Virus record (IMG/VR): IMGVR_UViG_3300048061_000822
Span: 1 to 63,824 of that record
Direction: 5' to 3' (one strand)
DNA: 63,824 nt
From: a virus
Shown: piece after piece, positions 1 to 63,824 of the stretch
How the letters are laid out: each line of letters starts with the position of its first letter
Position numbering within the stretch: the first letter of the stretch is position 1
The notes under the pieces: model-generated
Told to the model about the DNA's origin: nothing
Database searches by the model: none
Seen by the model: only the letters and a program-made list of their open reading frames with translations
Translations under genes and position numbers: made by a program

Positions 1-221
1 CGAGCAAGATCAATTTCCTTGTTGGAAAGACCCTCAAATTCAGCAGGCGTCATACCCTTGATGCTGGCGTTAGTAAGTGTACAACCGGTACTAGAGTCTA
101 CACTTACAATGCGAGGAAGAAAGTTTCCTGCACCATCTAATGCGCCAGGTGCCTTAACAAGACTTCCTGTTGCAGAAGCTGCGGGCGTACTCAGTTGCGA
201 GTTATCGAATGGATTTGCCAT
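1..221 (-). CDS. Virion protein, N-terminal part, runs off left edge
   Basis: Leftward partial gene: start codon at 221, first 73 codons plus two bases before the window ends. It begins MANPFDNSQL and contains PAEFEGLSNKEIDLA. It lies directly after the scaffold gene, the slot where tailed phages usually keep the major capsid protein, so it may be the start of that gene. Its frame also continues without a stop into the partial gene at the right end if the map is circular, giving one 323-residue protein. No fold can be recognised from this piece. A 20-bp palindrome lies about 22 nt upstream and no Shine-Dalgarno sequence is visible. Confidence 0.7.
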   Translation of the reverse strand, partial: MANPFDNSQLSTPAASATGSLVKAPGALDGAGNFLPRIVSVDSSTGCTLTNASIKGMTPAEFEGLSNKEIDLA

Positions 222-242
222 AATATTTATTTTGTTAATTTA

Positions 243-262
243 GTACCTAACTTATTAGGTCA
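243..262. promoter_or_regulatory. 20-bp palindromic repeat, site 1
   Basis: Inverted repeat ACCTAA-CTTA-TTAGGT (245-260) inside GTACCT-N8-AGGTCA. It lies 22 nt upstream of the start at 221, in the 166-base gap between two late genes. One of about a dozen related sites; probable operator or RNA hairpin. Confidence 0.6.
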
Positions 263-387
263 GATAACTAATAATAACGAAAAGTTATAAAAAAAATGGA
301 ACAAATCGTGTTTTACATAAAATTTCTCAAAAAGAGACAAATATTGAATTACTTTTTTATACTAAAATTAGGTTTTACAACTTAAAA

Positions 388-1710
388 CTAAAGACCTAAC
401 GCAGATAATACTGGGTTTGGTTTTTCACTCGATTGAGATTCACTCACTACATTATGACCCTGCCTTGGTGCAGGCTTTGCCTGTTTTGGACTTGGTGTAA
501 CATCATGATTGGGAACTGCTTGTGATTTTACATACCCAGACTTTCTGAGCTTTTCCTCATTAGCATTAAGTTCACTATTTATATATGCTTTTGCGGACTG
601 ATGTGCCATATCAACTACATCACTATCACTTAATGTATAAGATTTTGATTTTTCAACAGATGTTAACTTTCCGAAGTTTTCCCTCCTGACAAACTTTTTA
701 CCATCTTTATCTGGCATGGTTTGTTGTAAATTATCTAACCATGTTGCTAATCTTACATGAGTATCATTAGTTGGGTCGAATTTTTGCAACCCACTACTTA
801 TTTCATGAAATGCAAACATTGCTCCCTGGTGAAACGTTGCAACTTTGTCTACAATTTCAAACTCAACAGGATTTTGATTATAAGCAAAGTCCGCACCCTT
901 TTTATCCATTATAGATTTTATTCCTTCAGGAATTAATTCTTTAATAGACTCACGAGTCTGTTTCTTTAATTTTTCTACCTGTGGCTCAATCCTTAAAATT
1001 CGCTGTTCTTCTTTAAGCTTTTCTATTTCGGGCGATAATTCATTGACTGCCTCCTCCTTTGCTTTACGCATTGTCCTAAGCTCAACTACTTTCTCTAAGT
1101 CTTCCTGGCTAAACTTAGGTTTTTTGCGTTTTAGAAAGTTTTGATAATCATAGTCGGTTTCATCAAACTTTGCATCTGGGTCTTCAATTAACTTTTCATC
1201 GATGAACTTCTTTTGCTCTTTAAAAAATTCTAAATACTGACCGGATAATCCTTTAAATTCCTTAAAATTTTCTTCTGCAAACTTTGCCAATTTAAATCTT
1301 TTGTCTTGGTCTTCCGTTAGAATAGGTTCAGGTTCTGCTTCTTGTACAACTTCTTGTACAGGTTCAGGTTGTTCGGGTTCGGGTTGTTGTCCTTCAACCT
1401 CTTGCGCACTTGGAAGTCCACCCTCAAATAAGTCTTTATCAAACTTTTCTAGACTTCTAGGCTCTTCTTCCTTGTCTTTAGGTTCTTCCCTTACTTCTTC
1501 TTCTGTATCCTCAATTTGCTCTTCAATGGGTTCATTAAGGATGTCAGTTAAAGCAAATGAAGCATTTGGATCAAGGGTGGGTTTTTCCTCGATAACTTCC
1601 TCGGTGATTTGCTCTTCTGTTTCGGCTGCAGCAAAAAGAGAATTGAGTAGGGAGTTGCCTACTGTTTCTTCTTTAGTTTCTACTTCATTTTCACTAGTTT
1701 CTTCGCTCAT
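388..1710 (-). CDS. Probable capsid scaffolding protein
   Basis: A 440-residue, highly charged protein. Roughly the first 130 residues are Glu/Pro-rich and acidic; residues about 130-270 are charged and predicted helical (coiled-coil-like); the C-terminal tail is Pro/Ser/Lys-rich. It starts three bases after the portal stop and precedes the next virion gene. Scaffolds of tailed phages are typically acidic, helical, poorly conserved and encoded between portal and capsid, so the call rests on composition and position rather than on a motif. It would direct procapsid assembly and then leave the head. A Glu/Pro repeat-like section (codons for QPEPEQPEPVQEVVQEAEPEP-type sequence) is low complexity. 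Confidence 0.65.
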   Translation of the reverse strand: MSEETSENEVETKEETVGNSLLNSLFAAAETEEQITEEVIEEKPTLDPNASFALTDILNEPIEEQIEDTEEEVREEPKDKEEEPRSLEKFDKDLFEGGLPSAQEVEGQQPEPEQPEPVQEVVQEAEPEPILTEDQDKRFKLAKFAEENFKEFKGLSGQYLEFFKEQKKFIDEKLIEDPDAKFDETDYDYQNFLKRKKPKFSQEDLEKVVELRTMRKAKEEAVNELSPEIEKLKEEQRILRIEPQVEKLKKQTRESIKELIPEGIKSIMDKKGADFAYNQNPVEFEIVDKVATFHQGAMFAFHEISSGLQKFDPTNDTHVRLATWLDNLQQTMPDKDGKKFVRRENFGKLTSVEKSKSYTLSDSDVVDMAHQSAKAYINSELNANEEKLRKSGYVKSQAVPNHDVTPSPKQAKPAPRQGHNVVSESQSSEKPNPVLSALGL

Positions 1711-4002
1711 TTACTGTACTGGTTGTTGTTGTGGTTGCATTGGTGGCGCTAAATCTTGAGGGGGCATTCCTGCCTGAAACTGTTGTGGTGGTGGTGGAGC
1801 ACTTGATTGTGGTTGAGCTAATGCACCTTTTATAGTCTGCACTTCCTGGTTCATTTGACTAAGAACTTGAACCAGTTGAGGAACCTGTTGTTTTAACTGC
1901 TCTACAAATTGTGAGTTTGCGAGAGACATATCTTCCTTGCTTTCAGTTTCTATATTTAAATCGTATGCCGCTCCTGAAAGACGAAATATTTCGTTCATAA
2001 TTTCTAGAACTTTTTCCGTTCCCACTGCTTGCATTATAGGTTGAACAGACACAATTTGTTGTAACAATCCTGCTAATGTTTGAGCCGACTGTGTATTGAC
2101 TGCTCTTTCTGCTCCATCTCTAGATGAGAAGTTATACTCATGAAATAATACTTCAGGTTTTCCGATAACTGTTCTTTTTGACTGAGGATTTATATCAGGG
2201 TCATTTGCATTTGCATCAAGAAACCCTGCCCTTCTGACTACATCTTCTGTATATCTGCCTATTACGGGAACTTTGAATTCCGAAGAACTGCATGATACAA
2301 GATGCTCAAACAACATCTTTTTAGCCCCTCCCCTAAGTTCATCTATACCTTCTGATATGAATGAATATATTGCCTGTGTAGTGGTAGCTATCTCTGTTAC
2401 CTCAGTTGCAGAGATTTCACGAGGTGCTGGTTGCCCCAGTTCCTGTGGCGATAGAATGAGAAGTCGCTCTACCAAATTAAGCAACTGCGTTATTGATGAC
2501 ATTGCCTGAGAAATAGATGCCGCCATTTCTTTTTGAACATCCACTACAGTTATAAAGTCCTTTGCATTTAATCCAAGGTCTGCCATTTTAGAACCGGAAT
2601 AAAAAACTGCATGTTGCTTTGAATACAATGTGCCTGCACTCATTGATTCTATAATAAATTCTTTCACATCATCTTCCAGTGCGTCCTGATCAATGGTAAA
2701 TATCTTCATCATTGAAACTTTCATATCATGTAAAAGTTTATTCATGATATTATTCATCTGGTCCTGAAAAGGCATTAATTCATGAGCAACTGATGTATTT
2801 ACCATGCGTGCATCATTTTGATTAAGACCACCATATATAGCAGGAATACTTGGGAGAAACTCTGCATGTAGTACTGTATTATCACTAGCTACAACCATTT
2901 TCATCCATACATCATGTGGATAATCACCAATGCCCTCTTGTGCCGGATTAACCTTACAAAAATAATTAGTTATGAATATTCCCTTATCTGTATCTTCAGA
3001 ACCATAAACACCTACATTTGCCGTTCTATCGTTCTTCATTGCCCACTCTGACTTCCTAGTTGGAAATCTCATAGTTTCAGGTTCTAGATAGTAGTTAAAA
3101 AATTCCTTATAAGAATCATACGCACCGAAAAGATTACTATTAAATGATATATCATCTGTATTCCAGTATCCTGCATTGTCAGATAAATCCTGATACTGAA
3201 CAATATCCCAATAACCTAACCAACTCGGGCCATTATCTGTATTAATATCTGCCATTGGTGCAGACTGATCAAACATGACTCGCGTTGGGTGGGGCTTAAC
3301 AAAATCTATACCTTCTTTAGATACATAACTTTCTACCCCACTTTCCCTGTCTTTATTAGCTTTCCATTGGGTATCCCTAGTCCACGCCTGTGATGGAAAC
3401 ATAACCACATGACCATACATAAACATATCACGAATACCTTGAGCAAATAAATGCCTGTAATTAAATTGATCAGCAATAACCTCTACCCGTTGACTTAATG
3501 CATCCGCACGCAACTTATCAATAGATGATGTACCCCTTGGGTCATATTTAAAATATGGAAATAAATTAGAAAAACGAGATACTTGGGCGGCAACTCTTCG
3601 GGTGACATATGAACGAATTATATCAATGGATACTTCATAAAAATTCTGAAGGTTAATGTTTTTGATAGTACCCTCTTCATTATACTCACAATATTGATCC
3701 TCGCATCCAATATCACTTAATGTTTGAGCCGCATCCTCAATATCAATTTTACCTTGTGCGTACTGCAATAATGGAAATTGTGCTTTATTTATTGGAAGTG
3801 TATCCCATGCTAAATCAACAGACATATATAAATTACTGTGTTTAGCAGAATGAAATATACCCTGCCTAACCCTTGACTCTATTTGGTCTTCAAATTTGGC
3901 TCTTATTCTAAAATTATCGGAGTTTTCATCTTTCTCCGTAAATATTTCCATCAAACGCTCATGTGTGCATCCGAATTTCTTGAGTATGTCTAAGTTTACC
4001 AT
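1711..4002 (-). CDS. Portal protein
   Basis: A 763-residue protein close in length to the P22 portal (725). It has an N-terminal helical region, a long central domain with aromatic-rich stretches (WLGYWDIVQYQDL), a helical stem/crown-like region rich in Met/Gln (AHELMPFQDQMNNIMNKLL) around residues 400-430, and a Gln/Pro-rich C-terminal tail (PPPPQQFQAGMPPQ). It is encoded between terminase and scaffold, the classical position. The portal forms the dodecameric vertex through which DNA is packaged and ejected and on which the tail is built. The start at 4002 overlaps the end of the upstream HTH gene by 44 nt. Family assignment is by order, length and composition. Confidence 0.85.
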   Translation of the reverse strand: MVNLDILKKFGCTHERLMEIFTEKDENSDNFRIRAKFEDQIESRVRQGIFHSAKHSNLYMSVDLAWDTLPINKAQFPLLQYAQGKIDIEDAAQTLSDIGCEDQYCEYNEEGTIKNINLQNFYEVSIDIIRSYVTRRVAAQVSRFSNLFPYFKYDPRGTSSIDKLRADALSQRVEVIADQFNYRHLFAQGIRDMFMYGHVVMFPSQAWTRDTQWKANKDRESGVESYVSKEGIDFVKPHPTRVMFDQSAPMADINTDNGPSWLGYWDIVQYQDLSDNAGYWNTDDISFNSNLFGAYDSYKEFFNYYLEPETMRFPTRKSEWAMKNDRTANVGVYGSEDTDKGIFITNYFCKVNPAQEGIGDYPHDVWMKMVVASDNTVLHAEFLPSIPAIYGGLNQNDARMVNTSVAHELMPFQDQMNNIMNKLLHDMKVSMMKIFTIDQDALEDDVKEFIIESMSAGTLYSKQHAVFYSGSKMADLGLNAKDFITVVDVQKEMAASISQAMSSITQLLNLVERLLILSPQELGQPAPREISATEVTEIATTTQAIYSFISEGIDELRGGAKKMLFEHLVSCSSSEFKVPVIGRYTEDVVRRAGFLDANANDPDINPQSKRTVIGKPEVLFHEYNFSSRDGAERAVNTQSAQTLAGLLQQIVSVQPIMQAVGTEKVLEIMNEIFRLSGAAYDLNIETESKEDMSLANSQFVEQLKQQVPQLVQVLSQMNQEVQTIKGALAQPQSSAPPPPQQFQAGMPPQDLAPPMQPQQQPVQ

Positions 4003-4288
4003 AGGGCTCCATTATTACGTTTGGTATTGTGTCATCGACATAATCCCCAATTATGGAATGTTCCAAAATTGTAAGTAGAATACATGCCGGAAAGTTTATT
4101 TTTCTTCTTGAGAGTTGACGCTGAAAAGTCAGGAAGGGCACTCCAATTAAAGCTGCTAGTTCCACTCGGTTTATACGAATAAAACCACACAGTCTTGAAA
4201 TTCTTTTTTCGTTCCACTTGTCCTGTAGGTCTAGTTTTTTATAATGTATTTCAACTGCAAGAGATGCAGGGGTTTGAAAATCACCCAT
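3959..4288 (-). CDS. Small helix-turn-helix-like phage protein
   Basis: A 109-residue protein with a probable HTH core around residues 35-70 (RVELAALIGVPFLTFQRQLSRR), followed by ACILLTILEHSIIGDYVDDTIPNV. A similar arrangement (HTH, then hydrophobic helix, then xxxDTIPNxx) occurs in small proteins next to phage terminase/portal genes. Start at 4288 overlaps the previous stop by 8 nt and the end overlaps portal by 44 nt, so the three genes are translationally coupled. Role unknown; possibly a late-operon regulator. Confidence 0.6.
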   Translation of the reverse strand: MGDFQTPASLAVEIHYKKLDLQDKWNEKRISRLCGFIRINRVELAALIGVPFLTFQRQLSRRKINFPACILLTILEHSIIGDYVDDTIPNVIMEPYGKLRHTQEIRMHT

Positions 4289-4553
4289 CTGTCATAGAAC
4301 GCAACACGCCACCTGGTATCTCTGACTCAGGTTCTTCGTTTTCCATTTCATTGGCATCATTTTGGTCATCAATATCACTACGCATACGGCGTACTTCATC
4401 GACGGGTAATTTTATAGTTCCAGCAATTCTTTCGTCTGTCTTCTCGCTTATTAGAACTTGAACGGTCATCTCAACTGTTTGTCCTTCACTCACGCCAGAG
4501 AAAGCATTTTGAGTATTTTCATCATCGGTTACATCTAGTAAAATTGTATTCAT
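4281..4553 (-). CDS. Hypothetical acidic protein between terminase and portal
   Basis: A 90-residue acidic protein. Residues about 25-55 look like beta strands (VEMTVQVLISEKTDERIAGTIKLPVDEV), followed by an Asp/Glu/Asn-rich tail. No family recognised. It sits between the large terminase and the HTH/portal genes and is preceded by a 20-bp palindrome 7 nt upstream with no obvious Shine-Dalgarno sequence. Confidence 0.6.
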   Translation of the reverse strand: MNTILLDVTDDENTQNAFSGVSEGQTVEMTVQVLISEKTDERIAGTIKLPVDEVRRMRSDIDDQNDANEMENEEPESEIPGGVLRSMTDG

Positions 4554-4559
4554 ATTTTA

Positions 4560-4579
4560 GAATCTAATATATTAGGTCA
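4560..4579. promoter_or_regulatory. 20-bp palindromic repeat, site 2
   Basis: GAATCT-AATATATT-AGGTCA, with inner inverted repeat CTAA-TATA-TTAG (4564-4575). Lies just upstream of the leftward start at 4553, between it and the terminase stop. Confidence 0.6.
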
Positions 4580-4584
4580 TTAAA

Positions 4585-6105
4585 TCAAGCTTTGATTTCT
4601 ATTATTTCAGATTTACTTGATTGTATAGCACCGGGACCACCATGGTAATACAGAATTGGGTATGTTAATGCATCATGCGAGTGTACATATTGATTCCTTC
4701 TAGGCTTGAAGGATTTCATTGGATCAAAACTACCACTAGTATTTTCAGATATTAACCCGAAAAACATTTTTTTTAGATAAACACATTTATTAGATAATAA
4801 AAACTCTTCATTTTGAAGTTTTGCTATAAGTAGTCTAATTCTTGTTTCAACTGATCCATTAAACTTTGGTGCTGCTTTTAGTTTTATCGCTTCAAGGTTA
4901 TACTCCTTAAAACTCTCTAGTTTTTCCCTAGATATTTCTTCTATATCCCGAACATCATAACTTCCTGTTTTCGCACGATATTGATTAAATGCAGAATTAT
5001 CTGATATATGAATGTATTTAAATTCATGGTCTTTTTTCTCATTCCAGTATTTCATCCTTCTAAACATTTCCACCACTAGTTGTGTATATGGAATATGTTC
5101 CTCGTTATGTATAATTTCATCAAATACTAACCATACAGGTTTACCACCCATGACTATGCTTTGCATAAATATCATTGCGTTATTTACACTACCTGGGTCC
5201 CACCCACAGATTATGGGAAATTTAGTAGATGGTTGATACTCAGCTTTACTGTGTATTCCTTCTACAAAGTAAGGTTTGTAAATTGCATTCCCTGCAGGAC
5301 GGTCAATCCACTCACCCCTGACCATTCGAGCTTCCTCAATTGGGTCATCGGAAATAGCTTCCATAATCCGGTCGTAATACCCTGCTGGTAAATTATCCTT
5401 ATTATCCTCAATCTTTAAATGTCTTACGAAGTAATCTTCGTTATACTTTCCATCCCTGAGTGGAGTTTTAAAGAATCGTTTATAAACCCAATGTGACGGG
5501 CCATCCGGATTACATGCCGCAGTATATTGCATCGGGGAGTCAATACCTGGTCTTCTACCTAATTGCTGAACTACTGCATTAAAGTAATCATCTGTGTCTA
5601 AGTTTGTTAACTCATCTACAAACACATAACTTGGCTCGAAACCCTTAATTCTATCTTTAATAAAACTACCATATGGTGCGGATACTAAATACACCTGACT
5701 TGTTCCGCCAAATCTATTGGAAACCTCTATATATAAATTCTTCTGGGCATCCTGCCTTTCTCCTGCGACATGCATACCAATTCCATCTTCCCAAAGTGGT
5801 AGTATTTCTGTTTTTAATTTATGCCAAACTCCCCCCATTGTCGCCTGAGATTTTATACCTACTATTAATACTGCAAGTGCATTAAAATTTTCCCATAAAT
5901 GTCTTACTAGTTTATGCCCACCTAAAATATATGTTTTACCCGTTCCCCTTTCTCCATACGCAAGGATATACAGAGCCGAAGAATCAAACATTTCCTGTTG
6001 GGTGGAAGTAAGGCTTGGAGACCATGGTGGTGTTTCAACCTCACCCTCATCTTTTATTGCCTGACCCAGCCTTTCGGCTAATAAGTCTTTATCTAGTTTG
6101 CCCAC
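4585..6105 (-). CDS. terL: Terminase large subunit
   Basis: A 506-residue packaging motor. Walker A GERGTGKT is at about residues 51-58, Walker B YVFVDEL at about 160-166, and CNPDGPSHW at about 199-207 is a coupling/motif III-like region. The C-terminal RNase H-like nuclease domain begins with ICGWDPGSVNNAM (about 299-311), whose Asp is the first metal ligand, and HDALTYP near the end supplies the last acidic residue. The protein cuts concatemeric DNA and pumps it into the procapsid through the portal. Start at 6105 lies 3 nt after the small-subunit stop, forming a packaging operon. Confidence 0.93.
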   Translation of the reverse strand: MGKLDKDLLAERLGQAIKDEGEVETPPWSPSLTSTQQEMFDSSALYILAYGERGTGKTYILGGHKLVRHLWENFNALAVLIVGIKSQATMGGVWHKLKTEILPLWEDGIGMHVAGERQDAQKNLYIEVSNRFGGTSQVYLVSAPYGSFIKDRIKGFEPSYVFVDELTNLDTDDYFNAVVQQLGRRPGIDSPMQYTAACNPDGPSHWVYKRFFKTPLRDGKYNEDYFVRHLKIEDNKDNLPAGYYDRIMEAISDDPIEEARMVRGEWIDRPAGNAIYKPYFVEGIHSKAEYQPSTKFPIICGWDPGSVNNAMIFMQSIVMGGKPVWLVFDEIIHNEEHIPYTQLVVEMFRRMKYWNEKKDHEFKYIHISDNSAFNQYRAKTGSYDVRDIEEISREKLESFKEYNLEAIKLKAAPKFNGSVETRIRLLIAKLQNEEFLLSNKCVYLKKMFFGLISENTSGSFDPMKSFKPRRNQYVHSHDALTYPILYYHGGPGAIQSSKSEIIEIKA

Positions 6106-6107
6106 AC

Positions 6108-6776
6108 TTAGCTATCCCCTTCGGCATCTTTTTTCATCTGTTGAAGATTCTTAAGTGGTTGGAAACCTGTTTTCTTTTTAGATTTAGACTGCTCTTCGTT
6201 ATGCATCTTTAACATGATGTTTATTCCTGTGAGCGTCCTATCATACCCTTTACCTATTTCTGAACTTACTTGGGTTAAGGAACGGATGTACTGAAGTTTC
6301 ATCTCCGGATCCATTTCTGTGGTTTCTAGTTCCTCCTTAAGTCTCTGCGAGACTTCATAGAGTTGCATATTCTGCTGAATATTTAAGGATTGATACCCTT
6401 TTAACGCCTCAACCATTAATAAACCCGTATGTTTTTCAAATTTCTCAAATGCACGGATTGACTTTATTGTCTCAGCTTTTAATCCAAGACCCTTTAATGC
6501 TTTTAAGTATTCACCCTGTGGTTCGATAGCTGCGACTGCTTCACTCTCCGTTAGAGGCTTATCTTCGCTCCTGGTAAGCAATTCAACCTTATCAGGGATT
6601 GGGTCGCCAATCTGACTGGGATTATAGAGTGCTTTTAGTTTTTCTGAGTTTCCAATGATTCGGTGTAAGTGATTGACTGTGACTCCAATTATATCAGCTG
6701 CTTTTGGCTTGGACATCTTGGCTTTTTTCATAGCCGCCCCTATTTCTTCATCGCTAAACTTTTTCGTTTTAGGCAT
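6108..6776 (-). CDS. Probable terminase small subunit
   Basis: A 222-residue protein with an N-terminal HTH (residues about 8-45, MSKPKAADIIGVTVNHLHRII) and long helices from about 90 to 190, ending in a lysine-rich tail. DNA recognition by an N-terminal HTH plus a helical oligomerisation region is the usual plan of small terminases, and it is immediately upstream of the large subunit. It would recognise the packaging start and regulate the motor. Identification is from architecture and context. Confidence 0.7.
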   Translation of the reverse strand: MPKTKKFSDEEIGAAMKKAKMSKPKAADIIGVTVNHLHRIIGNSEKLKALYNPSQIGDPIPDKVELLTRSEDKPLTESEAVAAIEPQGEYLKALKGLGLKAETIKSIRAFEKFEKHTGLLMVEALKGYQSLNIQQNMQLYEVSQRLKEELETTEMDPEMKLQYIRSLTQVSSEIGKGYDRTLTGINIMLKMHNEEQSKSKKKTGFQPLKNLQQMKKDAEGDS

Positions 6777-7122
6777 TTTTAATTAATTTTATAAGGGGAA
6801 GGAATGTGCTTTCCCAATGTGGGTGGTGCCTAAGAAATATAAACTGAGGATTACTTTTTAAGTATGACCCTGCACGATTTCGATCTGCACTAGAAAGAGG
6901 GTCAAACCTACATCCATCGCAAAACTTTTTTGCATCTCCTACTGTTATATTTGACCAGTCTGTAGACCTAGATAACTCCCTGACATTGATAGTGGTTAAT
7001 CCACCCGAACCAAGCGCTACCTCCTGATCTGTTAATGCCCTAACTGCCCTACCCCTTGCTTTTACTCTAGCAAGACATCGGACAAGTGGTGGTGGGAAAT
7101 CATTTAGTTTTTCCCAATTCAT
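6769..7122 (-). CDS. Hypothetical phage protein upstream of terminase
   Basis: A 117-residue basic protein with VRCLARVKARGRAVRALTDQEVA (residues about 14-36) and a downstream CDGC pair (about 68-71); the C terminus has FIFLRHHPHW. It overlaps the probable small terminase by 8 nt and the upstream gene by 23 nt. The Ser/Thr/Trp-containing middle (RELSRSTDWSNITVGDAKKF) resembles a short HTH, so DNA binding is possible, but no family is assigned. Confidence 0.55.
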   Translation of the reverse strand: MNWEKLNDFPPPLVRCLARVKARGRAVRALTDQEVALGSGGLTTINVRELSRSTDWSNITVGDAKKFCDGCRFDPLSSADRNRAGSYLKSNPQFIFLRHHPHWESTFLPLIKLIKNA

Positions 7123-7315
7123 CCTTATTTACCCAGTCCATGGCTTTTTTTACTATTTCTTTCATTTCACCCCTTCGCCTATCAATGGTAACACAATCCA
7201 AAACCATTCTTTGTTTCGTGCCTGCTTTAATTCCAATTATTAGGTAGTCGTCCATAAATTCAGACAACTGTCCACCCATTGACTCGTGTATTATTTCTCC
7301 CGCTGGTTTATCCAT
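7100..7315 (-). CDS. Hypothetical small protein, first gene of packaging operon
   Basis: A 71-residue protein (MDKPAGEIIHESMGG...) with an alternating hydrophobic middle and a charged C terminus. It is the first gene of the leftward packaging/head operon, overlaps the next gene by 23 nt, and is preceded by a 20-bp palindrome at 7359-7378. No family recognised. Confidence 0.5.
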   Translation of the reverse strand: MDKPAGEIIHESMGGQLSEFMDDYLIIGIKAGTKQRMVLDCVTIDRRRGEMKEIVKKAMDWVNKDELGKTK

Positions 7316-7358
7316 AATTTAAAATCTAAAATAAAAATATAATGAATGGCAAGCATTT

Positions 7359-7378
7359 TGACCTAATTTATTAGATCA
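7359..7378. promoter_or_regulatory. 20-bp palindromic repeat, site 3
   Basis: TGACCT-AATTTATT-AGATCA, one mismatch from a perfect inverted repeat. It lies between the integrase stop and the first gene of the leftward packaging operon, 44 nt upstream of that start. Confidence 0.65.
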
Positions 7379-7400
7379 ATTATGAAAAGGGTTACGGCGA

Positions 7401-8396
7401 TTATATATTGAAATACTTTTCTGCCTCAGCTTTAGATACTTTTTTATTCATGTAATAGGTTTTAAAGGTGTCGTAGTTCATGTGACCCATCGTGTGCATC
7501 GTCCACTCCAAACCATACATCCAGTATCCGTAAGAGCCGAAACTATGCCTCGCTCCATCACCTGGATATTTAAATCCTAGTCTTTTTACTGCCCTTGACC
7601 GACTTTGGTTCATTCCTTTCCATGATGGCATCACAGGGCCACTTTTCTTATCGGGTATCCATGACCATAAATTATCAGGCAATCCCGTAATAAATCTAGA
7701 GGGTGTCTTTGAGGCGGGAACGCTGATGGACTCACCATGCTTTATATCAGAGTAATCTAATTTTTCCATCTCTCCTTGAGGTCGCAAGCCCGCAAAGAAC
7801 ATAATAGCTAGAGATGGTCTATATTTCTCCCACGAACGAGAATTATTTCGTTCGCCTCCATCTTCATTAAGTAACCTTTCAACTTGCTTGGGAGTTAAAA
7901 TTCCAATCTCTCTTTCTCTGGGTGGCATTCTTAATGTTTTAATCTCCCATTTAGTTTTCCGACAGTATCCCAGTAATCCACACCAATTTAAAAATATGAC
8001 AAATTGATTTTTGTAGGTGTATTTTGTGGAAGCAGTTTTCCATGAGGATTGCTCCTCTACCCGCCGTTGAATGTATTGTACATCAATTGAATCAATTTTC
8101 TGAGCCCCAAGTCCCCACTTTAATAAATAACTTAGTCTTGATTCAATTTTGTCCCACCTAGCTTTTGGGTATCTACTTTGGTAATTCTCCAGGTATTTTT
8201 TTATACCTACCGAAACAGTTGTGTTATATCCATCCGGTTGGTCTTCGAATTTAGCTAACCATTCATTTAAGTTATTTTTTTCAAATAACAGGGATTCTGA
8301 AAAAGATGAAAAACTTTTTCGCCTACGCTTCCCATGATGCATAACATCAATTACATATTTAGTTTCACCCCTAACTGTTCGTTTATACTTTTTCAT
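7401..8396 (-). CDS. int: Tyrosine recombinase / integrase 1
   Basis: A 331-residue site-specific recombinase. A basic N-terminal arm-binding-like region (residues 1-60) and a SAM-like core-binding domain (about 60-160) precede the catalytic domain. Visible active-site elements are AGLRPQGE (first Arg, about 203), a GARHSFGSY box (about 281-289; the usual HxxR reads DxxR here), MGHMNYDTF (about 302) and the nucleophile in KTYYMN (about 313-315). It would join attP and attB; the tRNA-Thr fragment 200 bp upstream of its start is the likely attP core. The gene is the last of the leftward lysogeny block, and its start codon overlaps the first of three TGGTGACAT repeats, suggesting autoregulation or nearby arm sites. 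Confidence 0.88.
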   Translation of the reverse strand: MKKYKRTVRGETKYVIDVMHHGKRRRKSFSSFSESLLFEKNNLNEWLAKFEDQPDGYNTTVSVGIKKYLENYQSRYPKARWDKIESRLSYLLKWGLGAQKIDSIDVQYIQRRVEEQSSWKTASTKYTYKNQFVIFLNWCGLLGYCRKTKWEIKTLRMPPREREIGILTPKQVERLLNEDGGERNNSRSWEKYRPSLAIMFFAGLRPQGEMEKLDYSDIKHGESISVPASKTPSRFITGLPDNLWSWIPDKKSGPVMPSWKGMNQSRSRAVKRLGFKYPGDGARHSFGSYGYWMYGLEWTMHTMGHMNYDTFKTYYMNKKVSKAEAEKYFNI

Positions 8397-8439
8397 GGTG
8401 ACATGATTTTTGGGGGTGGTGACATAAGTGGTGACATAA
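8396..8439. repeat. TGGTGACAT direct repeats between integrase start and attP
   Basis: TGGTGACAT occurs at 8396-8404, 8417-8425 and 8429-8437; the last two lie in an exact tandem duplication of the 12-mer GTGGTGACATAA (8416-8427 and 8428-8439). The first copy overlaps the integrase start codon. Likely arm-type recombinase sites or integrase operators. Confidence 0.6.
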
Positions 8440-8485
8440 AATCTGTAAATTTATGAGTAATTGTGATACCTAGTGGTGTAAATAA

Positions 8486-8521
8486 AAAAAGACTTCTCGG
8501 TTAAAAGAAGCCCTTTTTTTA
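8486..8521 (-). terminator. Probable bidirectional intrinsic terminator
   Basis: Stem CTTCT (8493-8497) / AGAAG (8506-8510) with an A-tract on one side and a T-tract on the other. On the minus strand the hairpin is followed by TCTTTTTTTA, so it would end the leftward transcript of the membrane and RHH genes before the integrase; the plus strand has CCC and seven T's. Confidence 0.6.
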
Positions 8522-8595
8522 CTTAATGGAAATGGCTTTATTGTTGCATTTCCCTAGTGTTTTAGTAGTATGTATTGATATTGCTTTTGCGATTC

Positions 8596-8638
8596 GCCAC
8601 CTTAGCTCAGCTGGTAGAGCACCTCACTTGTAATAAGG
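8596..8638 (+). other. 5' half of tRNA-Thr(TGT) gene: probable attP core
   Basis: Forty-three bases match tRNA positions 1-43: acceptor strand GCCACCT, TA, D arm GCTC...GAGC, then anticodon stem-loop CCTCA-CTTGTAA-TAAGG with anticodon TGT. Stem pair 30-40 is C-A, a mismatch. No T arm or acceptor 3' strand follows, so this is not a working tRNA gene. Anticodon loops are standard crossover sites for tyrosine integrases, and the integrase gene is adjacent. The 5' half is retained, whereas most integrating elements carry the 3' part. Confidence 0.75.
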
Positions 8639-8663
8639 TCAACTCTCCATTTATAACTAGCAT

Positions 8664-9023
8664 TCAAGGCTTTGGTGACGTGTTGTTGCCAACCTTTTGG
8701 TATTCTTGGTATGGTTTATACTCTCGTGCGCTTGGCTTAACATCAATCATATAGCGAATCCGTCCCGAACTTTCGGCTAGAACTTTTTCTATTGATGAAG
8801 TTACCACTTTCATATCTTTTGTTTCTGTACTTATTTTTAAATATATTAATAAGTTAAAAACTAGGATTGCTAGAGATAAAAAGAATAACACCCATGTGAG
8901 TGTTTGCTTAGAATTAACTGCCTTTCCATCAATTCTAATATTCTTAATATCTCCCTTTTTTACTTCTGGAATTTCCAGTGTTATTTCATTGCCATCTTGG
9001 TATGTAATTTGGGTAGGTGACAT
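8664..9023 (-). CDS. Single-pass membrane protein in lysogeny region
   Basis: A 119-residue protein: about 40 cytoplasm-like residues, a strong transmembrane helix at about 42-63 (TWVLFFLSLAILVFNLLIYL), then a charged helix and a Pro/Lys/Tyr-rich tail. It is encoded leftward with the RHH regulator and apart from the structural genes, a position typical of genes expressed from a prophage. A superinfection-exclusion or other lysogenic-conversion role is possible but is inference only. The coding end lies 25 nt from the tRNA fragment. Confidence 0.65.
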   Translation of the reverse strand: MSPTQITYQDGNEITLEIPEVKKGDIKNIRIDGKAVNSKQTLTWVLFFLSLAILVFNLLIYLKISTETKDMKVVTSSIEKVLAESSGRIRYMIDVKPSAREYKPYQEYQKVGNNTSPKP

Positions 9024-9038
9024 TACATTATGCCCTTT

Positions 9039-9284
9039 CTATATATTTACAGCGTATTGATCTATTTTTAGACTTTTGCTAGGTTTGTAGTTTTTATTAT
9101 AAACTGCTTCAAGGTATTCAATTAGGGCATCATTGACCAAAGCAGCTACTGGTTTTTTTGTGACTTCAGAGAGTTTCGTAAGTCTTTTGTGGGTTTCCGT
9201 GGGAACCCGTGTAGATACAGCACAGAGAATTTCATTATTTTTCATTAATCTAGTTGTTTGTAATTGGGCGAAAGTGTCAGTCAC
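9039..9284 (-). CDS. Ribbon-helix-helix (CopG/Arc-like) regulator
   Basis: An 81-residue protein with the RHH pattern: a strand at about residues 21-29 (AVSTRVPTE), helix THKRLTKLSEVTKK, then PVAALVNDALIEYLEAV. RHH dimers insert the strand pair in the major groove and usually repress their own promoter. Placed divergently from the recombination/replication operon across a 145-bp control region, it is the best candidate for the lysogeny repressor or a Cro-like switch protein. No classical CI-like repressor is seen elsewhere in the window. Confidence 0.65.
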   Translation of the reverse strand: MTDTFAQLQTTRLMKNNEILCAVSTRVPTETHKRLTKLSEVTKKPVAALVNDALIEYLEAVYNKNYKPSKSLKIDQYAVNI

Positions 9285-9393
9285 TTAACTGTTTTCTCTT
9301 CTCGTTTTACTTACTCCTTGCTGTTTATTCATATGAGACCACAAGGTATCATATCGTGTCAAAACTTTTTTTCGTTAATTGTTATTTTTCTTC

Positions 9394-9426
9394 TTGCTCT
9401 ATCGCATATGCGATACATAATCGCAT
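9394..9426 (+). promoter_or_regulatory. Early promoter with 16-bp palindromic operator
   Basis: TTGCTC (9394-9399) and CATAAT (9416-9421) are 16 bp apart; the spacer is exactly the perfect palindrome TATCGCATATGCGATA (9400-9415). A further half-site TCGCAT follows at 9421-9426, and a related TATCATATCGTG lies about 50 bp upstream. A protein bound here would block this promoter. The -35 match is weak; the palindrome itself is certain. Confidence 0.6.
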
Positions 9427-9429
9427 CAA

Positions 9430-9678
9430 ATGATAACAACTAATAAGGAATTAAGTTTTCTAATGAAGGGTTCAGATGTGGTGAGGTATTTAGGTTTTTG
9501 TCCCACCACTGGATATAGAATCCTTAAACATTGGGAAAAAGAGGATGTTTTAACGCCAGTACTTTTGCCCGCACTTAAGGGTTTGCGCTACAGACGGGAC
9601 GAGGTGGAACAACTAGCTAAAAATAAAGAAAAGACTGAAACTGTGAAAAGTTTTTTAACTAACGAAAGGAAAAAATAA
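9430..9678 (+). CDS. Small HTH (excisionase/MerR-type) DNA-binding protein
   Basis: An 82-residue protein, or 71 residues if translation starts at the ATG at 9463. The HTH_17-like core (about 14-60) has DVVRYLGFCPTTGYRILKHW followed by GLRYRRDEVEQLA, the winged-helix layout of excisionases and phage activators. First gene of the rightward replication operon, one base before the Rad52-like gene. The 9430 start would be nearly leaderless relative to the proposed promoter and has no Shine-Dalgarno; the 9463 start has AAGGAA about 12 nt upstream. It may be an excisionase for integrase 1 or an early regulator. Confidence 0.65.
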   Translation: MITTNKELSFLMKGSDVVRYLGFCPTTGYRILKHWEKEDVLTPVLLPALKGLRYRRDEVEQLAKNKEKTETVKSFLTNERKK

Positions 9679-10323
9679 ATGGACATTGAAAAGATTGGTG
9701 CTCCAACTCCACCCAAGAGAGTTGGACAAAAACCCGGAAAAGGTGGGAACAAAATGGACTATGTGACCGCGAGGTTTTGCATGGACAGATTAGACCAAAG
9801 TGTAGGTCCACAGAATTGGAAAAATGAATACAAAGAAGTCGGCGGACACCTTATTTGCGGAGTTTCCGTAAAGTGTGATGGTGAATGGGTAACCAAATGG
9901 GACGTTGGTACCGAGTCGAATTTCGAAGCTGAGAAAGGACATTTCTCGGATGCTTTTAAAAGAGCATGTGTGCATTGGGGAATTGGCAGAGACCTTTATA
10001 AAGAGCCGACTGAGTCTTTCGTGAAGCAGGGGAAGGGGAAAAAAAGTGGGAATAGTGCCGTGGTAAGCACTGAACCTTCCCCTGTTTCCGTTTCAGAAGA
10101 AAAGGTAGAAACTGAATTGGTTGTAGATTCATGGGATTCAGTTCAGGTTCATTTTGGTAAGAATGCAGGAGTTCCATTAGGTGACCTAAAACCAAACCAA
10201 TTAGAGTGGTACCAAACTAAATGGTCGATAGGAGATAAACCGTCGGACGATGATTTATTACTCAGAAAGGCATTGGATAAGTCCATGAAAAAGGGGGGCA
10301 CGAAAGATGGCTTCGGAGGATGA
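9679..10323 (+). CDS. Rad52/Rad22-like single-strand annealing protein
   Basis: A 214-residue protein whose first ~115 residues match the Rad52-type annealing domain: MDYVTARFCMDRLDQSVGPQNW, HLICGVSVKCDGEWV, DVGTESNFEAEKG, then SDAFKRACVHWGIGRDLY, the signature helix. The C-terminal half is a linker plus a small domain (GVPLGDLKPNQLEWY) seen in some phage recombinases. It would anneal complementary strands during recombination-dependent replication and pairs with the exonuclease encoded next (17-nt overlap), a Red-like pair. Confidence 0.85.
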   Translation: MDIEKIGAPTPPKRVGQKPGKGGNKMDYVTARFCMDRLDQSVGPQNWKNEYKEVGGHLICGVSVKCDGEWVTKWDVGTESNFEAEKGHFSDAFKRACVHWGIGRDLYKEPTESFVKQGKGKKSGNSAVVSTEPSPVSVSEEKVETELVVDSWDSVQVHFGKNAGVPLGDLKPNQLEWYQTKWSIGDKPSDDDLLLRKALDKSMKKGGTKDGFGG

Positions 10324-11401
10324 ACGAGAAGGTTTGCCATCTGCGTCAGGTATTGAGCAAATGAAGCTCTGTCCTGGTAGTTGGAACTATCAGAAAATGT
10401 TTCCCTCTAGCGGAGGAAGTGATGCGAATGAAGGCACCATCAGGCATGACCTAATTGAACAGGTCATACGGGGGGACATAACATTGGATTCCATAGAGGA
10501 CGAACAACAACACGAATGCACCAAAAGGGCGTTAATGTTACTCGAAAAAGTTGAGCTAGAAGCAGGGGTCTCCAACCATTCCAACCAATGGTTGGAAAAA
10601 AGACTTTGGCTGAACCAAAATGAGGATAAGGTTTATTCCGCCAAATATGACCTTCTGCGGGAGTATGAGGGTGGCATATACCTTCTAGTGGATTGGAAGA
10701 CATTATATGGTGACCATACCCCTGCTCCTGATAATATTCAGTTGCTCGCTCAGGCGTTAGCGGTTTACAGAAATAGTGAGGGAATGACCAAAATGTACTG
10801 CTCATTAGTTGAGCCGTTCCCCTCCCCTTCTTTTAGCTTAGTAGAGTATTCAACCGAAAGGTTGGAACAACTAGAAAACCTAGTGACAACAATTGTTTCG
10901 GAGGCAAGCAAGGAAACCGCTCAAAAAGTTGTTGGGCTCAAGCAGTGCAAATTTTGCAATGGTTTAGCTCATTGCAATGAGGTCGCAACTGAAATTCGTG
11001 ATATTTCAGAAAAATCAGAAATTACGGATTTGAGCAAAGCACTAGAATTAGCACTTCTGGCAGATAAATGGGCAAGTGCAGTAAAATCTAGAGCAAAGGA
11101 GCATTTGGGCGATGGTAATGAATTGGAGGGTTGGAAGTTACGCTCAAGTGGGAAAGTAAAATCCATAAGTGACGCCAACCTTTGCGCTGAAAGACTCATG
11201 GACACCAACCAACTAAAATGGGCAGACTTACTGAAGACTACTAGTATTTCTATATCTAAGCTAATCAAAGTTTGGATGGAAAGTAGAAATGAAAGTGGCG
11301 CCACATTGAACCGTAAGGACGCGGTAGCAGAATTGGAACAAATCCTTGAAGGTGTAATTACCGAAAAACCTAAAGCGGAGGCGCTAGTTAAAGCGAAATG
11401 A
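10307..11401 (+). CDS. PD-(D/E)XK (Cas4/RecB-like, DUF2800-type) exonuclease
   Basis: A 364-residue nuclease. N-terminal PSASGIEQMKLCPGSWN (about 9-25) and GTIRHDLIEQV resemble the first motifs of RecB-family nucleases; YSAKYDLLREYEGGIYLLVDWKT (about 110-132) supplies the catalytic D...DxK; QLLAQALAVYR is the following QxxxY-like helix. CKFCNGLAHC (about 213-222) resembles cysteines of Cas4-like Fe-S nucleases. It would resect ends for the upstream annealing protein. The C-terminal ~130 residues (after about 235) resemble the extension of DUF2800 phage proteins. A GTGGCGCCAC motif lies within the gene at 11295-11304. Confidence 0.8.
   Translation: MASEDEREGLPSASGIEQMKLCPGSWNYQKMFPSSGGSDANEGTIRHDLIEQVIRGDITLDSIEDEQQHECTKRALMLLEKVELEAGVSNHSNQWLEKRLWLNQNEDKVYSAKYDLLREYEGGIYLLVDWKTLYGDHTPAPDNIQLLAQALAVYRNSEGMTKMYCSLVEPFPSPSFSLVEYSTERLEQLENLVTTIVSEASKETAQKVVGLKQCKFCNGLAHCNEVATEIRDISEKSEITDLSKALELALLADKWASAVKSRAKEHLGDGNELEGWKLRSSGKVKSISDANLCAERLMDTNQLKWADLLKTTSISISKLIKVWMESRNESGATLNRKDAVAELEQILEGVITEKPKAEALVKAK
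11295..11304. repeat. GTGGCGCCAC motif, outlying copy
   Basis: Perfect 10-bp palindrome inside the exonuclease gene, about 550 bp upstream of the origin-like cluster. It encodes SGAT, as does the copy at 11970. Confidence 0.5.
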
Positions 11402-11736
11402 GTGATGAAAAAGGGAGAAATTCTAAACTTCAAAATCAAAAAGAGAATACCATCACTAAACCAACTTCTCAGGTGGGGTCCATGGGAAAGGTTGAAGGAG
11501 AAGAAAGCGATGAACAAAGAAGTGGGCCTCGCCATCATGTCAGAATTAAAAGCCGTAGAGTCAGGCTCCTCGACATCGACAACCTCTATGGGGGAAGCAA
11601 GCACCTCATCGATTCGCTCAGGCTGTCAGGCGTTATTCCTGACGACGACCCCGCAAGCATCACCCTTCAAGTCACGGAAGAAAAAATCAAGGGCTACAAA
11701 AATGAGGAAACAGAAGTGGAGGTAAAATGTGTGTGA
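11402..11736 (+). CDS. rusA: RusA-like Holliday junction resolvase, split by a frameshift
   Basis: Two overlapping frames each hold half of a RusA protein. The frame starting at 11402 (GTG; ATG at 11405) gives the N-terminal part FKIKKRIPSLNQLLRWGP. The frame starting at 11398 and ending at 11736 gives the catalytic part RVRLLDIDNLYGGSKHLIDSL then SGVIPDDDP, with the RusA Asp residues. A -1 shift between about 11500 and 11560 joins them. No convincing slippery heptamer is visible, so this is a sequencing indel, a recent mutation or an unusual recoding site. A functional enzyme would cut four-way junctions made by the annealing protein/exonuclease pair. Confidence 0.65.
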
Positions 11737-12442
11737 AAGACAAAGATTTACTATCCGGACTTCTGACGAAATCGTCCGTAGGATTGAGGCTTTATCGAGC
11801 ATTTCGGGTGAGTCGAAGAATAGTGTGGCAAATGTTCTTCTTGCCATGCAATTGGGTGGCGTCACATGTGGCGCCACATCTGAAAAAGGTAAAGTGGGTG
11901 AGAATAATGAGGAAAGCGAGACTACTACTATGGTTGAGCATAACTCCACTTATAATTCTGAAAAGAAAAGTGGCGCCACATCGAAATCTAAAAACAAAAG
12001 GGTTTCCTCTCCCCCCACACCCCCCTCTTCTTCCCAAAAGAAAAAGGATATACTACGTATATCCCAAAAAGAAAAAGTTTCTTCTCAAATTGGGCATGGA
12101 AGAAAGCCAAAAGATTTCAATCAATGCTTGGAATATTTCAAGCAGAGACGGATTCCCGACGCTGAATCAAAATCGAGAGAGTTCTTCGATTTCTACGAAG
12201 CGAATGGATGGTTCCAAGGGAAAGGGAAGCCAATTCGAAAGTGGGGTTGCTGTCTCACCATTTGGATTTCAAACAACCCCTCATGGAAACCCGAAGAGAC
12301 GGAAGAATCAAGGGATGGTGCGAACTTGGAAGCTGTATTGGCATGGATGCAAAAGACGCATGTCGAGTGGTATGAAAAGTTTAAGGACGCTAAAAATATT
12401 AACGAAATAGACGGATTTTATATTGATGAATTTAGAAATTAA
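11729..12442 (+). CDS. Replication initiator / origin-binding protein
   Basis: A 237-residue protein in three parts: an N-terminal DNA-binding region (about 8-45, TIRTSDEIVRRIEALSSISG, RHH/HTH-like), a low-complexity Ser/Thr/Lys/Pro linker (about 50-115), and a C-terminal domain with AESKSREFFDFYEANGWFQ and PIRKWGCCLTIWI (about 143-180) like the C-terminal domains of phage replisome organisers. It is followed by DnaB, so it probably opens the origin and loads the helicase, as lambda O and its relatives do. The GTG start at 11729 has TGGAGG 7 nt upstream; ATG 11727 is in another frame. Three GTGGCGYCAC sites lie in the linker-coding part, as iterons do in lambda O. Confidence 0.7.
   Translation: MCERQRFTIRTSDEIVRRIEALSSISGESKNSVANVLLAMQLGGVTCGATSEKGKVGENNEESETTTMVEHNSTYNSEKKSGATSKSKNKRVSSPPTPPSSSQKKKDILRISQKEKVSSQIGHGRKPKDFNQCLEYFKQRRIPDAESKSREFFDFYEANGWFQGKGKPIRKWGCCLTIWISNNPSWKPEETEESRDGANLEAVLAWMQKTHVEWYEKFKDAKNINEIDGFYIDEFRN
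11856..11979. repeat. Iteron cluster: probable replication origin
   Basis: GTGGCGTCAC (11856-11865), GTGGCGCCAC (11868-11877) and GTGGCGCCAC (11970-11979). The first two are 12 bp apart, about one helical turn. They lie in the linker-coding segment of the initiator gene, with an AT-rich stretch between copies. More copies are at 11295 and at 21767 and 21800. Confidence 0.6.
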
Positions 12443-13706
12443 AAATTATGACACGGACATCGAAGCAGGGTTGCTTGGGTGCATTGGGAAAAATACAGAA
12501 AATTGGGCAGATGCCCTCGAACGTGGGTTCTCGCCAGAATGGTTCATGAATCCGCTACATTACCGAATTGCGGAGCAAATGCTGTCAGAAGACAAAAAAG
12601 GGAAAGAGGTGGATGATATTTCTATTGCTTTCTCAATGCCCGAGGAATCAAGAGCAGAAGTTATTGAAGCTTTCGACAGGGTTGAGACTACTGCACATTT
12701 CAACAAATTCTTAGAAGAAATAGAGGGTTTATGGCTCAAGCGAAAAACAATTGAAGCATGTCATGGAATTATTCAAATGGCGTCTGAAAGAGGGAGCCGT
12801 GCTTTGGATGTTGTTGAGAAAGGTGGAAGTGAATTTTCTCAGCTTTCCTTGAAGGAAAAATCAAAACTTAAAACGGGTGCGGAAGTTGTTCAAGCAGCAT
12901 GGGAAGGCATTCTCGAAAGACAGAAAGTGGGTGGCGTAAATGGAGTCCCAAGCGGAATTAAATCATTGGATAAGATGTGTTGTGGTTGGCAGAAAAACGA
13001 CCTAATTACGCTTGCGGCACGGACAAGCGTGGGTAAGACCGCATTTTCCATTGAAATGGCATTGGGGGCTTTGCGGGCAGGAAAGACGGTACAATTCTTT
13101 TCACTCGAAATGGTTAATGAATCTGTGATGGAGCGAATGCTCGCAAATGTCTCAGGAGTACCCGTAAGAGTCATGGTCGATAAGGTGATGACTGAGGGTC
13201 AAATAAAGGCAGTGGAGAAGGCGAGACAGTTCCTATCAGTCGCACCATTATTCATGGAGGATGCGGGAGATATGACAGTTTCCACTATTCGTGCTAAAGC
13301 TAGGAAATTAGCTAGAAAAGGATTGGATATGATTGTGGTCGATTACTGCCAAATTGTTAAACCGGAAGACTCTAAGATTTCAAGAGAGCAACAAGTATCA
13401 TCGATTACATGGGGTCTAAAAACACTAGCTAAGGAATTAAAAATTCCAGTAATTATGTTGAGTCAGGTAAACCGAAATGCGGACGGGACAAATGCATGCC
13501 CTAGACTTTCCGACTTAGCCGATTCCGATAAAGTGGGCAGAGATGCTGATCTAGTTCTGATGCTTTGGAAAAAAGACGATGGCTCAGAAACTAAAACTTT
13601 TATCGAAGTTGCAAAACAAAGAAATGGAAGACTTGGACCTATTGAGTTGGATTTCAAGGCTTCTTTACAAAAATTTGAGGAGAAAATTACTTCTTCTTTA
13701 AACTAA
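12426..13706 (+). CDS. dnaB: DnaB-type replicative DNA helicase
   Basis: A 426-residue hexameric helicase. The N-terminal domain (about 1-110, AGLLGCIGKNTENW...) is followed by the RecA-like ATPase: Walker A AARTSVGKTAF (about 196-206), FFSLEM, Walker B MIVVDYCQIV (about 300-309), VIMLSQVNRNAD and LADSDKVGRDADLVLML (about 355-375). It unwinds DNA 5'-3' at the fork. Start taken at ATG 12426 (TTG at 12423 just before), overlapping the initiator end by 17 nt, which suits initiator-helicase coexpression. No DNA polymerase or primase is encoded nearby, so host enzymes must complete the fork. Confidence 0.92.
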   Translation: MNLEIKNYDTDIEAGLLGCIGKNTENWADALERGFSPEWFMNPLHYRIAEQMLSEDKKGKEVDDISIAFSMPEESRAEVIEAFDRVETTAHFNKFLEEIEGLWLKRKTIEACHGIIQMASERGSRALDVVEKGGSEFSQLSLKEKSKLKTGAEVVQAAWEGILERQKVGGVNGVPSGIKSLDKMCCGWQKNDLITLAARTSVGKTAFSIEMALGALRAGKTVQFFSLEMVNESVMERMLANVSGVPVRVMVDKVMTEGQIKAVEKARQFLSVAPLFMEDAGDMTVSTIRAKARKLARKGLDMIVVDYCQIVKPEDSKISREQQVSSITWGLKTLAKELKIPVIMLSQVNRNADGTNACPRLSDLADSDKVGRDADLVLMLWKKDDGSETKTFIEVAKQRNGRLGPIELDFKASLQKFEEKITSSLN

Positions 13707-13726
13707 AACAATAAAACAATAATACT

Positions 13727-14113
13727 ATGAACTTAAGCAAGTTTACATTTATGGGTCGTCTAGTTGCAGACCCAGAGACAAAAAAGACGGAAAACGGACA
13801 GTTGACCAAGGTACGAGTTGCAGTAAATCGCAAAGTCGGAGGAGAAGACCAGGCATCTTTCTTTGCGGTCGAAGGATGGGATAAAGTAGCAGAACGCCTA
13901 GCCACATTAAGTAAGGGGCAACCCGCTTATTTTGAGGGTGAAATCTTCGTTCGTCAATGGGAAGCAAAGGATAAAAGTGGAAAAGTTATTCGGGATGATA
14001 ACGGAAAGCCTGTTATGCGCTCCAAGGATACTTACAAATGTTTCCAGATGAGATATTTGAGCACAAAATCGGAACAGACTCAGGAAGGTCTAGAGGAAGA
14101 TGCACCATGGTAA
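13727..14113 (+). CDS. ssb: Single-stranded DNA-binding protein
   Basis: A 128-residue OB-fold protein: MNLSKFTFMGRLVADPE, TKVRVAVNRK, ASFFAVEGWDKVAERL and PAYFEGEIFVRQW follow the bacterial SSB pattern. The C terminus GLEEDAPW is an acidic tip ending in an aromatic residue, comparable to the DDIPF tail that recruits partner proteins. It protects single strands during replication and recombination. It begins 20 nt after the helicase stop, without a clear Shine-Dalgarno. Confidence 0.9.
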   Translation: MNLSKFTFMGRLVADPETKKTENGQLTKVRVAVNRKVGGEDQASFFAVEGWDKVAERLATLSKGQPAYFEGEIFVRQWEAKDKSGKVIRDDNGKPVMRSKDTYKCFQMRYLSTKSEQTQEGLEEDAPW

Positions 14114-14124
14114 AGGAGGAAGTT

Positions 14125-15048
14125 ATGCAAACACACTATAATATTAAAACTGAAATAAGAAACGGAAATACAATTTCTGTTATAACGCCTACTACTGCTG
14201 AAAAAATATTTAAAGAGCGTTGTAGTAATCGACCCTTACATCTTCCAACAGCAAGAATTTACGCTAAAGCTATGGAAGTTGGTAAATGGAAAGCTAGTAG
14301 TCAGATTAGCTTTTGCAATGGAAGGTTAGATGATGGTCAGCACAGAATGATGGCTTCCATGATAAGTGGTAAAGATTTCGAAGGCAGTGTTTATTACCAT
14401 GATGAACCTGACACCTTTGCTGTATTTGATAGCGGAAGGAAGAGGTCAAATGCCGATGTGTTGAGTATAAATGGAAAAAAATATGGTCAAAACTTAAGTT
14501 CCTGCCTACAGGTGCTTGAGAAAATTAACTCAAAGTCTGGCTTACCAAAAGGTGTGGGTGGACAAAGTAGGGTACTTATTCAACCTTATGAAATCATGGA
14601 TGTCTTAGATAAATACCCTGATGTAGAATATTCAGTTGCCCAAGTATACAACAACCAAAAATATAATTCATTACCATCTGCATCTGCATCTGCATTGCAT
14701 TATGTTATACGAAAAGCATTAGGGGGTGAGCACAAGCATTTAGTGGATATATTCATTGTTGATAAGCTTTTTAAGGGTTTAGAACTTAAAGAGGATGACC
14801 CAGTGTATGCTCTAAGAAAACACCTACAAAACTTAAAAAGAATTTGTACAACGGGTGCGCAAGCTATTCCTCATCATGATTTATTTTTTGGAGGTATACA
14901 TATTTGGAATAAATGGATAGTCGGAAAACCATGCAGATTACTGCGTATTCCTAACAACATAACACACACACCCGAAATATTAATCCCGAAAAAAAATCTT
15001 CGTTTCGAAAAATTAGAAGATTTAAAAAAGTTCTCTTGGACTGATTAA
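14125..15048 (+). CDS. ParB-N-like phage protein (DGQHR type)
   Basis: A 307-residue protein. LHLPTARIYAKAMEVGKWK, then NGRLDDGQHRMMASMISG (about 63-80) and AVFDSGRKRSNADVLSI match a widespread phage family with a ParB/sulfiredoxin-like N-terminal fold in which DGQHR is the signature. The rest is helical. Function in phages is unproven; nucleotide-dependent DNA binding or nuclease activity are known for the wider fold. The start at 14125 is fixed by AAAGGAGGA at 14112-14120; the longer frame upstream is inside ssb. Confidence 0.7.
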   Translation: MQTHYNIKTEIRNGNTISVITPTTAEKIFKERCSNRPLHLPTARIYAKAMEVGKWKASSQISFCNGRLDDGQHRMMASMISGKDFEGSVYYHDEPDTFAVFDSGRKRSNADVLSINGKKYGQNLSSCLQVLEKINSKSGLPKGVGGQSRVLIQPYEIMDVLDKYPDVEYSVAQVYNNQKYNSLPSASASALHYVIRKALGGEHKHLVDIFIVDKLFKGLELKEDDPVYALRKHLQNLKRICTTGAQAIPHHDLFFGGIHIWNKWIVGKPCRLLRIPNNITHTPEILIPKKNLRFEKLEDLKKFSWTD

Positions 15049-15452
15049 TGTCCGATTGGGCTCAGAGTAAACACGGAAATTGGGACATCTCTCTCGAATT
15101 TGGCGAGCACCATGAAAATGAGGTTCGTCAAATTTTCGAGGGAGATGGAACAATTGAAGTAAAAGCAGATAAGGCGTGGCATAAAACAGGTAATATTGCC
15201 ATTGAGTATAAATTTAGAAACAAGCCTTCGGGTATATCAACAACAGAAGCAAAATGGTGGTGCGTGGTACTGACAAACAAAATGAATCCAAGGAAAAGCG
15301 ATGCAATATTAGTCTGCGACGTAGTCAGGCTAAGGACTCACTTAAAATCAATGTTCCACAATTTACGGAAAGTGAATGGTGGTTTCAAGAATGCATCGAG
15401 ACTACTGCTTGTTCCAGTGGAGATGTTTCTACCGATTACTACAAAACACTAG
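15048..15452 (+). CDS. PD-(D/E)XK-like nuclease domain protein
   Basis: A 134-residue protein. Glu near the start of FEGDGTIEVKADKAW (about 29-43, E-V-K), then TGNIAIEYKFRNKPSGISTTEAKWW (about 47-71) follow a phage family in which E-x-K and IxIE elements form a restriction-endonuclease-like core. Possible junction resolvase or end-processing nuclease, which would matter if the RusA gene is truly broken. TAATG overlap with the previous gene. Confidence 0.6.
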   Translation: MSDWAQSKHGNWDISLEFGEHHENEVRQIFEGDGTIEVKADKAWHKTGNIAIEYKFRNKPSGISTTEAKWWCVVLTNKMNPRKSDAILVCDVVRLRTHLKSMFHNLRKVNGGFKNASRLLLVPVEMFLPITTKH

Positions 15453-15498
15453 CATGGATGTGGGACACTCAAGATGTAGTTTGCCCACCAAACGAAAG

Positions 15499-15681
15499 AT
15501 GAAGTTAAAAAAATTTGAAATTATGGGATACGGAAGATTGAAAAATCCACGTATTAAAAAAATTAAAGTACTGCTTGAAGTACAAAAACGAAATGAAGAT
15601 GAAGCAATTCGTCAGGGTAAAAATTATGCGAAGATGATGGGTTATGAGTTTTCGCACGTAATAGATAGGGGGAAAATATGA
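15499..15681 (+). CDS. Hypothetical small basic protein
   Basis: A 60-residue protein (MKLKKFEIMGYGRLKNPRIKKIKVLLEV...) with a beta-rich N-terminal half and an Arg/Glu helix. The start is ATG 15499; the longer frame upstream is inside the nuclease gene. Its stop overlaps the next start (ATGA). Confidence 0.5.
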   Translation: MKLKKFEIMGYGRLKNPRIKKIKVLLEVQKRNEDEAIRQGKNYAKMMGYEFSHVIDRGKI

Positions 15682-15767
15682 AATGGGAAGATATGCATAA
15701 AGACTCGGGGTTTATTTTATTAATGGTCTTAATAGTTATGATATGGGGGTGGCTAATTACAAAATGA
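15678..15767 (+). CDS. 29-residue single-pass membrane micropeptide
   Basis: MKWEDMHKDSGFILLMVLIV continuing MIWGWLITK: a short hydrophilic head and one strong transmembrane helix. It is linked by ATGA overlaps to both neighbours (15678-15681 and 15764-15767), good evidence that it is translated. Function unknown; a holin-like or membrane-modulating role is possible. Confidence 0.6.
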   Translation: MKWEDMHKDSGFILLMVLIVMIWGWLITK

Positions 15768-15967
15768 CAAAGATAGAAGAGTTAGAAAAAGAGGTTATTC
15801 TCAGACAGAATGCTATTAGAATTTGCAAACAACCTGACCTTGTAAAAATATTGAAAGATAATTTAATACTGGTGCAAAATGAGTTGGTTGCACTTTTAAA
15901 AAAGCCAAAAAACATTATGAATGAACCAACAATCCATGTGACTGAAAGGGATAATGGCGTTCACTAA
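15764..15967 (+). CDS. Hypothetical small coiled-coil protein
   Basis: A 67-residue protein (MTKIEELEKEVILRQNAIRI...) with heptad-like Leu/Ile spacing over about residues 1-50. The start at 15764 forms ATGA with the micropeptide stop; the ATG at 15743 lies inside it. No family recognised. Confidence 0.55.
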   Translation: MTKIEELEKEVILRQNAIRICKQPDLVKILKDNLILVQNELVALLKKPKNIMNEPTIHVTERDNGVH

Positions 15968-16199
15968 TGTTGAGCCGTATGATGATGGCACTTACCTGGT
16001 TCGTTCGCTCAAAAATCCAAGCGTTTGTCATTTAGTTGATATAAATGGATATGATGGATTTGGGGAATGTGATTGTGAATGGTTTGTGTGTAGTGTGGGG
16101 CCAAAATTAAAAAAAGGAATTAAACCTTTTAAAACATGTCGCCATCTCAAGGCGGTACGGGGTTATCTTCTTCTCCAGCAAAGTCGTCATCATCACTAA
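15954..16199 (+). CDS. SWIM-type zinc finger protein
   Basis: An 81-residue protein with CDC at about residues 39-41 and CRH at about 62-64, the CxCx(n)CxH arrangement of SWIM zinc fingers, which bind DNA or protein. TYLVRSLKNPSVCHLVDI before it forms the usual strand pair. Last rightward gene of the replication operon; its end overlaps the leftward gene at 16147 by 53 bp, with no terminator visible between the converging operons. Confidence 0.65.
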   Translation: MAFTNVEPYDDGTYLVRSLKNPSVCHLVDINGYDGFGECDCEWFVCSVGPKLKKGIKPFKTCRHLKAVRGYLLLQQSRHHH

Positions 16200-16401
16200 T
16201 CATAACCGCATTCTCCATTAGAAGTAATGTAGCTACTTTGTGCATACACCCTGCCATGGTTTGATGATTAAGTCTTGGTTCTAAGGGAGAATTTAAAACT
16301 TTTGCATCCGGGGAATCTGCGTCACCTTCTGTGTATTTGGTTATCAGATTTTCCAAATCCATTTCAAACTGATCAGTTTGTTCATGGTAATCCTTACTCA
16401 T
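16147..16401 (-). CDS. Hypothetical acidic protein, end of leftward operon
   Basis: An 84-residue acidic protein (MSKDYHEQTDQFEMDLENL...) with a helical region PRLNHQTMAGCMHKVATLLLME (cut here) and an Asp/Glu/Pro tail. The start at 16401 makes ATGA with the HNH gene stop; the ATG at 16410 is inside that gene. Converges with and overlaps the SWIM gene. Confidence 0.5.
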   Translation of the reverse strand: MSKDYHEQTDQFEMDLENLITKYTEGDADSPDAKVLNSPLEPRLNHQTMAGCMHKVATLLLMENAVMISDDDDFAGEEDNPVPP

Positions 16402-16682
16402 ATCAACCACCCATTTTCTCTGCTCTCTGACGGGTTTCTATGGATGTAATCATGGCAATCCCTGCATACCCCCATCCAGGTGCTTATATCAAGGTAGAAA
16501 CGCCCCCTGCCAGCCTTGTGGTGGATATCTAACTTCTTCATTTTCCCACATTTTTCACATGGCTTGTTTTTAAGGAATTCATTCCCTAATTTCTTATACT
16601 CCTGGAACTCCCTTTGGCGTTTCTTGCTTACTCTCCTTAGTGGACTTCTCTTCATTTTTAAATTTAAATTCTTTCCCGCCAA
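16398..16682 (-). CDS. HNH-family nuclease-like protein
   Basis: A 94-residue protein: basic N terminus, zinc knuckle CEKCG (about 42-46), LDIHHKAGRGRFYLD (about 51-65) with the catalytic HH, then VCRDCHDYIHRNP (about 72-84). This CxxC-HH-CxxCH-IH layout is the common compact phage HNH protein. Such proteins nick DNA and in some phages assist terminase, or act as homing enzymes. Here it lies far from the terminase, in the fibre operon. Confidence 0.8.
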   Translation of the reverse strand: MAGKNLNLKMKRSPLRRVSKKRQREFQEYKKLGNEFLKNKPCEKCGKMKKLDIHHKAGRGRFYLDISTWMGVCRDCHDYIHRNPSESRENGWLI

Positions 16683-16806
16683 ACTCGTAACCTGGATCTA
16701 CCAATGGGGGTGGTTCATCAAATCCACGTTTTTTCCAAAAATACCTCCACCCTCGATCAATCTCTTCTATTAATTCCAAGTTACTTAAATGTTGCTTCTG
16801 TGACAT
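16594..16806 (-). CDS. Hypothetical protein overlapping HNH gene
   Basis: A 70-residue protein (MSQKQHLSNLELIEEIDRGW then RYFWKKRGFDEPPPLVDPGY). The aromatic/Pro-containing middle looks protein-like, and the chain of coupled genes leaves it a natural place, but it overlaps the HNH gene by 89 nt. The start at 16806 is preferred to 16821. Confidence 0.45.
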   Translation of the reverse strand: MSQKQHLSNLELIEEIDRGWRYFWKKRGFDEPPPLVDPGYEFGGKEFKFKNEEKSTKESKQETPKGVPGV

Positions 16807-16957
16807 CGCCGTTATCTTCAATTGCTCGGGTGGTAATTTTTACAACATCTAGAAACATTTCAATCTTACCCACTAAAAACTCTTCCCAATCCCACCTAGA
16901 ACTTGATGTTATAACTGTATATTCAGTCTTATCAGTTCTTAGTATGTGAGTGTGCAT
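16781..16957 (-). CDS. Hypothetical 58-residue protein
   Basis: Leftward gene from ATG 16957 to TAA 16781: MHTHILRTDKTEYTVITSSS then RWDWEEFLVGKIEMFLDVVK. It forms ATGA with the stop of the upstream membrane-protein gene and overlaps the next gene by 26 nt. Coupled placement and plausible amphipathic sequence support it. No family. Confidence 0.5.
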   Translation of the reverse strand: MHTHILRTDKTEYTVITSSSRWDWEEFLVGKIEMFLDVVKITTRAIEDNGDVTEATFK

Positions 16958-17253
16958 CACTTAACTCTTAGTTCATCAAGGTGCGCATCAATCTTATCGA
17001 GTCTTTCTTTAATTAACTCGATGTTCATGTTTTGCATAACATCTGCAGGAAGTTCACCCTCTCTCGGCCATTTTATCCGGAATTCGCTATTGAGTTCTAT
17101 TTCGTGTCGCATCCTAATTACATCATTTTCAAGTGATGTTGTATCTGCCTTAAACTCAGCTATTAACCATACCGCACTCCCCACGAGAGCGATTACTTTG
17201 GCGGCAAAAGCAAGCTGTACTTTAGCGGAAGCGTTCTCATTTATCTCGGTCAT
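16957..17253 (-). CDS. Small membrane protein with coiled-coil tail (holin/spanin-like)
   Basis: A 98-residue protein: one transmembrane helix at about residues 13-33 (QLAFAAKVIALVGSAVWLIA) and a long charged helical tail with a Leu/Ile heptad pattern. Small single-helix proteins with such tails next to fibre genes are often lysis proteins (holin or inner spanin), but no partner endolysin is recognised in the window, so the role is unsettled. ATGA overlaps on both sides. Confidence 0.55.
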   Translation of the reverse strand: MTEINENASAKVQLAFAAKVIALVGSAVWLIAEFKADTTSLENDVIRMRHEIELNSEFRIKWPREGELPADVMQNMNIELIKERLDKIDAHLDELRVK

Positions 17254-17501
17254 CGCATTGACTTCTTACCACGGCATTTCCACTTCTTACGGGATAGAGC
17301 ATTAGCACAGGGTGGTTTCTTACACTTCTTAATACCTGCAGACCTAGCACAGTAGGCATCCGCCTTCTTGGTCGACGGCTGAATTCTATCTTTACCATTC
17401 TTGGCCTTACCCTTCTGCCCAAAGCTACGGCACTTGCCATTTACCCGTTTGGCAAATCGCTTACCCTTGGTGGGTTTACATGCTTTCTTTCTAGCTGGCA
17501 T
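17250..17501 (-). CDS. Lys/Cys-rich mini-protein 5
   Basis: An 83-residue, strongly basic protein (MPARKKACKPTKGKRFAKRV ...) with cysteine pairs such as CARSAGIKKCKKPPCANAL. Similar small basic phage proteins of unknown function exist in marine phage genomes. Last of five tandem basic genes; start at 17501 overlaps the preceding stop (TAATG). May bind DNA or RNA, or be a small virion component. Confidence 0.6.
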   Translation of the reverse strand: MPARKKACKPTKGKRFAKRVNGKCRSFGQKGKAKNGKDRIQPSTKKADAYCARSAGIKKCKKPPCANALSRKKWKCRGKKSMR

Positions 17502-17602
17502 TAGTATTTCCTCTTAGTGGGTTTTTTCTTCGCAGGTTTTTTCTTTGCAGATTTTCTTTTTTTACCCGCACATTTCATACAACAAGCTCCTCCTTTTTTC
17601 AT
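17501..17602 (-). CDS. Lys/Cys-rich mini-protein 4 (33 residues)
   Basis: MKKGGACCMKCAGKKRKSAK and a PAKKKP-type tail. It has GGACC/MKC cysteines like a tiny zinc knuckle followed by histone-tail-like lysine repeats. It is held in place by ATGA (17599-17602) and TAATG (17501-17503) overlaps with neighbours. Confidence 0.55.
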   Translation of the reverse strand: MKKGGACCMKCAGKKRKSAKKKPAKKKPTKRKY

Positions 17603-17709
17603 TTCTTTTTCTTACATTTCTTAGCTCTCTTACAAGCTGTGGGTGAAGGACATCCCCTGCATGGTTTAAATGCTTTGGATTTGGTTTTAGATTTTTTTCC
17701 GTATTTCAT
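17599..17709 (-). CDS. Lys/Cys-rich mini-protein 3 (36 residues)
   Basis: MKYGKKSKTKSKAFKPCRGC then PSPTACKRAKKCKKKK. Four cysteines (CxxC ... C ... C) in a polylysine background suggest a minimal metal-binding, nucleic-acid-binding peptide. ATGA overlaps on both sides support translation. Confidence 0.55.
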   Translation of the reverse strand: MKYGKKSKTKSKAFKPCRGCPSPTACKRAKKCKKKK

Positions 17710-17933
17710 TTCTTTTTCTTTTTAGATGTTTTCTTTTTCCACGAAATTCGAGCCGGTCCAGTTTTCTTTTTCTTAGCTGAGGTACATTGTGCCTTAGTGG
17801 GTCTACATGCAGGATATGGTCGCTTGCTCTTTCCTTTGGCTGACTTCCTACCGCATGGTTTGCCCGTTTTGCAATCAATCCACCCCTTACCGCCATTACG
17901 CCCAAACCATTTTCTGAGACCCTCCTTTGCCAT
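17706..17933 (-). CDS. Lys/Cys-rich mini-protein 2 (DUF5872/6321-like)
   Basis: A 75-residue protein starting MAKEGLRKWFGRNGGKGWID, then CGRKSAKGKSKRPYPACRPT and a lysine-rich tail. The GLRKWF...W(I/V)D...CGR...YP.C.P pattern is a known family of small basic proteins in viruses and phages; its function is not established. The start at 17933 is chosen because the upstream gene stops at 17935; the longer frame overlaps it. Confidence 0.65.
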   Translation of the reverse strand: MAKEGLRKWFGRNGGKGWIDCKTGKPCGRKSAKGKSKRPYPACRPTKAQCTSAKKKKTGPARISWKKKTSKKKKK

Positions 17934-17934
17934 G

Positions 17935-18102
17935 CTACTTCTTCTTCGACTTATTCCCCCAGTTCTTGGCACCCACCTTTCGACATTTAACTAATGCACC
18001 ACTTCCATATGCGCTTGGCCATGTACCCCCACCTTTTGTGTACCTTCTTTTAACCTTACTATAGCAGGCATCCTTCTTAGCCTTTGCTTTTTTCTTAGCC
18101 AT
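17935..18102 (-). CDS. Lys/Cys-rich mini-protein 1 (55 residues)
   Basis: [20 protein letters not shown], then WPSAYGSGALVKCRKVGAKN and WGN. The CYxKVKxRY...WPSAYxSGALVKCRKxGAxNWGN pattern is a recurrent small family in marine phages. It starts with TAATG overlap at the end of the fibre gene and lies 1 nt from the next gene. Role unknown. Confidence 0.7.
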   Translation of the reverse strand: MAKKKAKAKKDACYSKVKRRYTKGGGTWPSAYGSGALVKCRKVGAKNWGNKSKKK

Positions 18103-20927
18103 TATGCTGATTTACCTGAGGTTACATAATCTTTTAGGGAAGCAGCTTTATCAAAGGCAGATAATGTATCTCCTACATAAGAATTATGTGTGCCATAATC
18201 AGAAACCTGCGAGCCTGATGAATCTATTATCACCTTTGTATCACCTACAATATCAAGACTGTGATTGTCAGATTTATCTTCAATTAATTCTGCCTCATAT
18301 TCATAGGATGTACCTGAAACATTAAATACAGAGTCATTTCCATTACCATAGGCAATAAATCCAGTGTCTGTAATTTCAATATGACCAGTCCCATTAGTTA
18401 CATCACTTTGGGTTATTGTATATGAAGTGCTACCACTATAATATCTTTTTGCCCCGACTATTGACTCACCATCCCTGATAGTCATATACCCATTATATGT
18501 ACCACCTAAAGCGCGCACAGTTACCCTAGAAGGTCGATATCCAAGGTTTACAGTATATCCACTAGCTGAACCATCTCCTGTATAGGTTCCATCTGCCTTA
18601 CTGCCCTGAATTAACATTTCAGCACCTGAAGTACTACTAAGCTGACGAATTGGGGTAAAATCAGCAGTGTAGTCAGCAGTCTTCGTAATCCTAAAGTCCT
18701 GAATTAAACCATCAAAGTCTCCGACAAGTGTGCCATTAGTATTAACTAAACCACCAATAATAAGTCGCTCGGAGATTGCCCTAACTGTTGTGGAATTATC
18801 ATTATATTCAATTACACACTCTCCATTATAGTATAATTTATAATTCGAACCAGATCGAACAAATGCCATATGGTACCATTCATTAGTGGGCGTGGCTACA
18901 TTTGTTCTCATTTGACCATCAACTGTCTTGGAGCCTTTCACTGCTACTATTTCATCAGAAGAGGAACCACTCCAAAAAGTGTCTATCCCTATTAAGGAGC
19001 TTGCAGTAAGAATCGATAAATGTTTTCCATTAATAGTAGTTCCTGATACCTTTCCAAAAGAAAGTATTCTTTGATTCCATCCATTAGTAATCGAATTATC
19101 ATGCCTTTTTGCCCAGAGTGAAATGGTAAAGTCTCCTGATAGATCAAATGGTTCGGCAGGACAACTCAAAGAAGTATCACCAAAATTAGTAATTGTATGG
19201 TTATTGGTAGATTTATCTACTATTTGCCCAGAAGAACCACCAAGTAAAACAACCGTATCACCACCCGTTGATGCTATCTTAAAGTTACTTATGTAACCTG
19301 TTGCCTTTGCGGTTCCCCGAGGGCTATACTGTATGGCTCCTATAGTATTTTGAGGGCGATTAAAATAATTGTAAGTTGCAGTATCTGGTACATTATTGGT
19401 GGTGTTTACAATTACCCCGTTTTGATATAAATTTAATGTTGTACCTACGACCTCCAATTTAATTGTCTGCCATTCATTAAGTATAGATTCACCAGCACCC
19501 GAGAACCATATACTTTTGAGTGGAGTATATAAAATCCAGCCGGATGCGTTTTGCCAAAATCCAAACCCATTATTCCCTCCCGAAACTGTCCTGTTGTCAA
19601 ATACTTGTGCATTGGTTGATTCAGCATAAAATGAGCACTCAACAGAAAAACCTGCCTTCCACCATTCACTGTTAGTTGTTATATACCCAGAGTCTAATCC
19701 CAAATAATCACTGCCATCTAAATATATACACTCCGAACCATCAGTTCTTTTATAAGGTTCTATGTAATCTCCACTACCATCAAGTTCAATTGCAGATTCA
19801 AAACTTGCTTCCAGTCTATTATTGTTAAATTTTTTAAGAATCTGTCTGTAAGAGTCATTAGCGGCGGCAGTAAAGTCAGGCGTGCCATACCAAATGTAGT
19901 CATCATTAATATGAGTTAATTGAAGAGCCGTCTCGGTATCAGAATAATCAGTAAGAATATAATCGGGTATAATATCCTCCCCTGTTTTATTCTTTGTTAT
20001 AATCGCACCAAGTTTGCCACTTCCCGAAGCAGTGCTTCCGTCACTATTAATTTCCGTACCACTTGCGTAATCAATGCCCGTACCGTCAGCATTAACCTTT
20101 AAATATTTACCGTTAGAGTAATTACCAGGGGTATCTTCTAAGTCTATAAATGTAGAAGCACCGGCTATTCCCTGCTCTCCTTGCACCCCTTGTATTCCTT
20201 GAACACCTTGAGCGCCCGTATCACCTGTATCTCCCTTATCCCCCTTATCTCCTTTTTCTCCCTGAATGCCTTGGATACCTTGAATACCAACTCCATCATC
20301 ACCTTTATCACCCTTGTCACCTTTTGAACCTTGTATGCCCTGCGTACCATCGGTACCGTCAGCACCAGGCGCACCCTCAGCGGCAAGTAATGCCCAATCA
20401 GAAGTACTTGTGTCAGGTTGTTTATTAGTTGAATCCTGTAACGCAAAATAACTAGCACCATCATATCCAACTACTTGGTCTTTAGTATATGTAGTGGATA
20501 CATCCCATGCACCCTGCCAAGCTAAACCAGCAGGCGATACTGGTCCCGCAGGACCTTTTGGCCCCACTGGTCCTTGAATACCATCCTGTCCATCTCCGCC
20601 ATCATCTCCCTTGTCGCCTTTATCACCTTTCTCGCCTTGAACTCCTTGTATACCCTGTAAACCAACTCCCTGTTCTCCTTGGTCTCCTTTATCTCCTTTA
20701 GGGCCAACGGGTCCAACGGAACCTTGCTCACCTTGCAAGCCCTGAATACCGCCCGCTACTCCGGCAGCCATAAAATTCTCAATGGTCACAAATTTCTCTG
20801 TACCTGAAGCACTACCCTTGCCATCAGACTTATCTGTTATGAGTACCAGGTCATCTATGTTTGGTCGCGTCCCAAGCATTCCTCTACGAGTTTCATCAAA
20901 TTGTGAAGATTTAGTTACATTTGCCAT
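18102..20927 (-). CDS. Collagen-like / LamG tail fibre protein
   Basis: A 941-residue fibre. N-terminal ~60-residue attachment-like region, collagen Gly-X-Y tract 1 (about 61-134), a carbohydrate-binding-like module ([20 protein letters not shown], about 136-180), collagen tract 2 (about 186-255), then two LamG/concanavalin-like jelly-roll domains (about 415-560 and 590-765; the second has [21 protein letters not shown] and LYYNGECV), and a beta-rich C terminus. Collagen stalk plus lectin-like domains indicates a trimeric receptor-binding fibre recognising host surface glycans. First large gene of the leftward operon containing the basic mini-genes. The repeats make many false antisense frames. 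Confidence 0.85.
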
Positions 20928-20939
20928 GATATTACCTAT

Positions 20940-21134
20940 TTATTTTTGAAAAAGTTTTTGTATGTCCCGTCTACGGTCTTCCAAGACCTTACTCATGAAA
21001 GTTAATTTCTCTGTCTTTGTTGCATCTGCCAGTTCAAGTTTCCGTACCGTCTCACTCAACCTATCCAACTCAACCTTGTTTTTCTTCAGAAAGAAAGCTA
21101 ACACCGACAGTGCCACCCCTACCCCTGCAAACAT
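20940..21134 (-). CDS. Small membrane protein (holin/spanin candidate)
   Basis: A 64-residue protein: N-terminal transmembrane helix (MFAGVGVALSVLAFFLKKNK) and a charged coiled coil (KVELDRLSETVRKLELADAT). The ATG at 21134 is preceded by GGAGGT at 9 nt; an in-frame ATG at 21152 would add six residues (MEVSSY) and has no such signal. Upstream of the fibre gene and similar in plan to the protein at 16957; one may be a holin and the other a spanin-like protein, which is inference. Confidence 0.55.
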   Translation of the reverse strand: MFAGVGVALSVLAFFLKKNKVELDRLSETVRKLELADATKTEKLTFMSKVLEDRRRDIQKLFQK

Positions 21135-21158
21135 ATATGAGGATACCTCCATACATAC

Positions 21159-21178
21159 TAATCTAATTTATTAGGTCA
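21159..21178. promoter_or_regulatory. 20-bp palindromic repeat, site 4
   Basis: TAATCT-AATTTATT-AGGTCA, between the zinc-ribbon gene and the small membrane protein gene, 7 nt upstream of the ATG at 21152. Confidence 0.6.
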
Positions 21179-21183
21179 TAATG

Positions 21184-21381
21184 TCAAGATGCCTTCCTTT
21201 TCTTTTTTTCTTTCGTCTCACTCACCAAAAGCGGTGTCTCCAGCAGTTCCTTCGATACAGTACCACAAAAATTACACTGGCCAAACCCTACCTCAAACAA
21301 ATCCCTAATATTCCACCCGTGCTTCTTGGCACATTTCTTACAGGTAAAGACCCTGTATGTCCGTTTACTTGTTTTTGACAT
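21184..21381 (-). CDS. Small zinc-ribbon protein
   Basis: A 65-residue protein (MSKTSKRTYRVFTCKKCAKK...) with CKKC at about 14-17 and CNFC at about 36-39, a four-cysteine zinc ribbon, then a Lys-rich C terminus. Starting at 21381 gives an MSKTSKR N terminus and a 17-nt overlap with the upstream gene; ATG 21399 would add six residues. Nucleic-acid or protein binding is likely. Confidence 0.6.
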   Translation of the reverse strand: MSKTSKRTYRVFTCKKCAKKHGWNIRDLFEVGFGQCNFCGTVSKELLETPLLVSETKEKKKRKAS

Positions 21382-21691
21382 CACTCTCTCCCCATCCAAA
21401 TACTCCCCCGTACCTCTCTCTCCCCCAGCAATTCTTCTTTACCAGGTTACTAAATGGTACATAGCAACCACATCCCATACTACCCGTCCGACATGACCTA
21501 AACTTAGCATCATATATCGGACATTTTATACATACCTTCATCCGCCGGATCCATTCCGCTTTACCAACCTTATGCTTGCGTAGCTCAAATAAGCCCCGTA
21601 GCACCCCCTTAACGGCACTCCAGCCAATTTCGTAGTACATTACCATCAACCACTCGATATACATCCTCATAACCTCAATATGACCTAACAT
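21365..21691 (-). CDS. Cysteine-rich phage protein, first gene of leftward fibre operon
   Basis: A 108-residue protein. The C-terminal half has CIKCPIYDAKFRSC, GCGCYVPFSNLVKKNCWG: six cysteines in a pattern seen in small phage proteins of unknown function that probably bind metal. The start at 21691 lies inside a 20-bp palindrome; ATGs at 21670 and 21664 (MRMYIEW) are alternatives. Confidence 0.55.
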   Translation of the reverse strand: MLGHIEVMRMYIEWLMVMYYEIGWSAVKGVLRGLFELRKHKVGKAEWIRRMKVCIKCPIYDAKFRSCRTGSMGCGCYVPFSNLVKKNCWGRERYGGVFGWGESDVKNK

Positions 21692-21700
21692 TTTAGGTAT
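21681..21700. promoter_or_regulatory. 20-bp palindromic repeat, site 5
   Basis: TGACCT-AACATTTT-AGGTAT; the inner arms ACCTAA/TTAGGT are perfect (21683-21698). It covers the most upstream start codon of the leftward operon. Confidence 0.65.
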
Positions 21701-21766
21701 GACAAGACACTAAAACCTTCTACTGGGTTACTGGGTTACTGTGTTTCATACACATATATTACAAAT

Positions 21767-21809
21767 GTGGCGCCACTTTATTAAGTAAAACCCCCAAATG
21801 TGACGCCAC
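21767..21809. repeat. Second pair of GTGGCGCCAC iterons
   Basis: GTGGCGCCAC (21767-21776) and one-mismatch GTGACGCCAC (21800-21809), both preceded by AAAT and followed by TT; spaced 33 bp, about three helical turns. Same motif as in the initiator gene 10 kb away. Confidence 0.6.
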
Positions 21810-21910
21810 TTTCCATATACCAAACTTTTTCAAAATCCAGAAACTTGAGAAAATGGTTATATATACGCAACGCAGGCAATACAACATCCCCCCCTCCCCC
21901 CCTCCGGGTC

Positions 21911-21932
21911 TGACCTAACAAGCATTAGGTCA
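21911..21932. promoter_or_regulatory. Palindromic repeat, site 6 (10-bp spacer)
   Basis: TGACCT-N10-AGGTCA with perfect 8-bp arms TGACCTAA/TTAGGTCA. The spacer is 2 bp longer than at the other sites. Located next to the poly-C tract in the divergent control region. Confidence 0.65.
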
Positions 21933-22072
21933 TGGATATTCTGTAAGTCGTTACAAGTAAATTATTTATATAAGTATATGTTCACTTTATTTTCACCTTC
22001 ACATTTTATTTTGGTCATTCGATCAAATCTTTTTTGCATATGGTAAATTTTCAATAACCATAATGCAATTGG

Positions 22073-22095
22073 AACGAGGGGAGCAAACCCTCGTT
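22073..22095 (+). promoter_or_regulatory. Leader hairpin upstream of first early gene
   Basis: Perfect 8-bp stem AACGAGGG (22073-22080) / CCCTCGTT (22088-22095), 7-nt loop, no T-tract after it. Lies 86 bp before the start at 22181 in the presumed 5' leader; could stabilise the RNA or regulate translation. Confidence 0.55.
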
Positions 22096-22180
22096 ATGAC
22101 ATATCCAAAAGGAGTCTCCAACCAAGAATATAAATTTTATTTCCTAATAAACTAACAATAATAACAAAAGGAAAAAAACA

Positions 22181-22960
22181 ATGAATGAATCAACAATAAT
22201 TAATAATGGAAATTTTACCTTAGCCAATCGTCAAGGTTTGCAAAGTAAAATCAAAATAAAACAACTTTGTCAAAAGACCGACAAAAAGACAGAAATCACA
22301 ATGACTTGCAACAATCGTTTGAAAAGTTTGCAAAGCGATTTGAAAAAAGTCAAAGAAGCAAAAAACAATGGTGATTTTACTTTTAATGGTTTACCTATTG
22401 AATCGGTTATTCTTCAAAGGAGTGAAGACATTAAAACCTTTTTGGTTGAAAATGCTATCGTTCCAACTGAAAAGGCAATGCAAACCTTAATCGAATTTGC
22501 AAGTGAAGGTAAAACACCTCATAAAAATGATAAGTTTCCTAAGTTTGGATATGATTATGTTCTCAGTGATGAACAAAGTAAAGTTATTGGTTTGCACCTT
22601 GCAAACGATAAAACTTGGTTGAATTCAATTGAGGGACAAAAAGTTGAAAAAGCTTTTGCTTCTTTGATTCAAAAAAATATAGGTCAAAGAAAATTCAAGA
22701 TAGGTGCAAGGAATGGCAAGCAAATCATTCAAGGTGCTTATGTATTTGAAAGTGAAGTCAATGCCAATATAAAATCTCAATGGGATAAGAGACTAGCACA
22801 CAAAAATGCTTTCTTATTATCCCTTGAAAGTAAATCGAAATCAATTGAGGAAAAAACTATTTCGGAATTGAGACTAGAATTAAAATCTAGAGATTTACCT
22901 ACCAAGGGGAAGAAAATTGACTTAGTCAATCGTATCAAAGCATTTGATCAATCCAATTAA
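22181..22960 (+). CDS. SAP-domain protein, first gene of early region
   Basis: A 259-residue basic protein. Residues about 222-254 (ISELRLELKSRDLPTKGKKI DLVNRIKAF, split) form a SAP motif, a helix-turn-helix that binds AT-rich DNA. The N-terminal ~200 residues are not recognised; the middle has GYDYVLSDEQSKVIGLHLAN and a basic stretch. An AAAAGGA Shine-Dalgarno precedes the start. As the first early gene it may act on host or phage DNA. Codon use here is noticeably more AT-rich than in the genes from 24.5 kb on. Confidence 0.65.
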   Translation: MNESTIINNGNFTLANRQGLQSKIKIKQLCQKTDKKTEITMTCNNRLKSLQSDLKKVKEAKNNGDFTFNGLPIESVILQRSEDIKTFLVENAIVPTEKAMQTLIEFASEGKTPHKNDKFPKFGYDYVLSDEQSKVIGLHLANDKTWLNSIEGQKVEKAFASLIQKNIGQRKFKIGARNGKQIIQGAYVFESEVNANIKSQWDKRLAHKNAFLLSLESKSKSIEEKTISELRLELKSRDLPTKGKKIDLVNRIKAFDQSN

Positions 22961-22985
22961 TTAATAAATCTACCTTTGCACCATT

Positions 22986-23780
22986 ATGAAAATTAAAACA
23001 AAAGATATGACTTACTCTCAATGGCTTGTACATAATAAGAAATTGAGGAAAAAACAAACCTTTGACAAAGATTGCCATAATGGTGCAAAGCATAGATTTA
23101 TTGATGCTAATAGACAAAAGAAAAGGATTTATCGCAGGTCAACAGCAAGATTAATTGCACGAATGGCAAATCCTTTACTCACAAAATTTTGTGGTGGGTA
23201 TATCCAAAAATCAAAACAAAGAATAATTATAAAAACCTCAATTGATACTGAGGTAATTATGCAAAGAACAAAAAGGAATGGTTTTTGGACTCCAATTAAT
23301 AAAGGTTTTAATGATTTATCATTTGAACAAATTGAAATCGAATGGAATGAAATTTTAAATGGTTTATCTTATATGTTTAAAAGTAGAGAAAAATTTAAAG
23401 AAGATTTTTTTGTCCCTTCAAATCATAAAATAAAATCTAGTATTAAATCAATTACCTTTCAACCATTGGGGGAAAAATCAATTACACAAAATTTCAAATC
23501 TCATAAACCTATCCTTAACAATTCAATCAAAGCAAATGGTTCTCAAATAGAATTCAATTCCAATCGATTGGACAAAATAACCAATGGGTACGAAAAGGAA
23601 AACGATAAGATTGAAATAATAAAAGATGATTATGGAACATATAAAAAGAATATTATTTCTAAAGGTAAAACTAAAATCAAAAAAGATTTACCTAATGCAA
23701 AAAGTTTTAACTCAATTAATCCCGATGGAACAATTAAGAAAACGAAAACTTTGTTCCAATCTAAAAGAAGATTCCTGTAA
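22986..23780 (+). CDS. Hypothetical basic protein
   Basis: A 264-residue, Lys/Asn/Ile-rich protein. The N-terminal ~80 residues are strongly basic (NRQKKRIYRRSTARLIARM), the C-terminal half is low complexity. No family recognised. It follows the SAP gene by 25 nt and is closed by an intrinsic terminator overlapping its stop codon, so the pair forms a short immediate-early transcription unit. Confidence 0.55.
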   Translation: MKIKTKDMTYSQWLVHNKKLRKKQTFDKDCHNGAKHRFIDANRQKKRIYRRSTARLIARMANPLLTKFCGGYIQKSKQRIIIKTSIDTEVIMQRTKRNGFWTPINKGFNDLSFEQIEIEWNEILNGLSYMFKSREKFKEDFFVPSNHKIKSSIKSITFQPLGEKSITQNFKSHKPILNNSIKANGSQIEFNSNRLDKITNGYEKENDKIEIIKDDYGTYKKNIISKGKTKIKKDLPNAKSFNSINPDGTIKKTKTLFQSKRRFL

Positions 23781-23795
23781 AAAGGAATTTTTTTT
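23771..23795 (+). terminator. Intrinsic terminator
   Basis: Stem ATTCCT (23771-23776) / AGGAAT (23783-23788), loop GTAAAA, followed by an uninterrupted T-run to 23795. Ends the two-gene unit 22181-23780. Confidence 0.75.
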
Positions 23796-23799
23796 CGCC

Positions 23800-23844
23800 C
23801 TTCCTATCATTGTAACACGCAACACGAAGCACATATGAAAATAC
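23800..23844 (+). promoter_or_regulatory. Duplicated leader, copy A
   Basis: Shares CTTCCTATCA, ACACGCAACACG and the start ATGAAAATAC, in the same order, with 24522-24561. It ends inside the first codons of the gene at 23835. Confidence 0.5.
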
Positions 23845-24116
23845 AACCAATTAATATTTGCCTTTGTAATTCTTGCAAAGGTCATGTTCTTACAAAAACT
23901 GACAACACATACTCCCATCCATTCCCGCCATCCCGGTCAATGGATGATATAAACGAACTTGGACTAAAAGAGTGTCGTTGCAATTGGGTGTTACATCTAC
24001 GCATCCAAGAGGGAAAAATTGAATGTGGTGATATATATGTCGATAGGTTTTGCAGATACTACACCAATGTGGAAGATGCACAAAAATTACAACTTTCTTA
24101 TGCCCACGCCAACTGA
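23835..24116 (+). CDS. Hypothetical cysteine-containing protein
   Basis: A 93-residue protein (MKIQPINICLCNSCKGHVLT...) with CLCNSC near the N terminus and CRC at about 47-49, perhaps a small metal-binding fold; LRIQEGKIECGDIYVDRFC follows. No family recognised. Its stop lies inside the first hairpin of the structured gene-free region downstream. Confidence 0.55.
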   Translation: MKIQPINICLCNSCKGHVLTKTDNTYSHPFPPSRSMDDINELGLKECRCNWVLHLRIQEGKIECGDIYVDRFCRYYTNVEDAQKLQLSYAHAN

Positions 24117-24428
24117 GAGGCGTGATGTAAGCCAACCATAGCAATAAATACCAGTCATCGCCCTCGTGGGCGTTACAAATACACGAGCCGTGTGCAAGGG
24201 ACACACATTAAACTCTTTCCCTTAGATTTTAGAGGCACATATGCGTTACCTCTAGGTTAGAAACAAACATGGGTATTGTGACGGAGTTTTACTTTCTTCT
24301 CTGGTTATTTTTAACGCCCTTCCTGTAATCACATAAAAGCAGGAACTTTTTCAATGAATCCAAGAAACTAAATATCTAAATCATTAAATACAAATACACA
24401 GATTGCCTTAGTAGGAAAAGCGTTCCTA
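24105..24428 (+). ncRNA. Candidate structured RNA (six inverted repeats)
   Basis: The stretch 24117-24551 has no plausible gene. It contains perfect inverted repeats CACGCC/GGCGTG (24105-24124), CGCCC/GGGCG with a TCGT loop (24159-24172), GTGTG/CACAC (24190-24206), TAGAGG/CCTCTA (24230-24254), TTCCTG/CAGGAA followed by CTTTTTC (24320-24345, terminator-like) and TAGGAA/TTCCTA (24412-24428). Regular spacing in a gene-dense region suggests a noncoding RNA or a structured leader. Strand is presumed from the neighbouring genes. Confidence 0.4.
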
Positions 24429-24521
24429 TAGAACTACACGCTAGTAGTGCTAAATGTGGGCAAATAATACCAGGAGGGATTGCAACCTCAGTCAGACACA
24501 TGACGAAATTGCTAAACATTT

Positions 24522-24561
24522 CTTCCTATCAACGCAACACACGCAACACGCATGAAAATAC
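24522..24561 (+). promoter_or_regulatory. Duplicated leader, copy B
   Basis: CTTCCTATCA, CACGCAACACG and ATGAAAATAC in the same order as copy A at 23800-23844; precedes and overlaps the start of the gene at 24552. Confidence 0.5.
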
Positions 24562-24785
24562 TTATTACAACTAACGCAGTTCCTACACACTTTAAGCAGA
24601 ATGCTAGTGTGTCTATGGGTAAGAACTTTGGTCCTGCCGTGTATCAACGCTTAGTAGAGGCACATGGGTATGGAGGTAGACCGAGCGACTCGGTCAATAA
24701 GAGGAATGCTGAAATGCTTTTAATTAATGAGGCTGTACAGAATGGTCTCCTAATGGTAACAACAACACATAAAAATATGACCTAG
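24552..24785 (+). CDS. Hypothetical small protein
   Basis: A 77-residue protein (MKILITTNAVPTHFKQNASV...) with a Gly-rich segment VEAHGYGGRPSDSVNKRN. No family recognised. Its first codons are part of the leader repeat shared with 23835. A palindrome overlaps its stop codon. Confidence 0.5.
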   Translation: MKILITTNAVPTHFKQNASVSMGKNFGPAVYQRLVEAHGYGGRPSDSVNKRNAEMLLINEAVQNGLLMVTTTHKNMT

Positions 24786-24797
24786 TAAAATAGGTCA
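24778..24797. promoter_or_regulatory. 20-bp palindromic repeat, site 7
   Basis: TGACCTA-GTAAAA-TAGGTCA, perfect 7-bp arms. It overlaps the stop of the upstream gene and lies 13 nt before the start at 24811. Confidence 0.7.
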
Positions 24798-24810
24798 GTA
24801 GAAAGAAAGT

Positions 24811-25128
24811 ATGCAAGAATCAAATCAAACTCAGATTGATCGGTTTACCCATCGGTTTGAGGAAAACAAGGGCAATATGAATTGCCTCAAGGATAAGCAC
24901 ATGAGGGTGAAAATCACTCTGAATGATGCACGGAATAACCGGGCGAAATGTCAGGAGGTATATGATGAGAGCGACCACAAAGACCATCGTCTTGAACCTG
25001 CACTCGCACTCTTTGACCTGTATATCAGGGATTTAATCAATGAGTCAGATGTCTGTGCAAATAGGCTAAGGGAAATGGATAGCGACCAATGCTATTACGC
25101 AGACAAACTCGCACTATTGGAGGGATAA
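24811..25128 (+). CDS. Hypothetical coiled-coil protein
   Basis: A 105-residue, largely helical, charged protein (QIDRFTHRFEENKGNMNCLK ... ALALFDLYIRDLI) with heptad-like hydrophobic spacing. No family recognised. The palindrome just upstream may control it; it begins the long gapless run of genes that extends to 41 kb. Confidence 0.55.
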   Translation: MQESNQTQIDRFTHRFEENKGNMNCLKDKHMRVKITLNDARNNRAKCQEVYDESDHKDHRLEPALALFDLYIRDLINESDVCANRLREMDSDQCYYADKLALLEG

Positions 25129-25129
25129 C

Positions 25130-25369
25130 ATGAGCACCTATTGCATATTAAGACAATACCACCCAGGTCTTTCACTGAAGTACTTACCTCTTGGAGCTAG
25201 AACTAGAGTGGTAAGGAAAGGACTAACGCTAGAACAAGCACAAGCACACTGCAATGACCCTAAAACTTCTACTGCTTATTACTTTGATTCCTACTCATCT
25301 GAGGAGAAGTGCAAGCACAAGAAAGGGTATAATATTAAACACAAAAGAGCAGATAATTATGAAATATAA
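25130..25369 (+). CDS. Conserved small phage protein (LTLEQAQAHC type)
   Basis: A 79-residue protein with YCILRQYHPG near the N terminus and GLTLEQAQAHCNDPKTST at about 31-48, followed by YYFDSYSSEE. This LTLEEAQAHCxDPxTSS...F(D)xY pattern is a very common small family in phages of actinobacteria and other hosts; function unknown. GGAGGGATAAC precedes the ATG. Confidence 0.7.
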   Translation: MSTYCILRQYHPGLSLKYLPLGARTRVVRKGLTLEQAQAHCNDPKTSTAYYFDSYSSEEKCKHKKGYNIKHKRADNYEI

Positions 25370-25685
25370 AAACTTATGGGACTTAATTCTCGATGTGGCA
25401 TTGGGAATTAGGGACACCGATAAAGAAAGAAAGAAGGAAGAAATGTCTTCTTTCAAATCCAACCTAGCAGATTGTGCTAGATTCTATCAACAGGAGATAT
25501 CACTAAAAGCAGATATCCACGGTATGTTACCATCTGATGGTGCTTGGATAATTGATGTATTCTCAGCTGACAGCTCAGAAAAAATTACCCTGAAAATACC
25601 TTGCGATAGAAGCAAGCCCCTAGAACTAACAGAAACTAGGGCAGTTACCAAAATCGTAACCACAACTTATAACCATGAAAATTAA
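25359..25685 (+). CDS. Hypothetical protein
   Basis: A 108-residue protein starting MKYKNLWDLILDVALGIRDT. The start at 25359 is chosen because the longer frame lies inside the previous gene. A charged helix (KERKKEEMSSFKSNLAD) is followed by a beta-rich half (AWIIDVFSADSSEKITLKIP). Overlaps both neighbours by about 11 nt. No family recognised. Confidence 0.55.
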   Translation: MKYKNLWDLILDVALGIRDTDKERKKEEMSSFKSNLADCARFYQQEISLKADIHGMLPSDGAWIIDVFSADSSEKITLKIPCDRSKPLELTETRAVTKIVTTTYNHEN

Positions 25686-26457
25686 TCCGGACGACTTACA
25701 ACAATCCATCTTTGGCTCAGGTATTGAGCGTAGGGATGGAGCAATACATATGGATACCGATAGAGAACTTGTTGCTCAATTTCCATATAAGCCCGAACTT
25801 GGTAGGTATCTATCTGCTAGTGTAGAGGTGGATGCCACGCAGAGATTCATGGCATTCTGCCCGTCATGTGCGGGTAAGAATAGTCATCAACAGGCTACTA
25901 AGCTAGATGAATTGATTGCCTTCCTATCACACAATGTAGGCGAGGAGGACACACCATTTGGTTTATTCCTTAGATCAGGCATTAAAGGTCTAACAGAGGC
26001 TATTAAAGCCACTAAGCTAGGTAAATGGTCATTACTTGCACCTAGCTTGTTTGAGACTGCGAAGTTTTATAAGGAGCATGGCTTTGGGAGACCTAACCTT
26101 GACCCACGGGTATACACATATCTACCAGGTTGGGGACTGAAGACTGCACGACTATTTCAGATGCATGTCTTCCACGAGCCGTGTGCTGTGCTAGATACAT
26201 ACATATTGAAGTGGTTGGCAGGGGATGAGCGATTTAATGGGACGAATGTTACTCCTCCTAAGAATTATAAGGATGTACCTACTCAGAGTATTTCTAAGTG
26301 GGAGACTTATCAGAGGTGGGAAGATGCATTCTTAGCAGAATGCGTTAGACGCAATTTGTCCCCACTAGAACTGGATAAAGCAATATGGGTACATGCCCGT
26401 ATCAAACCTAAGCAAGATAAAACACAAGAACTATGGGAAGGAAAAGGATATGCCTAA
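25675..26457 (+). CDS. HhH-GPD (8-oxoguanine glycosylase-like) DNA glycosylase
   Basis: A 260-residue protein. YLPGWGLKTARLFQMHV (about 150-166) is a helix-hairpin-helix with the Lys that would be the Schiff-base nucleophile, and AVLDTYILKWL (about 172-182) supplies the following catalytic Asp, as in OGG1/EndoIII-type enzymes. An N-terminal CPSCAGKN is extra. It would remove a damaged or modified base. In a phage with DpdA and a UDG-like gene, action on host or unmodified bases, or repair of modification by-products, is conceivable. Confidence 0.65.
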   Translation: MKINPDDLQQSIFGSGIERRDGAIHMDTDRELVAQFPYKPELGRYLSASVEVDATQRFMAFCPSCAGKNSHQQATKLDELIAFLSHNVGEEDTPFGLFLRSGIKGLTEAIKATKLGKWSLLAPSLFETAKFYKEHGFGRPNLDPRVYTYLPGWGLKTARLFQMHVFHEPCAVLDTYILKWLAGDERFNGTNVTPPKNYKDVPTQSISKWETYQRWEDAFLAECVRRNLSPLELDKAIWVHARIKPKQDKTQELWEGKGYA

Positions 26458-26722
26458 TTTAACTATACTCGGACTCGAGGACAATTGTAACTCGGATTAT
26501 CAATGCTTCGTCTTTGACGGAATCAAATCAGAGGAGTCGCCAGAAATTGCTCTATTCATCAAGCGATGGGTGGAGAAACAATTTTGGTTTCCCTTGATCA
26601 ATAGCTCAGGAAAAGCTTACCCACCTGTTAAAGGTGAGGAGTACCATGTAAACATCAGGCACATCAATGCAATCACTGATGTCAGTACACACAACATTAA
26701 CGAACCACACCTACACTTATGA
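26450..26722 (+). CDS. Hypothetical protein
   Basis: A 90-residue protein (MPNLTILGLEDNCNSDYQCF...) with IALFIKRWVEKQFWFPLI. Start at 26450 has GGAAAAGGA upstream and overlaps the glycosylase stop. No family recognised. Confidence 0.5.
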   Translation: MPNLTILGLEDNCNSDYQCFVFDGIKSEESPEIALFIKRWVEKQFWFPLINSSGKAYPPVKGEEYHVNIRHINAITDVSTHNINEPHLHL

Positions 26723-26916
26723 CATATAAAAACATACGCATGAATAAATTTAAAATAACATTCTTCGGGCGTGAGCAAGGGGCGATAGGCATAGCATATA
26801 CTATGTCAATAGAAGTCCAAACACCTTACGCATTTATTAACGACGCTGTAGCAGGCAAAGCAATTAACTCTGCCGGGTATGAGTACAACTACATAAAGGA
26901 TGTAGAAAAACTATGA
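26719..26916 (+). CDS. Hypothetical small protein
   Basis: A 65-residue protein with FKITFFGREQGAIGIAYTMS, beta-rich. It overlaps its neighbours by 4 nt at each end (ATGA), which supports translation; an internal ATG at 26740 (MNKFKI) is an alternative start. Confidence 0.5.
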   Translation: MTYKNIRMNKFKITFFGREQGAIGIAYTMSIEVQTPYAFINDAVAGKAINSAGYEYNYIKDVEKL

Positions 26917-27353
26917 TTGTATACGAATCAACACAAACATACACAAGGGTGGGTGAGATTACTCACGCTAACCTAGATCAACCATACAAGGTTTTTGAAT
27001 ACATGAAAGATGCATTTGAATCTCACCCCTTACAGGAACAAGTGTGGGTCATTATGCTTAATAGAAAGAATTTCCCAATCGCTAGGGAAAGAGTTACTAT
27101 CGGTTCAACAACTGCAGCACACCTTGACCCATCTATGGTCTTTCGACCTGCCATACTTGCCGGATCAACCGCAGTTATATTAGCACATAATCATCCAAGT
27201 GGTGACCCAACTGCCAGTGTTTCGGATAAGGTTAATACGATGAAGTTAATAAAGTGTGGTAAATTGTTAAATATTGGGGTTCTTGACCATGTAGTAATAG
27301 GTCACAATCAATTCTACTCAATGTGCGACGAGCATGACTGCGACTTTTGCTAA
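26913..27353 (+). CDS. RadC-family JAB/MPN domain protein
   Basis: A 146-residue protein. The metal site AHNHPSGDPTASVSD (about 90-104) is the JAMM motif of RadC proteins; EQVWVIMLNRKNFPI and PAILAGSTAVILAHNH are the surrounding strands. RadC proteins occur in many mobile elements, often beside anti-restriction or repair genes; their enzymatic activity is not firmly known. The C terminus CDEHDCDFC is unusually Cys/Asp-rich. Overlaps the ligase-like gene by 20 nt. Confidence 0.8.
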   Translation: MIVYESTQTYTRVGEITHANLDQPYKVFEYMKDAFESHPLQEQVWVIMLNRKNFPIARERVTIGSTTAAHLDPSMVFRPAILAGSTAVILAHNHPSGDPTASVSDKVNTMKLIKCGKLLNIGVLDHVVIGHNQFYSMCDEHDCDFC

Positions 27354-27936
27354 ACCAATTTCTCTAGGTTACCTACATTGTTTAGGTGACCTAGATGTAT
27401 CAGTTTTCAATCCAAAAAGATGGGTGGTACAGGCTAAGTATAATGGTTGGCGTACAAAGGTAGGACAGACGGGTCTTCCTATCAGTAAAAACAACAACGA
27501 CCTTGCCCCTCACCATCGTGATGCATTTGAGTTTCAGGTTGCTGAACTTAGGCGTGTTATTAATTGGGAATTTTGTGATTATGTTGATTGCGAGTTCATG
27601 TGTTTGACTCCTCTCTCCTGCCCTGTAGGTACGATTATTGCGTATGACTGCATGGGTGGGGAGAGTGAGTCTTTCTCGCAAGCTGACAGATCCGATTTCA
27701 TGTGGTCTCAGAGACCATGTGAGTTTGAGAAGACTGGTATAAAAGTAGTGTGTTCCCCTGAGGAATACGATGTAGACCATTACAAATTAATTAATGAGCT
27801 TGAGCGAATGCTCAAGTTTAACGATGAGCATGACCTATTATACGAAGGTTTTGTGTTCAAAAAACTCTCTGCCCTCTACGGGCAAAACCGAGCGTGGTAC
27901 AAGCTACGCTTTCAAGAACAAATAATCAACATATGA
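27334..27936 (+). CDS. Minimal polynucleotide ligase-like nucleotidyltransferase
   Basis: A 200-residue protein with the order of ligase motifs: AKYNGWRTKV (about 34-43, motif I; Lys would be adenylated, Asn replaces the usual Asp in KxDG), DCEFMC (about 88-93, motif III), YEGFVFKK (about 170-177, motif IV) and WYKLRF (about 189-194, motif V). It lacks an OB domain. It could seal DNA or RNA nicks, for instance after glycosylase action. Start at 27334 overlaps RadC. Confidence 0.65.
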   Translation: MTATFAKPISLGYLHCLGDLDVSVFNPKRWVVQAKYNGWRTKVGQTGLPISKNNNDLAPHHRDAFEFQVAELRRVINWEFCDYVDCEFMCLTPLSCPVGTIIAYDCMGGESESFSQADRSDFMWSQRPCEFEKTGIKVVCSPEEYDVDHYKLINELERMLKFNDEHDLLYEGFVFKKLSALYGQNRAWYKLRFQEQIINI

Positions 27937-28187
27937 ATATAAGTAACGATATACCACCGGAAGACACCAAGATGCACGAGCTAGGGTCACATGTCATTCA
28001 CGAGGGCGGCAAGCCCATTATACAATCCAGTCTATGGAACTGCATTCGTAGAATCAGGGAGATGGAAAGTACTATGACCCGAACATTTGAGCATTCCGAT
28101 CTAACCATTATGCCTGCACCTAAAGACTGGCGCGGTAAATACAAAAGAGTACCACTTAACCCAATGAAACATGAATCACTCACCTGA
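27933..28187 (+). CDS. Hypothetical protein
   Basis: An 84-residue protein (MNISNDIPPEDTKMHELGSH...) with LWNCIRRIREME and a basic Pro/Lys tail. The start at 27933 forms ATGA with the ligase-like stop; the longer frame is inside that gene. No family recognised. Confidence 0.5.
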   Translation: MNISNDIPPEDTKMHELGSHVIHEGGKPIIQSSLWNCIRRIREMESTMTRTFEHSDLTIMPAPKDWRGKYKRVPLNPMKHESLT

Positions 28188-28365
28188 AACAGAAGACCTA
28201 GCTAGAGATGTCATGAGCTTTCAAGCAAAGGTGGATGCAATGGGCGAGCAGATAGAAATGCTTGCCAAAATATTTGGCCCACCACCTGAGAAACCTGACA
28301 TCTTTTCAGTAAATCATAAACCAACAATCAACAGAGAGGAAGAAAATGCCACTACAGAAAACTGA
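28171..28365 (+). CDS. Hypothetical small protein
   Basis: A 64-residue protein, helical N-terminal half (ARDVMSFQAKVDAMGEQIEM) and a Pro/Asn/Glu tail. Overlaps both neighbours by about 17-20 nt. No family recognised. Confidence 0.45.
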   Translation: MNHSPETEDLARDVMSFQAKVDAMGEQIEMLAKIFGPPPEKPDIFSVNHKPTINREEENATTEN

Positions 28366-29062
28366 TGCATATGTAAAATTCGATAAGGCAATGAAGGACT
28401 CGCTTGCTAAGTTCAATGCGACTGAGCAAAAAGGTATGCGTATTCGCTTTGTCGAGCAGGAACTTAAACCACTAGGTAAACGCCTACGACTCAATGATGA
28501 GGAGTGGACTAACTCAATTGGTTTCTGTGCAGATAAATCACTACTACCATCCGATAAGGATGAGCACTTCAATGCTTGGGCTGACAAGTGGAACTTGGGT
28601 ACATACGACCCTACGGATCCGGTTAAGAAGTCTAAGGCAAAGCCTGCCAAGCGTGGTAGTGCTCTTGATGACATCAAACTTGATGACTGCCCTGACCCTG
28701 AACCTGAAATCACTAAGCCTGACATTGAAGCAGATAAGTTCTGTAAGGAGATGCCCGACAGAATTGAAAGCCTTCCTATCACCACCAACACGGACAAGTG
28801 CCCTAGTGCCAAAAGCCAATGTGCTCCTCTTGATTACGCCGTGGAATCTAAACCTAAACCAAAGGACAAACCTATGCCAAAGACAAAGCAAGAACTACTC
28901 ACTGAGTTGCTCAGTTCATCTGACGGACTAAGCGAGCAGGAAGTTAAGAAGATATGTGTATCTACATTTTGTGACCTATTTAAAGAGGTCATAGATTCAG
29001 TGCAAACATCTGCCATGTGTATGCTTAATCAAATTCAAAAAGACGAAGATGATAAGCAGTAG
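28346..29062 (+). CDS. Hypothetical protein with Pro/Lys linkers
   Basis: A 238-residue protein: helical N-terminal region (1-90), Asp/Pro/Lys-rich linker (about 90-185), and a C-terminal helical segment (KTKQELLTELLSSSDGLSEQ ... CDLFKEVIDSVQ). No family recognised. A TGACCT-N8-AGGTCA palindrome lies within it at 28972-28991. Overlaps the methyltransferase start by 14 nt. Confidence 0.5.
   Translation: MPLQKTDAYVKFDKAMKDSLAKFNATEQKGMRIRFVEQELKPLGKRLRLNDEEWTNSIGFCADKSLLPSDKDEHFNAWADKWNLGTYDPTDPVKKSKAKPAKRGSALDDIKLDDCPDPEPEITKPDIEADKFCKEMPDRIESLPITTNTDKCPSAKSQCAPLDYAVESKPKPKDKPMPKTKQELLTELLSSSDGLSEQEVKKICVSTFCDLFKEVIDSVQTSAMCMLNQIQKDEDDKQ
28972..28991. repeat. 20-bp palindrome inside coding sequence
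   Basis: TGACCT-ATTTAAAG-AGGTCA, same arms and 8-bp spacer as the intergenic sites, about 60 nt upstream of the methyltransferase start. Confidence 0.5.
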
Positions 29063-30449
29063 AGTAATTAGTGCAGTCGATATGTTCTGTGGGAGTGGTG
29101 GTACTTCCGCAGGACTATTCGATGCAGCAGAGGAATTGGGTATGCATGCAGACATCACTGCCATCAATCATTGGGATGTCGCTATTGCCACGCATACTGC
29201 AAGTCACAAGTACGCAAATCATATTTGTGACTCCATGGCTAATGTTAATCCAAAGACATTGATGCCTGAGGGTGATAACCTGGATATTCTTGTCGCATCT
29301 CCTGAGTGTACACATTTCAGCAGAGCGGCGGGTGGTCGTCCAAAGTCTGATCAGTCACGAGCAGGAGCATGGCATGTCACTCAATTTGCACAGGAGTTGC
29401 GACCAACTGCAATCATTGTGGAAAATGTTGAGGAGTTCATGAGATGGGGTCCACTTGATGACAACATGGATGTTATCAAGGAGAAGGAAGGTGAAATGTT
29501 TCATGCATGGGTGGCATCTCTAAAAGCTATGGGCTATGAAGTTGATTGGCGTGTGCTTAATTGTGCAGACTATGGTGATGTAACCACTAGGCGTAGGCTA
29601 TTCGTTATGGCGAGGCGTGATGGGCGTAGGGTAAAATGGCCCGTACCATCCCATACCAAGTCTCCGGATTTAATCTGTGACCAAAAGTGGCGTGCCGCTC
29701 GTGAGATTATTGATTGGGATAATCATGGTAAGTCTATATTCGACCGGAAGAAACCACTTAGCAAGACCACCATGCGTAGGATACAAGCTGGCATTGAGAA
29801 GTTCTGTCCTGAGGTTAGCGAGTTCTTGGTCAAGATAAATGGATCAGATGAGATTAGTGCCAAGCATTCACCTAAAAGTGTGGATGAACCATTACGGACT
29901 ATTACCGCAGGAGGTAAACACTTTGCATTAGTAAAGACTAACTTCCTGATAAACATGGTAGGTACTTCGGATAGTGGTATCAAGTCTAGCACTAAGAGTG
30001 TGGATGAACCTCTCGCCACCATACATGGTGGCAATAAACACGCAATGATTGAACTAAAACCTCTCGTTGTTGAAATAGATAACTATTCAAATCCAGGTCA
30101 TTGCTGTCGTGAGATTGATAAGCCAATCAGTACAGTTACGGGTAAGGGTAGACATTGCCTAGTCCAACCATTCCTTCAGTCATACTATGGGACAGGTACA
30201 AATGTTAGTTCAGTTGATGAACCCGTCAGGACATTAACCACTAAGCAACGACACGCACTTGTCGAGCCGACTGTTGAGCATGGTAAGCTCGATATCAAAT
30301 TTCGCATGCTAACCAATGAAGAGTTAGCAAAAGCCCATGGTATGGATGACTTCACATTCTATGGGACAGTAGCAGAAGTCACTAAACAAATCGGTAATAG
30401 TGTACCTCGCAATATGGCGAAAGCACTATGCCACGCACAACTCAGTTAA
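29049..30449 (+). CDS. DNA (cytosine-5)-methyltransferase
   Basis: A 466-residue enzyme. Motif I AVDMFCGSGGTSAGL (about 9-23), motif IV VASPECTHFSRA (about 83-94; Cys is the nucleophile, with SPEC where PPC is usual), motif VI IVENVEEF (about 121-128), motif VIII TTRRRLFVMARR, and motif X GNSVPRNMAKAL near the end. The target-recognition region (about 265-430) contains four imperfect repeats of a VDEPLRTIT..GKHFALV-type unit. It methylates phage DNA at C5, which can protect it from host restriction. No cognate restriction gene is present. Confidence 0.9.
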   Translation: MISSRVISAVDMFCGSGGTSAGLFDAAEELGMHADITAINHWDVAIATHTASHKYANHICDSMANVNPKTLMPEGDNLDILVASPECTHFSRAAGGRPKSDQSRAGAWHVTQFAQELRPTAIIVENVEEFMRWGPLDDNMDVIKEKEGEMFHAWVASLKAMGYEVDWRVLNCADYGDVTTRRRLFVMARRDGRRVKWPVPSHTKSPDLICDQKWRAAREIIDWDNHGKSIFDRKKPLSKTTMRRIQAGIEKFCPEVSEFLVKINGSDEISAKHSPKSVDEPLRTITAGGKHFALVKTNFLINMVGTSDSGIKSSTKSVDEPLATIHGGNKHAMIELKPLVVEIDNYSNPGHCCREIDKPISTVTGKGRHCLVQPFLQSYYGTGTNVSSVDEPVRTLTTKQRHALVEPTVEHGKLDIKFRMLTNEELAKAHGMDDFTFYGTVAEVTKQIGNSVPRNMAKALCHAQLS

Positions 30450-30451
30450 TT

Positions 30452-31213
30452 ATGATTATATCAGAAGAACACATAGAAGATGATGCAGTAGTAGAGGAAA
30501 TCAATGAAGACTTCCCTGCCATGCAAATTGACGATGACTTGATGGAGGAACTATCCGCTCTCCTATCATCACGCATCAGTGACGCTAAAGCCGAGCAAAG
30601 ACACAAAGGTAAGAAAGATGTACTAGATGGTGAAATACATGAAATTGTAAACAATTATCTATTCGGTCTTTTACCTAGCGACCTACGCTCTGGATTCACC
30701 GTCAAGTCAAGTGATGGAGCAAATGTACAAATACAGGTAAAATCTGCGTACTTTCCACCTAAGTCTAGTCTCAAGGTAAAGGATAAGAAATACACAGAAA
30801 CCAATGACAAGATTCTTAGACTCGCTGAGATATTTGGTCTTAGGGAAGCAACGAGAGATGACGATGGGAAAGTGACCGAGGTAACTCGTGATGATATCAC
30901 ACAGGGTAAATATGATTTTCCTGACGATACATTCTCATATCGTTCAAGTATTATAGTTGATCCATCCCTTGTTCATTCCAGTCAGATGGATGAATTTATC
31001 TCTGATATTGTAGCACTTGGTAACAAGTACACACAAAGAAATGACGATGGAAAGCCCGTCATGCCCTCCCCTGTTAAGGAGGAACAGAAACTCGTAGCAG
31101 TACCAACATTTCACAAGAACAGATTAAAACTTGGACGAGTAGTCAATGAGAAGATTGCTCAGATATTTCAAAATCTATCAATCACAATACCAAAACCAAA
31201 GAAAAAGAAATAA
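30452..31213 (+). CDS. Hypothetical acidic protein
   Basis: A 253-residue protein (MIISEEHIEDDAVVEEINED...) with an acidic N terminus, a middle GFTVKSSDGANVQIQVKSAY and a basic PKPKKKK end. No motif recognised. Starts 2 nt after the methyltransferase stop. Confidence 0.5.
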   Translation: MIISEEHIEDDAVVEEINEDFPAMQIDDDLMEELSALLSSRISDAKAEQRHKGKKDVLDGEIHEIVNNYLFGLLPSDLRSGFTVKSSDGANVQIQVKSAYFPPKSSLKVKDKKYTETNDKILRLAEIFGLREATRDDDGKVTEVTRDDITQGKYDFPDDTFSYRSSIIVDPSLVHSSQMDEFISDIVALGNKYTQRNDDGKPVMPSPVKEEQKLVAVPTFHKNRLKLGRVVNEKIAQIFQNLSITIPKPKKKK

Positions 31214-31635
31214 TGAAATTAGAACAATTCATAAAAGAAAAAGCATGGGGAATACACCGAAAGAAATTGGATGCTGTTTGCTCAAATTTTGAGCTAATGC
31301 TACCCAAGAACACCCCTTTCCATCCCGAATACTTCAGGAATCATGCGGATTCTCATGGCAGTAATATACTGACCGATATGTTCGGGGTAGACTTCAATAA
31401 TGAAGGATTTGCGAATCCGAAAAGAGTAGCTCAGGCTTTCGTACAAATACTTATATTGGCATACGGTATTAATGTTAAAAGCTCATTATTTAACCCAGAA
31501 TCTTTTCAAGAATCTGATCTAAATAGAATAAAGAAAAAGATTATGGAACAGATGGAATCTGCCATTCCTGATGATGAACCGGAAACATCTATAACAATTA
31601 AAGGTAAAGGAATAACAATCGATGATGGACAATAA
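31213..31635 (+). CDS. Hypothetical protein
   Basis: A 140-residue protein (MKLEQFIKEKAWGIHRKKLD...) with a helical core (RVAQAFVQILILAYGINVKS) and acidic C terminus. TAATG overlap with the upstream gene. No family recognised. Confidence 0.5.
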   Translation: MKLEQFIKEKAWGIHRKKLDAVCSNFELMLPKNTPFHPEYFRNHADSHGSNILTDMFGVDFNNEGFANPKRVAQAFVQILILAYGINVKSSLFNPESFQESDLNRIKKKIMEQMESAIPDDEPETSITIKGKGITIDDGQ

Positions 31636-31807
31636 ATATTGGCTTTTAGAACCAAGGGATAGCTTCCTTGATATCAATCAAGACGACATTGACGAAATGA
31701 ATGAGCGTGCCGGATTTGATTCAATGACCTTAGCGAAAGCTAAGAAAGAACAAGAAATGTTAGACGAACTAGAGGAAAAAGATAATGAACGAAATAACCA
31801 CACCTAA
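31625..31807 (+). CDS. Hypothetical small acidic protein
   Basis: A 60-residue acidic, helical protein (MDNKYWLLEPRDSFLDINQD...). Overlaps both neighbours by 11 and 23 nt. No family recognised. Confidence 0.45.
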   Translation: MDNKYWLLEPRDSFLDINQDDIDEMNERAGFDSMTLAKAKKEQEMLDELEEKDNERNNHT

Positions 31808-32609
31808 TCTGCTACGCTTTCAGTTTGGTAATGCCAAGCTAAGTAAGTTAGTAGCTCACATATCACTACCATCAGGCTTCACCTGTCCAGGTGCTAGGGA
31901 ATGCTTGACTTATGCCAATCGCAAGACCCGTAAGATAAAAGATGGTCCCGAAGCTACCATACGATGCTATGCAGCTATGACCGAGGCACTATCCCCTGCT
32001 TATCACGATATTGTTTGGCATAACTTTGACCTAATAAATAAGGTCAGAAATGATGAGGATGCACTCTTCGAGTTATACTCAGAGAGTTTATCAATGATTC
32101 CTAATGCACTTATTGTTCGCAGTGGGGTTAGTGGTGACTTCTTCACTCAAGCTCAAGCCAATGCAGTTATGCGTTTAGCAGATGCTAATTCCAATATTCT
32201 ATTCTATGCCTACACTAAGTCAGTTCCCTTCTTTGAGGAACATTTGGATTGTGAGGGTAGAGTTCGTGATAACTTTATTGTTACTTGCTCCATTGGTGGC
32301 AAGCATGACGAGCTAGTTTATCGCAGGGAATACAAGTTTGCTCGTATCGTTAGAGACAAGGCACATGCAAGTGAGCTTGGTCTTGAATGCGACCATGATG
32401 ACACACTGGCAATGCTACCTGGTGCGAGTTTTGCACAACCCATTCATGGTGGTCAGCAAGCAGGCAGTGATTGGGGTAAGCATTCAAGAAAGAATGGATA
32501 CAACAAATCAACAAAAGACCCATTAATTGAGGTCAAAACATACAACATATGGAAGGAAGTAATACATGGCAGTACTAGAATTGAAAGAAACAGAGCCGTC
32601 CACGCCTAA
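31785..32609 (+). CDS. GP88-family protein
   Basis: A 274-residue member of the family named after mycobacteriophage gene product 88. Signature pieces: LLRFQFGNAKLSKLVAHISL, PSGFTCPGARECLTYAN with two Cys, IRCYAA, then VRSGVSGDFFTQAQANAV and ILFYAYTKSVPFF. The alternating strands (VSGDFF, FYAYTKS, IVTCSIGG) suggest a TIM-barrel-like fold. Biochemical function is unknown. A TGACCT-N8-AGGTCA palindrome lies within it at 32027-32046. Confidence 0.75.
   Translation: MNEITTPNLLRFQFGNAKLSKLVAHISLPSGFTCPGARECLTYANRKTRKIKDGPEATIRCYAAMTEALSPAYHDIVWHNFDLINKVRNDEDALFELYSESLSMIPNALIVRSGVSGDFFTQAQANAVMRLADANSNILFYAYTKSVPFFEEHLDCEGRVRDNFIVTCSIGGKHDELVYRREYKFARIVRDKAHASELGLECDHDDTLAMLPGASFAQPIHGGQQAGSDWGKHSRKNGYNKSTKDPLIEVKTYNIWKEVIHGSTRIERNRAVHA
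32027..32046. repeat. 20-bp palindrome inside GP88-like gene
   Basis: TGACCT-AATAAATA-AGGTCA, close to the intergenic consensus including the AATAAATW spacer, but encoding residues DLINKV. Confidence 0.5.
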
Positions 32610-33222
32610 GGACTTGTTCGGTTCAGACACTAACCAACCACAGCATATCGCACGAGTGTTATGGAATGCAGTAGATGATGTACTCAACTGCGAAGATGAG
32701 AATCTAGCATTCGCAATCACGGGTGCTCCCGGTATTGGTAAGACAACGATTGCTAACATAATCGCTGTTAAATTAACGGGTAGTCGATTTGCAGTAGAGA
32801 CAGAGAACGGTAAGGAAATTGGCGTTCAGCGTGTGCGTGACATGAAGATGGAGATGCACGACTCTAGCTTATTCTCTACCACAGGTCATAAATGCTGGAT
32901 AATCAATGAAGGCGACAAGATAACAGATGACGGACAGGTCGCCTTCCTATCATTACTAGACGAACAACCTAGCAAGTTCCATGTTATCGTTACATCCAAC
33001 GAGGAATTGGATGATTGGTCTGAACGATTCCATTCTCGATTCGAGGTCTACAATATACAAGCACCATGCATTGATGAAATCAGTGCAGGATTAACTAGCA
33101 GACTAGATGTAGACCCTAGGGTTGGGCAAGCTGCAGCCGAGCATTGTGGCGGTAATGTGCGACAAGCAATCAAAGAAATCAATGCGTGGAAGCGCAAAAA
33201 TAAACCATTAAAACTACTATGA
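32566..33222 (+). CDS. AAA+ ATPase (clamp-loader-like)
   Basis: A 218-residue ATPase. Walker A ITGAPGIGKTTIAN (about 47-60), Walker B region CWIINEGDKI (about 105-114, NEGD instead of DExx), sensor 1 VIVTSNEE (about 137-144), then an Arg-finger-like FHSRFEVY and a short lid (NVRQAIKEINAWK). The plan resembles RFC/DnaX-type clamp-loader small subunits. With no phage sliding clamp seen, it may act on the host clamp or another complex. Overlaps the GP88-like gene by 44 nt. Confidence 0.75.
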   Translation: MAVLELKETEPSTPKDLFGSDTNQPQHIARVLWNAVDDVLNCEDENLAFAITGAPGIGKTTIANIIAVKLTGSRFAVETENGKEIGVQRVRDMKMEMHDSSLFSTTGHKCWIINEGDKITDDGQVAFLSLLDEQPSKFHVIVTSNEELDDWSERFHSRFEVYNIQAPCIDEISAGLTSRLDVDPRVGQAAAEHCGGNVRQAIKEINAWKRKNKPLKLL

Positions 33223-33707
33223 AAATAAAATACAAAAAACGATTCAGGTGCATCCTGGTAGACTTAGCAATGATTGAGCGTACTATCAAAAAGCACGCTC
33301 CATTTATACTGGAACTACCTGCCCTAATGGATGACTCCGGTCAGCCCTTCAATGACCATCTCTGGCAATCATTCTCTAATATTGAGACTGCATGCGACAT
33401 AACTTGCGATGAAGTTGAAACCGAGTGGGAGGGTGGATTACCTACCTACGAGGAGTACACCAAGGATATGTCACTAAAGGAGAAACTAGAAATGTACTAT
33501 GATGCAGACATTGATTCTCCTGCTACCTCCTACAAATGGACATGCAAAGACATTGCTGAGATTGTTGACAATGCTGATTGGCTACCTGACTTCGAGAAAA
33601 AGTTTAAGGAGTACCTAGAGGAAAGGGAGTACATACAAGAACCTAAGGATACATCCATTGATGAGCAGACTGAGAGTTACACACCTCACAGGGAGGGAGA
33701 TGAATGA
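33219..33707 (+). CDS. Hypothetical protein
   Basis: A 162-residue acidic protein; N-terminal KKRFRCILVDLAMIERTIKK, then an acidic Trp/Tyr-containing body. ATGA overlap with the AAA+ gene suggests joint expression. No family recognised. Confidence 0.5.
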   Translation: MKIKYKKRFRCILVDLAMIERTIKKHAPFILELPALMDDSGQPFNDHLWQSFSNIETACDITCDEVETEWEGGLPTYEEYTKDMSLKEKLEMYYDADIDSPATSYKWTCKDIAEIVDNADWLPDFEKKFKEYLEEREYIQEPKDTSIDEQTESYTPHREGDE

Positions 33708-34132
33708 AGATTAGAGAAGATTATAAAATAGATTACAGTAAACCTGTAGAAGTATACAGAAACTTACACAAGAACTGCTACTCAGTTCGACAAGGTGGAT
33801 TGGTCAAAGCCCACACTGATGACATCTGCCTTAAGGAATGTAGCTTTCATGTTAACAAGAAAGGTAGGGACCGAGTCAGGAAGTTCAAGCGTAAGGAAGT
33901 ACACGCATGGGTTAAAGGTCTGATTCGACTACATCCCCTACAAAGGAAGGCACTTTTACCACTTCCGTTCGCCCCCCTTGATGAAATAGAATATCCACGC
34001 AAGGTAACCTACAATCCATACCATCAGGATGAGTTCATTGCACTAGAGAGAACGGGTGCATTCTCTGCTCACTTCGGGCCAATCAAATTCGCAGACATGG
34101 TAATACTTAACAAGGAAGGAATGTATATATGA
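33704..34132 (+). CDS. Conserved phage hypothetical (VYRNLHKxxxSVR type)
   Basis: A 142-residue protein. VEVYRNLHKNCYSVRQGGLV, VKAHTDDICLKEC and RVRKFKRKEVHAWVKG match a widespread phage/bacterial family in which this region forms a compact basic domain (about residues 15-75); function unknown. The remaining half (ALLPLPFAPLDEIEYPRKVT) looks beta-rich. ATGA overlaps on both sides. Confidence 0.65.
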   Translation: MKIREDYKIDYSKPVEVYRNLHKNCYSVRQGGLVKAHTDDICLKECSFHVNKKGRDRVRKFKRKEVHAWVKGLIRLHPLQRKALLPLPFAPLDEIEYPRKVTYNPYHQDEFIALERTGAFSAHFGPIKFADMVILNKEGMYI

Positions 34133-34386
34133 ATAAGCAAGTTGTTATGGTGTTTGACAATAGCCGTACACTCGAACTTTCAAGGGAAATGACCAAGCAT
34201 ACTTGGATGAATCCAGTTCGTGCCAAGACAGGTTCTGACCTACTCGTTCTTATAGAGGGAGGGTGTCAATGCATCATGGTTACTAGGGATAAGTTTGATA
34301 AAGCAATAAGGAAAAGAAATGCAGAGAAAAGAATGAAAGAACTAAGTGAAAATCTTTTTATTCTGTTTGATGAGGTGAACGCATGA
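34129..34386 (+). CDS. Hypothetical protein upstream of dpdA
   Basis: An 85-residue protein (MNKQVVMVFDNSRTLELSRE...), alpha/beta-like N-terminal half (DLLVLIEGGCQCIMVTRDKF) and a basic helix. ATGA overlap with dpdA. No family recognised. Confidence 0.5.
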   Translation: MNKQVVMVFDNSRTLELSREMTKHTWMNPVRAKTGSDLLVLIEGGCQCIMVTRDKFDKAIRKRNAEKRMKELSENLFILFDEVNA

Positions 34387-35261
34387 AAGAATACTATACA
34401 GGTATAGATGACCCTAAGCGCGCTTACTTACTTAATGAACATAAGAATATTGAGTTAGGCTTCATGCTCTCTACCAATCGCATAAAGAGTAGGAAGAAAG
34501 AAATACGCAACAAGGGTAAATGGATGCTCGATTCAGGTGCATTCACTCAGATTCTACAGCATGGCAAGTTTGTTATTTCTGAAGATAAATATGTGGAAAT
34601 CATCAAGCGACATGAAGATAAAAACCTAGTATGTGCAGTCACTCAGGACTATATGTGCGAGCCGTTTATCTTAGAGAAGACTGGCAAGACTGTTCGTGAG
34701 CATATCCGAATGACCGTTCAGAGATACTTTAATATCCTAAGAAAGATGCGTAAGGCAGGGTGCAGGACAATGCTACTTCCCGTACTGCAAGGCATAGATA
34801 CTCAGGACTACATTGAATGCTTGGATTTGTATGAAGAGGGATGGTGGAAGCTACAAAATACACACGGATTAATGTACAGGTTTGGCGGTGAAGAATTTGC
34901 CCGACCACATCGTATAGGATTTGGATCCATGTGTAAGCGTAACGGAAATCCAGGTGAGGTTGAGGCTATTATCGATCAGATGGAGTATCGACTAGCTAAC
35001 TTTCATATCCATCTATTTGGATTCAAAACTACCGGACTTAACTTCAAGTGGGAGATTGCATCAAGGATACATTCTGCTGACTCCTTTGCGTATAGCATGA
35101 GAGATAGAAAATACTATGCACATGAAGCACCTGAAATAAATGTCAGAACAAATGATTCACGGGCTAAACTTGCTATCGAGCATGGTAGAAAGATGGCAAA
35201 ACTCGTAGAAAAAACACAAACAACACTAAACCTAAACCTAGATTATGGAGTAACAGTATAA
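34383..35261 (+). CDS. dpdA: DpdA-like DNA 7-deazaguanine transglycosylase
   Basis: A 292-residue TGT-like (TIM-barrel) protein. Recognisable blocks: KWMLDSGAFTQI (about 46-57), LVCAVTQDYMCEPFIL (about 80-95), MLLPVLQGID, HRIGFGSMCKRNGNP, HLFGFKTTGLNF and SADSFAYSMR. These are the signature blocks of DpdA, which exchanges guanine in DNA for a 7-deazaguanine such as preQ0 and so protects phage DNA from restriction. No preQ0 biosynthesis genes (folE, queD, queE, queC types) are in the window, so precursor would come from the host. The UDG-like gene follows with TAATG overlap. Confidence 0.8.
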   Translation: MKEYYTGIDDPKRAYLLNEHKNIELGFMLSTNRIKSRKKEIRNKGKWMLDSGAFTQILQHGKFVISEDKYVEIIKRHEDKNLVCAVTQDYMCEPFILEKTGKTVREHIRMTVQRYFNILRKMRKAGCRTMLLPVLQGIDTQDYIECLDLYEEGWWKLQNTHGLMYRFGGEEFARPHRIGFGSMCKRNGNPGEVEAIIDQMEYRLANFHIHLFGFKTTGLNFKWEIASRIHSADSFAYSMRDRKYYAHEAPEINVRTNDSRAKLAIEHGRKMAKLVEKTQTTLNLNLDYGVTV

Positions 35262-35644
35262 TGGATAAAATATTATTCGTAGGAGAAAACAGAAGTCATC
35301 TCGCTAAGAAGATGAATGTAACATGGAAAGATGGCAGACTTGCCGCTAAACAACTATTCGATGCACTAGATGCTATCGGTTTCCCAAGAGACGCTTGCGA
35401 GTTCTGCAATTGGTTCGAGGGAGGAAAAGGCAAGGTGCGTAATTGGGAAGGTGGTATAGTTGCTATGGGTGCAAAAGTACAGAAAGCACTTAAAGCTGAG
35501 GGTATAGATTTTATACCAATCATTCACCCTGCCGCTCGAGGGGCAATCAGAAAAAAAGAAAGATACATAGAGCATATCAGAGATGCGTTGGATCAACTAG
35601 TGATTGTTGATGAGCGTTCATGCGATGGCTTTATTGTGACCTAA
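35261..35644 (+). CDS. Uracil-DNA-glycosylase-like protein, DpdA partner
   Basis: A 127-residue alpha/beta protein. ILFVGENRSHLAKKM (about 4-18), WKDGRLAAKQLFDALDAIGF and IHPAARGAIRKKERYIEHI (about 87-105) fit the compact UDG-like fold, with the His-Pro of the second motif. Small UDG-like genes are found beside dpdA in several phages. The exact base excised or recognised is unknown. Cotranscribed and overlapped with dpdA by one base. Confidence 0.65.
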   Translation: MDKILFVGENRSHLAKKMNVTWKDGRLAAKQLFDALDAIGFPRDACEFCNWFEGGKGKVRNWEGGIVAMGAKVQKALKAEGIDFIPIIHPAARGAIRKKERYIEHIRDALDQLVIVDERSCDGFIVT

Positions 35645-35656
35645 TAAATTAGATAT
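35637..35656. promoter_or_regulatory. 20-bp palindromic repeat, site 8
   Basis: TGACCT-AATAAATT-AGATAT. It spans the stop of the UDG-like gene and the start codon region of the next gene (ATG 35655). Confidence 0.6.
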
Positions 35657-35951
35657 GAATAAATGGATTATAGAAGACCGACCAGAAATGTGGAAGTCAC
35701 GGATGTTTATAGTGGAAACACTAGACACAGAGACTGACGAAAAATTAACCGAATGCTTATACACCTCCGCCCCTAAACATGTAATCAGGCATGTGCAGGG
35801 AAGACCAAAAGGTGGGTTTAAGAAACCACTTCACAACTACTGCATACTAAACCTTATAGAGATAACAGGAGGAGCATCACACGACTTCTGTTTACCTGAA
35901 TTTTTACCCATCATAATAGATGGGACACCATTAACAGATGAAGTTACCTAA
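35655..35951 (+). CDS. Hypothetical protein
   Basis: A 98-residue protein (MNKWIIEDRPEMWKSRMFIV...) with a probable beta-sheet N terminus and LIEITGGASHDFCLPEFL. The palindrome covers its translation start. It precedes the SF2 helicase by 2 nt. No family recognised. Confidence 0.55.
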   Translation: MNKWIIEDRPEMWKSRMFIVETLDTETDEKLTECLYTSAPKHVIRHVQGRPKGGFKKPLHNYCILNLIEITGGASHDFCLPEFLPIIIDGTPLTDEVT

Positions 35952-35953
35952 TT

Positions 35954-38449
35954 ATGGCTAAAGAAGAAAAACCAAAACCAAATGTCTACATAACCCCAAC
36001 GGGTTCACTGAGAATAAACCTAGAGGGTCTGACCGACTACTCACTTCGGTGGAAGTTACAGAAAGCACATGGTGCTACCGCGATGTCACTCACCACTACC
36101 CGCTCAGATCGGGAGTTGCTTACCAAGATGCTTGATGATTATGCATCCGGTAATCCTCACTACCTTATATCCGATGATGCAGCAGAGGCGATATCCGAAG
36201 CAGTTGACACATTAGGTCATATTCCTCCCCCTATCCTACCCCTTACGCCCTACGAGAAGTTGGGTGCCATTGATGACATTCAATATCTTGTCGCAAGTAA
36301 GACTGTGGGTAAGAAAGGTGATAAGGAATCTATCCATCTCACTAGAGGTTGTAGCTATAAAATTCTAGTCAGGGCATTGAGCTATCAAAAGTCATTTACT
36401 AGAAACAAAATGCACTACTCACCGAGGACGGGTACTACATATACCAAGCTACATGACTGTCAGCTTGAGGGTAAGGATACAGTGTTCAATGTCTATGATG
36501 ACAATAGTGTCAATTGGTCATTCAGAGAACATGCTGATAATACCTTTGAGCTATCCGATCGGGATGTATGGAAGTACTTTGACGAGCCGGATATATCAAC
36601 TATCAAGGAGACCAACCCTGATGATTATGAGCGTAATGCTGAGATGCTTGACTGGATGGAAGATATCGGTGGGTTCAAGTATTTCCCTGGTCAGCGTGAG
36701 TACCTCTCTCGTTTCTCCATCCTTGACTCAGGTGGTTGTTGTATTGAGACGGGTGGCGGTAAGACCTTAGCGGCATTCACCTTGTACTATCTCAAGCAGG
36801 CAAAGCGTGCGTGCTTTATTGTACCCAAGGGTACTAGTGTGGGTGAGGAGGGCAAAAAGCAGAAGTTCGACAATGCACCTCAATGGTTCAAGGAAGCTGA
36901 GAAGTTTGCACCTGATACTCCTGTATACAAATTATTCTCCAAGGAGGATTACTACAACCTACTCGATGAGAATGGCAAGTTACCCACGGGTATTTTCATC
37001 ACATATCCATCTGCCATGTTCAATAATGATAAAGCATTTGAGAATATGCCCAAGACCAAGAAGTGGAAGGAACTAGATGGCGAGGAATTATTCTGCAAGA
37101 AATATAATATTCCATTCAAGCCTGAGTATGGCATTCGATATACCACAGGTATTGGTGACGAGATAAATGGTTTCCATTGTATTGCCACTCCATCCCTTTC
37201 CACTTTGTGCAAGAGTCAATTCGATATGGTCATGCTCGATGAGGCACACCTTATCTGTAATCCAAATACCAATACCACTCAGGGTATTCTTCGTATGCAA
37301 CCAAGGTACAGGTATGCAATGACTGCCACTCCTATTACAAATATGTGTTACAATATATTTCCAATCATTGGTTGGTTGGCAGTTGATAACTGGAGGTATG
37401 AGCGTAGGCGTAACAATCGATGGCACTATGGACTAGAAGAGTTGGGTAGATTCAAATCTGCTCATGTCTCCAAGGAGCGTGACCTAACTGCTGAGGCAGA
37501 TGCTCACAAGGCTGGCGAGAACCCTCCATCACCCAAGGACAGTCCTGCTATTTCTCAGGTACCCAAGTTACTTTACTTACTACGCAAAACAATAGCTTAT
37601 ATGTCCAAGCAGGATATCAATCCTGACATGGTTAAGTGTAACCTAAATGTTGTTAAAGTCCCAATGGGTGAGCAACAACATGGGTTATACTCTCATTACT
37701 TACAGCGTAAGAATATTCCCATTGAGAATCCATTAGCCAAGGCAATGACTCAACAGACATATCTCAGAGGTGTATGCTCTGACCCTGCCACTGTTTCCTA
37801 CAATGATGTGGAGGGTAAGATTGTTACATCAAATTATAATTCCAAGACGGTATCCATTCTTAATCTGATATGCGACAATGTTCACAAGGGTGAACAGGTA
37901 GTGTTTGTTTCTGCCCGAAATGGTCAGATCGATGAGATGAAGAGAAGACTAGAGGATTCAGATATCAAATGCTCTATGATTCGTGGTGATGTCAAGGACC
38001 AGTCGGGTCAGGCATCAATGTTCAAGGCAGGCATGACTCAGGTGCTACTACTCAATATCTATTGTGCCGAGGCACATAGCTTTGGTAACTGTTCTCAGCT
38101 TATCATCGGTGCCCTTGAATGGAGTTATGGTAAGTATGCACAGGCTTGCGGTAGGATTTACAGACTAGATAGTCCTAAGGATTGCACCGTCAATGTTGTC
38201 CTTCATGAAAACACCATTGAGGAGCTACTCTTTGAGAAAGTAGCAAGCAAGGAAGATGGTGCAACTGTTTGCCTCAAGGGTGAGCATGGCGACCCCGAGC
38301 ACAAGATAGTGGATCCGGGTGAAATCCTTGCCGAACACTTTCAGAATTTTACCTCCAAAGGTCAGCACGATGTGATGAATGAGGAGGAATGTGAAAACCA
38401 ATGGCCTGAGTTACAGGCAAAACTAAAAGGAGATACAATACTATGCTAA
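35954..38449 (+). CDS. Superfamily 2 helicase (SNF2/DEAD-like)
   Basis: An 831-residue helicase. N-terminal domain (1-250) unrecognised; motif I CCIETGGGKTLAAF (about 262-275), motif II MVMLDEAHLI (about 424-433), motif III AMTATPITNM (about 453-462). The C-terminal RecA domain has VVFVSARNGQIDEM (about 650), GALEWSYGKYAQACGRIYRLDS with the QxxGRxxR-type motif VI (AQACGRIYR, about 730) and NTIEELLFEKV typical of SNF2-like enzymes. Phage SF2 proteins remodel replication or recombination intermediates or act on transcription complexes; which applies here is not known. Confidence 0.88.
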   Translation: MAKEEKPKPNVYITPTGSLRINLEGLTDYSLRWKLQKAHGATAMSLTTTRSDRELLTKMLDDYASGNPHYLISDDAAEAISEAVDTLGHIPPPILPLTPYEKLGAIDDIQYLVASKTVGKKGDKESIHLTRGCSYKILVRALSYQKSFTRNKMHYSPRTGTTYTKLHDCQLEGKDTVFNVYDDNSVNWSFREHADNTFELSDRDVWKYFDEPDISTIKETNPDDYERNAEMLDWMEDIGGFKYFPGQREYLSRFSILDSGGCCIETGGGKTLAAFTLYYLKQAKRACFIVPKGTSVGEEGKKQKFDNAPQWFKEAEKFAPDTPVYKLFSKEDYYNLLDENGKLPTGIFITYPSAMFNNDKAFENMPKTKKWKELDGEELFCKKYNIPFKPEYGIRYTTGIGDEINGFHCIATPSLSTLCKSQFDMVMLDEAHLICNPNTNTTQGILRMQPRYRYAMTATPITNMCYNIFPIIGWLAVDNWRYERRRNNRWHYGLEELGRFKSAHVSKERDLTAEADAHKAGENPPSPKDSPAISQVPKLLYLLRKTIAYMSKQDINPDMVKCNLNVVKVPMGEQQHGLYSHYLQRKNIPIENPLAKAMTQQTYLRGVCSDPATVSYNDVEGKIVTSNYNSKTVSILNLICDNVHKGEQVVFVSARNGQIDEMKRRLEDSDIKCSMIRGDVKDQSGQASMFKAGMTQVLLLNIYCAEAHSFGNCSQLIIGALEWSYGKYAQACGRIYRLDSPKDCTVNVVLHENTIEELLFEKVASKEDGATVCLKGEHGDPEHKIVDPGEILAEHFQNFTSKGQHDVMNEEECENQWPELQAKLKGDTILC

Positions 38450-38784
38450 TAAGCGATAATGTAAAAGAAGACATCAATAAACTGATACCATTTCTAGAGT
38501 ATGCAGCTAGTGAAGATACAGCGTATTGCGAAGACTACCGACCGGAGAATGGTATACTACATAACCACTGCGGTTGTGTTGCATATGTAATACAAAATAT
38601 GTTTGGAGGCGAACTTATGGGAGCCAAGAATCATATATGGAATCGCATTGAAGATATTGAATACGATGCAACCAAGGGTGATTTAATACCATCATATAAT
38701 GGTCATAAGTTGCCTGAAAGAAAAACAATCAACCCAAGATTCAAGGTGTTTGAAGAGAGGGTTAATAGCCAACTAAACCAATAA
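38443..38784 (+). CDS. YunG-like small protein
   Basis: A 113-residue protein. LHNHCGCVAYVIQNMFGGEL (about 36-55), then HIWNRIEDIEYDATK (about 61-75) follow the pattern of YunG-family proteins (GqC...AyvvqdxFGGe...HyWN...DlT), in which Cys, His and Asp are spaced as in papain-like folds. Enzymatic activity is unproven. Overlaps the helicase end by 7 nt. Confidence 0.6.
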   Translation: MLISDNVKEDINKLIPFLEYAASEDTAYCEDYRPENGILHNHCGCVAYVIQNMFGGELMGAKNHIWNRIEDIEYDATKGDLIPSYNGHKLPERKTINPRFKVFEERVNSQLNQ

Positions 38785-38788
38785 GACA

Positions 38789-39136
38789 ATGGATAATGAT
38801 AAACCAGGGGCCGGATGGGGAACTGAAGCGGAAGTATCAATAGAGTACGATAATGACAATTATTATCTACTCACCTGGGATGACCCTAGCTGTATGGAAA
38901 TCAGAAACACTAATCAAGTTATAGCTGCGCTTGCTACAAGTTTAGCAGAGGGTGAATATAGTTGGCAGATGCACAATAAAGGAAATGAACCTGATGCATC
39001 TAGGGATATCAAGGTACTCATGGATTGGCTTAATGCAGAGCAAGATGGAGCCGAACGATTCCCCTCAAATAACTTCATATCTGATGATTGCGGATATGTT
39101 TGGATAAGAAGAATACTAACTAAATACGAGGATTAA
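38789..39136 (+). CDS. Hypothetical acidic protein
   Basis: A 115-residue protein (MDNDKPGAGWGTEAEVSIEY...) with a short beta segment and a Trp-rich C-terminal half. No family recognised. Confidence 0.5.
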   Translation: MDNDKPGAGWGTEAEVSIEYDNDNYYLLTWDDPSCMEIRNTNQVIAALATSLAEGEYSWQMHNKGNEPDASRDIKVLMDWLNAEQDGAERFPSNNFISDDCGYVWIRRILTKYED

Positions 39137-39138
39137 TT

Positions 39139-39417
39139 ATGAGAAACCCTGAAAAATATTGGACTGACAGTGCTACTAAGGCATTAGTCGGTAGAAAGAT
39201 AGTCAAGGTTCAGTACATGACTAAAGATAACGCAAAGGAATCAGATTGGTTTCAAAGACCAATATTCCTGATACTAGATGATGGTTCTTTCCTGTTCCCC
39301 CAATCAGATGATGAGGGGAATGATGGAGGAGCATTAGGTCATTCATCACCTGACGAAAAACTAAACGAGGATGGATATTACCATCAACCTATATACCCAG
39401 TACTAAGAACCCATTAA
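39139..39417 (+). CDS. Conserved hypothetical (LDDGxxxxPxxDDEGN type)
   Basis: A 92-residue protein. LVGRKIVKVQYMT, then RPIFLILDDGSFLFPQSDDE followed by GNDGGALGH match a small conserved family in phages and bacteria in which this loop is invariant. Function unknown. Confidence 0.6.
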   Translation: MRNPEKYWTDSATKALVGRKIVKVQYMTKDNAKESDWFQRPIFLILDDGSFLFPQSDDEGNDGGALGHSSPDEKLNEDGYYHQPIYPVLRTH

Positions 39418-39419
39418 TT

Positions 39420-39767
39420 ATGAAAATAGTAAAACAACACAAAAATAGATCCGTCCATTCTGAGGAGTTTGGAATATTCTCAGGCAAGACATTGGCTGAT
39501 ATTAAAGTAGGTATTAATGAAACCGGATGCACTCACGGAGGTACTAATGACATGATTGACTATATTAAGGTAGGTGACACAAGTCATGGAGCATTCCTTT
39601 GGTTTGATGATATACAGGAAGCTGAAATACTTGGCAGGAAACTTATTGAGTATGCTGAGGAAGCTGAGTCCAGATTATGGAAGGCAAATGAAGAAGCTCG
39701 TTACGGTGACTGCGAAGATGCTGATGCTGAAGCTAGAGCACAGGAAGAAAGGTCTCGGAGGGAATGA
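39420..39767 (+). CDS. Hypothetical acidic helical protein
   Basis: A 115-residue protein: N-terminal mixed region with HGGTNDMIDYIKVGD, then a long Glu/Ala/Arg helix at the C terminus. ATGA overlap with the next gene. No family recognised. Confidence 0.5.
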   Translation: MKIVKQHKNRSVHSEEFGIFSGKTLADIKVGINETGCTHGGTNDMIDYIKVGDTSHGAFLWFDDIQEAEILGRKLIEYAEEAESRLWKANEEARYGDCEDADAEARAQEERSRRE

Positions 39768-40204
39768 ACGAATGCTTACAAGTAGATGATGAGATATTTA
39801 ATGATAAATATTCTTTTGTTATATGTCCGAGAAGTAAAAAGCTATACAAAGAACCTAATTGGATTCGGACTTTCAACCCTAAGCATATACATAGTTACTA
39901 CTCCGCTGACACTATTGCTGAAAAAGGTACTGCTAGAATATGGAAATATAATAATAAGTGCTATATAGTTACATCTTGGTATAACGGACCTAAGTGCGTT
40001 GAGGTAGTTCCATTTTGCTCATCTATGCCAAATCGAAAGTACGGAGAGGAATTAACTGACTGCATTATGGATTATTATAATTCTAAAAATTTTTACACTG
40101 GCATGAAAATAAAATCAGGTAAGAATTTTTATATATGCAATGGAAAGAACTATCTAATCAAAAGCAGTAGTCAGCAATTAGAATTGACTGACCTAACATA
40201 TTAG
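39764..40204 (+). CDS. Hypothetical protein before integrase 2
   Basis: A 146-residue Tyr/Lys/Asn-rich protein with VICPRSKKLYKEPNWIRTF and CYIVTSWYNGPKCVEVVPF. More AT-rich than its neighbours. Its stop falls in palindrome site 9. No family recognised. Confidence 0.5.
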   Translation: MNECLQVDDEIFNDKYSFVICPRSKKLYKEPNWIRTFNPKHIHSYYSADTIAEKGTARIWKYNNKCYIVTSWYNGPKCVEVVPFCSSMPNRKYGEELTDCIMDYYNSKNFYTGMKIKSGKNFYICNGKNYLIKSSSQQLELTDLTY

Positions 40205-40208
40205 TACA
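40189..40208. promoter_or_regulatory. 20-bp palindromic repeat, site 9
   Basis: TGACCT-AACATATT-AGTACA, imperfect right arm. It lies 11 nt upstream of the second recombinase start. Confidence 0.5.
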
Positions 40209-40219
40209 CAAAGTATCAC

Positions 40220-41275
40220 ATGAAGTTAATTAAGACCACTAAGGGTTATTCCGTTCGCTATAAAACTGAGTTTGGTGTCCGAACCACCAGGCTCAATTCC
40301 ACCAACGAGAGGGATGCAAAGAAGGAAGTTAAAGATTCTAAGATTGCAGAACTTGAAGCTGCAGCTAATGCAGGAGCGTTAACATTGGATGTTATTGCAA
40401 AGATGATGTCAGGACGAAACATGACATGTCAAGACGCACTAGATGAGTGGAATGAATGGAGAAAGTCTGAGGGTAAATCCCTAAATACAATCAATGGACA
40501 GACAGACTTTATTAATTTGTTTTGCAAGAAGCACTACGGGATGAACAAACCCGTGAATGGAATTAACCATAAACTAATATCCAAATGGATTAATAGCCCA
40601 AAGGAAAAAGTTGGGGTATCCACTAGGAATGCTTGGTTGTCTGCCATGTCTGCGTTCCTATCATTCTGCTCAACCCGACAATACATACCAAAGAATCCTG
40701 CGAGTATCGTTGCAGTTAACATGGGAAAATTGAGTCATGAGCAAAAAGAAAAGAAGAAAGTCGTACCTTTCACCAAGAAAGAATATGACAAGATTATGAA
40801 GGAAGCAGTTGATTGCTTTAGGAATGATGCAGTTGGTGAATTTTGGAAGGTTGCATGTTCCATGTCTTATTGGTTGGGTCTTCGCCTTGGTGACATCATT
40901 AATTTTGAATGGAGTTCAATTAAAGGAAGTAAGATAATTGTATGGACTGAAAAGAAAGACTCTCGTGTTGAGCTTCCATTCAATCATGAACTAACCGGAG
41001 GTGATATAATTGCCAAGTGCTTTGCGGGTGTACCTATTGATGATGACAAGTATATGTTCTCAAGAGAATACAGGGATAAAATAAACAACCCAAAGAAAAG
41101 ACATTACTTTAGCCAACAATTCAAAGAACTAATGAATAGACTAGAAATTGAAGGCAAGTCATTCCATTGCTTTCGTCATGCCTTCGCCACTAGGCATAAG
41201 AATCTACCAATCGAAGAGGTAGCTAAGATGCTAGGTCATAAAAGCACCAAGACAACCAAGGGCTACACACACTAG
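40220..41275 (+). CDS. Tyrosine recombinase 2
   Basis: A 351-residue recombinase, distinct from integrase 1. Core-binding domain at about 70-165; catalytic residues in YWLGLRLGDIINFEW (Arg about 219), Lys in WTEKKDSR, HCFRHAFATRH (HxxR about 315-318), MLGHKSTKTT (His about 338) and Tyr349, three residues from the end. Complete by this count but with almost no tail after the nucleophile. It ends the rightward early operon and its stop overlaps the convergent gene by 4 nt. It may resolve multimers, serve a second integration route or have been acquired with the accessory block; no att-like sequence is seen beside it. Confidence 0.88.
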   Translation: MKLIKTTKGYSVRYKTEFGVRTTRLNSTNERDAKKEVKDSKIAELEAAANAGALTLDVIAKMMSGRNMTCQDALDEWNEWRKSEGKSLNTINGQTDFINLFCKKHYGMNKPVNGINHKLISKWINSPKEKVGVSTRNAWLSAMSAFLSFCSTRQYIPKNPASIVAVNMGKLSHEQKEKKKVVPFTKKEYDKIMKEAVDCFRNDAVGEFWKVACSMSYWLGLRLGDIINFEWSSIKGSKIIVWTEKKDSRVELPFNHELTGGDIIAKCFAGVPIDDDKYMFSREYRDKINNPKKRHYFSQQFKELMNRLEIEGKSFHCFRHAFATRHKNLPIEEVAKMLGHKSTKTTKGYTH

Positions 41276-41508
41276 CGTTTCCTTTTAGGCTGAATACTTC
41301 TATTCTTCTTTTTGCTTACGCAACGAACGGGTCCAGTTAGCTTACCCTTCCTCTTGCCTTTGACATGATGTGCTTCTTGTCCTTTAGGGCATTTAGCTTT
41401 CTTAGCATCTTTGTTTCGCTTTGCTCGCCTAGCCTTTTGCTCTTTCGTTCCGTGATACTTATACTCTGAGTTTGGTGCTCCCTTTTTATATATTCTTTTC
41501 TTTCTCAT
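41272..41508 (-). CDS. Small basic HNH-like phage protein
   Basis: A 78-residue protein, about one third Lys/Arg. EYKYHGTKEQKARRAKRNKD, then CPKGQEAHHVKGKRKGKL and VRCVSKKKNRSIQPKRKR. The H(H)V..G...L...R.VSxKxNRSIxxKRR pattern is a small phage family with an HNH-like histidine pair, lacking the full zinc site here. Last gene of the leftward internal-virion operon; overlaps the metallophosphoesterase by 4 nt. Confidence 0.6.
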   Translation of the reverse strand: MRKKRIYKKGAPNSEYKYHGTKEQKARRAKRNKDAKKAKCPKGQEAHHVKGKRKGKLTGPVRCVSKKKNRSIQPKRKR

Positions 41509-42413
41509 TTTGCTCGTAATGCTTCTAGTATTGGTTTGCAGATTGTATCTCCATTTTTAGTTGTTTTATCTGCACTAAATCTTAACCACATTGCACCTGT
41601 TGGTTTTGGTGGGCCTCCCCTTTCAATGTGCCATCCACCATATCCATCTACATACTCTTCTTTGTAGGATGGAACCTTTAAGTGAAGTTGTTCATCATGG
41701 TGAATAGTGCCATGTGGAGTGAGCCGTATTCTAGGTATTGGAAATTGCCATTCATTGTGCGTATGTCCAGTAGCTACGATATGAGCATCGGGTAAATAAA
41801 CAGCCTGTCGGTTTGTTTGAATAACCCCTTTGGTTACAGGAGCATCTCCACCATATCCATGATGATACCATAAGTTCTTTGTTAGGCACTGACTGAATAC
41901 CACCAATTGAAACTTTATCCATCCACTATAACCGCCGACTTTTATATTTGATCCGTGCCTATCGTTAAGCATGGTAACTAATCTTTCTGTCAGGTTAGTC
42001 TCATGTCTTTTAGATATTGCAGTTTCATGATTACCAGGTGCCATGATTGCAAACAGATCCGCATAAGGACCGTAAAAATCTGCCGCAGTTGATACAAGTT
42101 TATCTAGGTAATCCCCTGTTTGATGCTCAGGTTTTAAATCTCTTTTATCTGACCTTGGGTCATACTTACCTTGCATCGCACAAAATAAGTCACCACCATC
42201 TATAATAATTGCTTTTCTTTTTCTGGCTAACTCCAGATGTCTCTTCTCCATCAGATTATCAGATTTTGGATTATCATGATGTCGGTCAAATGAAAGTAGC
42301 ACCCAGAAGGAATCTTTCTCTTGTGTGCTTTTTAATTGATGTTTTATAAAATGTACATTTCTACTCTTCTCTGTGACTTGAGTAGCTCCGGGGGGTAGTT
42401 TTTTTACGGGCAT
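41505..42413 (-). CDS. Calcineurin-like metallophosphoesterase
   Basis: A 302-residue protein with the metallophosphoesterase motifs in order: LLSFDRHHDNP (about 38-48; D-x-H), IIDGGDLFC (GD), IMAPGNHETA (about 125-134; GNHE), WYHHGYGG (about 181-188) and VATGHTHNEW (about 212-221; GHxH). It would hydrolyse phosphoesters, perhaps nucleotides or nucleic acid ends. It lies between the megaprotein (3 nt away) and the small basic gene, so it is expressed late and could be a virion or ejected protein. Confidence 0.8.
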   Translation of the reverse strand: MPVKKLPPGATQVTEKSRNVHFIKHQLKSTQEKDSFWVLLSFDRHHDNPKSDNLMEKRHLELARKRKAIIIDGGDLFCAMQGKYDPRSDKRDLKPEHQTGDYLDKLVSTAADFYGPYADLFAIMAPGNHETAISKRHETNLTERLVTMLNDRHGSNIKVGGYSGWIKFQLVVFSQCLTKNLWYHHGYGGDAPVTKGVIQTNRQAVYLPDAHIVATGHTHNEWQFPIPRIRLTPHGTIHHDEQLHLKVPSYKEEYVDGYGGWHIERGGPPKPTGAMWLRFSADKTTKNGDTICKPILEALRAK

Positions 42414-42416
42414 AAT

Positions 42417-45400
42417 TTAAAATGCTAGGGATTGTTTTACTATATCATCGTATGACATCGGTTTTGTTGATGCACTATCCGTGACTATCATTGGTAAAGG
42501 ATTTGCTTTTAATTCAATTGAATCTAATAAAATGTGTTCAAATTTTTTGTGCATTGATTCTGCACGTCTTAAAGAATTAGCTTGTTCTGCAGTAAAGACA
42601 TTTAGAACTTTACTCCACTCATCATCTGATAACGTATATCTAGATAATCCACTTTTAAGAGTTCTCCTCTTGTATGATTGTAGTACTGATTTCTCAGGGT
42701 CTGCGTCACCTCGTTCGATTGCGGCTAAGACTGCCTGACTGTATGCTTCCTGAAATAATTTTTCATCATTTGCATATGCAGCTTGTTCCATTTTTCTAAT
42801 ATGGACTGAAAATGGAGTCGCCCTAAATCCTCCTGATACTGCTGGTCTTCTCTCAATCTCAAGTGTTGACAATGCGGCACGGACTTTATTTCGATTTCCA
42901 ATCATGTCGGACACTCTTCTTTCAATGGTATCAATACCCATCAAATTCGTAATCGCCTGCTGGGTTTGAAGAAATCCATTACCGCCCATGGAGTAAAGAA
43001 GTGGTCTGATAACCAAGTTATAATCCAATGACCTACTATGGTATGCGTTTTTAAACGCATCCATCGTATTAATGATTGTAGCCATGCCCAGTATTCTAGT
43101 ATCTAAAGAGAATCCTCGCTGAGATGCATATGGGTCTACTTGGGATACCATACTAGCAACAAAGTCTCCTGCGATACCTCCAATATTTCCTGCACGAGAA
43201 AGTCTCTCAATCATTGCAAGAGCATTTCCTTTTGCATCACCTTCAATAAAAGGTCCAAAGATTGGAATCATGGTTGACAGAGGAGCAGGACGAAGAGAAG
43301 AAGTTTTTCCTAATATCTCCTCATCATATTCATCCATTCCAAAAGTAAATGCCATACCAACAGGGGTGAGCCATAATCCCATTACGCTTAATGCTCTTAA
43401 TGATGCCTTGAGTGTAATCTCACTTGTCTGCTCATCCCTGAATGCCTCATTTACTTGATTAACCTTAGAGAATGACCAAGAAAGTAGAGGTGCAATATAC
43501 TTACCCCATTCATTTGTATACCAAAATGCTGACCTTGATGTAAAGCCACCCTCCATTGCAACATTATGTAATCCAATTGAACTAACTGCGAGTGCTTGGT
43601 CTTGGGTGAGTGCCAAAGTTTCACCTTTTGACTTTCTTTCAATATATTGATGAGCAAGGTCGCTAATTGTGCCTAACCCTCTTAATTCAATTTGATTATT
43701 AATGTAATTCCACATCGACTCACTTCCAAGAATCACTTCTCCTGTTGCAGATTTTGTCTCAAGTCCAAGATTCTCCGCAGTGACTTGATAAGTCGCAGGG
43801 ATTGGTTGACCCGTTCTCTTTGCAGATTGCTCAATGAAATCCGCAGCTTGCTTCACAAGCATATCGACTGCCTGTACGGTGCCTACACCAATCGAGTGAT
43901 TAGCTAAGTTACCTAAGTAGGTAAAAATATTAAGGAACATCGTACGCAATGAAAAAGGTGCGTAGGTCTGCCCCTCTTTTACGGGCGTATATTGTAAAGT
44001 ATTTTTTAATTGCCTTAATCCATCCATCTTAAATATTTCAAGTAAGCTCGCTTGCTTGGATGCATTAGCACCTAAATTTAATCTGTAATTATTATAACCC
44101 ACTTCATGCTCAGATGTATGAAAGTAAAAATCATTTAATTGTTTTGCATATTCACTGGTCAATCTGAGTTGTGAACCCATTCTTTCAAGCAGGGGACCAA
44201 ATACATTTCCAAATACATTTTTTAATGCAGTGGAAAATGCTTTTCTTGAAAATTTATTACCCCCTTTGTAAACCAAAGGTATATCAAAAAGAGATAGTAA
44301 ATTAGTCAGTCCACTTTTTGTTTGATTAAGTATAAGAAATGCATTCGTGCCAAGAAGTTCAAGAGCAACCTTATGGTCTTTGTATGGTCCAATATCTCCT
44401 TCTAGATGAGCTTTTAAGCTTTTTTCTGCAGTGTGGAAATTCTTTAACTGCCTAGCTGCAGCTTCAAGATTCTTTAATTTTTCCATACCTGTCTCACCAG
44501 GAATGTCTTCCATTCCCGCAGCTAGGTCTGCCGCTCTTTTTCTAAAACTACGCTTAAAAGTAAGTGGTACAGAGCTTGATGTCTTAACACCAAGTGCATC
44601 TGCAATATCGGTCAATTTCTCCCTCTTTTCATTAAGTTCTGCCTTTAGTTTGTCCTTTAATGCTGTGAGTTTTTCTGCATTTTTACCATAAATTCCATTG
44701 CCCAATATTTGAGCCAATTGAATGGGCATATCAATCTCAGTGTATGATTCATACTGAAGGAATTCCACGGGCATAATTGTCTGAGTAGATCGACTATCCA
44801 TCAATCTATGTGCCAATGCGTATGCCTTATTATCCATATTGCTTCCTGAATCACTTACTGCCTCCTCAAGATTTCTAAATCTTTTGTAAAATGCATTGGC
44901 TACATTATACTTGAACTTTAAATAATCAGTTCGTTTTTTATTATGAGGTACACTTTCATATAAAATATCAATAAATGATTTAAACTTTTGATGACCTTGT
45001 CCGGTGGATTGTGCCCATGCTTTTCTTAAATATGATTTAGGAATCTTTCCATCTTTTGAAAGTGGTGCAGGAATAAAATTAATTATTGATGTATCAAAAA
45101 TGTATGGGCGAATAAATCTGTCCAGGGTGGAATCAGTAATACCATCTTCAAAGTATGCATCTATAGCTTCCTCTTTTCTTTTTTCAGTTAGTGAATCATT
45201 TTGGTATGCTTTTTTAACATCTTCCCATCCCTCGAGATTGCCCAAACCCGAACTTAATTCATTAACAATACCTAGTACATAATTGGATCTAATTTTTCTG
45301 CCTGATGTTTGGTATCCTCTTTTTATTGCGTCTCGGGAAAGACCTTCAAATTCACCTTCAACAATTCTACTTTCCACTAATACTCTATTGGCACCTTTGT

Positions 45401-48400
45401 CCTGACTTACCTTAACATTATATTCCTGTGCTAAATCCAAGAAGAAACCTGATATAATCTTAGACTGTTCTAGTAGTTTTTGAAGAGTATCTCTAGCTTC
45501 ACTTTCACTAGTAATTGCATCTTTGTTTTTAACCAAGGACATTGCTTTATTAAATGTACCCTCGTCAAATTTTACTTTTTCATTTATTTGGGGTTGGTCT
45601 TCATTCCACTTTAATACCTTGTCATAAAAATCCAAAAACATCCGGTAATCAGTGTATCCCCATGCTTTAGTGGCATTGATTAACCTTCTATTCCATAGCT
45701 TACCAAACCTTCTTGCTCTGGATACATGCTTTCTATATGCGATATCAAATCGGAGTTCCAATTGTGCTATTTCCTTACCTAATCTCCCCTGTTCAGCAAA
45801 CATTGCCTGAGCCGACTTCAACCACCACATATTTAATCTACCCTGTGCTTCTTTGTGCTGTGGTTGGAGGGTAGCTGCATCTGCAGCTAAGGTTGCCTGT
45901 CTTATATATTGAAACTCAGCAGTACCTTGAATCTTTTCATTATTCTTATCTGTTAAATACTCCCTGTTTTTCTGCCTTGATATTACAAATTCATTTAGGT
46001 TTTCAGGTATAAGTTTATTATTAAGTTTAATATCAATGTAATCGATTTCGTACTTATCTCCCACCTTGGACATTACAGGAAACTTTAATCCGTCTACAAT
46101 GTGAGTAATCGGACTATGGCCCAAGTAGGTCTGCATTCTGTTCGAGTTCATATCATAACTCTTAATCAGTGCTAAGTACACTTGGTTATCCCTAAGCAAA
46201 TCTTCTGACTCCTGTACTTTCTCCAGGTACTTAATTCGCTTATCTATAAATGCATTTAATATCCCCTTCTCTTCTTCCTTGCCTGACAATAAAGATTCAG
46301 ATGGATTCTTTCCTTTGATTACTTTTAACTGATCAATTGTTGACTTGCTCAGACTTTCTAGCTTTGCCAATGTAGACCTTTTCCCTTGGAAATCACTACT
46401 TGTGGATAGCTTTGCTTCATACACGCTTTTCTTATTATTATGTATGGCAGATGCTATTACTATGTATTCGTTTTTAGAAACTTTTTGTCCGACACTTATT
46501 ATATTATATATGTCATTATAGGATAATTCCTGTATGTCATCTTTTTTACTGACCTGTAATACTAGGTCAGATAAGAATGATGGACTGAGCTTTCTAATAT
46601 TTCCCATAAGCTCAGTAAACTCATTTGATACCCTGTCCTCTCCAGTGATTTCTTTATATGCCTGTAATGTAGCCGAACTACCTGTGTCAATCTCACCATT
46701 GTCCTCAAGTATTTCCTGTCTTGTTTCTTGAGCGTAGTATGCAACTTGATTACTTATCTTATCCCCTTGAGTTGCACGATTAAATATAATCGCAGGGTCA
46801 GGTTTAATTTCACTTTCAAGTGTAAGAATTTCTGAAGCTAAACTATTGGGCTGATTTTCATCCAACTGATCCATGTTATTGGAAAGTGCTTCTTTTGCTT
46901 GCTTCTTTCTTTTTTCAATCAATCCAAGTGCGAGCACTCTTGCTTCCTGAACCATACCCTCATTGTTTTTCAATGCTTCTAGGGTTATGCTTTCTATATT
47001 CTGATAAGACTTTGTCTTTTCTTTTATATATTGAATAGGTGTCTTGCCGGATGATAAATATATCCTGTACACATCTTCCACGCTTAAGTCTGGAGTTTTT
47101 AAAATTCTACGAATATCCTCCATCGCTTGTGATGTGGATGCTAACTCCTCACTCCTGGAGGCTACTTGCATCTTTGCAAGTGCTATTTCATTTGCTTCTC
47201 TATTTAAAGATTGAGTAGTATTTGGATTTTCCTCTTCCGCATATACATCCTCCATTAACTGACCCTTGCCAAAATATTTCTTTATCCCCTTATCCATGGC
47301 AAGGGTTTGAAATTCAATTCTCTTATCTAAAGGTGTAGCATTATGCAAAGCATGGATATTATCAATCTCTCTTAAAGCAGTCTGGAATGGTATATCTGTA
47401 TGCTCTGCTATGTTATTAGCCAACTGAACATCTAAAGACCTTTCAGTTCCTTCCCATGATATATCTCTAGCTATAAGCCTGACTAGATATTTATTGCTTA
47501 CATTTGTAACCCTGACAATCTCTGGTTTTTCTTCCTGTTCTTCAATTGTTTCTTCACTCTCTTTTAATTTACCAAAGTCAAAAGTTAATTGATCTGACAT
47601 ATTGGAGGGAAGTAGGTCTCCTTTTTCATATGCCTCAATGGTGTTTTCATTTACCCACTTTTCAGAGTCGCCCAAATTTATTAAGTTATATGTATTGTCA
47701 CCATCTACCTTAACAATCGGTTGACCATTATCACCTTTGACCAATATGCCTAATCTACTAGGTACATTTTTAAATCTGATAATATTTCTTAGGTCATCTT
47801 TATCAGTTGTTTGATATGGTTCGTTGAATAAATTCGTGATTGTATATTCGCCCCCCGATTTTGTTACCTTTAGATTTGTGCGAGTCTCTCTCCTTACTCC
47901 ATCTAGTTCATCCTGCATTAATAAACGCTCACCATTTTGTAGGTTTTGTGCGAGCCGTTCATCAGGGATGGTGATGGTCATGAATTGCTCATTACGCTTT
48001 TCTTCTCTACCTAAATCATAATGTCGACTTTCAGCACCCTCTTCTAATTGAGGTTTTATATTTAAATACTTACCAAGTATTGCAGGCATAGAGCCATATG
48101 CATTAATAATTCCTTGAGTTTTTACACCATCGCTACCTACATAAGCATCATAGACTGAGCTAGGAGAACTTGAGACTATTGGATAAATTACATCCCCTCT
48201 TGTAAATACAACCTTATTAATTCTGTTAAGTGCAAGATACCTAATCAATGCCTTCATGTTGGCTAACTGATATGCATCTAGTAAAATATCATCTTTTACC
48301 AAATGTGTATTTTGCGCATTAAAGTCTTCAATAATCTGCTCGATACTTTCACCATTAGGATTCTTAAAAACAGTTTCTCCTCCAACATCTTTAATCCAGT

Positions 48401-51400
48401 ATCCTGCATCTGTGCGACTTGTAGCTTTTGGATATTTATATTCTAGGAATTCTTCTTTAGCGGTATCTCCTTTTTCTTGATATATAATCTGTTGCCTTCT
48501 TAATTCACTTATAAGTTCATTAGGCATCATTGGGAAAGATGGATTGTCATCGACTGGACGCTGGCCTGCTCGACCATCCCCTGCAAGACCACTAGTATTA
48601 AAGTCTGCCTTGGCAATATCCAATGCGAGTGCAGCTTCTTCTTGACGTTTATTTCTTTGCTCAATTTTCGCAGCTTTCTTGTTTGGAAGACCACTTATAT
48701 CAATTATGTCTTGCAGTTCTTGAATTTCTGTTTCCTTGGCTTCAATTGCATTAAGTCTTGCGCTAAGTGTGTTAAAAACAACATTCGCTCTTTTTACAAG
48801 ATTAGCTACAGAGAGAACATCTATCGTGCGACCTTTGACTATATGCCCATCTTCTTTAATCTGCCTTATTTGTCCGGGATAAAAATGTGCTACTGATTCT
48901 TGTCCATTTATTCGTACAATATACAAATTTGTTCCAGCTAGAGTGGGGTCAATTTTACCTGGATTATCAAACGAACCTTTCTGAACACCTGTGGATCGGT
49001 ATGGAAGAAGTCTCCATGGTCCTTCATTTGGAGTAATCTTCCCCTCTTCAATGTATGAAAAAGGATTTTTGTATTCGGTAACTGGACTTATCCCATCCTT
49101 AATTGAACCTTCCGATGCAAGGGTTAGGTCTTTGTTTGTTAGTGGTCTTGTGAGTTCCCATGCAACATAGCCCATTTCATCAACAAATGCTATATCACCA
49201 ACTTTATACTCTTTAGAAGAGTCCCACTCGTTGGTCTTTTTGTACCCTTCAGTAAATCCGAAGTATCCGCCAAATCTTTCATAAATATCTTTCTGCATTC
49301 TCTGCTTGGCGTCAGACTGTAGCTCAGATAACACAAATGATTTTACGCCATTAAATGTCCTCTCGTATCCTCTTATCCATGAATTCACTTTATGCGCCAT
49401 TGGCTCAATTTCGTCACCTAACCAATCAGTCGTTCCGACCGTCATTACTTCATCATGGAAGTGAGTGGGGATACTTGCATTTTTTTCCACTGTGAAAACA
49501 TCCCTATCCCTCTGTAGCTGTTCAATTTCCTGATCAGTGGCGAATTGAATATCTCTTACTTCTGCTAAGTTAGGTTGGAATATTTTTATTAATCTCCCCT
49601 GCTCACGAAAACCGTACTCGGTAGCTGTACGAACCTCGGTTTTGAATTTAAATTTCTTAAGCAATGATTCATATCTGCTAAATTTATCTTCACTGTGTGT
49701 GCCTACATATAAATCCCCATACTTAGCTGAGAGAGACTTTACAATATTTGCCATCTCTACAGCCACACGCATACCCTCAAGCCCACTGAGTTGACTTTCA
49801 ACTTTTCGGGTTTGTGATGAAATATCCCCTGCAAATTCCCCAACCTGTTGAAGTCCGAGTTGATACTTTCCTTTTAATGGAGCACGCTGATTATTAATTG
49901 TATATGTACTTGGGTCAGTTGCTTGCACCATAAAGATATGGTATTTATCTCTAATGAGGTAAGATTTTATAAGTCTGTACCCTTGTTGCTCTAATGACTC
50001 CACTTGCTCTTCGGGCAGTCTGTCACCAAGTATTCTTCTTCCTTCACCAGGTATGGTACTCCCCTGCATGATTGGTAAAGAGTCAGCTTTTTGCGTAACA
50101 TCTGATAGTGAAATATCTTTTAATCCAGGGGCAAGCATGAGGATATTGACAGGGTCGCCATGCCTTTTATCAATGTGCTCTACTATTTCCTCCTTCATTT
50201 TAACCGGTAGGCTTCTTATGGTGTTTAATCCCTTCAAGCTTTCGAATCCGGTATTTAAATAACCGATGTGCGTATCACCCTTAAGTCTAAAAATTGGCTC
50301 TGAGATTGATGGGAGATTCCTAGTTGAACTTGAGTCAATAAAAATATCCCGCCATCGACTTCTACCCTGTTCTTCCATATCAACAAGGGTAGAGTCCAGG
50401 TAGCTGATTCTTCCAAGACCATCATATCCAAGATATAGACTAGTCAACCAATTAAACTCCACTCCACTTGGATTGTTAGGGTCTTTAACATCTAAGTCTA
50501 GCATAGAAAGTTTATTTGGAGCGGGTGTATTAGAGGCAGTCAGGGAAGTTCTAAAATTTACTAAAGCATTATCAAGAAGATTATCCCCAAAACTATCTAA
50601 TCTTGTAAGGATATGCCTTATTGACTTAGAAGGCAGAAAGTCTGGCTTTACCTCGAAGTATTCCTCTGAATTCTTTGCAATCTTATCAAGTTCTTGAAGT
50701 TCTTTTTCTATTTCTTCAGGCAACTGTAGTATTTTTTTCTGACCAGGTGTAAGACCAGCAGTTCCATTTGGGTTGGTCCTTTTTCCATTCACCACAAAAT
50801 TATCTACTGCTAATTCAACTAGTCTTGACGCAGGGACAGGGGTTACAAAATTAGGAAATCCATAACTGGAGCCAGCAAATTTCTTCTCATTTGTTTCTGT
50901 TACCGACCTTTCGGAGTTAAGGTATACAGATTGAATATCTTTAGGGTCTACTTTTTCCAATGACGCAATTATTCTTAACACTTTAATGACTTGATTGACA
51001 TCATCATCAGCTCCTTCTACTAGATCGACATCTCTTGGGTCTAGCGTGATTTGTTCTGTGGAATTGTATGTTCCTGTCTGTCGACTGGTGGGGCCATATA
51101 TCCTTTTTTTGGTGTAGCGAATAGTTACCGAAAAAACACTGCCATCGCCTTGCCTCTTGGTGCTAATGACTTTACCCTCTTTAAAATTGGTTGATTCTGG
51201 GTCCTTAAATGTAACTCTAGAACCAATGACATATGAAGCGCTAGACAAAGAAGAAAAGAAATCACTTGAAGCAGGAAGCGCTTGCTTTATAATTTCCTTC
51301 AATTCCTCGATGGAGTTGGCATAGTGACTTTCCGGTAGTAGCTCAACTTGCCAAAACTCAAGTTCTTTCCTAGCTTCATAGCTTTTGCCTTTATTAAAAA

Positions 51401-54400
51401 CAAGCGTGCCAGTTGCCTGCTGTCTATCAATAGATTCAATTTCTGCAACTGCACCAATGTAGCCTACAGCGGAATCTCCTTCGTCCAATACACGAACCTT
51501 TTGTCCGGGTAGAAATTGGGTCTTTTTCAAAGTGTCAGGCACTCCATCAGGGTACATCAATCTAGCAGCACTTAGAATCTCTTCATCAGTTACATTTTTT
51601 TCCTGTTCTTGAATTCTCTGTATCGCCCTAAATCTATCCTTGTAGAAGTCTTTAATTTTACTATTAGTGAATCTTACCGCATCCGATAGTTTATTCATAC
51701 TACCAACTGCTTGAACTGCCTTATTGAACTTCTCTCTAAATTTCTTTGTTTCCTCTGCGCTTGGTTCAATTATTTCATGGGTAAAATCCCCAACCTTTGT
51801 TTTGCCTAAGGTTTCCCCCATTTGTACAGCAGTGTAAAACCTTGCAAGTTTTCTTTTTTGTCCAGGGGTTGCAAGTTCATAGGGCATTATTGTACCCGCT
51901 ATAAATACAGTGGGGTCATCTGTTTTAAATCCATAATCTATCCCGAAGGGAACTGGTTTTGAAAATATATTATCTAACTTTGCCTTATTGTCATCGGATA
52001 ATCTTCTTACTATATCATCCCTACTCAAGGATGGGTCAAGAGACATTCCCTGCCCAGTAAATCTCGTTACCTTTTCTCTTGTATTAAATCTACTAAAGTC
52101 ATGAGACCCGACATACTCAGCAGTGCGCACGCCGTCATCTCCTTGGTATACTACATTATTCGAAACAATGGGCACTTGGTTAGCGGCATTAGCAATCTTC
52201 CTGAGCATGGGTAGGTTAATCTTTCTATCCCCAATCTCATCTAATAAACTACCAATGGTTACCTTTAACTCATTTGCGGATACTCCTTCATCAATTAATA
52301 TCTTCTTCCACCTCTTTCCGGTTGCCTCTTTGGGTAATGCTTTTGGTTTAGCGAATCCTTTTAATTGATTTTCAATTGCTCCTTTTTGTTTTAAAAGTGC
52401 AACCTTGCCCTCAGTGTCATTCTTCTTGTCTCCGTTAAAATACTCGGGAAGTTCTTTCTTTATTTGATTTAACTCCTGCCTTAGCTGAATTTCTTCCTGA
52501 CTCTGTGTTGTCTCCCCTTGTACCACATTTAATACCTTCTCCATTTGAGAATAGAATATAGGGGCAGGGTTATCTGCCATTGCAGCTAGTAGTTGATTTC
52601 TCTCTACTTCTTGTTGTGGAAGTAGTGACTGACTCTGCGCCTCTAATTGTTTAGACAATTCGAGAATAGATTCTAGAGCCGTGCCTTCAACATTAACTCC
52701 CATCAAACCGAGCAGTTTTGAATACGCAGAAATAAGTGCATCCATTAATGTGGAGATAAATCCCTTACCATTCTGATCTATTCTTTTCTTTAAACCGTCG
52801 TTTTCAAATTGTGTATTGGATAGAAATTTAGCGAAGTCTTTTCTTGTCCATGCATAATTTAATGTCTCACTTATTGCGCGACTGTCATTAGAGAAAAGAA
52901 AAGAGAACTCTCTTGCACCTGGTGCCTGCTTAATCTCACTTATGACATCTTTTATTAGGTCAATAGTTTTATTAATCTCAGGAGTTGCTTCACCATTCTC
53001 GTATGCTTTAAGTGGTGCCTCCATTGTACCATGCCATACCTCATGCAATACAACAGACATTAATACATTAGTTGTGGTGTCCTCCGTAAGGTCTAATGGT
53101 AACTCTTCGCCTTTTAAATCATACTTCCCTGCGTAGAATTGCCTGTTAATTATTACGAGGTTATTTAAATAACTACCTCTTACTATTTGACCGGGGGCAG
53201 ATGAGATTTCATCCACAACTTGTATGCTCAAGTTATCGCTATTATTAAGTGCGTTTTCTAGGACATCGATATAGCGAGAAATAAATTCTTTTGCCTCTGG
53301 GCTTTTACCAGTGTTCTCAATGTATCTTTTTATTTTTTCTAATACTACAGGGGCAAATATATTACCTCCTATTATCTCTTCAATTGCTCTATCGTTAAGT
53401 GCTTCCTGACCTTCGGGTAGTAAGATTTGTTGTTCATAATTAACCCCCCTCTTGAAAGACTGAGCAATATTGTATGCATCTGAATTTTCTGCATTTGAAT
53501 AATAAGGAGTGGATCCGATATAACGGTCTGCCATCTGCCTAACTTGTTCCTGTCCAGGAGCACTAACGCCTACACTATTATCTGCCTGTGCTTCAACTTC
53601 ATTTGCTTCAACATTAGAAATTGGAATTAAAAACTGTCTTCCATTTAATGCAGGGTATGCATTTTTTATTCTTGTTACACCAAGTTGCTTGAATGCATCT
53701 AGTAGTACTGCATCAAGAATTTTAATAAAGTCAGATGGGTTTTTTACATTATTTTCTATAAATACATCCTCAATTGCCCCTTCAATATTCTTTCTGTTTG
53801 ATGACTCAACATCAACACGCTCAATTGCATCTCCAATAAAACCACCAATTTCGTTTACATCAAGAATACGGGCAAGCGTCATCGCAATCTCCCCCCTTGT
53901 GTCAGCTATATCGTTTGGAGATGCAGCTAATTTAAACACCAATGTAGCAAGTTCTGTTGCGTCATCCTTTGAATACTCAGCATCAGAAAGCACACCTTTA
54001 ATTATAGATTCAGTATTATCCTTAATGGTAATTGATTTATCATTAAAGTGGGATGCTATAGCTTCCCATCCTGACTTACTCTTTTCAGAATTACCCGTGG
54101 CAGATAAGTTTGATTTTTCAAGTTCCGATAAAATAGTCTGACTGCCCGACCATTGCAACCAATCGAAAAATACACCTGTCGCCCCATCAACTCCTCCATC
54201 TATTTGAATGAATTGCTCATTTGTCCTGATTGCATTTACCACCTCGAATATAATTCGATTAGCATCAGTTGCTTTCTCGAGTTCAATTCCAAGTTTTTCA
54301 AAAGGTTGCATGGGCAATGTTGGCAAAGATTTATCCGCAACTTGCCTATCTGTTAAACCCTGTAAGTTTTTCTTAGAGAACTCATGTAATATTCTTATCT

Positions 54401-57400
54401 GTTCGCTTGTAGCCCACTCTGCGGTTGGAACACTACTTAAACTATATTGCTTATTCCTGCGTTCATCTCGCTCTAGTATTTCAGCAGGGGTCAATTCAGC
54501 ACTAGGCAAAGTTTCTGTAATCGGTACAGATTCTCCCTCTGGACTATTACTTGTTCTTACGAAGTTTTGCCTGTCGCTCTCAATCCCAAGTCCAAATTCT
54601 GTATTTAATATAACTTGGAAAGCATGTGCAAAGTCTGACGCATTCTTTGGCCCAACTCCTTTAATTGCTTTTTGGATTATATCGATATCTGATTTAGCGA
54701 TATCAAGATTTTCTTTTGGAAATTTTTCTTGAGTGGCGTTCGAAATAAATTTATCAGCAAGCTTTTTACCTTCATGGGTTTTTGATAAATCCTCGATAAC
54801 TGAGAAAGTATCTAAACTTGCCAACCCACCCTTAATTACAGAGAAGTGCTTATCAAATGCTTGAAGGGGAGATTCATGGTCACCAAAAACAATAGTTTCT
54901 CTACTCTCTAGTTTGCTCTTTAATTTCTTCTGCTCTCTAGTTTGAACTATGGATTCTTCTAGCTCTACCTTTTCAAAACTGTCCAACCATTTATTATACT
55001 CAGCTTCATTGTCGAAGTTTTGCCTAAATATACCAGGATGCCCTGAAAATGATATTGCTCCATAGTATTCAAATTCTGCGGGTAGTTTACCGAAAGGCAT
55101 TTTTTTTGCATCTTCTTCAAGGCTCACCTCTCCATCTCGCTTCTTAGAGAAAAATTCCGATACTTCAGAACCTTTAATTGTTCGAGCAAATAATCGACCG
55201 GACAATTTATGCCTTATTACAATTACATTATTTGATTGCCTTGCATTACCTTTCGCAATTTTAGGAAGTTCTCTTTTTGCCTCCTTCTTTTTTCCTAAAT
55301 CAGCGTCCCTTACTTTTGGCTTTCCCGAGAACACCCTAGAGTCACTTAACCTTATATGGTCCTGTTCAGTTGGTAATAGTAAGCTGGTGGGGGATGCACC
55401 TCCATAGTTATAATTCCCTTCAGATTTTACTAGTATTTCTATGTTCTGAAACTTAGTTTCCTTTAAGAAAAACCGTAAGACAACTCCATCAAACCTAACC
55501 TTTAGTTTTTGATTACTTGGGGTTATTATTTTGGTTATATTCTGTAAATTGTTTTGCGGTAAAACTTTACCTAATAAAAAGAAGTCAGATATTTCGTTAG
55601 GCTTTTTCCCATTTAATAAAGTTGAACCTCTTTTGTTTTTTCTGAAAACACCCTCATCACTTACAATATATGTTGTGTCATCAATAATGTATTCCCCATT
55701 CTCAATCGCAGGAATCTCTTCTAATGTAGAGCCGTCTATTTCTTCTACAACTTCTTCTACAACTTCTTCTACAACTTCTTCTACGACTTCCTTTTCGGGC
55801 TTTCTTAAAATACTATCAATCTTAGATTGGTCAGAAGTTGCTTCACTAACTACCCTATTAAGATTATCAATATCATCCACATAATCTTCATAGCTTTTAT
55901 AATTCCTTAGCCTCCCTGTGCCTCCACCTTGTTGGATGATAATATTTGCTTTTATTTTTTCATCATCATTAAAAGCATTAAACTGTTCTTCTGATACAGG
56001 ACTTATAGTAAGTTCTCGTCCTTCGTTTTTGGCATTAGCTACTGCATTAATAGCATTATCAACCCTAGTTATATCAGTCTCTTTTCCTGTGGATACTAGA
56101 AATTTATTAGATGGAGTCTTAGCAATACTGGCGATTCGATCGAGTTTCTTCTTTTCTGCGTCCTCCTTTTTGTTTTCTTCTGCCTGTACCTTAGCTTCCT
56201 CAGAAGCATTTTTTGTTTCTTCTACAGTTTGTTCATACTTAATATCCCCTCTGGACTTATAACTTTCTCCAAGCTTTTTCTTTATCCCTTCCTTGAATGC
56301 ATCAACAAGTACTTGATTGGATGGTTGGTCACCCGGTGCATAAAACTCCTGTTTCCAATTATCATATGCATTTTTAAATCCAACTGGATCTATTCTCTTT
56401 AATTTATTTGGGGTTATTTCAGAAATCCTAAGGTCTTCATTCTGTAAGTATTCGCCTAAATATTCTAATGCCCTAAGTTCAGGCAGTGGAATATCATTCT
56501 CTTTTTGATTTCTAAGGTCTTCCTTTTCTTTTAATTGTTCCTCCCGTGTCTGATTTTTACTTTCAGGGGAGGTTTGCTTCTCTTCTTCCTGTGCCTGTTT
56601 TTGCTCTTCCCTAAATGTATCAACAGGATTTTCTTCGGTGGATTGCTGAAACTCTTCCCTAGCCTGTTTTATTGCCTCAGTAGGATTTTCCCCCTCTGCT
56701 ATTAATTGTTTTGCCCGATCTGCTATATATAAGTCTTTTTTACCCCCGTCTGGCGTGCGAAAAAGCTCTCCTGAAAGTGCATTACCGAGAGCAAACTCAA
56801 GCCCTCCTTCAAAGTCTCCCGACTCAAAGATATCCTTGATTTTTGGACTTAAAAGATTACCACTTGATCCGGTTTTTTTACTTGGGTCTTTTTTATCAAA
56901 GAAAAATTCTCGGACGTACTCTTTTATTTTTCCGTCAACTAACTTTACAACTAAATCAACAGGAAGACCGTCTCTGTCATAGACTCTGAATCTAGACCGC
57001 TGAATATTTATTTTGGTTCCGTCTTTTTTGGTTAGTTCCCTTGTGGTGGTTTCCCACTCCGACCCTTGCGGTTGTGGCCCTTGTGGTTCTACTTTTGGGG
57101 TGGTGGTTTCTGTAGTTTCTTCTTCTACCACTGCACTTAATGCACGAGCAGGGCCAACATTAATAACCTCAAATCTTTCAAGTTCAGGATTACGCTGAAC
57201 TTTAATTAATGCATCATCTCCCCGTAGTCCTGCAAATTCACCAACCGTGTTATCTCCAGTTCTGACTTTTTGTCCGATATCAAATGTTTTTATAGGAGTT
57301 AATTCATCAACTGCATCTTGCTTGGCTTTAACTTTATCTGATTCTGCCTTAATTATATTCTTAAGTTCCTGATCAAATTTCTCTTCTTTTTCTATTTCTG

Positions 57401-58610
57401 CATTCCTTGCATCTATTTGTGCTTTCTTCCCTGCCCATAATTCTGTACCACCATTGAATACAGCACCTCCTATCATACCCAATATGCCACCATCGATTAG
57501 TGTGTACAATTCCTGTTCACTAAACTTACTTAGATCAAAAGGAGAGTCTTCATTGTGTGCAAATTTTTCAGCAACCACATTTAAATATTCCTGAGTTGCT
57601 TCAGTTGAGCCTTCAACTGCCACTCCCCTACCTACTGCACTAAGGAGATTTCTCTTAACAAATGCATCTGCCCGTGCAACATCCACAACACTAGGTGTTT
57701 TATTTGGGAAAAACTTCTTTAGTATTTTTGGTCCCACCATTGATGGAAGGATTGAATCCAAAGCACCAATTGCTATACCGAACTTCCAGGACAATGCCTC
57801 CGCATCTTCCGGTTTAACATAATCCTTATCCTGTGGATCAAGTTTTGTGTAAGGATATAAGCTACTATACACCTCACCAATTCCCATGGTGCCACTTCCT
57901 GCAGCTGTGCCACCTAATAAACTTACACCTTTTGCATAATTTTTAGCAACCTCCTGCATAATAGGTGGAAGGTCGGCATATCTTTTTGTGGATGACTTCA
58001 TTAGGTCATCAAAATCCAAACCTCGCTTAGCCACACGAGTTGCTTCTTTTCTAAGAGCCGGTCCAACTACTGCTTTTTTAAGAATTTCTTTTCCTGCAAG
58101 TCCAGCAACTCCACCTGTACCAATCATGGTTAATCCTGATGGTAGAACTCGACCAACTCCTCCTGCAAGAAATCTTAATCCTTCACTAACACTATTTACT
58201 TCTGAGAATGATTGAATGGTAGGCGCACCTTTTTGCGACTCCTTCATATTCTCCATGGACTTATCCATCATCCATTCGGACGCACTATCTAATCCTACCT
58301 TCTTAGCTAAGAATCCAGCACCACCATAAAGCATACCTTGGGTTTCATCTACACCTTGACCAAACCCCGCAAAGGGTTCTTTTAAAGAACCAAAAAATCC
58401 ATCACGACCTAGTCGTTTAGCCTCTCTTGCATTTACCGCAGAAGTGTATTGCTTGGAAAACTCAGGATATTCCTTAATCTTTTGGGGGCCATACTGACCC
58501 TCCATCTTTCTGCCTAAGCTTAAAGTTAGTTGTTCATCGGAATACTTTGATACATCAGTCCCATCACGGGTAAGTTTTTCCTTATACCAATTAAGTAAAC
58601 CATTTGCCAT
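42417..58610 (-). CDS. Giant internal virion / ejection megaprotein (5397 residues)
   Basis: One uninterrupted reading frame of 16,194 nt. N-terminal region (about 85-400) has Gly/Ala-rich hydrophobic helices and EGSTEATQEYL, typical of ejected phage proteins. About 590-960 is charged coiled coil with a VVEE repeat near 941-957. A zincin-like motif HEVWHG has H1856, E1857, H1860, followed about 40 residues later by an acidic helical stretch. Blocks such as FVLSELQSDAKQRMQKD (about 3100) and the MKALIRYLALNRI segment resemble large polyvalent-protein domains of phage and element megaproteins (DarB-like). The C-terminal ~800 residues are helical and partly hydrophobic. It lies with two other internal proteins, so it is probably packaged and delivered with DNA, perhaps acting in envelope penetration or against host defence. 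Confidence 0.8.
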   Translation of the reverse strand: MANGLLNWYKEKLTRDGTDVSKYSDEQLTLSLGRKMEGQYGPQKIKEYPEFSKQYTSAVNAREAKRLGRDGFFGSLKEPFAGFGQGVDETQGMLYGGAGFLAKKVGLDSASEWMMDKSMENMKESQKGAPTIQSFSEVNSVSEGLRFLAGGVGRVLPSGLTMIGTGGVAGLAGKEILKKAVVGPALRKEATRVAKRGLDFDDLMKSSTKRYADLPPIMQEVAKNYAKGVSLLGGTAAGSGTMGIGEVYSSLYPYTKLDPQDKDYVKPEDAEALSWKFGIAIGALDSILPSMVGPKILKKFFPNKTPSVVDVARADAFVKRNLLSAVGRGVAVEGSTEATQEYLNVVAEKFAHNEDSPFDLSKFSEQELYTLIDGGILGMIGGAVFNGGTELWAGKKAQIDARNAEIEKEEKFDQELKNIIKAESDKVKAKQDAVDELTPIKTFDIGQKVRTGDNTVGEFAGLRGDDALIKVQRNPELERFEVINVGPARALSAVVEEETTETTTPKVEPQGPQPQGSEWETTTRELTKKDGTKINIQRSRFRVYDRDGLPVDLVVKLVDGKIKEYVREFFFDKKDPSKKTGSSGNLLSPKIKDIFESGDFEGGLEFALGNALSGELFRTPDGGKKDLYIADRAKQLIAEGENPTEAIKQAREEFQQSTEENPVDTFREEQKQAQEEEKQTSPESKNQTREEQLKEKEDLRNQKENDIPLPELRALEYLGEYLQNEDLRISEITPNKLKRIDPVGFKNAYDNWKQEFYAPGDQPSNQVLVDAFKEGIKKKLGESYKSRGDIKYEQTVEETKNASEEAKVQAEENKKEDAEKKKLDRIASIAKTPSNKFLVSTGKETDITRVDNAINAVANAKNEGRELTISPVSEEQFNAFNDDEKIKANIIIQQGGGTGRLRNYKSYEDYVDDIDNLNRVVSEATSDQSKIDSILRKPEKEVVEEVVEEVVEEVVEEIDGSTLEEIPAIENGEYIIDDTTYIVSDEGVFRKNKRGSTLLNGKKPNEISDFFLLGKVLPQNNLQNITKIITPSNQKLKVRFDGVVLRFFLKETKFQNIEILVKSEGNYNYGGASPTSLLLPTEQDHIRLSDSRVFSGKPKVRDADLGKKKEAKRELPKIAKGNARQSNNVIVIRHKLSGRLFARTIKGSEVSEFFSKKRDGEVSLEEDAKKMPFGKLPAEFEYYGAISFSGHPGIFRQNFDNEAEYNKWLDSFEKVELEESIVQTREQKKLKSKLESRETIVFGDHESPLQAFDKHFSVIKGGLASLDTFSVIEDLSKTHEGKKLADKFISNATQEKFPKENLDIAKSDIDIIQKAIKGVGPKNASDFAHAFQVILNTEFGLGIESDRQNFVRTSNSPEGESVPITETLPSAELTPAEILERDERRNKQYSLSSVPTAEWATSEQIRILHEFSKKNLQGLTDRQVADKSLPTLPMQPFEKLGIELEKATDANRIIFEVVNAIRTNEQFIQIDGGVDGATGVFFDWLQWSGSQTILSELEKSNLSATGNSEKSKSGWEAIASHFNDKSITIKDNTESIIKGVLSDAEYSKDDATELATLVFKLAASPNDIADTRGEIAMTLARILDVNEIGGFIGDAIERVDVESSNRKNIEGAIEDVFIENNVKNPSDFIKILDAVLLDAFKQLGVTRIKNAYPALNGRQFLIPISNVEANEVEAQADNSVGVSAPGQEQVRQMADRYIGSTPYYSNAENSDAYNIAQSFKRGVNYEQQILLPEGQEALNDRAIEEIIGGNIFAPVVLEKIKRYIENTGKSPEAKEFISRYIDVLENALNNSDNLSIQVVDEISSAPGQIVRGSYLNNLVIINRQFYAGKYDLKGEELPLDLTEDTTTNVLMSVVLHEVWHGTMEAPLKAYENGEATPEINKTIDLIKDVISEIKQAPGAREFSFLFSNDSRAISETLNYAWTRKDFAKFLSNTQFENDGLKKRIDQNGKGFISTLMDALISAYSKLLGLMGVNVEGTALESILELSKQLEAQSQSLLPQQEVERNQLLAAMADNPAPIFYSQMEKVLNVVQGETTQSQEEIQLRQELNQIKKELPEYFNGDKKNDTEGKVALLKQKGAIENQLKGFAKPKALPKEATGKRWKKILIDEGVSANELKVTIGSLLDEIGDRKINLPMLRKIANAANQVPIVSNNVVYQGDDGVRTAEYVGSHDFSRFNTREKVTRFTGQGMSLDPSLSRDDIVRRLSDDNKAKLDNIFSKPVPFGIDYGFKTDDPTVFIAGTIMPYELATPGQKRKLARFYTAVQMGETLGKTKVGDFTHEIIEPSAEETKKFREKFNKAVQAVGSMNKLSDAVRFTNSKIKDFYKDRFRAIQRIQEQEKNVTDEEILSAARLMYPDGVPDTLKKTQFLPGQKVRVLDEGDSAVGYIGAVAEIESIDRQQATGTLVFNKGKSYEARKELEFWQVELLPESHYANSIEELKEIIKQALPASSDFFSSLSSASYVIGSRVTFKDPESTNFKEGKVISTKRQGDGSVFSVTIRYTKKRIYGPTSRQTGTYNSTEQITLDPRDVDLVEGADDDVNQVIKVLRIIASLEKVDPKDIQSVYLNSERSVTETNEKKFAGSSYGFPNFVTPVPASRLVELAVDNFVVNGKRTNPNGTAGLTPGQKKILQLPEEIEKELQELDKIAKNSEEYFEVKPDFLPSKSIRHILTRLDSFGDNLLDNALVNFRTSLTASNTPAPNKLSMLDLDVKDPNNPSGVEFNWLTSLYLGYDGLGRISYLDSTLVDMEEQGRSRWRDIFIDSSSTRNLPSISEPIFRLKGDTHIGYLNTGFESLKGLNTIRSLPVKMKEEIVEHIDKRHGDPVNILMLAPGLKDISLSDVTQKADSLPIMQGSTIPGEGRRILGDRLPEEQVESLEQQGYRLIKSYLIRDKYHIFMVQATDPSTYTINNQRAPLKGKYQLGLQQVGEFAGDISSQTRKVESQLSGLEGMRVAVEMANIVKSLSAKYGDLYVGTHSEDKFSRYESLLKKFKFKTEVRTATEYGFREQGRLIKIFQPNLAEVRDIQFATDQEIEQLQRDRDVFTVEKNASIPTHFHDEVMTVGTTDWLGDEIEPMAHKVNSWIRGYERTFNGVKSFVLSELQSDAKQRMQKDIYERFGGYFGFTEGYKKTNEWDSSKEYKVGDIAFVDEMGYVAWELTRPLTNKDLTLASEGSIKDGISPVTEYKNPFSYIEEGKITPNEGPWRLLPYRSTGVQKGSFDNPGKIDPTLAGTNLYIVRINGQESVAHFYPGQIRQIKEDGHIVKGRTIDVLSVANLVKRANVVFNTLSARLNAIEAKETEIQELQDIIDISGLPNKKAAKIEQRNKRQEEAALALDIAKADFNTSGLAGDGRAGQRPVDDNPSFPMMPNELISELRRQQIIYQEKGDTAKEEFLEYKYPKATSRTDAGYWIKDVGGETVFKNPNGESIEQIIEDFNAQNTHLVKDDILLDAYQLANMKALIRYLALNRINKVVFTRGDVIYPIVSSSPSSVYDAYVGSDGVKTQGIINAYGSMPAILGKYLNIKPQLEEGAESRHYDLGREEKRNEQFMTITIPDERLAQNLQNGERLLMQDELDGVRRETRTNLKVTKSGGEYTITNLFNEPYQTTDKDDLRNIIRFKNVPSRLGILVKGDNGQPIVKVDGDNTYNLINLGDSEKWVNENTIEAYEKGDLLPSNMSDQLTFDFGKLKESEETIEEQEEKPEIVRVTNVSNKYLVRLIARDISWEGTERSLDVQLANNIAEHTDIPFQTALREIDNIHALHNATPLDKRIEFQTLAMDKGIKKYFGKGQLMEDVYAEEENPNTTQSLNREANEIALAKMQVASRSEELASTSQAMEDIRRILKTPDLSVEDVYRIYLSSGKTPIQYIKEKTKSYQNIESITLEALKNNEGMVQEARVLALGLIEKRKKQAKEALSNNMDQLDENQPNSLASEILTLESEIKPDPAIIFNRATQGDKISNQVAYYAQETRQEILEDNGEIDTGSSATLQAYKEITGEDRVSNEFTELMGNIRKLSPSFLSDLVLQVSKKDDIQELSYNDIYNIISVGQKVSKNEYIVIASAIHNNKKSVYEAKLSTSSDFQGKRSTLAKLESLSKSTIDQLKVIKGKNPSESLLSGKEEEKGILNAFIDKRIKYLEKVQESEDLLRDNQVYLALIKSYDMNSNRMQTYLGHSPITHIVDGLKFPVMSKVGDKYEIDYIDIKLNNKLIPENLNEFVISRQKNREYLTDKNNEKIQGTAEFQYIRQATLAADAATLQPQHKEAQGRLNMWWLKSAQAMFAEQGRLGKEIAQLELRFDIAYRKHVSRARRFGKLWNRRLINATKAWGYTDYRMFLDFYDKVLKWNEDQPQINEKVKFDEGTFNKAMSLVKNKDAITSESEARDTLQKLLEQSKIISGFFLDLAQEYNVKVSQDKGANRVLVESRIVEGEFEGLSRDAIKRGYQTSGRKIRSNYVLGIVNELSSGLGNLEGWEDVKKAYQNDSLTEKRKEEAIDAYFEDGITDSTLDRFIRPYIFDTSIINFIPAPLSKDGKIPKSYLRKAWAQSTGQGHQKFKSFIDILYESVPHNKKRTDYLKFKYNVANAFYKRFRNLEEAVSDSGSNMDNKAYALAHRLMDSRSTQTIMPVEFLQYESYTEIDMPIQLAQILGNGIYGKNAEKLTALKDKLKAELNEKREKLTDIADALGVKTSSSVPLTFKRSFRKRAADLAAGMEDIPGETGMEKLKNLEAAARQLKNFHTAEKSLKAHLEGDIGPYKDHKVALELLGTNAFLILNQTKSGLTNLLSLFDIPLVYKGGNKFSRKAFSTALKNVFGNVFGPLLERMGSQLRLTSEYAKQLNDFYFHTSEHEVGYNNYRLNLGANASKQASLLEIFKMDGLRQLKNTLQYTPVKEGQTYAPFSLRTMFLNIFTYLGNLANHSIGVGTVQAVDMLVKQAADFIEQSAKRTGQPIPATYQVTAENLGLETKSATGEVILGSESMWNYINNQIELRGLGTISDLAHQYIERKSKGETLALTQDQALAVSSIGLHNVAMEGGFTSRSAFWYTNEWGKYIAPLLSWSFSKVNQVNEAFRDEQTSEITLKASLRALSVMGLWLTPVGMAFTFGMDEYDEEILGKTSSLRPAPLSTMIPIFGPFIEGDAKGNALAMIERLSRAGNIGGIAGDFVASMVSQVDPYASQRGFSLDTRILGMATIINTMDAFKNAYHSRSLDYNLVIRPLLYSMGGNGFLQTQQAITNLMGIDTIERRVSDMIGNRNKVRAALSTLEIERRPAVSGGFRATPFSVHIRKMEQAAYANDEKLFQEAYSQAVLAAIERGDADPEKSVLQSYKRRTLKSGLSRYTLSDDEWSKVLNVFTAEQANSLRRAESMHKKFEHILLDSIELKANPLPMIVTDSASTKPMSYDDIVKQSLAF
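46550..46569. repeat. 20-bp palindrome inside the megaprotein gene
   Basis: TGACCT-GTAATACT-AGGTCA: arms and spacing match the family, spacer does not. Deep in coding sequence, so possibly coincidental. Confidence 0.35.
55741..55788. repeat. 12-bp tandem repeat (4 copies) in megaprotein gene
   Basis: Four head-to-tail copies of TCTTCTACAACT (the last with G for A), encoding Val-Val-Glu-Glu units on the minus strand. The unit is a multiple of three, so copy-number change keeps the frame and only lengthens an acidic linker. Confidence 0.85.
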
Positions 58611-58611
58611 A

Positions 58612-60369
58612 TCACTTAGGTTTTAAAGCTTCTTCTAATGCCTTAAGTTGTGCTTCTACTTTTATAAGTTCAGCTTTTCGGTCATTTTCGTATTTATCAA
58701 ATTTTTCGTTTTGCTTCAGTATGTAATCAACTGTTACTGGTCTATCGGTCTTCGTATCTCCAAAGACAAATCCACCATACCCCATAGGTACCATAGGTGA
58801 ACCTGGCATAGTTCCACTAATTGCCTCTTGACGCTTACTATTTATTTCTGGACCTTGCCTGCGAAGTTCTCCTATGCGGGCTTGTAAAGCTTTTACTGCT
58901 TCTCCTGGTGACTTATTGCCAATATCAATTACTTTAGGTGCATCATCCACTTCATCATTATCAGGGAGGGCAAACGGTGCAGGCACATTAGCCTCAAGTG
59001 CTTCTGCACCAGTACCGCCATTTAATAATTCATACAAGTCATCATTAAATCGGTCATCTGTTTCATCTACGAAAGATTTTCCATTTTGGGTATCTATGAC
59101 CATTGCACGTGTACCACCAAAATTAAAGAAAGTGCCTTCTGGTAATTTCTGAATTGCTTCGTCTCGATATCCTGCATCACTATATGTTAATGGTTTTAAC
59201 AAAGTTGGATGCTGTGCTGTTAAAGAACCCATAGCTTGTGTATGCTGAAGAAGTTCATTTGTATATGGCGATAGGTACGAGTTTACCCTGCTTTGAAAAT
59301 CCTGATAAAACTTGGAATCTTTATTAGCAATCTGATTATTATACATTGTAAGTCTATGCGCAGACAATTCATCAGGGAGTGGTGGATTCTCGTAAGGTTC
59401 ATCAGTTTCCGGATCAATTTGTTTTAAATAATCTGCTTCTACCATTGAATCAGGAAGTAAATCCTCTAATGCTAATTGTTGCGCTACTGGTGTGCTTGCT
59501 GCTATGACTGACCGTGCGTCCCCTGCTTTTCTTCTTAGTTCATTTAGGGGTGCTCTGTATTTTTCAGCATATCCATTATTAAATATTTTTTGAGCTAATG
59601 CAGGAGGTAGTTTTTCTATAAGTTGTAATTGTCGAAAACTATTAATATTAAACTCTGCAAATGTTGCTTTGTTTTGTTTATATATCATTCGCTTTTGATT
59701 TACATCCATCCCTCTTTTGTAGACATCCTGTAGGTAATTATTCCAATTAGCTTGATTCATTGTCGCAAATTCTGCGGTTCCTTCATCTAGCCCAAGGTCT
59801 AGTAATTGTTGCCTGTAACCTTCTTTATTGTCTTCAAAATATTCTTTTTCTACTTGTTGGTCAAAATACTCATCGTCTGCCCGAGTATTTAAAATTCCTT
59901 GACGCTCTCTTTGTGCCTTTAGATATGCTCTGTCTTCTTTTAAATATTTCTGTTTTTGCGAGTAATCCTTTAGCCCCATCATCTGCTTCATCTTATCTGG
60001 GTCACGAGCATACATCAGGGCATCTGCATCTGACATTTCTTCAAAGTTAGACTTTATCATATCTGCCATCTGTTGCGTACGCCCTTCGTTGGCTTCCGCT
60101 TTAAGCTTCATGGCATCCATCTGTTTAACTTTGCCTACTGCTCCTGCAATGGTTCCTATGATTCCACCTGGATCCGCAGATGCAGCCATACCAATTTGAC
60201 CAAGACTTGGGTCATTAATATCAGGGTCTAAACTAAGTGCAGTAAGTTGATTACCCAATCTATTTGCCTCTGACTTTTGAGTTAGTTCATCCCTACTTCT
60301 CTCCCTATTATAGTTTGATAAGTTCTGTTGGAATAACTGACTCCCTGCTGTATTTATTGTCTTAGCCAT
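58612..60369 (-). CDS. Internal virion protein (helical, 585 residues)
   Basis: Long, mostly helical protein rich in Gln, Met, Asp and Lys. Residues about 55-90 contain a Gly/Ala segment (GMAASADPGGIIGTIAGAVG); a charged helical body with YFDQQVEKEYFEDNKEGYRQ follows, and the C-terminal half has NFGGTRAMVIDT and a final coiled coil. Position between the megaprotein (1 nt away) and another core-like protein, and composition, match ejection/core proteins of podoviruses (P22 gp20/gp16, T7 gp15). Specific family not identified. Confidence 0.65.
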   Translation of the reverse strand: MAKTINTAGSQLFQQNLSNYNRERSRDELTQKSEANRLGNQLTALSLDPDINDPSLGQIGMAASADPGGIIGTIAGAVGKVKQMDAMKLKAEANEGRTQQMADMIKSNFEEMSDADALMYARDPDKMKQMMGLKDYSQKQKYLKEDRAYLKAQRERQGILNTRADDEYFDQQVEKEYFEDNKEGYRQQLLDLGLDEGTAEFATMNQANWNNYLQDVYKRGMDVNQKRMIYKQNKATFAEFNINSFRQLQLIEKLPPALAQKIFNNGYAEKYRAPLNELRRKAGDARSVIAASTPVAQQLALEDLLPDSMVEADYLKQIDPETDEPYENPPLPDELSAHRLTMYNNQIANKDSKFYQDFQSRVNSYLSPYTNELLQHTQAMGSLTAQHPTLLKPLTYSDAGYRDEAIQKLPEGTFFNFGGTRAMVIDTQNGKSFVDETDDRFNDDLYELLNGGTGAEALEANVPAPFALPDNDEVDDAPKVIDIGNKSPGEAVKALQARIGELRRQGPEINSKRQEAISGTMPGSPMVPMGYGGFVFGDTKTDRPVTVDYILKQNEKFDKYENDRKAELIKVEAQLKALEEALKPK

Positions 60370-60371
60370 AA

Positions 60372-61601
60372 TTAGTACTCAAATGCTGTTAAACCACCAC
60401 CCATTCCACTAGTCATTGAATCATAATTATAACTTGGTAATGAAGAAACTCCGCCAGCGGGTGGCACATAATTACTTCCTGCACCACCCCCGCCCCCTCC
60501 ACCAAATCCCATTCCTTTAGCTAACATATACCCTCCTAATCCACTTTGTACTCCTGCATTAAGATGTGCCATTGGATTGCTTGGTGTGGGAGCCGTGTAC
60601 GATGGTACATTATATTCAGGTGCTCTTCCCTGACCTAATTGAAATCCTCCCTTATTTAATGCACTTGCTGTGGCGTTTTCGGGAAGAAAATAATTTTGCA
60701 CCCCTGCTGTTTGATTAGCGGCTAATGTATTAAGAGCATTATTTATTTGCCCGACATTCTTTTGCTCGGCTAGGTTTTGTTCATAAGCAGCAAACTTAGC
60801 GGCTTCATCTAGTTCATTAATTCTAGACCGTTCTCTTACTCCTTGAAGTCCTTCTCCTGCGGTAGTTACCTGGTCTTTTGCATTTAGGACATTTGCATCT
60901 GCTCTATTTTGCGCCATGCCTCCATATGCATTTATTAATGCTTGTAGGGTCTGGGAATTTGCTAATCCTGAATTGTTCACCACACCCCCTGTCCTTGCCA
61001 TTGAACCAAGTTGGTTTGCTCGTCTCTGGGCTTCAGCAGTCATTGCTTGTGCTTGTGCATTTACTCCACCTAGTCGTGCCTCTGCTATACCACCTCTTGC
61101 ATCCGCAATTCCTTGTCTTGCGACATCAATTTGATCCTGACCTTGCAATCGGGAATTATTTATATTTTCAAGATATTGTTGTGATTCAGAAAGTTGTGAA
61201 CCATCGTAAATTCCAGATATTGCGTTTATCGCACCTTGCTCTGCTCCTGCAAGACTATCACGATACCCACCCATTTCAGTTGCCATCTCGTTGGGGTTAT
61301 ACGCTTCCTGTAATGCTCCGTATTTTTCTTCTATCCCAGAGGCTAAATTATTTTCTAACCCTGAAAGGTAGTATGGAAGAATTGCTGAACGCTTATCGTC
61401 TATCAACCCGTTCTCTATATCATAAGCAGAAGCACCACGGGATGCGTAGAATCTTTCCATCTCCATTCTGTTTGCTTCATCTGCAATTGCACGGTTTGCA
61501 CTATTCTGTGAATCCTGAGCTTTTCTTGCATTCTTAGATGCTGACATTGATGCCGCGCCACCTATAAGTGCTGACCCAATTATTGCTGATGCTACTCCCA
61601 T
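60372..61601 (-). CDS. Internal virion / ejection protein (409 residues)
   Basis: N-terminal hydrophobic segment MGVASAIIGSALIGGAASMS, then a long Ala/Gln/Asn-rich helical region (about 30-300) and a Gly-rich low-complexity C terminus with GFGGGGGGGAG. A hydrophobic start followed by an Ala-rich helix is typical of small ejection proteins (T7 gp14, P22 gp7). The start at 61601 is preferred (AAAGGA 8-9 nt upstream, and right after the acetyltransferase stop); an in-frame ATG at 61631 lies inside that gene. Confidence 0.65.
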   Translation of the reverse strand: MGVASAIIGSALIGGAASMSASKNARKAQDSQNSANRAIADEANRMEMERFYASRGASAYDIENGLIDDKRSAILPYYLSGLENNLASGIEEKYGALQEAYNPNEMATEMGGYRDSLAGAEQGAINAISGIYDGSQLSESQQYLENINNSRLQGQDQIDVARQGIADARGGIAEARLGGVNAQAQAMTAEAQRRANQLGSMARTGGVVNNSGLANSQTLQALINAYGGMAQNRADANVLNAKDQVTTAGEGLQGVRERSRINELDEAAKFAAYEQNLAEQKNVGQINNALNTLAANQTAGVQNYFLPENATASALNKGGFQLGQGRAPEYNVPSYTAPTPSNPMAHLNAGVQSGLGGYMLAKGMGFGGGGGGGAGSNYVPPAGGVSSLPSYNYDSMTSGMGGGLTAFEY

Positions 61602-61602
61602 A

Positions 61603-62046
61603 TCAAATATCCTTTTGGTAAGTGGTTTCAATCATCTTATAACCTCTTCTTTCGTACAGGCTTTTTAATTTCTCAGGCATAGAATTTGTCAGATGAATCA
61701 TATTCATTCTCTTTGACCCACTTTCCTTTGCCCACTTCTCTGCCTTAAGAAATAACTTCATCCCACCACCACGACTTTTTTCATCCACAAACCAAAAAGC
61801 CTCAGTTGCTGTCATTACACCATCCTCAAGAGCCGGAAAAAGTATTAATCCAATACCTCCAATAATTTTATCTTTATCCCAAAGTCCAAATATTTTTCCT
61901 GCACCTGAACTAATTAAATTAAACCATCTGTCAGACCATTGACCAATATCAAGGAATACTTTCTTATAGGGCATTAGGTCATAAAAAGAGGTAAGTACAC
62001 CACCTAAGTCTAAAAGCTCTGTTCTATCTTCTACTGACTTAATCAT
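61603..62046 (-). CDS. GNAT-family N-acetyltransferase
   Basis: A 147-residue protein with the GNAT order: IFGLWDKDKIIGGIGLILFP (strands), ATEAFWFVDEKSRGGGMKLF with the acetyl-CoA-binding R-x-x-G-G/A-like segment RGGGMK (about 91-96), AEKWAKESGSKRMNMIHL, and YERRGYKMIETTY, the typical C-terminal F/YxxxGF/Y element. It would transfer acetyl from acetyl-CoA to an amine; the target is unknown. GNAT genes between head and internal-protein genes are common in podoviruses. Coupled to both neighbours by short overlaps. Confidence 0.75.
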   Translation of the reverse strand: MIKSVEDRTELLDLGGVLTSFYDLMPYKKVFLDIGQWSDRWFNLISSGAGKIFGLWDKDKIIGGIGLILFPALEDGVMTATEAFWFVDEKSRGGGMKLFLKAEKWAKESGSKRMNMIHLTNSMPEKLKSLYERRGYKMIETTYQKDI

Positions 62047-63071
62047 ATCATATATGCAATTACCTTGATAAATAAGTGCCTAGATGGACCATCGTGATTT
62101 GCGTCCCCAAGCACGAACTCAATATGCCCTTCCGGTATCATATTTGAGTGCGCCTTTGATGTTGGAACAGAAAGGCTTGATGTACTTGGCCCAACGTTCT
62201 GATTGAGTGGTAGCTGAATATTTTCTACTACAAAAACCGCAGAGCCATCTTGATTATCTCCAATGCTCCCTACAGTTACATGCCCATGTCCATTTGGGTT
62301 TCTGATTTGTACATATCCTTGATGAGTTTGCCATTGAAGTAATGCTTTACTTGCATTAGCAGGAACTTCACCAACTCCAAAAACCTTATGCCTTTGAGTA
62401 CTTGTACCACCGAAATAATGAGGGACTACTTCAACTGGCGTAATAAAGTTCCATCCCGCTCGATCAGAGTTAACTTCACCTGATACTGTTATATTACCTT
62501 GAATATCAAGATTCCCCTGAACTTTACCTTGCACAATTAAGTCACCTTCAATTTGCGCATCACCACCTACCTCGAGGTCGGACTTTTGTAAAAATATACT
62601 ACCCTGATCAGAACCAGATCGAGGCTTTATTGTGAGTGCTTCATAATCATCGTTTGCTATGAATGTCGCCTCACTATTACCTGACTTTATTTTAAGTGTC
62701 TTATCTACAGTAAGTTCACCAGTAGTAACTGCACCACTTACATCAAGCGTGGTTGCATCTATATCACCTGACCCTGATAACTGTGTGTTAATCTGATTAA
62801 TTTTTTCTGACAAAGTAGTGTCTATTAATGATGCCTTGGCATCAATGGAAGCTAAGTTTTGCCATATTGTCTGTCCCGTATTTGTAGAGTCCGTACCAAT
62901 TACACTGACCGAATTTAATAGGTCATTGATTCTCCCTTTTAAATTTACAAAGTTTTGCTCAACATCTATCTGTGCGATTGGGTTACCATAAAATTCACGC
63001 AGGGTTATTGTGTTATTCTGAGATGGAACAGGTTGTCCATTATTATTAAAATCTAAGGGTGTAGATGACAT
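62043..63071 (-). CDS. Fibre-like virion protein with beta-helix-type repeats
   Basis: A 342-residue protein. N-terminal ~60 residues are an attachment-like region (PLDFNNNGQPVPSQNNTITL, FVNLKGRINDLLNSV), then a coiled-coil-like part, then repeated beta strands (TTLDVSGAVTTGELTVDKTL, DAQIEGDLIVQGKVQGNLDI, QGNITVSGEVNSD; about 130-210) of the kind in fibre stalks, and a C-terminal beta-sandwich domain with VTVGSIGDNQDGSAVFVV. Probably a tail or head fibre. Starts 2 nt after the upstream stop. Confidence 0.65.
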   Translation of the reverse strand: MSSTPLDFNNNGQPVPSQNNTITLREFYGNPIAQIDVEQNFVNLKGRINDLLNSVSVIGTDSTNTGQTIWQNLASIDAKASLIDTTLSEKINQINTQLSGSGDIDATTLDVSGAVTTGELTVDKTLKIKSGNSEATFIANDDYEALTIKPRSGSDQGSIFLQKSDLEVGGDAQIEGDLIVQGKVQGNLDIQGNITVSGEVNSDRAGWNFITPVEVVPHYFGGTSTQRHKVFGVGEVPANASKALLQWQTHQGYVQIRNPNGHGHVTVGSIGDNQDGSAVFVVENIQLPLNQNVGPSTSSLSVPTSKAHSNMIPEGHIEFVLGDANHDGPSRHLFIKVIAYMI

Positions 63072-63073
63072 GA

Positions 63074-63824
63074 CTAAAATAAACCAGGGATTAACTTAGA
63101 ATTATTATCAATTGAAGAAATCTTTGAGTTTGCATTTAAGCCTGCCTCCACCTGTGGCTGTATACTTGTTACTAATGCACCGGAATCCATGACGATTGGC
63201 TTATCGCCATCTTCGGCATATAAAATAGACCCACCGTCATCTCGGAACATTCTGCCATCTGATACCACTACGGCATTATTTCCAATATTCTGCACCTTAA
63301 TATCAGCATTAGCGGTAACCACTTCGTAGTTCGCATTGTCAATAGCACGCATACCACCAAACCAATTCTCAACTCCATCCTCAGTTGTAGTGGAATACAC
63401 AAAGAATGCATAGATTTCTTTTACACTCGCTGTGCCATCCGCGTCCGATACATCTACTCCCATTGGGTTACTGTAGTCTGCAGTTAATGTACTAACTGCA
63501 CTTCCATTGATTGCGTTAGTATTATAAACTTCGTCTGCAACTTGGCTAACTGATAAGACTAATCCAGTGCTTGTGCCTACTCCTGTGGCCTCCACCGGAA
63601 GCATTGCGGTTACTCCAACTGCGCATGTTACCCGTAATCTAATTACATCGTTTTCTGAAATTTCTGAGTTTGTATAGCTTCCAGTGACATCAATAAATGT
63701 CCCCGCTGTTCCACTAAGTTTTTCAGTATGAACTATTGCACTTTTTGTAACATTATAAATTTGTATTCTTGAGGTGGCTTCTACATTTTTTACAGCCCAT
63801 GGAAGAACGGTGGTATCCTTGTAT
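63074..63824 (-). CDS. Virion appendage protein, C-terminal part, runs off right edge
   Basis: Leftward gene open to the end of the window (250 codons incl. stop visible). It is beta-rich: SRIQIYNVTKSAIVHTEKLS, VIRLRVTCAVGVTAMLPVEA, IYAFFVYSTTTEDGVENWFG, then VVSDGRMFRDDGGSILYAED. This pattern (RIQ(V/I)YNVT...RLRxTYxxG...YAwwxYxxTTEDGIxxFFGG...xRLYRDDG) is common in phage tail-fibre/appendage proteins. An apparent start at 63604 is internal; the frame continues upstream to 63824 with no stop, and it continues in frame with the gene at 1-221 if the ends are joined. Confidence 0.7.
   Translation of the reverse strand, partial: YKDTTVLPWAVKNVEATSRIQIYNVTKSAIVHTEKLSGTAGTFIDVTGSYTNSEISENDVIRLRVTCAVGVTAMLPVEATGVGTSTGLVLSVSQVADEVYNTNAINGSAVSTLTADYSNPMGVDVSDADGTASVKEIYAFFVYSTTTEDGVENWFGGMRAIDNANYEVVTANADIKVQNIGNNAVVVSDGRMFRDDGGSILYAEDGDKPIVMDSGALVTSIQPQVEAGLNANSKISSIDNNSKLIPGLF

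Follow-up and report, generated by a model that had tools for sequence, protein, structure and literature searches.

A single 16.2-kb open frame in a marine phage contig raises the question of whether it is truly one gene and, if so, what a phage would do with a product of more than 600 kDa. The original prediction was that of a virion megaprotein, possibly ejected with the DNA and carrying several enzymatic domains to pass the envelope and counter host defences, by analogy with DarB-like and other phage megaproteins. We consider that the protein belongs, with a probability of about four in five, to the ejectosome of a short-tailed phage, as its third component and the largest one, standing in the position of gp16 or the N4 virion RNA polymerase (vRNAP) and built as a polyvalent protein. 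The readings of the locus as an assembly fusion, as an N4-type polymerase or as a DarB-like protein rank below ejection.

The giant frame and its relatives

The window, by which we mean the whole stretch of 63,824 nt that was analysed (IMG/VR record IMGVR_UViG_3300048061_000822), carries an intact frame with an ATG start and 5,397 codons; according to the ORF list and its translation, the only stop is the terminal one, just as had been predicted. The gene and its neighbours are as follows.

42417 to 58610, minus strand: megaprotein gene (5,397 aa, 605 kDa, pI 5.5, Cys-free); in third place in a putative ejection operon, of which it is the largest gene
58612 to 60369, minus strand: 585-aa Cys-free protein in the position of gp15 (periplasmic tunnel), a role suggested by operon position
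60372 to 61631, minus strand: Cys-free protein of 419 aa in the position of gp14 (outer-membrane channel), a role suggested by operon position; one hydrophobic helix at its N terminus
61603 to 62046, minus strand: 147-aa acetyltransferase-like Cys-free protein, first gene of the block (phrog_1249, E 5.6e-13)
41505 to 42413, minus strand: 302-aa nuclease-like gene, directly downstream of the megaprotein gene (phrog_7339, E 7.7e-11); synteny kept in the relatives G006 and L052

At 16,194 nt the gene occupies 25.4% of the contig, so the predicted quarter of the genome is correct for these 63.8 kb; for the phage, the share is estimated at nearer 20% of an ~81-kb genome, since the contig, judged from the ~17 kb lying between the points that match its two ends in the relative G019, lacks about that length. 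The left end lies within a probable major capsid gene, and the right end within the last ~250 residues of a tail-module gene whose version in close relatives has 904-1,073 aa. Window positions 1-11228 (L002:1-11228) recur with 99.6% identity in a 14.5-kb contig of a different metagenome, which reaches ~3.2 kb past the window start. Elsewhere the window carries two separate tyrosine-recombinase (integrase) genes (7401-8396 and 40220-41275), which hint at a temperate lifestyle or a remnant, a gene for a tail fibre of 941 aa that combines collagen-like repeats with a laminin-G/lectin-type domain (18102-20927) and, on the other (early) strand, genes for a C5-cytosine DNA methylase and an SNF2-type helicase (29049-30449 and 35954-38449).

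A terminase search returned 20 related contigs, and megaprotein slices together with a C-terminal alignment gathered a family made up of the window and 12 relatives, most of the latter being incomplete phage contigs from metagenomes. Complete single frames are present in G025/L047 (5,658 aa), L052 (4,398), G013 (3,682), L046 (3,668), L045 (3,632) and L043 (3,103), and the window protein is therefore not the largest of its family. These relatives bear directly on the possibility that assembly joined several genes into the 5,397-aa frame. Two observations could be taken in that sense, namely that residues 2001-3588 have no counterpart in the relatives and that the megaprotein is spread over two or three frames in each of G006, G016 and G022. 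Against this, one-frame relatives of 3.1-5.7 kaa come from other samples, and the complete 4,398-aa orthologue of L052, in which N-terminal identity is 57% and that of the final 1,800 residues ~40%, aligns with the window protein on either side of aa 2001-3588 and is followed by the 302-aa gene, as in the window. Moreover, the frame has no TGT or TGC codon, aa 2001-3588 included, against 72 and 295 in the two remaining sense frames, and codon usage is even. The break in G006 falls inside an ART-PolyVal-like domain, leaving its halves in separate frames; from this, and from the few cysteines in the frame-break tails, we infer that the breaks in the three relatives are sequencing or assembly errors. 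With several relatives also holding single giant frames (3,103 to 5,658 aa), an assembly fusion is very unlikely, in our view close to negligible.

N-terminal, middle and C-terminal slices of the megaprotein had no tblastn match among 50,697 phage records, nor did the terminase of this phage group in the reference phage collection, and a limited literature search, which is weak evidence, found no earlier description of the family. L052 (CALIKS010000036.1), of 15 kb, was binned with the MAG of an 'uncultured archaeon'; it is probably mis-binned phage DNA and hence gives no reliable host information.

Cysteine exclusion and operon order

Not one of the 5,397 residues of the megaprotein is a cysteine. 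At the 1.84% rate of the phage's own non-virion genes ~99 would be expected (Poisson P 8e-44), and at the 0.56% rate of the portal, terminase and tail-fibre group ~30 (Poisson P 7e-14). TGY codons are missing here but common when the sense strand is read in either of its other frames, so the bias is one of the protein and not of base composition. It extends to the family set, where 6 cysteines occur in 46,961 residues, five of the six in out-of-frame tails; a 5' extension of L047 contributes a further 1,145 Cys-free residues, and the 13 family sequences (~48,100 residues) hold one credible cysteine. Within the window, the 585-, 419- and 147-aa proteins, the 342- and 176-aa frames and the scaffold-position protein are likewise Cys-free.

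Control proteins from other phages behave in a similar manner: N4 vRNAP (3,500 aa), gp51 and gp52, T7 gp15 and gp16, and PhiM1 EP3, OEP and TEP have no cysteine and T7 gp14 has one, while in these phages the polymerases, the portals and the majority of tail proteins do contain it. It should be noted that a lack of cysteine is not exclusive to ejected proteins, as T7 gp9 and the N4 coat protein, both of them short, have none either, and that the cargo proteins of crAss001 are Cys-poor (0-3 each), not Cys-free. vRNAPs have already been noted as Cys-free, with passage through the tail and periplasm proposed as the cause (PMC3715699, PMC3915230).

The transcribed order is a tail-module gene followed by genes for 342, 147, 419, 585, 5,397 and 302 aa. 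The 419-, 585- and 5,397-aa genes lie on one strand with gaps of 1-2 nt, making the megaprotein the last and largest product of what we take to be a three-gene ejection operon, and its gene closes the Cys-free operon of 147, 419, 585 and 5,397 aa. The neighbouring pair of ejection-type proteins that had been predicted is present, in the form of the 585- and 419-aa genes in the same orientation. The order is repeated in G025, G019 and G006, and in G025 genes for 924 and 506 aa precede the 5,658-aa frame, all of them Cys-free. Like operons are T7 gp14-gp15-gp16 and DEV gp73-gp72-gp71, in which gp71 is a giant N4-like vRNAP (PMC10925440). The 302-aa nuclease-like protein contains cysteine, and we would not assign its gene to the virion module.

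Conserved ends, a variable middle and a zincin-like domain

Comparison across the family divides the protein into the following regions, all on the minus strand.

57141 to 58610: conserved N-terminal region, aa 1-490, with Gly/Ala-rich segments (65% identity to G019, 57% to L052)
52611 to 53633: zincin-like metallopeptidase region, aa 1660-2000, from the family profile against PhiM1 gp48
53031 to 53045: HEVWH active-site motif, aa 1856-1860, aligned across the family
52866 to 52868: E1915, probable third zinc ligand, aligned across the family
47847 to 52610: variable block, aa 2001-3588, Cys-free and without relatives in any search made
42420 to 46079: conserved C-terminal core, aa 4178-5397, all-helical, in all members reaching this end

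The N-terminal region is kept in most members that hold this end. Inspection of the sequence confirms the Gly/Ala segments foreseen there; the sole strong hydrophobic peak of a 19-residue scan lies near the C terminus (aa 5074-5092). The N-terminal region matches PHROG 6958 'virion structural protein' weakly and has, in profile comparison, no homology to PhiM1 TEP or N4. The C-terminal core has ~1,200 aa, and an AlphaFold model covering the last 1,198 aa, of moderate confidence (pLDDT 64), is nearly all helix. In a BFVD search with this model the best match was a close relative; below it, with E values between 2e-3 and 4e-2, came large-polyvalent-protein-associated proteins, an LPD38 podovirus protein and an internal protein of a Bordetella podophage. 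Foldseek against the PDB gave nothing significant (VIA Z below 8), with 8vb2 absent among the matches listed, and we therefore claim no solved fold for the core. Its alignment with the C terminus of PhiM1 TEP is weak but collinear (8.6%), and hhalign found no homology to the C termini of N4 vRNAP.

Between these ends the protein varies. Residues 2001-3588 are replaced by ~190 aa in G019 and ~250 aa in L052, and L047 has both ends, but not the middle, in common with the window protein. Scans of all megaprotein slices against Pfam, PHROG and NCBIfam gave no confident domain. By eye, possible enzyme-like motifs can be picked out at aa ~2900-3560 of the unique block (ELQSD at 3095-3099 and a GNAT-like stretch near 2950), for which no search gave support.

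The zincin-like region has the HEXXH motif and a glutamate on the following helix by which Iyer et al. define zincin-like MPTases, and with H1856, E1857, H1860 and E1915 the full set of catalytic residues is present. A nine-sequence family profile matched a single PDB chain significantly, that of PhiM1 gp48 (8vb2, E 2.5e-6), over its HEAAH helix and downstream glutamate, and profile-profile comparison with hhalign gave 96.7% (E 3.3e-10); the match needs the family profile, as the window sequence alone did not find gp48. With the AlphaFold model, likewise of moderate confidence (pLDDT 66), Foldseek returned nothing from the PDB at E <= 0.001, and a second look with VIA placed the zincin-like metalloprotease 3e11 first (Z 5.1, rmsd 4.0, 95 residues), a match that is weak alone, with further zincins ranking below it. 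In five relatives (G013, L044-L046 and G016, also given as L033, L044, L045, L046 and L035) the first histidine is changed to glutamate (EEVAH/EEIAH/EELQH) and, with the first zinc ligand replaced, the site is probably inactive there. In PhiM1 gp48 itself (L063:32197-35985), the published 'endolysin/exotransglycosidase-like' region Asp268-Asp528 holds the HEAAH and downstream glutamate that align with the zincin profile, and may have a metallopeptidase fold rather than that of a peptidoglycan enzyme.

On sequence grounds, the zincin is the sole assignable enzyme domain of the window megaprotein. Several had been predicted. The polyvalent character proposed is supported at the level of the family, in which G006 has, after the zincin, an ART-PolyVal-like domain that is below the Pfam cut-off and spread over two frames. 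The DarB analogy is not supported: when every slice was searched with Pfam, PHROGs and NCBIfam, neither a methylase-helicase dyad (DarB) nor a ParB-like nuclease (DdrB) came up. For such zincins Iyer et al. considered chain processing in the head or after entry, or host protein targets (PMC5512222). In our judgement, processing of its own chain is the leading option, though still a tentative one, action on a host target is possible but unlikely, and a non-catalytic role is somewhat more doubtful still.

That the protein is a giant N4-type vRNAP, its polymerase domain having diverged past recognition, e.g. within aa 2001-3588, is suggested by the same operon position, the absence of cysteine and a zincin that N4 vRNAP also has (HELVH at 2228), and no phage RNA polymerase was recognised among the scanned window genes. 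However, the window protein has no TxxGR motif and just one motif-B-like site, a chance match; the N4 polymerase domain gave no phmmer match to it, and the C-terminal core is unrelated to N4 C termini. A Pfam RNA_pol search did not recover its own controls and carries no weight here. We regard this alternative as highly improbable and, as far as sequence can tell, the megaprotein is not an N4-type RNA polymerase.

It might instead be a structural protein, resembling a tail or head scaffold, and remain in the virion after DNA release; the gene lies within the virion module, some structural proteins are likewise Cys-free, and PHROG 6958 is weakly matched. This is at odds with a gene that comes after gp14- and gp15-like genes, with an intact zincin active site, with the homology of the zincin to an ejectosome protein, and with the variable middle and effector-like domains of relatives, and we find it decidedly improbable. 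Operon order, the family-wide absence of cysteine and a zincin homologous to an ejectosome protein seen by cryo-EM support the predicted virion or ejection role, in which packaging and ejection are probable steps.

Comparators and a proposed route of delivery

By architecture and evidence, the nearest comparators are T7 gp16, PhiM1 gp48 and N4 vRNAP rather than P1 DarB, and homology to a proven gp16-class ejection protein is established for the zincin only. PhiM1 gp48 (tetrameric ejection protein, PDB 8vb2, PMC11440229) is similarly the last of three Cys-free ejection genes, has the homologous zincin-like domain and is weakly and collinearly similar in its C-terminal helical part, but it has 1,263 aa compared with 5,397, an unrelated N-terminal region and no large variable middle. 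The vRNAPs N4 gp50 (3,500 aa) and DEV gp71 (3,398 aa) are giant, Cys-free products of the third ejection gene with a zincin motif, and beads-on-a-string passage has been proposed for them, for N4 via a ~35 A channel in a 2025 preprint (PMC12633501); unlike them, the window protein has no polymerase motif or sequence match, and the C termini are not detectably homologous. T7 gp16 shares the operon place after gp14 and gp15 and the lack of cysteine, yet it has 1,318 aa and no convincing sequence homology. No peptidoglycan-cleaving domain, such as a transglycosylase, was found in the megaprotein by Pfam, PHROGs or NCBIfam, which remote ones may escape, and such a domain is not universal in the gp16/TEP class. 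With the polyvalent proteins (Iyer et al., 2017, PMC5512222) the family shares the zincin peptidase, an ART in a relative, a place in the phage late module and the LPD-type structural matches of the C-terminal core, although the window protein has one assignable enzymatic domain and no Pfam LPD profile match. The PhicrAss001 cargo proteins gp45-gp50 (PMC10172136) are also large, Cys-poor virion cargo extruded partly unfolded, but as separate polypeptides of up to 2,412 aa, mostly RNA-polymerase associated and not fully Cys-free.

We propose that copies of the megaprotein would be packed in the capsid near the portal and that, upon infection, the 419- and 585-aa partners would form an envelope channel, while the 605-kDa chain would pass the tail with its domains unfolded or joined by loose links. 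Lacking cysteine, it could form no disulfides on its way across the oxidising periplasm. The conserved N-terminal region and the helical C-terminal core may act as a docking and translocation chassis with the variable middle as cargo, so that domains differing from phage to phage would reach the envelope or cytoplasm, and the zincin would most likely cleave its own chain, or else a host protein, before or after delivery. We tentatively extend this to the family as a general protein-delivery chassis, with conserved end modules flanking cargo blocks, up to thousands of residues long, that phages exchange; the odds are somewhat against so broad a view. If it is true, the ~1,590-residue block would be an undescribed injected enzyme set, carried in a >600-kDa Cys-free chain through a short-tail channel.

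New here are the size of the protein in combination with the lack of a recognisable polymerase, the chassis-and-cargo pattern and the strictness of the cysteine exclusion. Injected podophage proteins of ~3.5 kaa have so far mostly been N4-like RNA polymerases, and a family of 5.4-5.7 kaa in which no polymerase is recognisable would raise the limit of the protein threaded by a short-tailed phage. That cysteine is almost entirely excluded from ~48,000 residues offers a simple and testable sequence signature for ejected phage proteins, which, if used at scale, could flag such proteins among the unknowns of metagenomes, and the combination of conserved ends and a variable middle provides a clean system for finding new early effectors.
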